From positions 1-41,727 of the forward strand of contig NZ_JAUSVX010000034.1 of assembly GCF_030814995.1 (NCBI RefSeq): 41,727 nt of DNA. Reading direction: 5' to 3'. This document shows, piece after piece, positions 1 to 41,727 of this stretch. Each line of letters begins with the position of its first letter. Positions within the stretch are counted from its first letter, which is position 1. The notes beneath the pieces are model-generated. The model searched no databases and had not been told where the DNA came from. It saw only the letters and a list, made by a program, of their open reading frames with translations. Made by a program: the position numbers and the translations under genes. This DNA is from Labrys wisconsinensis. Lineage in GTDB: Bacteria > Pseudomonadota > Alphaproteobacteria > Rhizobiales > Labraceae.

Positions 1-20
1 GGCTCGAAGGCTCTGCTCAT
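1..20 (-). CDS. 5' end of an unidentified gene leaving the window
   Basis: A leftward gene probably starts at the window edge. The reverse strand reads ATG followed by six in-frame codons (Met-Ser-Arg-Ala-Phe-Glu-...), and a good ribosome binding site, AGGAG, lies about seven bases before the ATG. Only the first residues are visible, so nothing can be said about function. It has the same orientation as the GcvT-like gene to its right, with about 226 bases between them in which I see no other gene. It could be the last member of that operon or an independent gene. Confidence 0.4.
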
Positions 21-246
21 CGGGCGCTCCTGTCGCTGTCGTGGAAAACCGCTCAGGATCTCAGATCCGCAACCGCCACGCCCCATAGAATCTTGATCCG
101 CCCATGACGTCGCGGATGAAAGCGACGACCTGCGAATTCAACGGCTTTTGTTCTCCGCATAAGCCTACGCATGGCGCCGGGACGGTACTCGTCGGCCCCA
201 GCGGGCTTTCCAAAGCCTGTCTCAGAAGGACGTCCGACAACTCGCC

Positions 247-1452
247 TTAAAACTCGCCCGGCGGCGTCGCACGCCGCCGGGGCGGCGCGAAGAACGGGCG
301 GTCGACCACGCGGGCCCGCACCATGCTCTTCTGGTAGACCAGTTCGCGCAGGGCGTAGATCTCCACCCACAGGTCGTCCTTGACGCGGTCGCCATAGGGC
401 CGGGCCAGCGAGGCCAGGGCGATGTTGCGCTTGGCGGAGGGCGACCAGGCGGCCGCGGTGATGTGGCCGACCTCGCGTTTGCCGCGGTGATAGACCAGCG
501 CGTGCTCGGCCGGGACATTGCCGGCGATGTCGAGCCCGACCAGGATGTGGCGGGACGAGCCCCTGGCCTTTTCGGCGCGGAGCACCCGGGCGCCGTTGAA
601 ATGGCAGGGCTTGTCCCAGTCGATCATCCAGTCCAGGCCGATCTCCAGGGGCGAGCGGCGGCGGTCGGCGCGGATGGCGGCCTCGGCGGTGACGAAGTCG
701 GCATTGGCGACGATGAAGCCGGCCTCCAGCCGGGCGAGATCGAGCGCGGCATAGCCGATGGCAGTGATGCCGAGGAGCCCGCCCGCCTCGAACAGGCGGT
801 CCCAGAGCGCCAGCGCCGCGTCCGGCGCGACGAACAGCTCATAGCCGAGATCGCCGGTGAAGCCGGTGCGGGAGAGGTCGACGGCGAGGCCGTCCAGCGT
901 CACCCTGGCGAGGTCGAAGGGCTTCATCCGCTCGATGTCGAAGCCGGCGCGGCGCAGCACCGCGGCCGAGGTCGGCCCCTGCAGGGCGAGGCCGGCAATA
1001 TCGGCCGTCACCTCGGCGATCGAGACGTCGAAGCCGATGGCGCTGTCGCAGAGCCAGTCGAGATGGCGCTCCTGGCAGCACAGGCGGAACTCCGCGGCCG
1101 AGAAGCGGAACAGCGTGCCGTCGTCCAGCACCTTGCCCTGGTCGTCGCACCAGGCGGTGTAGTGCACGCGGCCGGGCTTCAGCCTGGCGACATCGCGCAA
1201 AGTGAGCCGGGCGAGGAAGGCCTCGGCGTCCGGCCCCTCGATCCGATATTTCACCATCGGCGTGACGTCGAAGACGGCCGCCGCGTTGCGGATGGCGAAA
1301 TATTCCAGTTCCTCGTCGCGGACGGCATGCGCCGATTTGTAGCCGCTCCAGGCATACCATTGGTTGGCGCGGCTCAGCGCCGCGATGCGCGGATGGAACG
1401 GCGTCTCCCACAGGGGAGTGCGGAAATGGTCCTGCTTCAGCGCATTACGCAT
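247..1452 (-). CDS. GcvT-like aminomethyltransferase (folate-dependent)
   Basis: This 401-residue protein belongs to the glycine-cleavage T-protein/DMSP-demethylase superfamily, whose members move a methyl or methylene group from an amine or sulfonium compound to tetrahydrofolate in the cytoplasm. The N-terminal folate-binding domain carries [16 protein letters not shown] (about 61-76) and the [16 protein letters not shown] segment (about 98-113), where the family's functional Asp lies. A GcvT C-terminal barrel follows, ending in a [20 protein letters not shown] segment. I chose the ATG at 1452, which overlaps the stop of the upstream oxidoreductase by 8 bp; an in-frame start at 1488 would lie deeper inside that gene. 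No glycine-cleavage H or P protein is nearby, so a role in demethylating another amine (sarcosine, dimethylglycine or betaine-type) is more likely than glycine cleavage. The substrate is inferred from context. Confidence 0.85.
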
Positions 1453-3046
1453 GGTCCGACCGCCCCGCCAGGATCGCCTTCGCCGCATTCAACGCCGCCG
1501 CGCCCATGACGCCGCCGCCGGGATGCGAGCCGGCGCCGCAGAGCCACAGGCCCGGCAGCGGCGTGGCGTAGCGGGCGGCGGCGGGAACCGGGCGCAGCAT
1601 GAACATCTGGTCGATGGCGAGCTCGCCGTGATGCCAATGGCCGCCGGGCATGCCGGTCTCGCGCTCGATATCGGCGGGCGTCATCAGATTTGCGGCGGTT
1701 ACCAGCCCGCCGATGCCGGGCGCATGGCGCTCCAGCACCGCCAGGATGCGGGCGAGGAAGCCGTCGCGCTTCGCCCGGGACCGCTCCCCGGCCGGGCCCG
1801 CGCCTTCCTCCCGGTCGAAGTCGTGGGCGGCATAGATGGCGCTGACCGACAGGACATGCCGCCCCGGCGGGGCGAGCGAGGGGTCGCTGAGCGTCGGGAT
1901 GACGATCTCGAGCGCCGGGCGCTCCGAGGCCTGTCCGTACTTGGCCGGATCGAACGCGGCCTCGATGGCCTGCACGGAGGGTGCGACCAGGAGACGGCCG
2001 GCCAGCGCGTCGGGGGAAAGGCCGGTGAAGACCGGCAATCCCGACAGCGCCAGATGCAGCCTCGCCACAGTGCCGCGCTGCCGGATGTTCTTCACCCGGC
2101 GGACGAAGCCGGTGTCGAAATGACGGGCGCCGGCGAGCTCCAGCAGCGTCGTCTTCGGGTTGGCGGCGGAGACGATGCAAGGGCAGCGGATCTCTTCGCC
2201 GGAGGCCAGGACGACGCCCGCCGCGGCGCCGTTCTCGACGATCAGCCGCGCCACCCGGGCACCCAGCCTGATCTCGGCGCCGGACGCCTCGGCTGCCGCG
2301 GCCAGCGCAGCCGAGACGGCGCCCATGCCGCCCCGGGGCAGCGCCAGCGCCGCCTGGCGGCCGCCGGATTCGCCGGCAAGGCGGTAATAGAGCGTCATCA
2401 GCGAATTGGGCGAGCGCGGCCCCAGATGGGTGCCGAGGACGGCGTCGAACGCCACGGCGCCCTTCAGCGTCTCGCTGGCGATCTCCTCCTCCAGCACGTC
2501 GGCGACATTCATCAGCACCATGCGCAGGAACTCGCGCATCTCGGCCCGTCCGAGCCGGCGGATGGCGAGGCCGAGCTTGCCGAGCGCCAGCATGTCCTTC
2601 AGCCCGCCATGCCTGAGGCGCGGCGGCGTTTCCAGCAGGAACGGCCGCAGCACGGCGGAAAAGCGCAGCAGGCGCCGGCGCAGACGGGACCAGGCCTCCC
2701 GGTCCGCGTCGGAGACGGCCCCGCTCAGCCGCTCGCCATAGGCGCCTTCGAGCGTGACATGGGCGCCGTCCTCGGCCAGCGCCGTGGTCGGGATGGCGTC
2801 GGCGGCGAGCGCCAATCCGTGCGCCGGAAGGTCGAGCCGGCGGATCAGCTCCGGGTGCAACTGGCCGAGGACGTGCGCCACCTGCGAGACGCGAAAGCCC
2901 GGGGCGAACGCGACGGTGCGCGCGGCGCCGCCGACCTCCGCCGCCGCCTCGAGCACCAGCACCCTCCTGCCTGCCTGGCCCAGCAGGGCGGCGCAGGCGA
3001 GGCCGTTATGGCCTGCGCCGATGATGACGGCATCAAACGACGGCAT
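1445..3046 (-). CDS. FAD-dependent oxidoreductase of the CrtI/PYROXD2-like family (copy A)
   Basis: This 533-residue flavoprotein has an N-terminal Rossmann motif, IIGAGHNGLACAALLGQAG (about 8-26), followed by the GG doublet of EVGGAART. Near the C-terminus is the second FAD-contact segment, LWLCGAGSHPGGGVMGAAAL. This layout is typical of the phytoene-desaturase/amine-oxidase-like group often labelled 'NAD(P)/FAD-dependent oxidoreductase'. No carotenoid biosynthesis genes are nearby, so a pigment role is unlikely. It overlaps the neighbouring paralogue by 14 bp and the GcvT-like gene by 8 bp, so the three are almost certainly translated from one mRNA. Oxidation of an amine or acyl intermediate of the locus is the best guess; the substrate is unknown. 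Confidence 0.85.
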   Translation of the reverse strand: MPSFDAVIIGAGHNGLACAALLGQAGRRVLVLEAAAEVGGAARTVAFAPGFRVSQVAHVLGQLHPELIRRLDLPAHGLALAADAIPTTALAEDGAHVTLEGAYGERLSGAVSDADREAWSRLRRRLLRFSAVLRPFLLETPPRLRHGGLKDMLALGKLGLAIRRLGRAEMREFLRMVLMNVADVLEEEIASETLKGAVAFDAVLGTHLGPRSPNSLMTLYYRLAGESGGRQAALALPRGGMGAVSAALAAAAEASGAEIRLGARVARLIVENGAAAGVVLASGEEIRCPCIVSAANPKTTLLELAGARHFDTGFVRRVKNIRQRGTVARLHLALSGLPVFTGLSPDALAGRLLVAPSVQAIEAAFDPAKYGQASERPALEIVIPTLSDPSLAPPGRHVLSVSAIYAAHDFDREEGAGPAGERSRAKRDGFLARILAVLERHAPGIGGLVTAANLMTPADIERETGMPGGHWHHGELAIDQMFMLRPVPAAARYATPLPGLWLCGAGSHPGGGVMGAAALNAAKAILAGRSDHA

Positions 3047-4652
3047 AGGCGTCGCTCATGCCGGTGGCGTCGCGCTTGAGGTCGCGCAGGATCTCGGCGG
3101 CGGCGTTGCGCCCCGGCGCGCCCATGACGCCGCCGCCGGGATGGGTGGAGGAGCCGCACATGTAGAGGCCCGGGATCGGGCTGCGATATTGCGCGTAGCC
3201 CGGCACCGGCCGGTTGAACAGCAACTGGTCGAAGGTGAGCTCGCCCTGGAAGATATTGCCCTCGGTCAGGCCGACCTCGGCCTCCAGCTCGCGCGGCGTG
3301 CGCACCTCGGCATGCAGGATCAGGCTTTTGAAATCGGGGGAGTATTCGGCGATCTGGTCGATCACGGTCCGGCCGAAGGCGTCGCGGTCGGCATCGGTCC
3401 AGTCGCGTCCCTCCACCTTGGGCGGGCAATATTGCACGAAGCAGCTCATGAAGTGCTTGCCGGGCGGGGTCATGGTCGGGTCGATGGTGGTCGGGATCAT
3501 CATGTCGAGGAAGGGATCGGCCGACCATCGGCCGTATTTCCAGTCGTCATAGGCGCGCTCCATCCGCTCGACGCTGTCGGTGAAGTGCAGGTCGCCGCGA
3601 TAGCAGGAGGAGTCCCGGGGCAAGGCCGGGAAGGTCGGCAGCCCGTCGAGGGCGATGTTGACCTTGCCGGAGGAACCGCGGATCTTGAACGCCTTCACCT
3701 TGCGGACGAAGTCCGGCGGCAGGGCGGCCTCGTCCACATGCCGGAGGAAGGTGCGCTTCACGTCCATGTTGGAGACGACGAGCTTGCCGCGGATCTCCTC
3801 GCCGCCTTCCAGCACCACGCCGACGGCGGCGCCGCCCTGGATGAGCACGCTGTCGATGCCCTTGCCGGTGCGGATCTCGCCGCCGCTCGCCTGAAGAGAG
3901 GCGGCGATCGCCTTGCTGATCGCGCCCATGCCGCCGCGCGCATAGCCCCAGGCGCCGACCGCGCCGTCGACCTCGCCCATGTAATGGTGCAGCAGCACAT
4001 AGGCCGAGCCCGGCGACATCGGCCCGAGCGCCGTGCCGATGATGCCCGAGATCGAGAGGTTGGCCTTGACCACGTCGGTCTCGAAATATTCGGCCAGGAA
4101 CTCGGCGATCGACATCGTCCAGAAGCGGATGGTGTCGGCCATCTCCGCCTCGGTCAGGTCGTAGAATTTCCGGCCGAGATGGAGCAGCTCGGCAAGGTCG
4201 CGCGGCTTCAGCGAGGTCGGATCCGGCGGTGTGCGCAGGAGGAACGGCCGGATGAAGCGGCACTGGCGGATCACGTCGGCGGAATAGCGGTCATAGGCCT
4301 CTGCGTCGCGCAGGGAGAAACGGCCGATCTCCCGGCGATGGGCGTCGTGGTCGCGATAGCTGCCGAGATAATCGCCGTCCCGCGTCAGCACCGCGCCGCC
4401 CTCGTAGGGGATGACCTGCAGCCCATGCCGGGGCAGATCGAGGTCGCGCATGATCTCCGGCCGCAGCAGCGAGCAGACATAGGAGCAGTTGGAATAGAGG
4501 AAGCCGGGATGAAGCGAACGGCTGACCGCGGCACCGCCGACCCAATCGTTCTTCTCCACCACCAGCACGCTGAGCCCGGCCTTGGCGAGATAGGCGGCGT
4601 TGACGAGGCCGTTATGCCCGGCGCCGACGATGATGGCGTCATAGATCTTCAT
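3033..4652 (-). CDS. FAD-dependent oxidoreductase of the CrtI/PYROXD2-like family (copy B)
   Basis: This 539-residue paralogue of the next gene downstream has the same dinucleotide-binding start (AIIVGAGHNGLVNAAYLAKA, about 6-25), the GGAA doublet, and a C-terminal YMCGSSTHPGGGVMGAPGRN motif. It is the first gene of an overlapping trio with copy A and the GcvT-like protein. The two copies clearly differ in sequence, so they may be subunits of a heteromer or act on successive intermediates rather than being a recent duplication. A 226-bp gap containing a palindromic repeat separates it from the aminotransferase upstream. Cytoplasmic or membrane-associated redox activity is expected from the family; the electron acceptor cannot be read from sequence. 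Confidence 0.85.
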   Translation of the reverse strand: MKIYDAIIVGAGHNGLVNAAYLAKAGLSVLVVEKNDWVGGAAVSRSLHPGFLYSNCSYVCSLLRPEIMRDLDLPRHGLQVIPYEGGAVLTRDGDYLGSYRDHDAHRREIGRFSLRDAEAYDRYSADVIRQCRFIRPFLLRTPPDPTSLKPRDLAELLHLGRKFYDLTEAEMADTIRFWTMSIAEFLAEYFETDVVKANLSISGIIGTALGPMSPGSAYVLLHHYMGEVDGAVGAWGYARGGMGAISKAIAASLQASGGEIRTGKGIDSVLIQGGAAVGVVLEGGEEIRGKLVVSNMDVKRTFLRHVDEAALPPDFVRKVKAFKIRGSSGKVNIALDGLPTFPALPRDSSCYRGDLHFTDSVERMERAYDDWKYGRWSADPFLDMMIPTTIDPTMTPPGKHFMSCFVQYCPPKVEGRDWTDADRDAFGRTVIDQIAEYSPDFKSLILHAEVRTPRELEAEVGLTEGNIFQGELTFDQLLFNRPVPGYAQYRSPIPGLYMCGSSTHPGGGVMGAPGRNAAAEILRDLKRDATGMSDAYAVV

Positions 4653-4767
4653 GAAGGCGCCTCATGCCTGTGACCGGACCATTCGGTTCCTCGTGTCCCG
4701 GAGCAAGGTCCGGCACCGCGGATAGATCTTCCGGAGATATGTGTCGGCCGCGGGCCCCAACCTCGAC

Positions 4768-4856
4768 CGTCATGGACGGGCTTGTCCCGTCCATCCACGT
4801 GAACTCGACCGAGACCTGTGATCGCGTGGATGGCCGGATCAAGTCCGGCCATGACG
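4768..4856. repeat. Paired palindromic dispersed repeat, copy 1
   Basis: Two related arms of about 33 bases point at each other (4768-4800 and 4823-4856) around a short spacer. Each arm also folds on itself: the left as GGACGGG-cttgt-CCCGTCC, the right as GGCCGGA-tcaag-TCCGGCC. The same element occurs at 19014-19146. Differences between the copies are compensated within each hairpin. It lies between two leftward genes that may share a transcript, so it could affect mRNA stability or termination. Such elements are common between genes in Hyphomicrobiales. Confidence 0.85.
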
Positions 4857-4878
4857 TTGCGGACAATGGTTCGAGAAC

Positions 4879-6258
4879 TCACGCCCTCGCCCGGTGCTCG
4901 GGATCGCCCGCCAGCTCGTCGATCGTCAGGTCCACCGCCCGCTCGAACCCGGCCAGCGTCGTCTCCAGGCACCCTTCGTCATGGGCTTCGCAGACGAACC
5001 AGGGCTCGCGGCTGTCGGGCTCGCAGAGGACGCCTTGGTCATGCAGGTGCTGGGCCATCGCGTCGTAGAAGCTGTAGTCCGATGTCTTCCAGTCGCGATA
5101 ATTCCGCGGCGGCTTCTCCGCGAAGAACAGGCCGCCCATCGAGGGATGGCCGGAGAAGGAATGGACGATGCCGCGGGCCTCGAGGATCCGGCTCATGCCT
5201 TTCTGCATCCGCAATCCGTAGCCGGCGATGGTCTCCAGCGCCGGCGTCTCCTCCAGGATCTCCAGCGTCTTGTTGGCGGCGGCCAGCGCGACGGAATGCG
5301 CGGTGTAGGTGCCGCCATGGGCGACACCCCGGCCGAAGCGGCGCATGATGTCCTCGCGCCCGGCCAGCGCCGCGATCTGGTAGCCGTTGGCCATGGCCTT
5401 GGCGAAGGTGCACAGGTCCGCCTTGACGCCCATCAGCGACTGGATGCCGCCGCGGGCGACGCGGAAGCCCGACTTGACCTCGTCGATGATCAGCACCACG
5501 CCATACTGGTCGCAGAGCCGGCGCACGGCCCGGACATAGTCGGGATCGGCGGTGATGGCGCAGCAATTGCCCTGGATCGGCTCCATCAGCATGGCGGCGA
5601 TCTCGCCGGAGCGGCGCTTGAACAGGTCCTCCAGATAGTCCGCGTCGTTCATCGGCGCCTGGTGGATGAGCTGGCGCCCGATCTCGGGCACGCCCTGGCT
5701 GTAGGGGATCAGCGCCGGGTAGGTCTTGGAGCCGGGGTCCCAGTTGTCGACGTCCGAGGTCCACAGCGCCGCGTCGAACAACCCGTGATAGCCGCCCTCG
5801 AGGATGACGTAGCCGCTCCTGCCGGTGTAGCCGCGGGCGAGCCGCAGCGCCGCCATGACGGCCTCGGTGCCGGAATTGGAGAAGCGGACGAGCTCGGCCG
5901 CCGGCACCATGCGCGAGATCCGGCATGCCGCCTCGTATTCCCGCTCGGTGCCGAGCGCGAAGACGCCGCCGACCTCCATGCCCTGGCGGGCGGCCTCGTC
6001 GACGCGCGGATCGGCATAGCCCAGGATCGCCGGGCCGTAGCCGAGGCGGTAGTCGACATAGCCATTGTCGTCGAGGTCCCAGATGCGGCCGCCCTTGCCG
6101 CGCTTGACATAGATGGTCTTGTCCTCGCCCCAGTAGCGGAAGTTCGAGGCGACGCCGAGCGGCAGCCTGGTCAGCGCCTTGCGGAAATGGGCATTGCTCT
6201 TGGCGAGCGAGCGTTTGACGGGCTTTTCGTTGGCTCTCGACGTGGTGCTCAGGGCCAT
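4879..6258 (-). CDS. Class-III PLP aminotransferase (glutamate-1-semialdehyde aminomutase-like)
   Basis: This 459-residue fold-type I PLP enzyme shows SNSGTEA (about 127-133, phosphate contact), IIDEVKSGFR with the cofactor-binding Asp259, and the Schiff-base lysine Lys287 in TFAKAMANG. Automated annotation would probably call it glutamate-1-semialdehyde 2,1-aminomutase (HemL). However, it sits in a catabolic cluster with FAD oxidoreductases, and Hyphomicrobiales normally make 5-aminolevulinate through HemA from glycine, so a transaminase acting on the locus substrate is more likely. I chose the ATG at 6258, which has GGGGGAG just upstream; an in-frame ATG 12 bases earlier lacks such a site. 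It is transcribed divergently from the TetR gene and probably shares its operator. Confidence 0.85.
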   Translation of the reverse strand: MALSTTSRANEKPVKRSLAKSNAHFRKALTRLPLGVASNFRYWGEDKTIYVKRGKGGRIWDLDDNGYVDYRLGYGPAILGYADPRVDEAARQGMEVGGVFALGTEREYEAACRISRMVPAAELVRFSNSGTEAVMAALRLARGYTGRSGYVILEGGYHGLFDAALWTSDVDNWDPGSKTYPALIPYSQGVPEIGRQLIHQAPMNDADYLEDLFKRRSGEIAAMLMEPIQGNCCAITADPDYVRAVRRLCDQYGVVLIIDEVKSGFRVARGGIQSLMGVKADLCTFAKAMANGYQIAALAGREDIMRRFGRGVAHGGTYTAHSVALAAANKTLEILEETPALETIAGYGLRMQKGMSRILEARGIVHSFSGHPSMGGLFFAEKPPRNYRDWKTSDYSFYDAMAQHLHDQGVLCEPDSREPWFVCEAHDEGCLETTLAGFERAVDLTIDELAGDPEHRARA

Positions 6259-6343
6259 TGTCTCCCCCATCCGGGTTTGCGCCGTTGCCGATCGATGCCG
6301 CCATCCTGGCACGGGAGAGCGCCGATTGTCCACATCACTAATC

Positions 6344-6385
6344 AAACGTTCATTCGATAATGCGCGTTGACTGGCAAAACGTTCA
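6344..6385. promoter_or_regulatory. Candidate operator for the BetI-like regulator in the divergent promoter
   Basis: The 9-base word AAACGTTCA occurs at 6344-6352 and again at 6377-6385, exactly 33 bases (about three helical turns) apart, in an AT-richer patch between the divergent aminotransferase and TetR genes. The first copy continues as TTCATTCGATAAT. The core resembles the TTGAACGTTCAA-like sites bound by BetI regulators. A TetR regulator usually controls its own divergent intergenic region, which fits. Binding is inferred, not shown. Confidence 0.4.
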
Positions 6386-6552
6386 GCAAGAACCGGTTGA
6401 CAGGGCCGGCGATTGCTCTAGCGTGACAAGGGCTCCGCGAGGGATTTCGACGTGCCGACCACGCCAGGTTCACGAGAGGTCAGGCCGACCGGCGCCGCGG
6501 GCCCGGTGCCATGGCCGGCGCAGGGCGGCGCCCCCAGCCCCGGCGGACGGCC

Positions 6553-7215
6553 ATGAGCACGGCGCCCGCCCCGTCGCCGACACGTCGCCAGGCCCAGAAG
6601 TCGGAGCGGCGTGCCGACCTGATCGAGGCGACGATCGACTGCCTGGCCAAGCACGGCTACGAGGCGACCACCGTCGCTGTCGTGGCCGAGGCCGTGGGCA
6701 TGTCGCGCGGCATCGTCAATTTCCACTTCGACACCAAGCAGAAGCTGCTGCTGGCAACCCTGCGCCACCTCTCCGACGAGTACCGGGCCCATTGGCGCGC
6801 CGCCCTCACCGCGGCCGGCCCCTCGCCGGCCGCCCGGCTCTGGGCGCTGGCGGCGGCGGATTTCGACAAGCGCGTCTGCACGCCGCGCAAGCTGGCCGCC
6901 TGGTGCGCCTTCTGGGGCGAGGCGAAGTCGCGGCCGACCTACCGGGAGATGTGCGGGGCGAACGACGAGGAGTACCAGGGCACGGTGATCGAGCTGTGCA
7001 CGGCGCTGGCGCCGCCCGGCCGCGATCCCGTGCGGCTCGCCCGCGGCATCGTCTGCATGCTGGAGGGGCTGTGGCTGCACCTCCTGATGGCGCCGAGGGA
7101 CGTGTCGCGGGAGGAGGCCCGGGAGGTGGCGCTGTCCCAGCTCCGCACCCTGCTGCCACAGCATTTCGGCCCGGACGGCCCCGTCGCGGCCGAGATCGGC
7201 GAGGCGGCGCCATGA
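6553..7215 (+). CDS. TetR-family regulator, BetI-like
   Basis: This 220-residue repressor has an N-terminal helix-turn-helix (ATTVAVVAEAVGMSRGIVNFHF followed by the DTKQKLL helix, about 40-65). Its C-terminal ligand domain has the BetI-type signature AAWCAFWGEAKSRPTYREMC. Such regulators often sense quaternary amines or acyl compounds and repress an adjacent operon. The ATG at 6553 was chosen; an in-frame ATG at 6511 would add 14 Arg/Pro-rich residues before the conserved domain. The stop overlaps the acyl-CoA dehydrogenase start by four bases (ATGA), so the two genes are translationally coupled. It resembles the regulator half of the TetR-Rieske fusion at 12829-14613, which suggests both answer to a related ligand. 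Confidence 0.9.
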   Translation: MSTAPAPSPTRRQAQKSERRADLIEATIDCLAKHGYEATTVAVVAEAVGMSRGIVNFHFDTKQKLLLATLRHLSDEYRAHWRAALTAAGPSPAARLWALAAADFDKRVCTPRKLAAWCAFWGEAKSRPTYREMCGANDEEYQGTVIELCTALAPPGRDPVRLARGIVCMLEGLWLHLLMAPRDVSREEAREVALSQLRTLLPQHFGPDGPVAAEIGEAAP

Positions 7216-8384
7216 GCTTCGGCCTGCCCCCGAGCGCGCTCGCCTGGCGGGCGAAGGTCCGGCGCTTCGTCGACGAGGAGCTGATCCCGCACGAGGTCGA
7301 GGCGGAGATGAGCGGCGGCGAGCTGGCGCCGGCGCTGCTGCAGCGCCACGAGGCCTTGGCGATCGGGCTCGGCCTCGCCCGCATGGACGCGCCGCGGCGC
7401 CATGGCGGCCTGGAGCTGCCGCTGATCGACCAGGTCGCGGCGGCCGAGCAGATCGGCCGCGTCACCAATGCGCTGGGCTGGTGCTACCCCGAGGCCCAGT
7501 CCTGGATGTTCGAGGCCTGCGATGCCGGCCAGATCGAACGCTTCGTCCTGCCGATGATGCGCGGCGAACGGCATTTCTGCTACGCCATCACCGAGGAATT
7601 CGCGGGATCGGATGTCTCGGAGATCGCGACCACGGCGACGCCCGACGGCGACGACGTCCTGATATCAGGCGAGAAATGGCACGTCACCAGCGAGAACCTG
7701 GCCGACGTCATCCTGGTCCAGGCCCGGATCGGGGGCGATGGCGGCCAGGCCCTGTTCTTCGTCGAGAAGGGCGCGCCCGGCATCGCGGTCAAGCGCTCGC
7801 CGGCCTATAGCCACACCTACCGGCACCACCACCCGATCCTGGCTTTCGACCGGGTGCGGGTGCCGCAGGCCAACCTCATCGGCCCGCGCGATGCCGGCAT
7901 GACCTTCGCCTATGCCTGGTTCCGGCGCGAGCGGCTGATGATCGCGGCCCGCTGCTGCGGCGCGATGGAACGGCTGGTCGAGGAGACCGCTGCCTTCGCC
8001 CGGGCGCGGCGGGTCGGCGGCGAGGCGCTCATCGACAAGCAGCTCATCGCCGCCATGCTCGCCGACAGCCTCGTCGACCTGCAGGCGGCGCGGCTGATCA
8101 CCTACGAGGCGGCGGCGGCGCACGATGCCGGGCTCGATCTCAAGACGCTGCATGCGCGCTGCTCGATCGCCAAGCTGTTCGCCTCGGAGGCGGCGGGACG
8201 GGTCGCCGACCGCTGCGTTCAGGTGTTCGGCGGGCGCGGCTACATGCGCGAGAACGTCGCCGAACGGTTCTGGCGCGAGTTGCGGGTCGACCGCATCTGG
8301 GAAGGCGCCAGCGAGATCCAGCGCCTGATCATCGCCAACGCCCTCGCCAAGCGCGGCGTGGACGGCACGATCGGCGGAACCTGA
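7212..8384 (+). CDS. Acyl-CoA dehydrogenase family protein
   Basis: This 390-residue FAD enzyme removes two hydrogens from the alpha-beta position of an acyl-CoA, or a related acyl substrate, and passes electrons to ETF. The middle domain has CYAITEEFAGSDVSEI. The C-terminal helical domain ends with CVQVFGGRGYMRE and WEGASEIQRLII, which contains the family's catalytic Glu. Its start overlaps the TetR stop by four bases, and the importer genes follow after 71 bases. It is clearly not ETF or an ETF dehydrogenase, and neither gene is present in the window. The chain length or type of substrate cannot be read from sequence; in this setting a betainyl-CoA-like or short branched acyl-CoA is plausible. 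Confidence 0.9.
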   Translation: MSFGLPPSALAWRAKVRRFVDEELIPHEVEAEMSGGELAPALLQRHEALAIGLGLARMDAPRRHGGLELPLIDQVAAAEQIGRVTNALGWCYPEAQSWMFEACDAGQIERFVLPMMRGERHFCYAITEEFAGSDVSEIATTATPDGDDVLISGEKWHVTSENLADVILVQARIGGDGGQALFFVEKGAPGIAVKRSPAYSHTYRHHHPILAFDRVRVPQANLIGPRDAGMTFAYAWFRRERLMIAARCCGAMERLVEETAAFARARRVGGEALIDKQLIAAMLADSLVDLQAARLITYEAAAAHDAGLDLKTLHARCSIAKLFASEAAGRVADRCVQVFGGRGYMRENVAERFWRELRVDRIWEGASEIQRLIIANALAKRGVDGTIGGT

Positions 8385-8455
8385 CCGGCCCGTTCCCGCC
8401 GCGGGAGGACGGACCGGCAAACCAGCGTCTCGCGGCCAAACGAGGGGACTTCGCC

Positions 8456-9565
8456 ATGATCCCGGTTTCCAAGCGCCTGTCGCTGTGTTGCGCCGCCGCC
8501 GTCGCCGGCCTCCTCGCCGCATCCGCGGCCCGGGCCGACGAGGAGAAGGTCCTGCACGTCTACAACTGGGCCGACTATATCGGCGAGACCACGCTGGCCG
8601 ACTTCGAGAAGGAGACCGGCATCAAGGTGGTCTACGACACCTATGACGCTTCCGAGACGGTCGACGCCAAGATGATGGCCGGCAAGTCGGGCTATGACGT
8701 GGTGCTGCATTCCGGCAGCTTCCTGCCGCGCCTGATCAAGGCGGGGGCGTTCCAGAAGCTCGACAAGGCGAAGCTGACCAACTGGGGCAATCTCGACCCG
8801 CACACGCTCGGCATCATCGCCACCTACGACCCGGGCAACCAGTATGGCGTGCCCTATATGTGGGGCACGGTCGGCATCACCTACAACCTCGACATGGTCA
8901 AGGAGCGGATCAAGGACGCGCCGCTCGACTCGCTCGACATGCTGTTCAACCCGGATTACGCGGGCAAACTTAGGGATTGCGGCATCTCGGTGCTGGACAG
9001 CCCCACCGACATCATGCCGATGGCGCTGGCCTATTTCGGCAAGAAGCAGGACACCGAGGATCCCGCCGACTACCAGGTGGTGGTCGACGCCTTCGCCAAG
9101 GTCCATGACGCCATCAAGACCTTCGACAGCGAGAACTATCTCAACGCCCTGCCCAACAAGGAGCTGTGCATGGCGTTCACCTGGTCGGGCGACTATGCCA
9201 CCGCGATGACGCGCGCCAAGGAGGCGGGCGTCGATCTTCATCTGCAATATGTCGTGCCGAAGACCGGCGCCCCCGCCTGGTTCGACGCCTGGGTCATCCC
9301 AGCGGACGCGCCGCATCCGCAGAATGCCCAGCTGTTCCTGAACTACATGCTGCGGCCCGAGGTCATCGCCGCCGCGACCAACACCACGCACTACGCCAAC
9401 TCGATTCCCGCCTCGAACAAGCTGGTCGACCCCGCCATCCTCAACGACCCGGCGGTCTATCCCGACGCGGCGGTGCAGGCGCGGATCTGGGCCAAGGTCT
9501 CGGCGACGCAGAGCGGACAGCGGGAGTTCACCCGGGCGTGGAGCCGGATCCGGACGGGGCAATAG
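8456..9565 (+). CDS. PotF-type polyamine ABC transporter substrate-binding protein
   Basis: This 369-residue periplasmic binding protein has a Sec signal peptide of about 26 residues ending AARA-D. The mature part follows the E. coli PotF pattern closely from memory: YNWADYIGETTLADFEKETG, PYMWGTVGITYN, the WSGD segment, FLNYMLRPEVIA and a terminal RAWSRIRTGQ. Aromatic and acidic pocket residues (Trp-x-Asp-Tyr, Trp-Ser-Gly-Asp, Phe-Asp) are present. This family binds putrescine, spermidine and other di- or polyamines, and diverged members bind other cationic amines. A clear ribosome binding site, GAGGGGAC, precedes the ATG. It heads the PotFGHI-like set, which continues after 28 bases. Substrate identity is not proven. 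Confidence 0.9.
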   Translation: MIPVSKRLSLCCAAAVAGLLAASAARADEEKVLHVYNWADYIGETTLADFEKETGIKVVYDTYDASETVDAKMMAGKSGYDVVLHSGSFLPRLIKAGAFQKLDKAKLTNWGNLDPHTLGIIATYDPGNQYGVPYMWGTVGITYNLDMVKERIKDAPLDSLDMLFNPDYAGKLRDCGISVLDSPTDIMPMALAYFGKKQDTEDPADYQVVVDAFAKVHDAIKTFDSENYLNALPNKELCMAFTWSGDYATAMTRAKEAGVDLHLQYVVPKTGAPAWFDAWVIPADAPHPQNAQLFLNYMLRPEVIAAATNTTHYANSIPASNKLVDPAILNDPAVYPDAAVQARIWAKVSATQSGQREFTRAWSRIRTGQ

Positions 9566-9593
9566 GAGGCGAAGGCCCCGCGGAGCCCCGCAG

Positions 9594-10754
9594 ATGCCTG
9601 CCCTCCCCCCGCAAAAGCTCCCCGACCTCCAGGCCCGGCCCTGGCTCGATCCCAAGGCCCCGGCCTTCGTCGAGATCGAACGGGTCACCAAGAAGTTCGG
9701 CGAGTTCGTCGCGGTGCAGGACGTCTCGCTGAAGATCTACCGGCAGGAGCTGTTCTGCCTGCTCGGCGGATCGGGCTGCGGCAAGACCACGCTCCTGCGC
9801 ATGCTGGCCGGCTTCGAGACGCCGAGCGCCGGCCGCGTGCTGATCGACGGGGTCGACGTCACCACCGTGCCGCCCTATGCGCGGCCGGTGAACATGATGT
9901 TCCAGTCCTATGCGCTGTTTCCGCACATGAGCGTGGAGCAGAATGTCGGCTATGGGCTGAAGCACGACAGGCTGACCCGGGCCGAGGCGAAGGACCGGGT
10001 CGAGGAGATGCTGGACCTCGTGCAATTGCAGGGGTTCGGCCGGCGCAAGCCGCACCAGCTCTCCGGCGGCCAGAAGCAGCGCGTGGCGCTCGCCCGGGCC
10101 CTGGCCAAGAAGCCGAAGCTGCTGCTGCTCGACGAGCCGCTGGGGGCGCTCGACAAGAAGCTGCGCGAGCAGACGCAGTTCGAGCTGATGAACATCCAGC
10201 ACCAGGTCGGCGTCACCTTCGTGGTGGTGACGCACGACCAGGAGGAGGCGATGGTGCTGGCCTCCCGTCTCGCGGTGATGGACCGCGGCGCCATCATGCA
10301 GGTGGGCACGCCCTCCGACGTCTACGAATATCCCAACTGCCGCTTCACCGCCGACTTCATCGGCTCGATCAACCTGTTCGAAGGCACGGTGACGGCGGTT
10401 GAGGGCGCGCGCGTCGTCGTCGCCTGCGAGGACATGCCCGTGCCGCTGGTGGTGGAGGCTCCCGCCAGCCTGCAGGTCGGCACGCCCGTCGCCGTGGCCG
10501 TGCGGCCGGAGAAGATCGCCATCGGCCGCGACCGGCCGGCGGAGACCGGCTTCAACGCCGCGCCGGGCCAGGTCTATGACCTCGGCTATTTCGGCGACCG
10601 CTCCCTGTTCCGGGTGAAGCTGCCCTCGGGCCGCATCGTGCTGGTCAGCGGCCAGAACAGCCGTCGGGCGCGCGACGACGAGCGGCCGGTGGATTGGGAC
10701 GACGCGGTGTGGCTGTCCTGGCCGGCCCATGCCGCGCTGGTGCTGACGGAATGA
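9594..10754 (+). CDS. PotG-type ABC transporter ATP-binding protein
   Basis: This 386-residue cytoplasmic ATPase powers the importer. It has Walker A GGSGCGKT (58-65), Q-loop MMFQSYALFPH, signature LSGGQKQR, Walker B LLLLDEPLGALD, and the H-loop in VVVTHDQEEAM. A C-terminal TOBE-like regulatory region follows, with VAVRPEKIAI. The extra N-terminal stretch of about 25 residues, rich in Pro, is typical of PotG compared with PotA. It pairs with the two permeases downstream, from which it is separated by 227 bases holding a large inverted repeat. Confidence 0.92.
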   Translation: MPALPPQKLPDLQARPWLDPKAPAFVEIERVTKKFGEFVAVQDVSLKIYRQELFCLLGGSGCGKTTLLRMLAGFETPSAGRVLIDGVDVTTVPPYARPVNMMFQSYALFPHMSVEQNVGYGLKHDRLTRAEAKDRVEEMLDLVQLQGFGRRKPHQLSGGQKQRVALARALAKKPKLLLLDEPLGALDKKLREQTQFELMNIQHQVGVTFVVVTHDQEEAMVLASRLAVMDRGAIMQVGTPSDVYEYPNCRFTADFIGSINLFEGTVTAVEGARVVVACEDMPVPLVVEAPASLQVGTPVAVAVRPEKIAIGRDRPAETGFNAAPGQVYDLGYFGDRSLFRVKLPSGRIVLVSGQNSRRARDDERPVDWDDAVWLSWPAHAALVLTE

Positions 10755-10789
10755 AGGGGGCATTTGCCAATGGGATGGAAGCGCGACTA

Positions 10790-10937
10790 CCCCTCTCCCG
10801 GCCGGGAGAGGGGCAGGGGTGAGGGACTAGACGGTCCCGGACATGGCAGGCCCTTTGCCGGCGCTGCATCGATCGGCCGCTTCATTGCCGACACGTTCAG
10901 ACCCTCACCCCTGCCCCTCTCCCGGCCGGGAGAGGGG
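10790..10937. repeat. Large inverted repeat of two palindromes inside the importer operon
   Basis: A 36-base arm (10790-10825) is repeated in perfect inverted orientation at 10902-10937 across a 76-base spacer. Each arm holds a 24-base perfect palindrome (10790-10813 and 10914-10937, core CTCCCGGCCGGGAG) plus a 12-base tail, CAGGGGTGAGGG. It fills most of the gap between the ATPase gene and the first permease gene. It resembles mobile REP-like palindromes of GC-rich bacteria. In the transcript it could form either two local hairpins or one long stem, and may tune the ratio of upstream to downstream gene products. Confidence 0.9.
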
Positions 10938-10981
10938 TTTCCGAGCGCTATAGTTGAACGCTGCGCTCGCCAGGGCGCGCC

Positions 10982-11896
10982 ATGAGCAAACCTGCCTTCC
11001 GAGACCGTTTCCGCATCTCCTGGAAGGCGCCGGTCGCCGGCATTCCCTATCTCTGGCTGCTCCTGTTCTTCCTCGCCCCGTTCCTGATCGTGCTGAAGAT
11101 CAGCATCGCCGACGGGGTGGTGAGCCTGCCGCCCTATACGCCGCTGTGGAGCTGGAACGATGACGGGTCGCTCGCCATCCGGCTGCAGTTCGGCAACTAC
11201 CATTACTTCATCAAGGACCCGCTCTACATCATCGCCTATCTCAACTCGCTGAAGATCGCGGCGATCTCGACGGTGCTCTGCCTCCTCGTCGCCTATCCGA
11301 TCGCGCTCGCCATTGCGCGCTCCTCGCCGACCGGGCGCAGCGTCTACATGCTCCTGATCATCCTGCCGTTCTGGACCTCGTTCGTCCTGCGCATCTATGC
11401 CTGGATGGGCCTCCTCAACCGCAACGGGCTGATCAACGCCGCGCTGATGCATCTCGGCCTGATCGACCAGCCGATCACGATGATGAACACCGACTTCGCG
11501 GTGTATCTCGGCATCGTCTATTCCTATCTGCCGTTCATGGTGCTGCCGATCTACGTGGCGCTGGAGAAGATGGATGCCAGCCTGCTCGAGGCGGCCGGCG
11601 ATCTCGGCTCCAGGCCCTGGCAGGTGTTCCGCGACGTGACGCTGCCCCTGTCGATGCCGGGCGTCATCGCGGGATCACTGCTGGTCTTCATCCCGGCGAC
11701 CGGGGAATATGTCATCCCGGCCCTGCTCGGCAGTCCGGGCAGCCCGATGATCGGGCGGGTGCTGTTCGACGAGTTCTATGTCAATCGGGACTGGCCGGTG
11801 GCCTCCGCCGTCGCGGTGGTGCTGGTGCTGATCCTGGTGGCGCCGATCCTGTGGTTCCAGCGGGCGCAGATGCGCCAGGCGGAGGCGGGCCGATGA
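10982..11896 (+). CDS. PotH-type ABC transporter permease
   Basis: This 304-residue inner-membrane permease has about six hydrophobic segments, beginning with YLWLLLFFLAPFLIVL. It carries the EAA loop that contacts the ATPase (LLEAAGDLGSRPWQVFRDVTLPLSMPG). The long periplasmic loop before the second membrane segment is typical of PotH/PotB. A start ATG follows AGGGCGCGCC. Its last codon overlaps the next permease by four bases (ATGA). It works with the PotI-like protein as a heterodimer. Confidence 0.92.
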   Translation: MSKPAFRDRFRISWKAPVAGIPYLWLLLFFLAPFLIVLKISIADGVVSLPPYTPLWSWNDDGSLAIRLQFGNYHYFIKDPLYIIAYLNSLKIAAISTVLCLLVAYPIALAIARSSPTGRSVYMLLIILPFWTSFVLRIYAWMGLLNRNGLINAALMHLGLIDQPITMMNTDFAVYLGIVYSYLPFMVLPIYVALEKMDASLLEAAGDLGSRPWQVFRDVTLPLSMPGVIAGSLLVFIPATGEYVIPALLGSPGSPMIGRVLFDEFYVNRDWPVASAVAVVLVLILVAPILWFQRAQMRQAEAGR

Positions 11897-12777
11897 AGGG
11901 GCGCTCCGGCTTCCTGACGCTGTGCCTGTTCGGCGGGCTGATCTTCCTCTACGGCCCGATCCTGACGATGATCGTCTATTCCTTCAACGTCTCGAAGCTG
12001 GCGACGGTGTGGGGCGGGTTCTCGACCAAATGGTATGGCGAGCTCCTCGACAACACGCAGGTGATCGATGCGGCGCTGCTCAGCCTGCGCATCGCGGCGG
12101 TGTCGGCCACCGTGGCGACGGCGTTCGGCACGCTGGCCGGGATCACCCTGGCGCGGTTCGGCCGGTTCCGCGGCTGCACCCTGTTCTCCGGCATGATCAC
12201 CGCGCCGCTGGTCATGCCGGATGTGATCACCGGGCTGTCGCTGCTCCTCCTGTTCGTCGCCATGGAGCAGGCGATCGGCTGGCCGGACGGGCGGGGCAGC
12301 CTGACCATCATCATCGCCCACATCACCTTCTCCATGGCCTATGTCGCCGTGATCATCCAGTCGCGCCTCGCCGCCATGGACAATTCCCTGGAGGAGGCGG
12401 CACTCGACCTCGGGTCCCGGCCGCTGCAGGTGATGGTCGACATCACCCTGCCGCTGCTGGCTCCCGGCATGGTGGCGGGCTGGCTCCTGGCCTTCACCCT
12501 GTCGCTCGACGATCTCGTCATCGCCACCTTCACCACCGGGCCCGGCGCCAACACGCTGCCGATGGTGGTGTTCTCCAAGGTCAAGCTCGGGGTGAAGCCC
12601 GACATCAACGCCCTGGCGACGATCGTGATCCTGACCGTCGGGCTGGTGGTGGCGGCCGCCTCGATCATCGGCGGGCGGGTGCAGCGCCAGCGCCTCGCCG
12701 ATACGCAGCGCGCCGCCGCCGAGCCGGCGAGCGCCGGGCCACGCACCGCCCGGCTGGTGCGGCGGAGACGGGAGTGA
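11893..12777 (+). CDS. PotI-type ABC transporter permease
   Basis: This 294-residue inner-membrane permease starts at the ATG that overlaps the PotH stop. It has about six membrane segments and an EAA loop, LEEAALDLGSRPLQVMVDIT, followed by LPLLAPGMVAGWLLAFTLSLDDLVIATF, which is highly characteristic of PotI/PotC. It ends with a basic, Ala/Arg-rich cytoplasmic tail. This is the last gene of the TetR-dehydrogenase-importer unit. A hairpin terminator candidate begins 11 bases after its stop. Confidence 0.92.
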   Translation: MKGRSGFLTLCLFGGLIFLYGPILTMIVYSFNVSKLATVWGGFSTKWYGELLDNTQVIDAALLSLRIAAVSATVATAFGTLAGITLARFGRFRGCTLFSGMITAPLVMPDVITGLSLLLLFVAMEQAIGWPDGRGSLTIIIAHITFSMAYVAVIIQSRLAAMDNSLEEAALDLGSRPLQVMVDITLPLLAPGMVAGWLLAFTLSLDDLVIATFTTGPGANTLPMVVFSKVKLGVKPDINALATIVILTVGLVVAAASIIGGRVQRQRLADTQRAAAEPASAGPRTARLVRRRRE

Positions 12778-12788
12778 GGCGCGAAAAG

Positions 12789-12813
12789 CCTTCTCCAACG
12801 AAGTTGGGGAAGG
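12789..12813. terminator. Bidirectional hairpin between convergent genes
   Basis: An 11-base-pair stem (CCTTCTCCAAC / GTTGGGGAAGG, one G-U pair) closes a GAA loop. It lies 11 bases after the PotI-like stop and 15 bases beyond the stop of the convergent TetR-Rieske gene, so it can serve both. There is no strong T tract, so it may act with Rho or as an mRNA-stabilising end. Confidence 0.55.
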
Positions 12814-12828
12814 CATTCAGACTGCCCC

Positions 12829-14613
12829 TCACCGCGCCTGCGGCATGTCCTGGCGCACCCAGTCGTGCAAGGCCCGGACATTGACTTCCTTGTCCGACAG
12901 CACGCCGCGCTCATAGGTCCCGGCGTTGAGGTTCTCCTGCACGGATTCGATCAGCGCATTGTCCTCGTGGTGCACCCCGAAATTGATGCGCTGCCCGAGA
13001 TATTGCACCGCCTCGAGCTGCCGGTCCGCCTGCCTCGGGCCGTAGCTGCGCCAGCGGATCCGCGAACGTCCGGGGCCGAGCGGGGTGATGTGGTAGAAGT
13101 CGACCTGGTCGGGGAAGGTCTCGATGGCGACGCCGGGATACATGTAGAAATAGCTCCAACGCCGCCGCTGCGCCGGCGGCAGGTGCTCGCTCGCCAGCAG
13201 GAGCCGCGCATACATCCGCGTCGACCAGTCGCCCCGCACCTCCTCGCGCATCACGTGGCTGAGGCGGATGGTGCGGGTGGCGTGGTCCGGCTCGCGGTCA
13301 TAGTCCTTGGCCATCAGCGCGCTGAGGCCGGGATGGCCGACGGGAAAGTGGTAGTCCTCGAGGTAATTGTCCCAGACATTCTTCCAGTCGGCCTCGACCG
13401 TGCCCTGCCAATAGTCGGAGATCGGCACCATGTCCGCGATGGCGTAAGGCGCGAGCTCCTCGGCATAGGGCGCATAGCGCTCTGCCACCGAGGCGCCGCC
13501 GGGCGCGAAGCGGACGAAGACGAAGCCGCAGAAGATCTCCGAGTCCACCGGGAACAGGCCGAGATTGGCCTTGTCCAGCTTCGGGAAGGTGCGCGAGGCG
13601 GCGATCCCTCTCAGCACGCCCTGCGTGTCGTAGCACCAGGCATGGTAGGGGCATTGCAGGACGGTGTCGGTGTGTCCCTGCCGGTGCGGCGCGATGGCGT
13701 GGGCGCGATGGCGGCAGACATTGTGGAAGACGCGCACCGCGCCGTCCTCGCCGCGCATGGCGAGGACGCGCTTGCCGAGCACCTCCATGGTGACGTAGTC
13801 GCCCGGAGTCGGCAGCTCGCCGACATGGCAGAGCACATGCCAGGCCGGCAGGTGCACGCGCTCGACCTCGGCGGCCGAGAAGGCCGCGTCGCGATAGGTC
13901 CAGGCCGGCAGGGTCAGGCGCGCGAGATAGTCCCGCTCCTCCTCGGACAGGTCCTCGGTCTCGGCCGCCTTGTCCTGCGGCGGATCCGCGGCGAACAGGC
14001 TGGGGAACAGGTTCTTCAGGTAAAGCCGGCAGAGCTCGAGGCCGGCGGCATGGTCGAAGGCCTCGCCCTCCACCAGCGCTTCCTGCCAGAGATTGTCGAC
14101 AAGGCCGCAGAGGCCCAGCGCAGCGGACCTAGCATCGACCGCGACGCCCGCCGTGGCGACGAGATCTGCGACCAGCGCCCGCACCGCATCCTGGTAGGCC
14201 CGGTCCGAGGCGCCGCAGACCGCCATATAGTCGGCCCGCGCCCCACTCTCGCCCCAGAACGCGGTCCAGACCGCGAGCTTGACCGGCGTGGCGATGGTCT
14301 TGTCGAAATTCACGGCGAGCAGCGCCATGATCGCCTCGACCGGCTTGCCGGCGTGGGGCGCCACCGCCGCCTCGCAGGCCTCGCGATGCTCGTCGGCCAG
14401 GCGCCCGATGGTGGCGGCCAGGAGGTCCTGCTTCGAGGTGAAATGGAAATTGACCATGCCGGCGGTGAGGCCGGCGAGCTTGGCCACCTTCTCCAGCGTC
14501 ACGTTCGACAGGCCGTGCCGGGCAATCGCCTCCATCGCCGCTTCCAGGAGCTGCTCGCGCCGCTCTTCCTGCGGCCGGCGCATGCGGGCGGATTTTCCCG
14601 GACGGTCGAGCAT
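12829..14613 (-). CDS. TetR (BetI-like) regulator fused to a Rieske non-heme iron oxygenase
   Basis: One uninterrupted frame of 594 codons encodes two proteins that are normally separate. Residues 1 to about 207 are a TetR regulator: helix-turn-helix VTLEKVAKLAGLTAGMVNFH (38-57) and BetI-type C-domain VWTAFWGESGARADYMAVC (115-133). Residues about 222-594 are a complete ring-hydroxylating-type alpha subunit: Rieske ligands Cys300, His302, Cys321 and His324, mononuclear iron ligands His422, His427 and probably Asp551, and Glu419 three residues before His422. A Glu at that bridging position, rather than Asp, is seen in carnitine/choline-type Rieske oxygenases. No ATG, GTG or TTG codon lies in the linker (about 205-235), so separate translation of the oxygenase is not obvious. 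ATG 14613 has GGGAG seven bases upstream; an ATG at 14646 lacks one. No reductase gene is visible nearby. Confidence 0.88.
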   Translation of the reverse strand: MLDRPGKSARMRRPQEERREQLLEAAMEAIARHGLSNVTLEKVAKLAGLTAGMVNFHFTSKQDLLAATIGRLADEHREACEAAVAPHAGKPVEAIMALLAVNFDKTIATPVKLAVWTAFWGESGARADYMAVCGASDRAYQDAVRALVADLVATAGVAVDARSAALGLCGLVDNLWQEALVEGEAFDHAAGLELCRLYLKNLFPSLFAADPPQDKAAETEDLSEEERDYLARLTLPAWTYRDAAFSAAEVERVHLPAWHVLCHVGELPTPGDYVTMEVLGKRVLAMRGEDGAVRVFHNVCRHRAHAIAPHRQGHTDTVLQCPYHAWCYDTQGVLRGIAASRTFPKLDKANLGLFPVDSEIFCGFVFVRFAPGGASVAERYAPYAEELAPYAIADMVPISDYWQGTVEADWKNVWDNYLEDYHFPVGHPGLSALMAKDYDREPDHATRTIRLSHVMREEVRGDWSTRMYARLLLASEHLPPAQRRRWSYFYMYPGVAIETFPDQVDFYHITPLGPGRSRIRWRSYGPRQADRQLEAVQYLGQRINFGVHHEDNALIESVQENLNAGTYERGVLSDKEVNVRALHDWVRQDMPQAR

Positions 14614-14635
14614 GGCGCGGCTCCCGATATCTTTT

Positions 14636-14663
14636 CGAATGGTCATATGATAGTGCCGAATGG
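14636..14663. promoter_or_regulatory. Candidate operator before the TetR-Rieske gene
   Basis: The word CGAATGG occurs at 14636-14642 and 14657-14663, 21 bases (two helical turns) apart, around an 8-base palindrome TCATATGA. It lies 23-50 bases upstream of the chosen start, where an autoregulatory TetR site would be expected. Read on the other strand the word is CCATTCG, which shares CATTCG with the candidate BetI-like site at 6344-6385. Confidence 0.35.
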
Positions 14664-14701
14664 ATGTTTTGTAAATCGTCGCGGATCGGCAGGGCCGCGC
14701 G

Positions 14702-15376
14702 TCAGATTCCGAGCCATTCGAGGCCGGCCGGCAGGTCCGCGGCGGCGTAGTCGACCTGCAGCACCCGCCGGCGGCCCGGTTCGGCGGCAGCCTCCGAGGC
14801 GTGCAGGATCGGCGTGGCATAAAGCCAGACGTCGCCGGCCGCGGCGAGGCAGGCACGGACGCCGCAATCCCGCACGATGCCGGGAATGTCGGCCTCGGCG
14901 ATCCGCCCGAGGCGGTGCGAGCCCGGCGCGACCAGGAGCGGCGCGTTGCCGGCGGGCACGGGATCGAGATGGACCCGCAGCGTAACCATCCCGGCGAGCA
15001 GCGCACAGGGCGGGGCCACATGCGGCATGCCGCCCTTGACGGTCCAGGGGCCGAACCCGTCGACGTCGAGACGCCCGACAACGGCGATGGTCCGGTCCTG
15101 GTGCCAGGCCAGCGCCCAATTGTTTGCCGGCGTCTTGTCGAACAGGACGGCGCGGACGGGCCGGCAGCCTGCTCCGATCGCGCCGACGGCGATGGCGCCG
15201 ACCGCGCCGGACGGCGCCAGGAGCAGGCCGAGGGCGGCGATGCCGCGCAGCCGGATGCCCGCCCGATCCGGCGGCAGGCCGGCGATGGCCGCTTCGATCG
15301 CGGCGAGATCGGCCGCGACGGCGCCGCGGAACGGCTGCGCGCCGTCCCGCGCGAAAGTCATCGCGCCGTCCGTCAT
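14702..15376 (-). CDS. PhyH-like Fe(II)/2-oxoglutarate dioxygenase
   Basis: This 224-residue protein resembles the phytanoyl-CoA dioxygenase family, which hydroxylates small organic substrates using 2-oxoglutarate and iron. The visible iron motif is WHQD (about 92-95, His-x-Asp), with a distal His in the ILHASEAA segment near the C-terminus followed by Arg residues in GRRRVLQVDY that may bind 2-oxoglutarate. It is shorter than typical family members (about 270-300), mainly at the N-terminus. The start at 15376 lies ten bases after the HAD gene, with a G-rich site upstream. It ends 88 bases before the TetR-Rieske start. It is the last gene of the long leftward chain; the substrate is unknown. 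Confidence 0.75.
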   Translation of the reverse strand: MTDGAMTFARDGAQPFRGAVAADLAAIEAAIAGLPPDRAGIRLRGIAALGLLLAPSGAVGAIAVGAIGAGCRPVRAVLFDKTPANNWALAWHQDRTIAVVGRLDVDGFGPWTVKGGMPHVAPPCALLAGMVTLRVHLDPVPAGNAPLLVAPGSHRLGRIAEADIPGIVRDCGVRACLAAAGDVWLYATPILHASEAAAEPGRRRVLQVDYAAADLPAGLEWLGI

Positions 15377-15386
15377 CCCATGCCCC

Positions 15387-16064
15387 TCAGCGCCGCACCC
15401 CGACCTCGTCGATATGGTTGAGCAGGTCCGCCGGGCTGTCGAACACGCGGAAGGCGCCGCTGCGCTCGAGCTCGTCCTCGCCATAGCCGCCGGTGAGCAG
15501 GCCGATGGCGAGCGCCTTGGCGCGGCGGGCGGCCAGGACGTCCCATATGGAATCACCGACGACGAAGGCATCCTCGATCGGGTGGCCGAGCCGGTCGGCG
15601 GCGGCGAGGAACAGGTCCGGGTCGGGCTTGGCGTATTGGACCTGGTCGCGCGTCACCACAGGCACCTCGGTCGGGTCGACGCCGAGCGAAGCGATGGAGG
15701 GAGCGGCGGTCTCCATCCGGCCCGAGGTGGCGATGGCCCAGGGCACGCCGCGGTCGGTGAGAAAGCGCAGCAGCTCGACCGCGCCCGGCAGCGGCCGCAC
15801 CGAGGTGCCGAGCCGGCGGAAGGCGGCGGCGTGCAGGGCGCGCATGCGGTCGAGCCGGTCGGTGGTGATCTCGACGCCGATCTCGCGCAGCAGCATGTTG
15901 GTGAACAGGCCGCCGCTCATGCCGATCTTGCGGTGGATCTGCCAGACCGGCAGGCTGATCCCCTCGCCCTGCAGCGCCTCGTGCCAGGCCAGGACGTGCT
16001 GGTAGACGCTGTCGACCAGCGTGCCGTCGAGATCGAACAGGAAGGCGGTGCGGCTGAGGGGCAT
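15387..16064 (-). CDS. HAD-superfamily hydrolase (phosphatase/phosphoglucomutase-like)
   Basis: This 225-residue cytoplasmic protein has HAD motif I FLFDLDGTLVDS near the start (nucleophile Asp and the Asp two residues on), motif II ATSG, motif III Lys in YAKPDPDLF, and motif IV VVGDSIWDV. A helical cap lies between motifs I and II, as in beta-phosphoglucomutase and phosphoglycolate phosphatase. The ATG at 16064 was preferred over an in-frame start at 16121 because motif I then falls in the normal place. It sits 65 bases after the transporter ATPase and ten bases before the PhyH-like gene. The phosphorylated substrate is unknown. Confidence 0.88.
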   Translation of the reverse strand: MPLSRTAFLFDLDGTLVDSVYQHVLAWHEALQGEGISLPVWQIHRKIGMSGGLFTNMLLREIGVEITTDRLDRMRALHAAAFRRLGTSVRPLPGAVELLRFLTDRGVPWAIATSGRMETAAPSIASLGVDPTEVPVVTRDQVQYAKPDPDLFLAAADRLGHPIEDAFVVGDSIWDVLAARRAKALAIGLLTGGYGEDELERSGAFRVFDSPADLLNHIDEVGVRR

Positions 16065-16129
16065 GGCTGGTCTTTCCGTGGCGGTCGCTCGATGGTAGCG
16101 GCGCGCCGCCGGTCCGCGCAACCGCGCCG

Positions 16130-17218
16130 CTACCCCCGGGCGTAGAGCCGCGCCGCCAGCGCCGGCCAGCCGAGCCGCACCGGCTCGCTCGCCCGCGGCA
16201 GGCCGCCGGCGAAGTCGCCGCAGGGCAGGCGCAGCGACACGTCCTCGCCCCAGGCGGTGCGCGTCAGCACGTGGACGACGTCGCCGAGAAAGGTGGTGTC
16301 GACCACCGTCGCCGCCACCGTGGCCGCCGGCGAAGCCTCGCCGGCCCGCGCCAGGGTGAGCCGGTCGGGCCGCACCATGATCGAGACGGCGTCGCCGACG
16401 CCGAGGCCCCGGGCCGGCAGGTCCGGCACCAGGGTCCCGTCCGGCAGCGCCGCCTCGACGCGGTCGCCGGCCACCCGCGTGACCTTGCCCGGCAGGAAGT
16501 TGGAATTGCCGATGAAGCCGGCGACGAAATGGGTGGCCGGCGTCTCGTAGAGGTCGCGGCCCGAGCCGATCTGCTCGATCCGGCCCTGGTTGAACAGCGC
16601 CACCCGGTCGGACAGGCGCAGCGCCTCCTCCTGGTCGTGGGTGACATAGAGGATGGTGACGCCGGTCTCGTTGTGGATGCGCTTGATCTCGAACTGGATC
16701 TCCTCGCGCAGCTTCTTGTCGAGGGCCGAGAGCGGCTCGTCCATGAGGAGGAGCGGCGGGTCGTAGGCGAGCGCGCGGGCGAGGGCGACGCGCTGCTGCT
16801 GGCCGCCGGAGAGCTCGCCCGGCATGCGGTCGGCGTAGCGATCGAGCCGCACCAGCTTCAGCATGGCCGCGACCTTGCCGTCGATCTCCGCCTTCGGGCG
16901 GCGGCGCACCGAGAGGGGGAAGGCGACGTTGCCGGCGACGGAAAGGTGCGGGAACAGGGTGTAGCGCTGGAACACCATGCCGATATTGCGCTTGTTGGAA
17001 GGCACGGCGAGCAGGGAGGCGCCCTCGAGCAGCACGTCGCCGGCGGAGGGGTCCTGAAAGCCGGCGATGACGTAGAGCGTCGTGCTCTTGCCCGAGCCGG
17101 ACGGACCGAGGAAGGTGACGAACTCGCCCTTGGCGATGTCGAGCGAGACGTCCTCCACCGCCGTGACCGTGCCGTAGCGCTTGGCGATGCCCCGGATGGA
17201 GAGGAAGGGTGTCGTCAT
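16130..17218 (-). CDS. Spermidine/putrescine-type ABC transporter ATP-binding protein (second system)
   Basis: This 362-residue ATPase has Walker A GPSGSGKS (38-45), MVFQRYTLFPH, signature LSGGQQQR, Walker B LLLMDEPLSALD and a switch His in LYVTHDQEEAL. A C-terminal TOBE-like domain contains SIMVRPDRLTL. Its ATG overlaps the stop of the preceding permease by four bases. It belongs to the importer encoded by the three genes upstream and is distinct in sequence from the PotG-like protein at 9594-10754. The imported compound is probably the substrate of the monooxygenase cluster at 20.3-25.5 kb. Confidence 0.92.
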   Translation of the reverse strand: MTTPFLSIRGIAKRYGTVTAVEDVSLDIAKGEFVTFLGPSGSGKSTTLYVIAGFQDPSAGDVLLEGASLLAVPSNKRNIGMVFQRYTLFPHLSVAGNVAFPLSVRRRPKAEIDGKVAAMLKLVRLDRYADRMPGELSGGQQQRVALARALAYDPPLLLMDEPLSALDKKLREEIQFEIKRIHNETGVTILYVTHDQEEALRLSDRVALFNQGRIEQIGSGRDLYETPATHFVAGFIGNSNFLPGKVTRVAGDRVEAALPDGTLVPDLPARGLGVGDAVSIMVRPDRLTLARAGEASPAATVAATVVDTTFLGDVVHVLTRTAWGEDVSLRLPCGDFAGGLPRASEPVRLGWPALAARLYARG

Positions 17219-18012
17219 GGCTTGTCCCTTCGCAGGAAGGCGGCGGCGAGCATCAGGATCATGGTGAAGCCGACCAGCAGCGCGGAGACCGCGGCGATGA
17301 CCGGCGACAGGTCCTGGCGCAGTGTCGAGAAGATGCGGACGGGCAGCGTCTGCAGGTCGGGGCTGGCCATGAAGATGGCGATCACCACCTCGTCCCAGGA
17401 GGCGAGGAAGGAGAAGATTGCCGCGCCGAACAGGCCGAGCCGGATGGCGGGGATGGTGACGCGCAGCTTGGCCTCGAGCGGGCTGGCCCCGCACAGCACC
17501 GCCGCATCCTCGATGGTCTTGTCGAAGCGCTCCAGCGCATTGCAGATGGAGATGATGGCAAAGGGCAGCGCCACCACCAGATGGGCGATGACGAAGCCGG
17601 CGAAGCTGCCGTTGAGGTGGAGCCGCAGGAAGAGGGCGTAGAGCGCCACCGCCAGCACCACCACCGGCAGCACCATCGGCGTCAGGAACAGGGCGCGCAG
17701 GAATTCCCGGCCGGGAAAGCGCCCGCGCGTCAGGCCGAAGGAGGCCATCAGGCCGAGGCCGGTCGCGAGCACCGTCACGGTCAGGGCGATCTTCAGGCTG
17801 GTGAGGAAGGCGGCGAGCCAGTCGGGATCGGCCAGGAGCTGGCGATACCATTTCAGCGTCCAGGCCGGCGGCGGGAACTGCAGCCATTGCGAGGAGCCGA
17901 AGGACAGCGCCACGATCAGGGCGATCGGCAGCAGGAGGAAGACGCCGACGAGGCCGCCGATGGCAGCGAGGACGTAACGCAGGGCGCCGAGGCGGGAGAA
18001 GTCGAGCAGCAT
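17215..18012 (-). CDS. PotC-type ABC transporter permease (second system)
   Basis: This 265-residue inner-membrane permease has about six hydrophobic segments and an EAA loop, TIEDAAVLCGASPLEAKLRVTIPAIRLG, for ATPase contact. It ends with SALLVGFTMILMLAAAFLRR. The ATG at 18012 lies four bases after the stop of the upstream permease. It is the second half of the channel. Confidence 0.92.
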   Translation of the reverse strand: MLLDFSRLGALRYVLAAIGGLVGVFLLLPIALIVALSFGSSQWLQFPPPAWTLKWYRQLLADPDWLAAFLTSLKIALTVTVLATGLGLMASFGLTRGRFPGREFLRALFLTPMVLPVVVLAVALYALFLRLHLNGSFAGFVIAHLVVALPFAIISICNALERFDKTIEDAAVLCGASPLEAKLRVTIPAIRLGLFGAAIFSFLASWDEVVIAIFMASPDLQTLPVRIFSTLRQDLSPVIAAVSALLVGFTMILMLAAAFLRRDKP

Positions 18013-18016
18013 CGCC

Positions 18017-18883
18017 TCACCTCGCCGGCGTGCCGAAGCCGAAGAACCGGATCTGCACGGCATAGATGGCGAGCGTCACGGCGAGCAGCACCACCGCCGC
18101 CGCGCCGGCCAGGCCCCAGTTCAGGAGCGACTGCACGAGCTGGGCGATCAGCTCGGCCAGCATCATGTTGGACGTGCCGCCGAGCAGGGCCGGCGTGACG
18201 AAATAGCCGAGCGACATGACGAAGACCATCAGCACGCCGGCGGCGACGCCCGAGGCGACCAGCGGCAGAAACACGCGCGTGAACGCCTGCAGACGGCTCG
18301 CCCCGCACAGCGAAGCGGCCTGGAACACGGCGGGGTCGAGCGTGCGGATGGTGGCGTGCAGCGGCAGGATCATGAAAGGCAGCATGATGTAGGTCATGCC
18401 GATGGTGACGCCGACGAGGTTGTTGATCAGCGCCAGCGGCTCGGCGATCAGCCCGAGCTGCATCAGCGCCCGGTTGATGATGCCGGTGCGCTGCAGCAGC
18501 ACCATCCAGGCATAGGTGCGGGCGAGCAGGTTCGTCCACATCGACAGGATGATGATGCCGAACAGGAGGGTCGACCAGGGCCGCGGGGCGATGGCGAGCA
18601 GCCAGGCGACGGGGAAGGCGAGCAGCAGGGTCACCAGCGTCACCAGCCCGGCGACCAGGAAGGTGTTGGTGAAGACCTTCAGATAGGTGGTGGAGCCGAA
18701 CACCTCCGCATAATTCTGCAGGCCGGGCTGCGGCTCCAGCACGCTGCGCAAGAGGAGGGCGAGCACGGGCACGACGAAGAACAGCAGCACCAGGGCGAGC
18801 GCCGGCACGGTCGGTCCGAAGCCGGCAAAGGACCGGCGGAGCGGGACGGCTGGTTGGACTTGGAGGGCTGGGGCGGTGGTCAT
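18017..18883 (-). CDS. PotB-type ABC transporter permease (second system)
   Basis: This 288-residue inner-membrane permease has a first membrane span near PALALVLLFFVVPVLALLLR, and an EAA loop around FQAASLCGASRLQAFTRVFLPL. The ATG at 18883 gives a normal N-terminus; a GTG at 18916 would add 11 residues. Neither has a clear ribosome binding site. It is separated from the binding-protein gene by 337 bases holding a palindromic repeat, so expression may be lower than that of the binding protein, as is usual for such operons. Confidence 0.9.
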   Translation of the reverse strand: MTTAPALQVQPAVPLRRSFAGFGPTVPALALVLLFFVVPVLALLLRSVLEPQPGLQNYAEVFGSTTYLKVFTNTFLVAGLVTLVTLLLAFPVAWLLAIAPRPWSTLLFGIIILSMWTNLLARTYAWMVLLQRTGIINRALMQLGLIAEPLALINNLVGVTIGMTYIMLPFMILPLHATIRTLDPAVFQAASLCGASRLQAFTRVFLPLVASGVAAGVLMVFVMSLGYFVTPALLGGTSNMMLAELIAQLVQSLLNWGLAGAAAVVLLAVTLAIYAVQIRFFGFGTPAR

Positions 18884-19013
18884 GGGGCGTGGGGTGGTGC
18901 CGCGATTGTGGAACACTCAAGGAGGGAATGCATCAGGACCGACGCACCTCGTTTGTTGCAGGTAAGGGCGTATCCGGCGAACGGCATATGCATCTCGTGG
19001 CGCTGTCCCCTGC

Positions 19014-19146
19014 CGTCATGGCCGGGCTTGACCCGGCCATCCACGCGGACACATTCCGGAGTCGCGTCAAACACCGCCGATGTCGCAGCGAACACAAGCC
19101 TATGTCGCGTTCGCGTGGATGGCCGGGTCAAGCCCGGCCATGACGG
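19014..19146. repeat. Paired palindromic dispersed repeat, copy 2, in a 337-base gene-free gap
   Basis: Two 34-base arms (19014-19047 and 19113-19146) are perfect inverted copies. Each contains its own hairpin, GGCCGGG-cttga-CCCGGCC. The element matches the one at 4768-4856 but with a longer spacer of about 65 bases. The whole gap 18884-19220 between the first permease and the binding-protein gene contains nothing else I can recognise. In the mRNA the element would form strong structures and may protect the upstream binding-protein message. Confidence 0.9.
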
Positions 19147-19220
19147 CCTGAGTTCCCGCGCACCTGGGACGACGATCGTCTTCACGTCTTCATAAAGTCG
19201 ATCGAGCCCCTCGTCTCCCC

Positions 19221-20243
19221 TCACTTCGCCTGCCAGTCGTACCAGCGCTTGCCGATCTCGTCGCGGTGCTCGGCCCAGTAGCCCATGTCGAGATTGATCT
19301 GGGTCGCCTTGAACTGGTCGGGCAGGAAGGAGGCGATGCCGGGGTCGAGCAGGTCCTTCGACTTGAGGTTAGTCGGCGCGTAGTTGGTCTCCTTGGCCAT
19401 GTCGGCCTGAGCCTTGGCGCTCGAGGCCTCGGCGAGGAACTTCATCGCCGCGTCCTTGTTCTTGGCGCCCTTCGGCACGACGAGCACGTCGGCGGCGGTG
19501 AGGTTCTGGTCCCAGGACAGGCCGACATCCGGGTTGTCCGCCTGGATGGCGAAGATGCGCCCGTTCCAGAACATGCCGATCGGCGCCTCGCCCGAGGCCA
19601 GGAGCTGCTGGGACTGGGCGCCGCCGCCCCACCAGACGATGTCCGACTTGATGGTGTCGAGCTTCTTGAAGGCACGGTCGAGATCGAGCGGGTAGAGCTT
19701 GTCGGGGGCGACGCCGTCGGCGAGGAGGGCGATCTCCAGGACGCCGGGGGCGGACCACTTGTAGAAGGTGCGCTTGCCCGGGAAGGCCTTGGTGTCGAAC
19801 AGGTCGGCCCAGCGCGACGGCTCCTTGCCGCCGAAGGCGCTCTTGTTGTAGCCGAGCACGAAGGAATAATAGAAGCTGCCGACGAAATGGTCGGAGACGA
19901 AGCGCGGGTCGAGGTCGTCCTTCTTGATCACCGAGAAGTCGAGCGGCTCCAGGAGCCCGGCCTTGGCCGCGGCCACGGCGAAGTCGCCCTCGACGTCGAC
20001 CACGTCCCAGTCGACATTGCCGCTCTCGACCATGGCCTTCAGCTTGCCGTAGTCGGTCGGGCCGTCCTGCTTGACGGCAATGCCGCTCGCGGCGGTGAAG
20101 GGCTCGGCCCAGGCCTTCTTCTGCGCGTCCTGGGTGGTGCCGCCCCAGCTGGTGAACACCATGCTCTGGGCGCGGGCGCCGCTGCCGGCGAGGGCGATGG
20201 TGAGCGCGGCGAGGCCGGCTGCGACGATCCTGGCTGCTTTCAT
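19221..20243 (-). CDS. Spermidine/putrescine-type ABC transporter substrate-binding protein (second system)
   Basis: This 340-residue periplasmic protein has a signal peptide ending GARA-Q at about residue 25. Lobe motifs of the PotD/F group follow: VFTSWGGTTQDAQKKAW, VDWDVVDVEGDF, the WWGGGAQSQQLLASGEAPIG segment and PKGAKNKDAAMKFLAEA. It is more distant from E. coli PotF/PotD than the protein at 8456-9565. A good site, AAGGGGACC, precedes the ATG. It lies 63 bases after the NIPSNAP gene and upstream of its permeases and ATPase. The pocket cannot be assigned to a ligand from sequence. Confidence 0.9.
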   Translation of the reverse strand: MKAARIVAAGLAALTIALAGSGARAQSMVFTSWGGTTQDAQKKAWAEPFTAASGIAVKQDGPTDYGKLKAMVESGNVDWDVVDVEGDFAVAAAKAGLLEPLDFSVIKKDDLDPRFVSDHFVGSFYYSFVLGYNKSAFGGKEPSRWADLFDTKAFPGKRTFYKWSAPGVLEIALLADGVAPDKLYPLDLDRAFKKLDTIKSDIVWWGGGAQSQQLLASGEAPIGMFWNGRIFAIQADNPDVGLSWDQNLTAADVLVVPKGAKNKDAAMKFLAEASSAKAQADMAKETNYAPTNLKSKDLLDPGIASFLPDQFKATQINLDMGYWAEHRDEIGKRWYDWQAK

Positions 20244-20306
20244 GTCGTGGTCCCCTTCATGGCTCGATTTTCGTTGCTCTGGCTCGGATGGTTCCGCCCG
20301 CAGCCG

Positions 20307-20621
20307 TCAGGTCAGCGGCGAGAAGGCGGTCGGCTTCAGGATCTTGTTGTCCATGACCTCGATCAGGGCCTGGATCTTGGGCAGGAACACCTGCCAGCGC
20401 GGGTCGGCGGCCAGCGCCGCCCGCCTTGCCTCGCGATCGCCAAGGTCCTCGTAGGCCCAGACATGGACGATCTCGTTCAGCGGGCCGATCTCGGAGACGA
20501 AATAGCCGACGAGGCGGCCGAGATGGCCCTTCTGGAGGGCAATGCCTTCCTCCTCGACCAGCTTCAGATAGGCCGGGACGGTGCCGGTCCTGAGGCGATA
20601 GGTGCGCATCTCGTAGATCAT
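20307..20621 (-). CDS. NIPSNAP-family small protein
   Basis: This 104-residue cytoplasmic protein with a dimeric ferredoxin-like fold begins MIYEMRTYRLRTGTVPAYLKL and continues IVHVWAYEDLGDREARRAALA, both hallmarks of the NIPSNAP family. Biochemical roles of bacterial members are poorly defined; they often sit in catabolic operons next to oxygenases and may act as accessory or ligand-binding proteins. It is placed 11 bases after the aldehyde dehydrogenase stop, with AGGACGGGGG before the ATG. Confidence 0.88.
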   Translation of the reverse strand: MIYEMRTYRLRTGTVPAYLKLVEEEGIALQKGHLGRLVGYFVSEIGPLNEIVHVWAYEDLGDREARRAALAADPRWQVFLPKIQALIEVMDNKILKPTAFSPLT

Positions 20622-20632
20622 CGCCCCCGTCC

Positions 20633-22108
20633 TCAGCGCATCACGAAGGGATCGGGGATCGGATCGTCGGAGGTGCGGATCCAGACCGATTTGGTCCTGG
20701 TGTAGTCGAGAATCGACTCGGCGCCGCCCTCGCGGCCGAGGCCCGACTGGCCGTAGCCGCCGAACGGCACGATCGGCGATACCGCCCGATAGGTGTTGAC
20801 CCAGACGATGCCGGCCCTGAGGCGGCGGATCAGGCGGTGGGCGCGGGTGAGGCTGGCCGTGAACACGCCGGAGGCCAGGCCGAAGCGGGTGTCGTTGGCC
20901 TTGGCGACGGCCTCCTCCTCGGTGTCGAAGGGGACGACGCTCAAGACCGGGCCGAACAGCTCCTCGGCGACGCAGGGCACGGCGTTGTCCGCGGCCGTGA
21001 CGATGGTCGGCTCGAAGAACCAGCCCTCCGGCAGGCCGGCGGGGCGGCCGCCGCCGCAGGCGATGCGCGCGCCCGCCGCGAGGCTGCGCGCCAGGACCGC
21101 CTCGATATGCTCGCGCTGGCGCAGCGTCGCCAGCGGCCCCATCTCGGTCGCAGGGTCCTGGGGATCGCCGATGCGGATCTTCGCCGCCTTGGCCTTGAGG
21201 ATCTCGACCAGCCGGTCATGGGCGGAGCGCTCGACATAGAGGCGCGAGCCGGCGACGCAGCTCTGGCCGGTGGCGGCGAAGATGCCGGCGATGATCGCGT
21301 TGGAGACGCTGTCGAGGTCGGCGTCGGCGAAGACCAGGACCGGCGACTTGCCGCCGAGCTCCAGCGTCGTGTGGGCGAGGTTTTCGGCGGTGTTGCGCAC
21401 GACGTGCCTGGCCGTCGCCGGACCGCCGGTGAAGGCGACGCGCGAGACCAGGGGATGGCTGGTCAGGGCCCGCCCGGCCGGCTCGCCGAAGCCGGTGAGG
21501 ATGTTGACGACGCCCTTGGGAAAGCCGGCTTCGTCGACCAGCCGGGCGAACTCCAGGAGCGGCGCCGGGCCGTCCTCGGAGGCCTTCAGCACGACGGTGC
21601 AGCCAGCGGCGAGCGCCGGGCCGAGCTTCACGGCGGAGAGGAAGAGCTGCGAGTTCCACGGCACGATGGCGGCGACCACGCCGATCGGCTCGCGCCGCGT
21701 GAACACCTCCATGTCCGGCTTGTCGATCGGCAGATGCGCGCCCTGGACCTTGTCGGCGAGGCCGCCGAAATAGCGATAATAATCCGCGACATAGCCGATC
21801 TGGGCCTTGGTCTCGCGGATGATCTTGCCGGTGTCGCGCGTCTCAAGCTCGGCAAGGCGCACGGCATGCTCGGCAACGAGATCGCCGAGCTTCATCAGCA
21901 GCCGGCCGCGCTGGGTGGCGGTGAGGCCGGCCCAGGCGGGATCATGGAAGGCGCGGTCGGCCGCCTCGACGGCGCGGTTCACCTCCGCCTCGCCGGCCGC
22001 GGGCATCAGCGCCCAGGCCCTGCCGGTGGCGGGATCGAGGCTTTCGAACGTGTTCTCCGCGTCGACGAAGGCACCGTCGATATAGAGCTGGAAGCGGGTG
22101 AGGCTCAT
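20633..22108 (-). CDS. NAD(P)-dependent aldehyde dehydrogenase
   Basis: This 491-residue enzyme oxidises an aldehyde to its acid. Catalytic residues are visible: Asn152 in VPWNSQ, Glu250 in LELGGKSP and nucleophile Cys284 in GQSCVAGSR. The cofactor-binding FTGS segment is altered to FTGGP, a minor departure. Length and domain order are normal, resembling the betaine-/hydroxymuconic-semialdehyde-type group. GGGAGGG precedes the ATG, 12 bases after the monooxygenase stop. The likely job is oxidising an aldehyde released by the upstream monooxygenase and hydrolase steps. Confidence 0.92.
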   Translation of the reverse strand: MSLTRFQLYIDGAFVDAENTFESLDPATGRAWALMPAAGEAEVNRAVEAADRAFHDPAWAGLTATQRGRLLMKLGDLVAEHAVRLAELETRDTGKIIRETKAQIGYVADYYRYFGGLADKVQGAHLPIDKPDMEVFTRREPIGVVAAIVPWNSQLFLSAVKLGPALAAGCTVVLKASEDGPAPLLEFARLVDEAGFPKGVVNILTGFGEPAGRALTSHPLVSRVAFTGGPATARHVVRNTAENLAHTTLELGGKSPVLVFADADLDSVSNAIIAGIFAATGQSCVAGSRLYVERSAHDRLVEILKAKAAKIRIGDPQDPATEMGPLATLRQREHIEAVLARSLAAGARIACGGGRPAGLPEGWFFEPTIVTAADNAVPCVAEELFGPVLSVVPFDTEEEAVAKANDTRFGLASGVFTASLTRAHRLIRRLRAGIVWVNTYRAVSPIVPFGGYGQSGLGREGGAESILDYTRTKSVWIRTSDDPIPDPFVMR

Positions 22109-22120
22109 GGGCGCCCTCCC

Positions 22121-23155
22121 TCAGGCGAAGGCCGGCAGGACATGGCGGATGAAGAGGTCGAGCGACTTCTTCTTGGCGGCGTGCGGCAGGCCGCTGTCGA
22201 TCCAGATCGAGAACTGGTCGTAGCCGAGCGCCTCGTAGCCCCTCAGGCGGGCGATCACCTCGTCCGGCTCGCCGATGACCAGGTTCCGGCGCACCGCCTC
22301 CGGCGAATATTGCGGCATGGCCGCCATCTCCGCTTCGCTCAGCGGGTCCATGAAGCCCTGGCGGATCGGCCGCTTGTTCTGGAACCAGGCGCCGAACAGG
22401 CAGTAGAAGGCGCTGAGCTGCTTCGACAGGACCTCGGTCTCGGCCGGGGAGTCGGCGACGAAGGTGTGCTGCAGCAGCATGATGCGCGGGCGCGGCACCT
22501 CGGGATGGTTGGCGACGGCGGCGTTGAAGCGCTCCATCAGGCTGGCGACCTCGCCGTCGCCGGAGGCGAGCGGCGTCACCTGGACGTTGCAGCCGCTGGC
22601 GACCGCGAAATCGTGGCTTGAGGGATCGCGGGCGGCGATCCAGACCGGCAGCTCGGCCTGCACCGGCTTGGGCGAGGCCGTGCTGGAGGGGAAGGACCAG
22701 AACTCGCCCTGATGGGCATAGTCGCCCTGCCAGAGCCGCTTCACCGCCGGCACCAATTCGCGCATGCGTTGGCCGGCGCCCCAGGCATCGAGGCCGGGCA
22801 TCAGGCGCTCATATTCGAAGGAGTAGGCGCCGCGCGCCACGCCGAGGTCGAGCCGGCCGTTGCAGGCGACGTCCGCCAGCGCCGCTTCGCCGGCGAGCCG
22901 GATCGGGTGCCAGAACGGGGCGATCACATTGCCGGTGCCGAGCCGGATCGTGTGGGTCTTCGCCGCGAGATAGGCGAGCTGCACGAAGGGATTGGGCGCG
23001 ATGGTGAATTCCATCGCGTGGTGCTCGCCGATCCAGGCGGTCTCGAAGCCGGCGGCCTCGGCCGTCAGCACCAGCTCCTCCACCTCCTCGAACAGCGTGC
23101 GATGCGGCTTGGCCGGATCGTTGCGCTCCATGTGGACGAAGAGCGAGAACTTCAT
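22121..23155 (-). CDS. LLM-class (luciferase-like) flavin-dependent monooxygenase
   Basis: This 344-residue TIM-barrel protein uses reduced FMN supplied by a partner reductase. Family features are the N-terminal strand MKFSLFVHMER, GFETAWIGEHHAMEF, IRLGTGNVIAPFWHPIRLAGE and GRLDLGVARGAYSFEYER. A near-ideal site, GGAGG, lies five bases before the ATG. The gene immediately upstream encodes a flavin reductase fused to a hydrolase, making a natural two-component oxygenase. Members of this family open pyrimidine rings (RutA), desulfonate alkanesulfonates (SsuD) or cleave aminocarboxylates (EmoA/NtaA); this one is not clearly any of these. Confidence 0.9.
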   Translation of the reverse strand: MKFSLFVHMERNDPAKPHRTLFEEVEELVLTAEAAGFETAWIGEHHAMEFTIAPNPFVQLAYLAAKTHTIRLGTGNVIAPFWHPIRLAGEAALADVACNGRLDLGVARGAYSFEYERLMPGLDAWGAGQRMRELVPAVKRLWQGDYAHQGEFWSFPSSTASPKPVQAELPVWIAARDPSSHDFAVASGCNVQVTPLASGDGEVASLMERFNAAVANHPEVPRPRIMLLQHTFVADSPAETEVLSKQLSAFYCLFGAWFQNKRPIRQGFMDPLSEAEMAAMPQYSPEAVRRNLVIGEPDEVIARLRGYEALGYDQFSIWIDSGLPHAAKKKSLDLFIRHVLPAFA

Positions 23156-23170
23156 GGATGCCTCCGGGTC

Positions 23171-24961
23171 TCAGGCCGAGCGCGCCAATGTCTGCACGGT
23201 GCCGCGCTCGGCGTCGCCGACATAGACGCCGAAGACGTCCTCGCGGCGCTCACGGACATAGCGGCGCAGCATCGAGCGCGTCGCCTCGTCGCGCAGCCGC
23301 TCCCAGGGGATGGCGTCGAAGCCGATCAGGCGCACGGCGCCGGCCTCGACCGGCGGCTCCAGCAGCGTGCCGCGATAGACGATCGACATGGCGCCGGGTC
23401 CGGCCTGCGGGTCCTCGAACACGGCGAAGAGGAAGCCGAGCTCGGCCTTGATGCCGAGGGTGCGCATGCGGCCGGTGAGGCTGGCCGGGTCGGTGCCGCT
23501 GCCGAGCGCCGCGCCCGACGGCAGGTCGAGGCGGCCGGCATCGTCGGCGACGAACAGGATCGCACTGTCGTGCTCCAGGATGGCGCCGACCCGGGTGCGC
23601 CCGCCGCTGGCCGCGACCTTGTCGAGAGCGAGGCCGAAGGTGACATGGGCGCCGCGGCAATAGCCGAGGGGATTGGCCGGCGCCTGGTCGAAGCCGAGGA
23701 CCTCGCCGATCAGGATGATGTGGTCGCCGGCCTCGACCACGTCGTGGCGGCGGCAGTCGAACCAGGCGGCGACATCGGCGAGGATCGGGCTGCCGGTGAT
23801 GCCCTTGCGCCAGGCCGCCCGCGCGAACTTGTCGGCATTGCGGGTGGCGAACAGGCTGGAGACATCGGCCTGGGTCTCCGCCAGGATGCTGACGGCGAAA
23901 TGGCCGGCCGCCGAGAACACGGGATAGCTCGAGGCGGTCTTGGCGATGCAGATCAGCACCAGCGGCGGGTCGAGCGACACCGACGTGAAGGAGTTGGCGG
24001 TGAAGCCGCGCGGCTCGCCGTCCTCCTGCAGCGTCGCGACCACGGTGACGCCGGTGAGGAAGGTGCCGAGCGCCTTGCGGAAGGCCAGGCGGTCGAACCC
24101 GGCGGCCGGCGCCGTCTCGATGCCGTCCTTCGCCTGTCCCTTCGCGCCGGCCTCGCCGAGGAAGGCGAGCAGCCGGCGGTTGATCTCGCCCGGCGCGGTG
24201 AGGGTCATCATATGCCGCTCGTGCGGCACGATCTCGGCCCGGCCGTGCGGCGCCAGGCGCGCCATCGCCTCCGACATGGCGGGGCTGGAATTGGGATCGC
24301 CGGCGCCTGTCATGAAGAGCGCCGGCGCGGCAAGGCCGGCCAGGCGGTCGCGATGCGCCGCGTCGGCGGTGGCGAAGAGGCGATAGGTCCGCTCATAGCC
24401 GACGGGGTCGACGCCATCGAGGAGGGCGCGGACCGTGGCCGCCGCCGCGCTCCATTCGGGCGGCACCGGCTCGCCGAACCAGCGGGCGATGGTGCCGGCC
24501 CAGGACGGCAGGCCGGCCTCGCCCTCCAGGGCCGCGAGGCGCTCCTCGATCGACCGCCTCTGGGCCTCGCTGCGGCAGAACACGGCATTCACGGCGATGA
24601 CGCTGGCGAGGCGGGAGGGATGCGACAGCGCGAATTCCAGGGCGACCAGCGCGCCCATGGAATGGCCGACCAGATGGGCCTTGCGCAAACCAAGGCCGTC
24701 CATCAGCGCCAGGACCTGGTCGGCATAGTCGGCCAGGCCCGCATCGGCCGGCGGCAGGCTGGAGCCGCCATGGCCGAGCATGTCGAGGGCCACGACGTCA
24801 TAGTGCCGGGCCAGCGCGGCGATCTGCGCCTCCCAGACCGAGGCCTGCATGCCGACGCCGTGCACCAGCACGACGGCCGGCCCGGCGCCGCGCCTGAGAT
24901 AGCGGGTCGTGGCTTGCCCGCCCGTGCGGTCGCGGAAACGGATCGTGCTGCCGTCAGACAT
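23171..24961 (-). CDS. Alpha/beta-hydrolase fused to flavin reductase
   Basis: This 596-residue fusion has three parts. Residues 1 to about 275 are an alpha/beta hydrolase with oxyanion HGVG (34-37), nucleophile Ser101 in GHSMG, acid Asp222 and His250. Residues about 288-445 are an FMN-binding split-barrel flavin reductase (FRKALGTFLTGVTVVAT, GFTANSFTSVSLDPPLVLIC). Residues about 455-596 are a further domain of the kind sometimes found after flavin reductases, perhaps Nudix-like (MLRRYVRERREDVFGVYVGD). The reductase half should supply reduced flavin to the LLM monooxygenase 15 bases downstream, and the hydrolase half may act on its product. The ATG at 24961 overlaps the previous gene by eight bases. 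Both enzymatic halves look intact. Confidence 0.9.
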   Translation of the reverse strand: MSDGSTIRFRDRTGGQATTRYLRRGAGPAVVLVHGVGMQASVWEAQIAALARHYDVVALDMLGHGGSSLPPADAGLADYADQVLALMDGLGLRKAHLVGHSMGALVALEFALSHPSRLASVIAVNAVFCRSEAQRRSIEERLAALEGEAGLPSWAGTIARWFGEPVPPEWSAAAATVRALLDGVDPVGYERTYRLFATADAAHRDRLAGLAAPALFMTGAGDPNSSPAMSEAMARLAPHGRAEIVPHERHMMTLTAPGEINRRLLAFLGEAGAKGQAKDGIETAPAAGFDRLAFRKALGTFLTGVTVVATLQEDGEPRGFTANSFTSVSLDPPLVLICIAKTASSYPVFSAAGHFAVSILAETQADVSSLFATRNADKFARAAWRKGITGSPILADVAAWFDCRRHDVVEAGDHIILIGEVLGFDQAPANPLGYCRGAHVTFGLALDKVAASGGRTRVGAILEHDSAILFVADDAGRLDLPSGAALGSGTDPASLTGRMRTLGIKAELGFLFAVFEDPQAGPGAMSIVYRGTLLEPPVEAGAVRLIGFDAIPWERLRDEATRSMLRRYVRERREDVFGVYVGDAERGTVQTLARSA

Positions 24962-25541
24962 CGGTGCCGCCCAGCTCCTCGAGGTCCTTGTAGCGGTCGC
25001 CGATGCGATGATGCGGCCGCCCGCCGATCGAGGCGCCCAGCGCCACCACGATCTCATCAGGCGCCGGAGCGTCGAGAATGGAGAACTGGATGGTGAGGTA
25101 GTGGGAGCGCATGCCCTCGTCCGCCTTGTGCATCAGCGGGATGACGATCGGGCAGTTCGGGCCGCCGCGGGTGTTGGTGAAGCTGAGATAGCTCTTGGCG
25201 CCGACCGCCCTGCGGTAGTGGTTGCCGAAGCGCAGCGTGTGGATCAGCGCCGAGGCGTGCTCGACCTCGCCCGCGGTGCCGACAACCGCCGCCTTGCCAT
25301 AGCCTTCCACCGCCTCGCCGCCGCCGGTGAGGCGCAGGATCTGCGCCGTGAGCAGCTCGCCGAGCACCGGCGCCACCGCGTGGATCTCCGGCTTCAGGTC
25401 CTCGATGAAGCCGCGCCCGGCCCAGGGATTGCGGACCACCGCCGCCGCTCCGATGAGCTCCAGCGGCCGCGGCGCCGAACGACCTCCCTCGACCAGCGTC
25501 ACCTCGCGCCAGGTGACGATCTTGCGCGGCTCGACAGCCAT
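24954..25541 (-). CDS. AA_synth (DUF1185-type) family protein
   Basis: This 195-residue cytoplasmic protein matches the family labelled 'amino acid synthesis' by its middle and C-terminal segments: EAVEGYGKAAVVGTAGEVEH, KSYLSFTNTRGGPNCPIVIP and LTIQFSILDAPAPDEIVVAL. No firm biochemical function is known for the family despite its name. It is the first gene of the leftward chain and overlaps the hydrolase-reductase gene by eight bases. Family members often co-occur with LLM monooxygenases and flavin reductases, so a role in processing the same substrate or product is a fair inference. Confidence 0.85.
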   Translation of the reverse strand: MAVEPRKIVTWREVTLVEGGRSAPRPLELIGAAAVVRNPWAGRGFIEDLKPEIHAVAPVLGELLTAQILRLTGGGEAVEGYGKAAVVGTAGEVEHASALIHTLRFGNHYRRAVGAKSYLSFTNTRGGPNCPIVIPLMHKADEGMRSHYLTIQFSILDAPAPDEIVVALGASIGGRPHHRIGDRYKDLEELGGTDV

Positions 25542-25579
25542 GAGGCCCCCGGGGATCGGTGTGGATTGGCAATGATGAG

Positions 25580-25610
25580 ATTATGGTATACCATATTATT
25601 ATCGAGTCAA
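25580..25610 (-). promoter_or_regulatory. Promoter and GntR/FCD operator for the leftward operon
   Basis: The 14-base perfect palindrome TATGGTATACCATA (25582-25595) sits in an AT-rich patch between the divergent AA_synth and GntR genes. On the reverse strand a -35-like TTGACT (25610-25605) and a -10-like CATAAT (25585-25580) flank it with a 19-base spacer, so a bound repressor would cover the promoter. Palindromes with a TGGTATACCA core are typical of FCD-type GntR regulators, and such a regulator is encoded next door. Confidence 0.65.
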
Positions 25611-25678
25611 TGCACCGCTTGCGCCGGCACGCGATCTCGGCTCAATCAATCGGCGGGATGTCCCGCTGGAACTCTGAA

Positions 25679-25732
25679 CCGGCCGGGAGCTCCGAACCCG
25701 CCATGCGGGCGGGGCTCGGAACTCCCGGCCGG
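25679..25732. other. Long hairpin in the leader of the GntR gene
   Basis: Arms 25679-25702 and 25707-25732 form a near-perfect stem of about 24 base pairs (outer part CCGGCCGGGAG / CTCCCGGCCGG) around a four-base loop. The stem ends 26 bases before the regulator's GTG start, so it would be in the leader mRNA. It could lower expression of the regulator by attenuation or be a scrap of a mobile palindrome. Confidence 0.6.
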
Positions 25733-25758
25733 CAGGACGCATAGGGACGGGGGCGCTC

Positions 25759-26433
25759 GTGGACGACGGGAACCTGGGACTGAAGGTCGACCGCAGCGCC
25801 AAGACGCTGCGGGAGCTGGCGCTGGAGAAGCTGCGCGACGCGATCCTGGATTTCCGCTTCCAGCCCGGGGAGCGGCTGGTCGAGCGCACGCTGTGCGAGC
25901 GGCTCGGCGTCAGCCGCACGGTGGTGCGCGAGGTGCTGCGGCATCTCGAGGCGGAGGGGCTGGTCGAGACCATCCAGAACCAGGGTCCGGCGGTGACCCG
26001 GCCCGATCCCGCCAGCGCCGCGCAGGTCTACGAGATCCGCGCCCTGCTGGAGGCACAGGCGGCGGGTGCCTGCGCCGAGCGCGCCACGGCCGCGGACATC
26101 GCGCGCTTCTCCGCCGCGATCGACACGATCGAGGCCGCCTTCGCCGCCGGCGATTCGCGCGGCGTCATCAAGGCGACGACCGACTGCTACGAGGTGCTGT
26201 TCGGCATCGCCGGCAAGAGCGTCGCCTGGAGCGTGGTGCAGTCGCTCAACGCCCGCATCAATCATCTGCGGGCGATGACGATCTCGACGCCCGGCCGGGA
26301 CAAGGCCGCCATTGCCGAGATGCGCCGCATCGCCGCGGCGATCGCGCGGCACGACGTCGACGGCGCCCGCCAGGCGAGCATCGCCCATGTCGAGGCGGTC
26401 GCCGCCCTGGCCCGGCAGTTCCTGTCGGCCTGA
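25759..26433 (+). CDS. GntR-family regulator, FCD subfamily
   Basis: This 224-residue regulator has a winged-helix N-terminus: LRELALEKLRDAILDFRFQP, ERLGVSRTVVREVLRHLEAE and the wing GLVETIQNQGPAV. The C-terminal helical FCD ligand domain follows (YEIRALLEAQAAGACAERAT onwards). It starts with GTG preceded by GGGACGGGGG. Such proteins usually repress a divergent catabolic operon and release DNA when the substrate or an intermediate binds. The palindrome at 25582-25595 is the obvious target. It is convergent with the AAA ATPase gene, with ten bases between the stops. Confidence 0.92.
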   Translation: MDDGNLGLKVDRSAKTLRELALEKLRDAILDFRFQPGERLVERTLCERLGVSRTVVREVLRHLEAEGLVETIQNQGPAVTRPDPASAAQVYEIRALLEAQAAGACAERATAADIARFSAAIDTIEAAFAAGDSRGVIKATTDCYEVLFGIAGKSVAWSVVQSLNARINHLRAMTISTPGRDKAAIAEMRRIAAAIARHDVDGARQASIAHVEAVAALARQFLSA

Positions 26434-26443
26434 ACCGGGGCCG

Positions 26444-27598
26444 CTACCGCGACGGCCAGACCCAGGCGGGCCGGTCGTCCTCGTCGTCGGCGACCGTCTC
26501 ACCCAGCCGCTTCTCCAGGACGATCCGCCGGCAGTCCGCTTCGCGACCGAGCGCGGCGACGAGCGCCTCGGCATGGGACACCACCACGACCTGCGTGCGA
26601 CCGGAGGCCCTGGCGATCAGGCGCGCCAGCGGCGCCACGAGGTCGGCATGCAGGCTGGTCTCCGGCTCGTTGAGGACCATCAGGGCCGGCGGGCGCGGCG
26701 AGAGCAGCGCCGCCGCGAGCAGAATATAGCGCAGCGTCCCGTCCGAGAGCTCGGCCGCCCTCAGCGGCCGCAGCAAGCCGGGCTGGTGCATCTCCAGCGC
26801 GAACGTGCCGTCCCGGTCCGCCACGGACAAGGCGGCACCCGGGAAGGCGTCGGCCACCGCCTCGTCGAGCTCGCCGCCGCCGATCTCGTGGATGGTCTGC
26901 ACGGCCGCGGCCACGTCCGCGCCGTCGGCGGCGAGCACCGGCGCGCGCGTCCCGACCTGCGGGTAGCGGGCCGGCGCCTCCCGATCGGTGCGCAGATGGT
27001 CGTAGAAGCGCCAGTTGCGCATCTCCTCGCGCAGCACCAGCAGATCCAGCCCTTCGCGCGGATCGCTGCAATGGGTCATCATGCTGTCGAACGGGGCCAG
27101 GTGCTGGAAGGCCTGGCGCCATTCCCCGGTGTCGGCGCGCAGACGCACGGAAGGGCCGTTGCGGACCGCCAGGACGTTGGTCCGCCCTGCGCGCCCGCCG
27201 AGCCAGAGGCTCTCGGCCTTGATCTCAGGGTCGCGGCCGAAGGCCGAGTGCGACGGAACCGGCAGGCCGAGGTCGATGGCATAGCCGTATTCGGTGCTGC
27301 CGAATCCGAGCTTCAGGCTGACCGGCCCCTTGCGGACGGTGCCCTGCACGGCCTGCTCGCCCCGCTTCATCGCCCGCGAGAAGGCTTCCGGCCCGGCCCA
27401 TAGCACGGAAGGAAGCCCGCCTTCGACCGCCAGCGAATGGATGACGCGGCCCTGCGCCACGTCGGCGAGCAGCCGCAGCGCCCGGTAGAGGCTCGACTTG
27501 CCGCTGCCGTTCGCGCCGGTGACGACGTTGAGCCGGCCGAGGCCGAGCCGGATGTCGCGCAGGGAGCGGTAGCCGGAAATGGCGAGCGCGGTGATCAT
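26444..27598 (-). CDS. AAA-family ATPase, OLD/RecF-like
   Basis: This 384-residue protein has Walker A GANGSGKS (28-35), an ABC-like signature segment AAELSDGTLRYILL, Walker B-like ALMVLNEPETSLH and a switch His in VVVSHAEAL. It belongs to the stand-alone SMC-like ATPases related to the ATPase part of OLD nucleases. No Toprim nuclease domain follows, so it is ATPase-only. Some relatives are anti-phage or DNA-repair components with a partner gene, but no partner is adjacent here. The ATG at 27598 was chosen over one seven codons upstream because it places the first strand directly at MITALAISGYRSL. Function remains open. Confidence 0.85.
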   Translation of the reverse strand: MITALAISGYRSLRDIRLGLGRLNVVTGANGSGKSSLYRALRLLADVAQGRVIHSLAVEGGLPSVLWAGPEAFSRAMKRGEQAVQGTVRKGPVSLKLGFGSTEYGYAIDLGLPVPSHSAFGRDPEIKAESLWLGGRAGRTNVLAVRNGPSVRLRADTGEWRQAFQHLAPFDSMMTHCSDPREGLDLLVLREEMRNWRFYDHLRTDREAPARYPQVGTRAPVLAADGADVAAAVQTIHEIGGGELDEAVADAFPGAALSVADRDGTFALEMHQPGLLRPLRAAELSDGTLRYILLAAALLSPRPPALMVLNEPETSLHADLVAPLARLIARASGRTQVVVVSHAEALVAALGREADCRRIVLEKRLGETVADDEDDRPAWVWPSR

Positions 27599-28049
27599 GG
27601 ACTGAGGAATAGGCCCCATTCGACGAACGAAGGAACCCTGGAATCATCGGGGAAGGCAAGGAGGTCCCCACGCGGTCCAGACCGCAGGATCTCCGAAGAC
27701 ATGGAGCGACCTGTCGCGATCGAAAGCCCGAAGCAGATCGAAGCCATGGCGGCCAGCTGGCGCGCGGCGATCGCCCCCAGAGGGAGGGCGCTTCGAGATC
27801 CGCCGATTTTTCGCAGAAAATCTTTTCGGATTGCGAGAAACCATGATCCATACCTTACGGCATAAGACCGCAGTCCATTTGCACCCGCCTCTCCCATTCT
27901 CTTGTTACCCACGTATCCAGCGGATAAGATCGCTCGGTTGTAGTGCCTAGCCTTGGAAAATCGTGGATCGGCGCGGGCGGGCAGGCCGCCGGCTCGCCAT
28001 CATCCCGTGACGCCAACACCGGGGACGCGACCGAAGCTGGGGAGCAGAA
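27599..28049. other. 451-base gene-free region with a candidate promoter
   Basis: No convincing gene lies between the ATPase and the AraC regulator; open frames here lack normal codon bias, and the DNA is less GC-rich than its surroundings. On the plus strand a TTGTTA (27902-27907) and TAAGAT (27925-27930) pair with a 17-base spacer is a reasonable sigma-70-like promoter, 120 bases before the AraC start. Confidence 0.35.
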
Positions 28050-29066
28050 ATGGCGCATCTGGCCATCGATACGCATTTCGTCCCGGAAAAGGAACGCGCG
28101 ACTTACTTGCAGGATGCCATGCAGGTGTCGCCGATGCCTTTGATCAACATCACCGAATCCCGCTTCGAGGACAGCGGCTTTCGGGTACGGTTTGCTGGGA
28201 AGATGCTGGGAGATGCTCTCATGACCCGGTTCGACGCCAGCTCACTGCATCTCAAGAGAACCTCAAAGGAGATCTCCAGACAATCGAGCGGGATATTGCT
28301 TCTCGCCCTGCTGCACCGGGGCTCCTACGATCAGACGTTTGAGTATCACGCTCCATTTCTGAAGACCGCTCCGGGAGATCTTCTGCTGGCCGATCTCGAC
28401 GCCCCGCAAAGCGTGACCTTCACCAAGTCCGCCTGCGCGACCTGTGCCTATATCCCTCGGGACCGCTTTCAACCGCTGATCGGCAGCACGTCCCCGTTGA
28501 AGCCGATCCTGCTGCAGCCACGCGACCAGCTCCATGGGCTGCTCGCCGCCTGTTTCATGGCATGCGCGTCGATGCGCGATCCGACGCCGGCCGCCGCCGC
28601 GGCGGCGCTGGATACCCTGACCCGGCTGACCTTGATTGCGCACGGCCTGCATCTGTCGGATCACCAGGCCCTGCAACCGCCGCTGATCGAAGCGCGCCGA
28701 CAGCAAGCCCGACAGTTCATCGCCGCTCGCTCGGACAATCCGCGCCTCGATCCGCAGATGATCGCCGACCATCTCGGCCTGTCGCTGCGATCGCTGAACC
28801 TGGCGTTCGAGCCGACCGGACAGGGGGTCGCGGCGCTGATCCAGGCCACCAGGCTGGCGCGGGCCAAGGACATGCTGCTGCGGCTTCCGGATCGCTCGAC
28901 GCTCGACATTGCGTTGGCCTGCGGCTTCAACACTCTCGCCACCTTCTACCGGCGCTTCGTGCAGGAATACGGCGTCGCGCCGGGCGAATTTCGCAGGACG
29001 CGCGCCCGATCCACGGACGATCGGAGAATCGACCCTGCGGATAGTCGGAAAACGTCCGGGACTTAG
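28050..29066 (+). CDS. AraC-family transcriptional regulator
   Basis: This 338-residue regulator has an N-terminal AraC-binding-like domain of about 180 residues, including a Cys-containing segment, SACATCAYIPRD. A C-terminal two-HTH DNA-binding domain begins near ARQFIAARSDNPRLDPQMIA and ends with LDIALACGFNTLATFYRRFVQEYGVAPGEFRR. A good site, GGGGAG, lies six bases before the ATG. No target operon is adjacent in the same orientation except small genes downstream. The ligand is unknown. Confidence 0.9.
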   Translation: MAHLAIDTHFVPEKERATYLQDAMQVSPMPLINITESRFEDSGFRVRFAGKMLGDALMTRFDASSLHLKRTSKEISRQSSGILLLALLHRGSYDQTFEYHAPFLKTAPGDLLLADLDAPQSVTFTKSACATCAYIPRDRFQPLIGSTSPLKPILLQPRDQLHGLLAACFMACASMRDPTPAAAAAALDTLTRLTLIAHGLHLSDHQALQPPLIEARRQQARQFIAARSDNPRLDPQMIADHLGLSLRSLNLAFEPTGQGVAALIQATRLARAKDMLLRLPDRSTLDIALACGFNTLATFYRRFVQEYGVAPGEFRRTRARSTDDRRIDPADSRKTSGT

Positions 29067-29270
29067 TTTCGTCTGCCGATATCGTACCCTTGCGCAATAT
29101 TGGAAGTCTGGCTGCGCAGAGTGTGAAGACGCTCAACATTCCCTTCGGTAATATACGTCACACCTGAGCCATCGAAAGCGTCCCCGTGCGCTGTTCGGCG
29201 CTGTCGCGTCGGTGCGGCCGTGATGCATTCGTAAAGAGCGGCAATCGTTGGAGATCGAGAAGACGGCGCG

Positions 29271-29363
29271 ATGACGTTCGCCATGGGCGCGGACGGCTTG
29301 CGGGCTGGTCTTGCGCCGGGCGCAGCCTCGATGCGTCGGCCGGGCCGGACGACGCCCTCAATG
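29271..29363 (+). pseudogene. Frameshifted scrap resembling the start of a LysE-family gene
   Basis: Within the 375-base gene-free stretch 29067-29441, the frame from 29271 reads DGLRAGLAPGAASM. After one lost base it continues SAGPDD. This matches the start of the intact LysE protein at 30202 (SGFQAGLALGVASMASVGPNN) at about 12 of 19 aligned residues, with a codon-for-codon nucleotide match around GCCTCGATG. Similarity fades after that. It looks like the remains of a partial duplication. The rest of the gap shows nothing recognisable. Confidence 0.35.
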
Positions 29364-29441
29364 TCCCGATCAACGCCGGCGCAGGTGATGAGGGTGCCCT
29401 CAAGGCCCCCTGCGAGACGACCACGCGACGGGGACGATGCG

Positions 29442-29684
29442 ATGCACCTGATCATCACCTTCTGCACGACGCTGGCAGGCATTCAGGCGCCACAATGCGT
29501 GAACGAGGACATCAAGCTCCTGGCAGAGGTGACGCCGATGATGTGCGTCCTCAAGGCTCAGGAGAAAATCGCCGAAGCGGCCCGGCTCTACCAGGGCTGG
29601 AGCATCAGACGCTACGCCTGCATCCCGGCCGGCCGGATCGGGCTCGTGCCGGGCAGAGCCGGCCTGGACGAGGCAAGCCGGTGA
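29442..29684 (+). CDS. Small conserved rhizobial protein of unknown function
   Basis: This 80-residue protein begins MHLIITFCTTLAGIQAPQC and carries the pattern of a widespread Hyphomicrobiales small family: an early Cys, then EDIKLLAEVTPMMCVLKAQE with another Cys after a Pro-Met-Met, then GWSIRRYAC. The hydrophobic N-terminus suggests export or weak membrane association. The Cys residues could form disulfides if periplasmic. The chosen ATG (29442) is internal to a longer frame whose upstream part is the LysE-like scrap and lacks this family's features. A hairpin follows the stop directly. No function is known. Confidence 0.7.
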   Translation: MHLIITFCTTLAGIQAPQCVNEDIKLLAEVTPMMCVLKAQEKIAEAARLYQGWSIRRYACIPAGRIGLVPGRAGLDEASR

Positions 29685-29705
29685 CCCCGCCCGGCACAGG
29701 CGGGG
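29685..29705 (+). terminator. Hairpin directly after the small rhizobial gene
   Basis: A seven-base-pair stem, CCCCGCC / GGCGGGG, closes a seven-base loop and begins at the base after the stop codon. No T tract follows, so it may be a Rho-assisted or stabilising end. Confidence 0.4.
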
Positions 29706-29899
29706 CGCGCGCGGCCCGCGCCACTGTCCCGATCCGGCGGGAGGCGGCCGTCGAGCCCGCGCGACGCGATGCCGGCGGCGTCTGCGGTCCCGCGGGTCAG
29801 CCGGATTTCAGCGAAAATACATGCCGCTCACCGGACGCAGCGCCCCGCCGCCGCGATGCTTTCCGCCCAGGCGCCGGGGAGGCACCCGTCAGGGCCGGC

Positions 29900-30205
29900 A
29901 TGGTTCCGGCTTCCGCGAGCCGTGCATCGTTCCCCGTTCTGACCTCCGTCATCCGATCCCTGGCGCGCTGGGCCGCCGAACGGCGAAAGAGGCGGATGCT
30001 GGAAGAGACGCGCCGCGGGCTCGACGAGCTCGACGATGCGAGGCTCGCCGACCTCGGCATCATGCGCAGGCCGCAGCGCGTGACATGGCTCCATGTCGGC
30101 CGGGGCCTGCCGCCGCGCCCGGTCGTCCAGTCGGCCTATGGCCCCCTCGTGACCGCCGCCGACCTGGCTGGCCCCACTTCCTCGGCGCAGGAGCCGCAGC
30201 CATGA
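29900..30205 (+). CDS. DUF1127 (YjiS-like) protein
   Basis: This 101-residue basic protein has the DUF1127 motif: SLARWAAERRKRRMLEETRR followed by GLDELDDARLADLGIMRRPQ. Alphaproteobacterial members are short, Arg-rich and are linked to RNA binding and phosphate or stress physiology in some rhizobia. This copy has an unusual C-terminal extension of about 40 residues beyond the core. The ATG at 29900 is the first in-frame start near the domain; an earlier start is possible. The stop overlaps the LysE start by four bases (ATGA), so the two are co-translated. Confidence 0.75.
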   Translation: MVPASASRASFPVLTSVIRSLARWAAERRKRRMLEETRRGLDELDDARLADLGIMRRPQRVTWLHVGRGLPPRPVVQSAYGPLVTAADLAGPTSSAQEPQP

Positions 30206-30843
30206 TCTTCGACGGCGATGTGAGCGGGTTCCAGGCCGGGCTGGCCCTGGGCGTGGCCTCGATGGCATCGGTCGGGCCGAACAACCTGATGATGATGCGC
30301 GAAGGCCTCGTCCGGGGGCGGATGACGTTCGTCGCAAGCCTGGTCTGGGCGAGCTACGTTGCCCTCATCGCCGCCTCCTATCTGCTGGCGGCCTCGATCG
30401 CCGGGATCGCTCCTTCCCTGCGCACGATCCTCACCTGGTGCGGCCTGGCGGCCATCTCGTGGTTCGCCCTGCAGTCCCTGCGGGCAGCGGCGGCGGCCGG
30501 ACGGATGGAGGAGCAGGAGGAACACGGGGAGACCGGCCGCTCCTGCCTGTTGCGCGTGCTGCGCGTGGTCTGGATGAACCCCCTGACCTATATCGAGCTC
30601 CTGCTGATTCCAGCCACGCTCGGGCAATCCTTCGACGCCACCGATGCCCGCCTCCAGTTCGTGGCGGCCCTGGTCCTGATGGCGACGCTGTGCTGCTACG
30701 CCTATGCCTTCGGCGGCCGCCTCATCGCCTCGGTCCTGCGGCACAGGGCGAGCCTGCGCCTGTTCGACTTCATCTCCGGCCTGATCCTGTCGGCGGTAGC
30801 CCTCTCGATGGCAGCAAGCCTTTTGTCGGAGGCATTGCCGTGA
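30202..30843 (+). CDS. LysE-family translocator
   Basis: This 213-residue inner-membrane exporter has about six hydrophobic segments. The family signature is visible as GLALGVASMASVGPNNLMMMREGLVRG (about 11-37), followed by WMNPLTYIELLLIPATLG in the middle. LysE/ArgO proteins export basic amino acids, and others export neutral ones. Its start is overlapped with the DUF1127 stop. It converges on the MFS gene, with 37 bases between the stops. Which amino acid it moves cannot be told. Confidence 0.88.
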   Translation: MIFDGDVSGFQAGLALGVASMASVGPNNLMMMREGLVRGRMTFVASLVWASYVALIAASYLLAASIAGIAPSLRTILTWCGLAAISWFALQSLRAAAAAGRMEEQEEHGETGRSCLLRVLRVVWMNPLTYIELLLIPATLGQSFDATDARLQFVAALVLMATLCCYAYAFGGRLIASVLRHRASLRLFDFISGLILSAVALSMAASLLSEALP

Positions 30844-30880
30844 GGCCGCTCGCAAGCGTTCCCGATGCGGCCGAGCGCCT

Positions 30881-32014
30881 TCACCGCTTCTCCGCCCATC
30901 GCACCGAGCTGGCGCCGAGGCCGATCACCAGGGACATCACCGCGGCGACCACGAAGATCGTGCCATAGGTCGTGGCATGGGCGACGAAGCCCAGGAGCGG
31001 CGGGCCGGCCAGCAGGCCGCCATAGCCCAGCGTCGAGGCGGTGGCGATGGCGGCGTCGGGATGGCGGGACCTGCCGGCGGCGCTGAACAGCACCGGCACG
31101 ATGTTGGACATGCCGATGCCGGCCAGGGCGAAGCCGAGCACGGCCAGCCAGGGATGGCCGGTCAGCGGGCCGAACGCCAGCCCGGCCGCCGCGAGCACGG
31201 AGCCGCCGCGCATGATCGCCATCGCCCCCCATGCCTGGCGCACCTTGTCGCCGAAGAAGCGGCCGATGGCCATGGTGGCGGAAAAGGCGGCGTAGCCGGC
31301 GCCGGCCATCTCGGTGGCGGCGCCGAGCTCGGACCGGAGATAGACCGAGCCCCAGTCGAGCACCGTGCCCTCCGCCTCGAAGACCAGGGCCATGAAGAGG
31401 CCGATGACGAGGGCGGCCGCCTCGGGCCGCAGCGACACATGGCCACTGGGCGCGCGCTCGCCGCCGCTGACCGGGATGTGCGGCAGCGCCCAGGCGAGCA
31501 GGGCGCCCAGCAGCAGCGCCAGCATGCCGGCCTGGGCCGGACCGGGCAGGACGAAGAGCAGCAGGCTGCCGGCTGCCGCCCCTGCGAGGCCGCCGAGGCT
31601 CCACATGCCGTGGAAGGACGACATCAGGGGCCGCCCGGTGGCGCGCTCGATCTGCGCGGCATGGGCGTTCATCGCCACGTCCATGCAGCCGCCGCTGGCG
31701 CCGAAGACGAAGAGCACGGCAATGAGCAACGGCAGGGCCGGCGCCATCGCCGTCACCGGCAGCAGAACGCAGAAGGCCGCGCCGCAGCCGCGGATCAGCC
31801 CGACATTGCCGAAGCGACGGATCAGCCAGCTGCTGCCGGCCATGGCCAGCACGGCGCCGCCGCCGAGGGTGAGCAGCGCCAGCCCGAGCACGGCAGGATC
31901 GAGGCCGAGCCGCTGCTTGACCAGCGGGATCTGCGTCGCCCAGATGCCGAAGATCGCGCCGTTGACGAAGAAGGCGGCAGCGGTCGGCCGCCAAGGATGG
32001 TTCATGAAGGACAT
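30881..32014 (-). CDS. MFS transporter (YbjJ-like)
   Basis: This 377-residue membrane protein has about twelve hydrophobic segments. It begins with AAAFFVNGAIFGIWATQIPL and has conserved acidic and Gly motifs such as GASGGCMDVAMNAHAAQIE and FEAEGTVLDWGSVYLRSELG, both seen in the YbjJ/sugar-MFS-like group. Substrates of this group are mostly unknown. It lies eight bases after the DeoR regulator stop, so the regulator probably controls it and both share a promoter upstream of 32805. Confidence 0.88.
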   Translation of the reverse strand: MSFMNHPWRPTAAAFFVNGAIFGIWATQIPLVKQRLGLDPAVLGLALLTLGGGAVLAMAGSSWLIRRFGNVGLIRGCGAAFCVLLPVTAMAPALPLLIAVLFVFGASGGCMDVAMNAHAAQIERATGRPLMSSFHGMWSLGGLAGAAAGSLLLFVLPGPAQAGMLALLLGALLAWALPHIPVSGGERAPSGHVSLRPEAAALVIGLFMALVFEAEGTVLDWGSVYLRSELGAATEMAGAGYAAFSATMAIGRFFGDKVRQAWGAMAIMRGGSVLAAAGLAFGPLTGHPWLAVLGFALAGIGMSNIVPVLFSAAGRSRHPDAAIATASTLGYGGLLAGPPLLGFVAHATTYGTIFVVAAVMSLVIGLGASSVRWAEKR

Positions 32015-32022
32015 GGACTGAC

Positions 32023-32805
32023 TCAGGCGAGGAGGAGGTCGACACCGGCCGCGGCATAGCGCGCCAGCGTGTCGGGCGGGGTGTGCGCTTCGGCGACCAG
32101 GCGGTCGAGGCGCGAGAGGGGCGCCACGCGGAAGGGCGAGGCGGTGTCGAACTTGTCGGCGGTGATCAGCGCCGTCACGGCGGCGGAGGCGGCGACCATG
32201 GCTCGCTTCAGGCAGGCATCGTCATGATCCTGCGCGGTGATGCCGAGCGCGATGTCGATGCCGCAGGCGCCGAGGACGCACAGGTCGTAGTGGATCTGCC
32301 CGATCGCCGCCAGCACGGCAGGGCCGGCGACGGCACGGCTGACCGGATCGAGGCGGCCGCCGAGCATGATCACCTCCGTCACGCCGCGGCCGAGCGCCGC
32401 AAGCGCGATCTCCGGCGTGGCGGTGACGACGGTGAGGTCCGCGCCGGCCGGGAGCAGATGCGCCAGCGCCAGCGTGGTGGTGCTCTGGTCCAGCAGCACC
32501 GTGGCGCCCGGCCGCAGCAGGCCGAGAGCCGCCGCCGCGAGCGCCGACTTCTCCACCGGCCGCCGGACGAGCCGGTCGCCGAAGGCGGCCGGCAGGGTGG
32601 AGCGGCGGATGGCGCCGCCATGGACGCGCTGGATCAGGCCGCCCTCGGCGAGATCGCGCAGGTCGCGCCGGATGCTGTCCTCGGACACGCCGAACTCGGC
32701 CGCCAGCGCCGTGGCCGAGACGCGTCCCTCGCGCTCGATCCGGGCGAGGATCGCGGCCTGCCTCTCCTCGGGCGACTGCGGCGGGGGCGATGCAGATATG
32801 GGCAT
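32023..32805 (-). CDS. DeoR/GlpR-family regulator
   Basis: This 260-residue repressor has an N-terminal DeoR HTH (RQAAILARIEREGRVSATAL, AAEFGVSEDSIRRDLRDLAE, LIQRVHGGAI). The C-terminal sugar-phosphate-sensor domain contains VLLDQSTTTLALAHLL and VIMLGGRLDP. The ATG at 32805 was chosen; a GTG 13 codons upstream is possible. It is first in a two-gene unit with the MFS transporter, suggesting uptake or efflux of a sugar-type compound. About 280 bases separate it from the divergent helicase gene. Confidence 0.9.
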   Translation of the reverse strand: MPISASPPPQSPEERQAAILARIEREGRVSATALAAEFGVSEDSIRRDLRDLAEGGLIQRVHGGAIRRSTLPAAFGDRLVRRPVEKSALAAAALGLLRPGATVLLDQSTTTLALAHLLPAGADLTVVTATPEIALAALGRGVTEVIMLGGRLDPVSRAVAGPAVLAAIGQIHYDLCVLGACGIDIALGITAQDHDDACLKRAMVAASAAVTALITADKFDTASPFRVAPLSRLDRLVAEAHTPPDTLARYAAAGVDLLLA

Positions 32806-33082
32806 GCTGATCAGATCTGTGGCAGTTGCTGCGCACTCATGCACGATCGCGCTAATAAACGCAACATCTACGATCGATCACGCATAGGCCGGCATGCGAT
32901 CAACGCTTCGGGACAAAGCGCGAAGCCGCATCGCGCGCCGATTCGGCCATGCTCCGTTCCAGCCTCGTTCGGGGGGTTAACGCGGGCGCGGAAAAAGCCC
33001 ATATTGCGTCTCGGACAGGGACGACCCGCCGTTCCTCCCCGCTCCGCCTCCGCCCGAAACCACCGAGGCCCGTTTCCTCCTC

Positions 33083-36706
<3,624 letters not shown>

Positions 36707-36710
36707 GCGC

Positions 36711-37055
36711 ATGCCCCCGGTCGAGGCGACGCCGCGTCTTCGCCTCGACAAATGGCTCTGGCATGCCCGGGTGACTAGGACCCGCACGCTGGCGGCCAAG
36801 CTGGTGGCCGAGGGCCATGTCCGCGTCAACGGCGTCCGGACGGACCAGCCGGCCAAGCCAGTCAAGGCCGGCGACGTGCTCACCATCGCGCTGGAGCGCA
36901 CGGTGCGCGTCTATCGCGTGCGTGAGCTCGGCGACCGGCGCGGCCCGGCGAGCGAGGCGCAGGCCCTCTACGAAGACCTGTCGCCGGAGCCGCCGCCGCA
37001 CCATCCGCCGGCAGGCCGCGGGCTCGTGCCGGCGGGCCAGGACGACGAGGACTGA
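36711..37055 (+). CDS. S4-domain RNA-binding protein, Hsp15-like
   Basis: This 114-residue protein has an N-terminal S4 domain, RLDKWLWHARVTRTRTLAAK followed by VAEGHVRVNGVRTDQPAKPV, the hallmark of HslR/Hsp15. In E. coli Hsp15 rescues stalled 50S subunits carrying nascent tRNA. The C-terminal tail here is acidic and Pro-rich. The gene begins four bases after the helicase stop and is likely co-transcribed with it. In related genomes a ferredoxin and a CarD gene often follow, but not here. Confidence 0.88.
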   Translation: MPPVEATPRLRLDKWLWHARVTRTRTLAAKLVAEGHVRVNGVRTDQPAKPVKAGDVLTIALERTVRVYRVRELGDRRGPASEAQALYEDLSPEPPPHHPPAGRGLVPAGQDDED

Positions 37056-37300
37056 CGGCCGACTTTTCCGGCACGGGCGCGGCGGAGAATCCTGTTCTCC
37101 CGTCCCGGAGAACAAAAAAATGCTGCCCGTCTCGCGCCCGGCGCGGCGCCGGGCCACACTCACGGCTCGCATGGCGGATGCAGCACTCTCCCTGGCTGCG
37201 CTTTTGCCGCCTGAGCAGACTGTCAAAGTTCCAGCAGAGTTTCGCGGGCCCGACCCCTGGTCCGATCCACGAAACGCCGCTGAGACCGCGAGGAGATGCC

Positions 37301-37714
37301 GTGGCCCTGCATGCCGTGCCGCACCGCTTCCCATCGCCTCCCCGCCGCCGCGACCGCATCGTCGTGGTCGGCGGCGCGGCGAACACGCTCGACATCCTCA
37401 GGCTGGCCACGGTGCGCAGCGACGAGGTGGTGCTGATCGCCCCCCGCGTCGACAGCGCCATCCGCCGCTATGTCGAGCATTTCGGCGTCGACCTGCGCCA
37501 GCGCCCGGTGGCCGAGCGCGACCTCGCCGGCGCCAGCGCGGCGCTGGTCGCCGCCGAGGACGAGGGAGCGGCAGAGCGGGCGGTCTGGGCCGCCCGCCGG
37601 CACGGCGTCCCCGTCCATGTCAGCAATCGCCCGGACCTCTCCGACTTCACCCTGATCGACATGCTGGAACGCCAGCCCTCCAGCTTCGCCGAGACGGCGT
37701 CGGCAATTGCATAA
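37301..37714 (+). CDS. Stand-alone Met8/CysG-N-like NAD-binding domain protein
   Basis: This 137-residue protein has a Rossmann-like start, DRIVVVGGAANTLDILRLAT, followed by VVLIAP and a GVPVHVSNRPDLSDFTL segment. That is the pattern of the precorrin-2 dehydrogenase/ferrochelatase domain that makes siroheme. Only this first domain is present. The glycine motif is weaker than usual, and the catalytic Asp expected in the NVVD-like position appears replaced by Asn-Arg, so catalysis is doubtful. It starts with GTG, preceded by GAGGAG; an ATG 41 codons earlier would add non-homologous sequence. Its stop lies in the presumed Rrf2 operator. Confidence 0.7.
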   Translation: MALHAVPHRFPSPPRRRDRIVVVGGAANTLDILRLATVRSDEVVLIAPRVDSAIRRYVEHFGVDLRQRPVAERDLAGASAALVAAEDEGAAERAVWAARRHGVPVHVSNRPDLSDFTLIDMLERQPSSFAETASAIA

Positions 37715-37726
37715 TCGATAGATTAT
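37711..37726. promoter_or_regulatory. Candidate Rrf2 operator
   Basis: ATAATC and GATTAT form a perfect inverted repeat around a four-base centre (GATA), within an AT-rich stretch that continues to 37735. It overlaps the stop codon of the Met8-like gene and lies 36-51 bases before the Rrf2 start, a usual place for autoregulation by this family. Confidence 0.45.
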
Positions 37727-37761
37727 AACTATTTTCCGGTGACAGGAGATCGCCGGAACCC

Positions 37762-38211
37762 ATGCTGACCAACAAGGGCAAGTACGGCCTCAAGGCGCTG
37801 GTCCACCTCGCAGGCTTGCCGGAGGGGGAGACCGTGCAGTCGCACGAGATCGCCGAGGCCAACAATATTCCCAAGAAATTCCTCGATGCCATCCTCGGCG
37901 AATTGCGTGTCGGCGGCATCGTGCGCAGCAAGAAGGGCAAGGGCGGCGGCTATATGCTGGCCCGCGAGGCCTCCAAGATCAGCATCGGCTCCGCGATCCG
38001 CGTGCTCGACGGGCCGCTGGCGCCGATCGCCTGCGCCAGCCGCACCGCCTACCAGCCCTGCGACGACTGCAAGGACGTGGCGGGATGCGCCGTCCGCCTG
38101 CTGATGCTGGAGGTGCGCGACGTCTCGGCCCGCATCCTCGACAACACCTCCGTGGAGGAGATGCGGCGCAACTCCCAGCAGGGCTCGCCGATCCTGATGT
38201 ACCACATCTGA
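37762..38211 (+). CDS. Rrf2-family transcriptional regulator with four cysteines
   Basis: This 149-residue regulator has a winged helix: KYGLKALVHLAGL, the recognition region IPKKFLDAILGELRVGGIVR and wing SKKGKGGGYML. A cysteine cluster, Cys91, Cys100, Cys103 and Cys109, follows in the C-terminal part. IscR, NsrR and RsrR hold an iron-sulfur cluster with three Cys in this region, so cluster binding is plausible, though the spacing (C-x8-C-x2-C-x5-C) differs. It could sense iron, sulfur status or redox. The preceding Met8-like gene suggests a link to siroheme and sulfur assimilation. Confidence 0.9.
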   Translation: MLTNKGKYGLKALVHLAGLPEGETVQSHEIAEANNIPKKFLDAILGELRVGGIVRSKKGKGGGYMLAREASKISIGSAIRVLDGPLAPIACASRTAYQPCDDCKDVAGCAVRLLMLEVRDVSARILDNTSVEEMRRNSQQGSPILMYHI

Positions 38212-38289
38212 CACAAGACGGCGGGTTCGCGACAGGGCGCCGCGACGGTCGCGGGCGAAGATCGGGCGAATCGCCTCCGGAGCTCCACC

Positions 38290-39789
38290 GTGCCTGCCCC
38301 AATCGTCGAGATCGGCCTCGCCCCCCATCCCTGGCGCGACGTCGTCGCCATCGCCGACGGCGCCGCCGTGACGCTGCACCCCGCCGTGCGCGAACGGCTC
38401 GGGCTGCATCGCCGCGCCGTCGAGGCGATCGCCGCCCGCGGCGAGCGCGCCTACGGCATCACCACCGGCCTCGGCGCGCTCAGCGACGTCATCCTGTCGC
38501 GCGAGGAGATCGTCACCATCTCCACCAACACGGTCCGCAGCCACGCCTGCGCCATGGGCGAGCCCTTCGCGCCGCGGACGGTGCGGGCCATCATGGCCGG
38601 CCAGATCCTCAATTTCTGCCACGGCCCCTCCGGCATCTCGCCCGCCGTGGTCGACCAGATCATCCGCCTGCTCGCGGAGGGGATCACCCCGGTCATTCCG
38701 AGCCAGGGGTCCGTCGGCTATATCTCCCACACCGCCCATGTCGGCCTCGCGCTGATCGGCGAAGGCTTCGTCCACGACGGCGGCGCGGTGAAGCCGACGG
38801 CCGAGGCGCTCGGCGCGCACGGCATCGCGCCGCTGACGCTCGGGGCCAAGGAAGGCCTGTCGCTGGTCAACGGCACGCCCTGCCTCGCCGGCCTCGCCTG
38901 CCTGGTGCTCGCCGAGGCCGAGCGCCTCGCCGACTGGGCCGACCTGATCGCAGCGATGAGCTTCGAGGTGCTGGGCGGCCAGATCGCCGCCTTCGACGCG
39001 GCGGCGCTGGCCTGGAAGCGCCATCCCGGCGTGCAGCATGTCGGGGCGCGGCTGCGCGCCGCCCTCGCGGGTTCGCAGATCGTCGCGGCCAATCGCGGCC
39101 GCCGCACCCAGGACGCGCTCTCCATCCGCTCGATCCCACAGATCCACGGCGCCATCCGCGACGCCATCGCCGCGACCGAGCAGCGCGTCGACGGCGAGCT
39201 GGCCTCGGCTACCGACAATCCGCTGGTGCTGCTGGACGGCGGCGAGCCGCGCCTGGTCAGCCAGGCCAATCCGCACGGCGAGACCGTGGCGCTGGCGCTC
39301 GATGCCCTGGCGATCGCGCTGGCCGAGCTCGGCGGCGTGTCCGAGCGCCGCCTCGACCGGCTGGTCAACCCGCTGGTCAGCGGCCTGCCCGCCTTCCTGG
39401 TCAAGCACAGCGGCGTCAATTCCGGCTTCATGATCGCGCAATATGTCGCCGCGTCGATCGCCTCGGAGAACAAGATCCTGGCGACCCCGGCCAGCGTCGA
39501 CAATTACGTCACCTCCGCCCTGCAGGAGGACCATCTCAGCCTGGGAACGCCGGCGGCGCTGAAGGCGCTGCGGCTGGCGGGCAACGTGCAGAAGATCCTG
39601 GCGGTGGAGTATCTCGCCGCGGGGCAGGCCTACGAGTTCATGGACGGCCGCCGCCCGGGCGCGGGCACGGCGCAGGCGCTGGCGCATCTGCGGGCCCACG
39701 TCCCGCCGACCGAGACCGACCGCTTCATGTCGCCGGACCTGGCTGCGGCGGATGGGCTGCTGGCGCGGCCCTGTCCTGTCGGGCTATGA
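38290..39789 (+). CDS. HAL/PAL-family ammonia-lyase homologue lacking the MIO triad
   Basis: This 499-residue, full-length member of the histidine/phenylalanine ammonia-lyase family has YGITTGLG (near 56-63), SHACAMGEP, KEGLSLVNGT, QDALSIRSIPQIHG and LQEDHLSLG, which match known HAL active-site blocks. The Ala-Ser-Gly triad that cyclises into the MIO electrophile is absent: after GSVG (140-143) the sequence is Tyr144-Ile145-Ser146-His147. The NFHGEP-like block also reads NPHGET. Without MIO the usual ammonia elimination should not work, so this is either a pseudoenzyme or an enzyme with different chemistry. It starts with GTG, eight bases after GGAG. No hutU, hutI or hutG gene is nearby, which argues against histidine use. 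Confidence 0.9.
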   Translation: MPAPIVEIGLAPHPWRDVVAIADGAAVTLHPAVRERLGLHRRAVEAIAARGERAYGITTGLGALSDVILSREEIVTISTNTVRSHACAMGEPFAPRTVRAIMAGQILNFCHGPSGISPAVVDQIIRLLAEGITPVIPSQGSVGYISHTAHVGLALIGEGFVHDGGAVKPTAEALGAHGIAPLTLGAKEGLSLVNGTPCLAGLACLVLAEAERLADWADLIAAMSFEVLGGQIAAFDAAALAWKRHPGVQHVGARLRAALAGSQIVAANRGRRTQDALSIRSIPQIHGAIRDAIAATEQRVDGELASATDNPLVLLDGGEPRLVSQANPHGETVALALDALAIALAELGGVSERRLDRLVNPLVSGLPAFLVKHSGVNSGFMIAQYVAASIASENKILATPASVDNYVTSALQEDHLSLGTPAALKALRLAGNVQKILAVEYLAAGQAYEFMDGRRPGAGTAQALAHLRAHVPPTETDRFMSPDLAAADGLLARPCPVGL

Positions 39790-39874
39790 AGGCGGGCGAC
39801 GCCTCGCGCCCGCTCTCGCCGCGGGCAGAGCAGGGTCCCCGGCGGCGTGCAGCCCCACAACGAAGGACATCACG

Positions 39875-40825
39875 ATGGAAAAGCGTCGTATCGGCCGCTC
39901 CGACCTCCTGGTCGCGCCCCTGTGCCTCGGCGGCAACGTGTTCGGCTGGAGCGCGGACGAGGCGGCCTCGTTCCGGGTGCTCGACGCCTTCGTCGAGGCC
40001 GGCTTCAACTTCATCGATACGGCCGACGTCTACTCGGCCTGGGTGCCGGGCAATGCAGGCGGCGAATCCGAGGCCGTCATCGGCAAATGGATGAAGGCGC
40101 GCGGCAACCGCGACGCCATCGTCCTGACCACCAAGGTCGGCTCGGAGATGGGCCCGGGCAAGAAGGGCCTGTCGCGGCGCTACATCGCCGAGGCGGTGGA
40201 GGCGTCGCTGAAGCGGCTGCAGACAGACGTGATCGACCTCTATCTCTCGCATTGGGAGGACCCGGAGACGCCGTACGAGGAGACGCTCGCCGCCTATGCC
40301 GACCTGGTCAAGACGGGCAAGGTGCGCTTCATCGGCAATTCCAACCACAGCGTCGAGACCATGCGCCACGCCCTGGCGATCAGCGCCGCGAACGGCTGGC
40401 CGCGCTTCGAGAACCTGCAGACCCACTACAATCTCTACGACCGCGCCGGCTACGAGGCGGCGCTCGAAACCTTCTGCCGCGACAACGGGATCGGCGTGAC
40501 CAGCTATTTCTCGCTGGCCAAGGGCTTCCTCTCCGGCAAATACCGGTCCGAGGCGGATTTCGGCAAGAGCGCCGCGCGCGGCGCCGGCATGAAGGACTAT
40601 CTCAACCCGCGCGGCCTCAACATCCTGGCGGCGCTCGACGAGGTGTCGGCCGCGCTCGGCGCGAGCCCGGCGCAGGTGGCCATCGCCTGGCTGATCGCCC
40701 GTCCCGGCCTCGTGGCGCCGATCGCCAGCGCCACCAGTCTGGAGCAGCTCGGCGATCTCCTGGCCGCGACGCGGCTGACCCTCGACCGCGCCGCGGTCGA
40801 AACGCTGGACGCGGCGAGCGCCTGA
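39875..40825 (+). CDS. Aldo/keto reductase
   Basis: This 316-residue NADPH-dependent TIM-barrel reductase has the tetrad visible as Asp48 and Tyr53 in FIDTADVYS, Lys87 in LTTKVG and His126 in YLSHWED. NADP contacts appear in the IGNSNHS segment and the C-terminal IASATSLEQLGDL. It most resembles the YajO/Tas-like AKR group acting on small aldehydes. The ATG at 39875 has GAAGGA eight bases upstream; a longer frame begins upstream inside the previous gene and is not credible. It follows the ammonia-lyase homologue by 85 bases and may be co-transcribed. Confidence 0.92.
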   Translation: MEKRRIGRSDLLVAPLCLGGNVFGWSADEAASFRVLDAFVEAGFNFIDTADVYSAWVPGNAGGESEAVIGKWMKARGNRDAIVLTTKVGSEMGPGKKGLSRRYIAEAVEASLKRLQTDVIDLYLSHWEDPETPYEETLAAYADLVKTGKVRFIGNSNHSVETMRHALAISAANGWPRFENLQTHYNLYDRAGYEAALETFCRDNGIGVTSYFSLAKGFLSGKYRSEADFGKSAARGAGMKDYLNPRGLNILAALDEVSAALGASPAQVAIAWLIARPGLVAPIASATSLEQLGDLLAATRLTLDRAAVETLDAASA

Positions 40826-40831
40826 GCGGCG

Positions 40832-40851
40832 GAACGCGGGCGCGCCCGTTC
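40832..40851. terminator. Hairpin between convergent genes
   Basis: A 10-base perfect palindrome, GGGCGCGCCC (40838-40847), is flanked by GAAC and GTTC-like arms with a one-base bulge. It lies in the 24-base gap between the reductase and stress-protein stops and may end both transcripts. Confidence 0.4.
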
Positions 40852-41458
40852 AGACGAGCGGCGGCTGGTCGATGCTCATGCGATCGCGCAGCTCCTCCAC
40901 GGAGCGCGGCTGCGGCGCGGAGCGGGCGTCGGCATGGGGCACCGCCTCGTCCGGATCGGGGCCGGGCCGCACCGGCCCATGGGCGTCGAGCGTGGTCTTG
41001 ACCTCGTCGGCAAAGGCTTCGTCGACCCGCACGGTCAGGAGCGCCCCGCCCTTGCCGACGCCCTCGACATAGACGGTGGCGCGCTCCTCGCTGAGGCCGG
41101 ACTCCATCAGGGCGCCGATGACGCCGCCCGCCGCCGCGCCGGCTGCGGCGCCGGCGACGAAGCCGGCGGCCAGCGAGGCCAGCCAGCCGGCCGCCACCAC
41201 CTGGCCGAGCCCGGGAACGGCGATCATGCCGAGACCGGCGAGCAGCCCGGCGCCGCCGCCCAGGACGCCGCCGATGCCGGCGCCGGTGCCGGCACCCTCG
41301 GCCGTCTGCGAGTTGCCGGCATGGGCGAGATAGTCGTCGTCCGCCGTGTTGGCGACGATGGAGATGTCTGCGCGCGGGACGCCGTTCTCGATGAGATCCT
41401 CGAGCGCACGCTGGGCGCCGGCATATCGGTCGTAGAAGCGCGTAATCGTGGTCTTCAT
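40850..41458 (-). CDS. General stress protein, YflT-like, with glycine zipper
   Basis: This 202-residue protein begins KTTITRFYDRYAGAQRALED and continues NGVPRADISIVAN, the pattern of the heat-induced stress protein YflT domain. Its middle (about 55-120) is a Gly/Ala-rich glycine-zipper stretch with VLGGGAGLLAGLGMIAVPGL and AGAAAGAAAGGVIGALMESG, likely membrane-inserting. It then has LSEERATVYVEGVGKGGALL, and an acidic Pro-rich tail. Such proteins are common in alphaproteobacteria and are often under general-stress sigma control. Function is not defined. GGGCAGGG precedes the ATG. Confidence 0.85.
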   Translation of the reverse strand: MKTTITRFYDRYAGAQRALEDLIENGVPRADISIVANTADDDYLAHAGNSQTAEGAGTGAGIGGVLGGGAGLLAGLGMIAVPGLGQVVAAGWLASLAAGFVAGAAAGAAAGGVIGALMESGLSEERATVYVEGVGKGGALLTVRVDEAFADEVKTTLDAHGPVRPGPDPDEAVPHADARSAPQPRSVEELRDRMSIDQPPLV

Positions 41459-41663
41459 GGCCCTGCCCTGTTGTCGACCAAAAGACGCTCCCCGCGCCGG
41501 CGGGTCACGGCCGCAATTCCGAAGGCAACGCGGTCGGGCCAGGAATGTTCCATATCGCGGCGAATCCGCCTCCCAAACGAAATCGCCGGACGCAGGGCGC
41601 CCGGCGATGCCGTGGAGGTCGGTGGCGCCGCAGCCTGTGTTTTCGGCCGCGGCGTGTCGAGTG

Positions 41664-41727
41664 TCAGCTGCCGCCGCCGATGCAGGTGTCGGCGGTCTTG
41701 GGGGTGCAGACGTCGAGGCCGGTATAG
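41664..41727 (-). CDS. 3' end of an unidentified Cys-containing protein
   Basis: At the right edge the reverse strand reads YTGLDVCTPKTADTCIGGGS and then a stop. The balanced use of Cys, Thr and Gly and the GC-rich third positions look like real coding sequence, and the two Cys suggest an exported protein. Only 21 codons are visible, so no family can be named. The 205 bases between it and the stress gene hold no recognisable feature. Confidence 0.45.
   Translation of the reverse strand, partial: YTGLDVCTPKTADTCIGGGS

Follow-up and report, generated by a model that had tools for sequence, protein, structure and literature searches.

A TetR-type regulator and a Rieske oxygenase in one reading frame of Labrys wisconsinensis, with a predicted operator over its own promoter

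Can an oxygenase and the repressor of its own gene be one and the same molecule? The question is raised by a gene in a 41,727-nucleotide stretch of Labrys wisconsinensis DNA (contig NZ_JAUSVX010000034.1, positions 1 to 41,727; hereafter the window), which a preliminary description had read as a complete BetI-like TetR regulator running without a break into a complete Rieske oxygenase. Few enzymes have a DNA-binding repressor of their own built in. PutA is described as repressing putA and putP without proline and acting as an enzyme with it, and five such trigger enzymes are counted in E. coli K-12 (PMC8249747). Among the open-licence PubMed Central papers listed in literature searches, none showed a TetR-Rieske fusion.

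One frame, two halves

The gene and its parts are as follows.

12829..14613, minus strand: TetR-Rieske fusion gene, 594 aa (open frame, four Pfam domains, fused relatives)
13993..14613, minus strand: TetR half, residues 1-207, with TetR_N at 22-67 and a BetI-type TetR_C_6 at 91-203 (Pfam, alignment, model)
13915..13992, minus strand: linker, residues 208-233, without a start codon (pLDDT below 50 at 210-220)
12832..13914, minus strand: Rieske oxygenase half, residues 234-594, with the [2Fe-2S] domain at 258-342 and the catalytic domain at 405-590 (Pfam, CntA alignment, Foldseek, ligand counts)
14621..14625, minus strand: likely ribosome-binding site GGGAG, 7 nt before the ATG at 14613 (read from the sequence)

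Translation of 12829-14613 gives 594 codons with zero internal stops. All four Pfam matches exceed their curated cut-offs: TetR_N (44.5 bits, cut-off 24), TetR_C_6 (57.1 bits, cut-off 27), Rieske (258-342), and Ring_hydroxyl_A (405-590). Codons 196-252, which take in the linker and beyond, hold no ATG, GTG, or TTG, and the earliest such codon, GTG253, already lies within the Rieske half. Upstream, the longest open reading frame extends as far as TTG 15081; we chose ATG 14613 because homology begins there, GGGAG stands 7 nt before it, and a promoter and predicted operators lie just upstream.

In a sequence search against TetR structures, the first half matched 3e7q (E 1.1e-17). An AlphaFold2 monomer model built from 15 sequences reached a mean pLDDT of 85.2 and a pTM of 0.65, with residues 210-220 below 50. 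The TetR half resembles BetI, the choline-binding repressor, in its TetR_C_6 domain and in sub-threshold matches to BetI models. It differs from BetI in where those scores fall (TIGR03384, 99.1 bits against a cut-off of 201.3; PRK00767, 100.1 against 118) and in carrying an oxygenase. The single frame, the BetI-like character of the TetR half, and the lack of a start codon at the junction are borne out by the open frame, the Pfam domains, the TetR_C_6 match, and an architecture that is conserved in other genomes.

At least 20 other one-frame fusions were found, mostly in Alphaproteobacteria, so that the set comprises 21 with the window: the window itself, 15 loci from a related-locus search, and five from whole-genome searches. 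The related-locus search returned 23 loci, of which 15 are one-frame fusions (L014-L028; the 5' end of L017 is cut by its contig), two hold the two genes separately (L029, L031), two have a TetR match only, and four a Rieske match only. All 21 frames are open across linkers of 21-57 aa, and 14 aligned relatives share 34-61% identity with the window protein. Counting the window's own genome each time, and with the three best candidates per genome scored in most cases, the fusion occurs in at least 8 of 397 genomes of the window's order, at least 3 of 385 of its class, and at least 1 of 398 of its phylum. Four of the whole-genome matches were loci already in hand (L018, L019, L021, L022); the new five (G017, G043, G008, G558, G731) belong to the window's order or class. 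Eleven of the 15 related-locus fusions are labelled alphaproteobacterial, the other labels being Mycobacterium sp. (L014), Proteobacteria (L024), Gammaproteobacteria (L026), and uncultured bacterium (L028). In an alignment, the L014 fusion (Mycobacterium sp. KBS0706) is nearly identical to that of Inquilinus limosus, and the organism name on L014 is probably wrong.

Could the joined frame be a product of sequencing or assembly, with a stop missed or a frameshift introduced between two genes? One point speaks for it: none of the four other Labrys species searched has the fusion. Their best matches to the catabolic FAD oxidase described below are distant, however (31-42%, against 61-83% in six fusion-bearing genomes), so these species seem to miss the whole cluster. 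With 20 further one-frame fusions in other assemblies, the notion of a lone artefact that is elsewhere always two genes fails as well; the conserved architecture rules out an artefact or missed stop, to which we give a negligible probability. On this comparison the fusion is genuine, one polypeptide with a flexible linker.

The oxygenase half and its neighbours

The Rieske half holds complete sites for the cluster and the iron (CxH...CxxH, two His, one Asp), and the residues that the preliminary description had named (C300, H302, C321, H324, H422, H427, and E419) all proved correct. Its best solved relative, by sequence (E 2e-32) and by fold, is CntA, the oxygenase subunit of carnitine monooxygenase (group Va). 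Its structural paper gives the CntA ligands as Cys86, His88, Cys106, His109, His208, His213, and Asp323, names Glu205 as the bridging residue, and describes a pi-cation contact between Tyr203 and the quaternary ammonium group (PMC7948474). A phmmer alignment pairs E419, H422, and H427 with residues 225, 228, and 233 of the CntA chain; with a numbering offset of 20, derived from E205 in this analysis, these correspond to E205, H208, and H213 in the paper. With the same offset, Y417 aligns with Y203 and E419 with the bridging E205; D551 falls on Asp323 in a separate and very weak alignment piece (-2.2 bits). The Rieske half shares with CntA both the bridging Glu and the Tyr that contacts the quaternary ammonium group there; the fusion differs from it in overall sequence (about 23% identity over the fold) and in the added TetR half. 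No partner reductase was identified among the window genes scanned.

Position 203 is aromatic in clade Va (carnitine, choline, benzalkonium) and Asn in clade Vb (glycine betaine, stachydrine), again according to the paper (PMC7948474). The window protein has the bridging Glu (E419) and an aromatic residue (Y417), and by these residues it would fall in clade Va of group V, apart from the Vb enzymes GbcA and Stc2. Among NCBIfam models the Rieske half scores highest with GbcA, at 114.3 bits against a cut-off of 670. Every one of the 50 Foldseek matches listed bears the title of a Rieske oxygenase. CntA takes the first 13 places, followed by four quaternary-ammonium or stachydrine demethylase entries, so that Stc2 (stachydrine demethylase, group Vb) follows CntA by fold. 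The carnitine/choline-type enzyme that had been proposed agrees with the E419/Y417 alignment, and by sequence and fold we regard the half as a complete oxygenase of the CntA, or quaternary-ammonium, type.

Across the 21 fusions, H302 and H427 are kept in every copy, C300, C321, H324, E419, and D551 in 20, and H422 and Y417 in 19. All eight ligands checked are retained in 19 of 21; the exceptions are L076 (in genome G008), which lacks most of them, and L028, which lacks H422 and Y417. In 45 aligned stand-alone or split relatives, position 417 is Tyr (19), Phe (3), Asp (13), Asn (9), or Ser (1), and the substrate class may therefore differ across the wider family. Relatives of the Rieske half also occur in 15 plasmid records, none of which covers 80% of the query; neighbourhoods were viewed for two of them.

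The genes beside the fusion are listed below.

247..1488, minus strand: GcvT-like aminomethyltransferase (Pfam)
1445..3046, minus strand: FAD amine oxidase-like gene A (Pfam)
3033..4652, minus strand: FAD amine oxidase-like gene B (Pfam; kept beside relatives)
4879..6345, minus strand: class III aminotransferase-like gene, GntE/HemL-like, with a possible ATG start at 6270 (profile matches)
6511..7215, plus strand: second, stand-alone BetI-type TetR (TetR2), about 37% identical to the fused TetR half (Pfam)
7245..8384, plus strand: acyl-CoA dehydrogenase-like gene (NCBIfam)
8456..12777, plus strand: PotFGHI-like ABC importer of binding protein, ATPase, and two permeases (profile matches)

FAD oxidases and GcvT stand beside the fused forms L018, L023, L024, L025, L076, and L085, and the importer beside L014-L017 and L022. 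Parts of the set also accompany the two-gene loci L029 and L031 and are present at L081, where the TetR and Rieske genes are apart; G017 and G043 have the FAD oxidase set elsewhere in the genome. The link is frequent and not universal, since a genome search of the fusion-bearing G042, G081 (76% complete), and G558 gave no FAD oxidase match at E<=1e-60. Together, the importer, the class III transaminase, the FAD amine oxidases, and the GcvT-like protein suggest a methylated or quaternary amine, perhaps polyamine-like, as the substrate. For the eight neighbours scanned, the best equivalog matches all stayed under their cut-offs. Homarine, considered as a candidate substrate, gained no support from a literature search.

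Just upstream and on the same strand as the fusion gene, 14702-20243 (minus strand) holds a second Pot-type ABC importer and HAD phosphatase-like and PhyH-like genes; the fusion gene has its own promoter-like site. Further on, 20633-25541 (minus strand) encodes an aldehyde dehydrogenase, a luciferase-like monooxygenase, and an AA_synth protein, a gene set that we take to resemble trigonelline-type ring cleavage. Inside it, at 23171-25057 (minus strand), an alpha/beta hydrolase and a flavin reductase domain are joined in one frame.

A predicted operator and its possible readers

Upstream of the fused genes lies a palindrome with a consensus of about TTGAATGATCATTCAA (14.9 bits of information), usually doubled. 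In the window, the following sites were recorded.

14635..14650, no strand assigned: predicted gene-proximal operator site, reading TCATATGACCATTCGA on the minus strand, over the -10 (leave-one-out scan)
14656..14671, no strand assigned: predicted second operator site, weaker and a further 21 bp upstream (leave-one-out scan)
14647..14675, minus strand: sigma-70-like promoter TTTACA-17-TATCAT (promoter scan of 12600-14900)
6342..6357, no strand assigned: best operator match in the window, score 19.3, between the transaminase/FAD oxidase/GcvT genes (minus strand) and TetR2 (plus strand) (motif scan)

The motif scan took in 17 of the 21 fusions, leaving out L015, L016, L017, and L027 as near-copies or for want of upstream DNA; with two two-gene loci, L030, and L081, this makes 21 scanned loci. 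In a leave-one-out scan the motif is the top-scoring position of the entire locus in 17 of the 21; in the window it comes second. It should be noted that the seed words were picked after the upstream sequences had been viewed, so the scan is not fully blind; L028, L076, L081, and L085 were scored and never entered motif training. No good site was found upstream of L076 (rank 23), L085 (rank 5), or L081 (rank 146).

Three positions in the window score at least 11, where shuffling predicts 0.6. Two of them stand before the fusion gene, and the highest-scoring lies at 6342, ahead of the catabolic operon. TTTACA-17-TATCAT is the only promoter-like match on either strand of 12600-14900 (0.1 expected), and both predicted operator sites overlap it. 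A motif site lies over the best promoter-like match in 17 of 18 loci examined, although such promoters are weak in several loci, with up to 35 of 100 shuffles as good. Where two sites occur (12 loci), they are spaced 20-22 bp apart in nine. The earlier suggestion that the fusion has an operator of its own gains sequence support from the palindrome, conserved and usually present twice, that covers the gene's promoter and recurs at the pathway operon.

Which protein might read these sites? The motif is also found ahead of stand-alone Rieske genes (in 12 of 37, at a score of at least 13), and a Shinella plasmid stretch carries it at three places, the sole annotated TetR there being of the TetR2 kind. 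The palindrome would then be the operator of a wider regulon that both kinds of TetR may share; it is probably also read by the separate paralogue, and TetR2 may even be its main reader, in the window as well. A TetR2 search of 12 genomes found only G043 to have no match at E<=1e-18 besides its fusion. The operon stretch of G043 was examined after this absence had been seen, to test the idea of a pathway regulator, and motif sites stand before its fusion (17.0), a stand-alone Rieske gene (15.2 and 20.0), and the FAD/GcvT operon (19.6). We consider G043 the best evidence that the fused protein may act as a pathway regulator, although a more distant TetR may read these sites instead.

A catalytic repressor, a sensor, or a relic

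The family forms a natural series around one pathway, with overlapping genes, intact fusions, dead fusions, and either half alone, and it makes directly testable why an enzyme and a repressor become one molecule. At L029 and L031 the TetR and Rieske genes are separate with a 4-nt overlap. In L028, a short MAG contig, the fused iron site is broken and the upstream motif retained. L076 is a full-length open frame with most ligands gone in which Rieske and Ring_hydroxyl_A still score above their cut-offs; from base composition, a tail this open would arise by chance at about 2e-5. At L081, the TetR has a short tail that looks by eye like the start of a Rieske domain, and Pfam finds no Rieske there. 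Two single genes fall within the fused clade: a TetR gene at L030, which lies at a contig end and retains the motif, and a Rieske gene at L060 (G466). G008 and G605, whose fused oxygenase half is dead or missing, each have another intact Rieske gene with the motif upstream. As read from these sequences, the series fits a catalytic role for intact fusions and a retained non-catalytic role in G008.

We think it probable that the protein resembles a trigger enzyme, repressing its own gene and the pathway and oxidising a quaternary or methylated amine. As long as substrate is absent, the TetR half would occupy the predicted operators and keep the fusion gene and pathway off. A methylated or quaternary amine would enter, probably via the Pot-type importer, and bind, most likely in the BetI-type pocket, freeing the DNA. 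The attached Rieske half would then oxidise the amine, through N-demethylation or cleavage of a C-N bond, leaving the products to the FAD oxidase and GcvT-like proteins. With the halves joined, repressor supply would equal enzyme supply, and the gene would shut off again as the substrate runs down. Like PutA, and like BirA and NadR, the fusion combines an enzyme and a DNA-binding domain in one polypeptide, here by sequence only. PutA acts on its own gene and on pathway genes (PMC8249747), and the fusion has predicted sites at both; it differs in its DNA-binding domain (TetR) and its enzyme (a Rieske oxygenase), and switching by substrate is only proposed here.

We prefer this reading because the 21 conserved fusions have open frames and keep their catalytic residues, because a predicted operator covers the gene's own promoter while the window's best match is at the catabolic operon, and because G043 has motif sites without a TetR2 match, with G000 and G017 having no other close Rieske gene besides the fusion in a genome search (the next match in G000 is 34% over part, E 7e-26). 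Counting against it are the missing motif at L076, L085, and L081; the motif at stand-alone Rieske genes and on the Shinella stretch with TetR2 only; the lack of a close FAD oxidase in G042, G081, and G558 and of a reductase among the window genes scanned; and stand-alone Rieske relatives. The last accompany a fusion in G122, G041, G042, G043, G558, and G731 (at 36% or more in five of 12 searched fusion genomes: G122, G041, G042, G043, G558), and could be the main enzyme in genomes holding both.

An enzyme turned sensor, in which the main task of the Rieske half is to detect substrate, oxygen, or redox state and catalysis is secondary and lost in some lineages, seems to us unlikely but worth weighing. 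L076 suits it, as an open, domain-matching fusion with almost all metal ligands gone in a genome (G008) that holds another intact, motif-preceded Rieske gene, and so does L028 with its retained motif; yet L076 has no upstream operator, which leaves even its role as a regulator in question, L028 comes from a single short MAG contig, nearly all fusions keep every ligand, and G000 and G017 have no second close Rieske gene. As a pointer to control of DNA binding by the oxygenase, the dead copies are suggestive only. TetR regulators are usually dimers. CntA, the closest solved relative of the Rieske half, is described as an alpha-3 trimer (PMC7948474), which leaves a structural puzzle. A more speculative form of the sensor reading has the Rieske trimer in command: its substrate, or the redox state of its [2Fe-2S] cluster, would govern DNA binding by the linked TetR dimers, whose operators lie about 21 bp apart, and in a lineage such as G008 the metal-free pseudo-oxygenase would have become a pure sensor domain. 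Under mere co-production, the TetR half would no longer regulate, the shared operators would be read by TetR2, and the fused copy would be a tag for tethering or solubility or a leftover from the overlapping genes; this strikes us as improbable. The TetR2 paralogue and the same motif do occur in genomes without a fusion, and two loci have the genes separate with a 4-nt overlap, but the helix-turn-helix stretch is well conserved in fused copies, G043 has predicted operators and no TetR2 match, and L030 keeps the motif with the TetR alone in the fused clade.

As to origin, the hypothesis that the 15 intact fusions form a single Rieske clade was rejected (p 6.7e-7). When L060, which lies inside the main clade, is left out, a single origin is not rejected (p 0.15). 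These are quick trees, with the degenerate L028 and L076 among the rows left out, and we claim neither one origin nor several. The TetR tree lacks L005 and L011, and the placement of L012 in it is meaningless.

Two further arrangements were seen. At L084 (7203-10315, plus strand, G558), a second, stand-alone Rieske gene directly follows the fusion gene with a 4-nt overlap. At L032 (7920-8924, plus strand), a free-standing relative of the TetR half is extended at its C terminus by about 110 aa, presumably an IS3-type transposase helix-turn-helix piece by its look.
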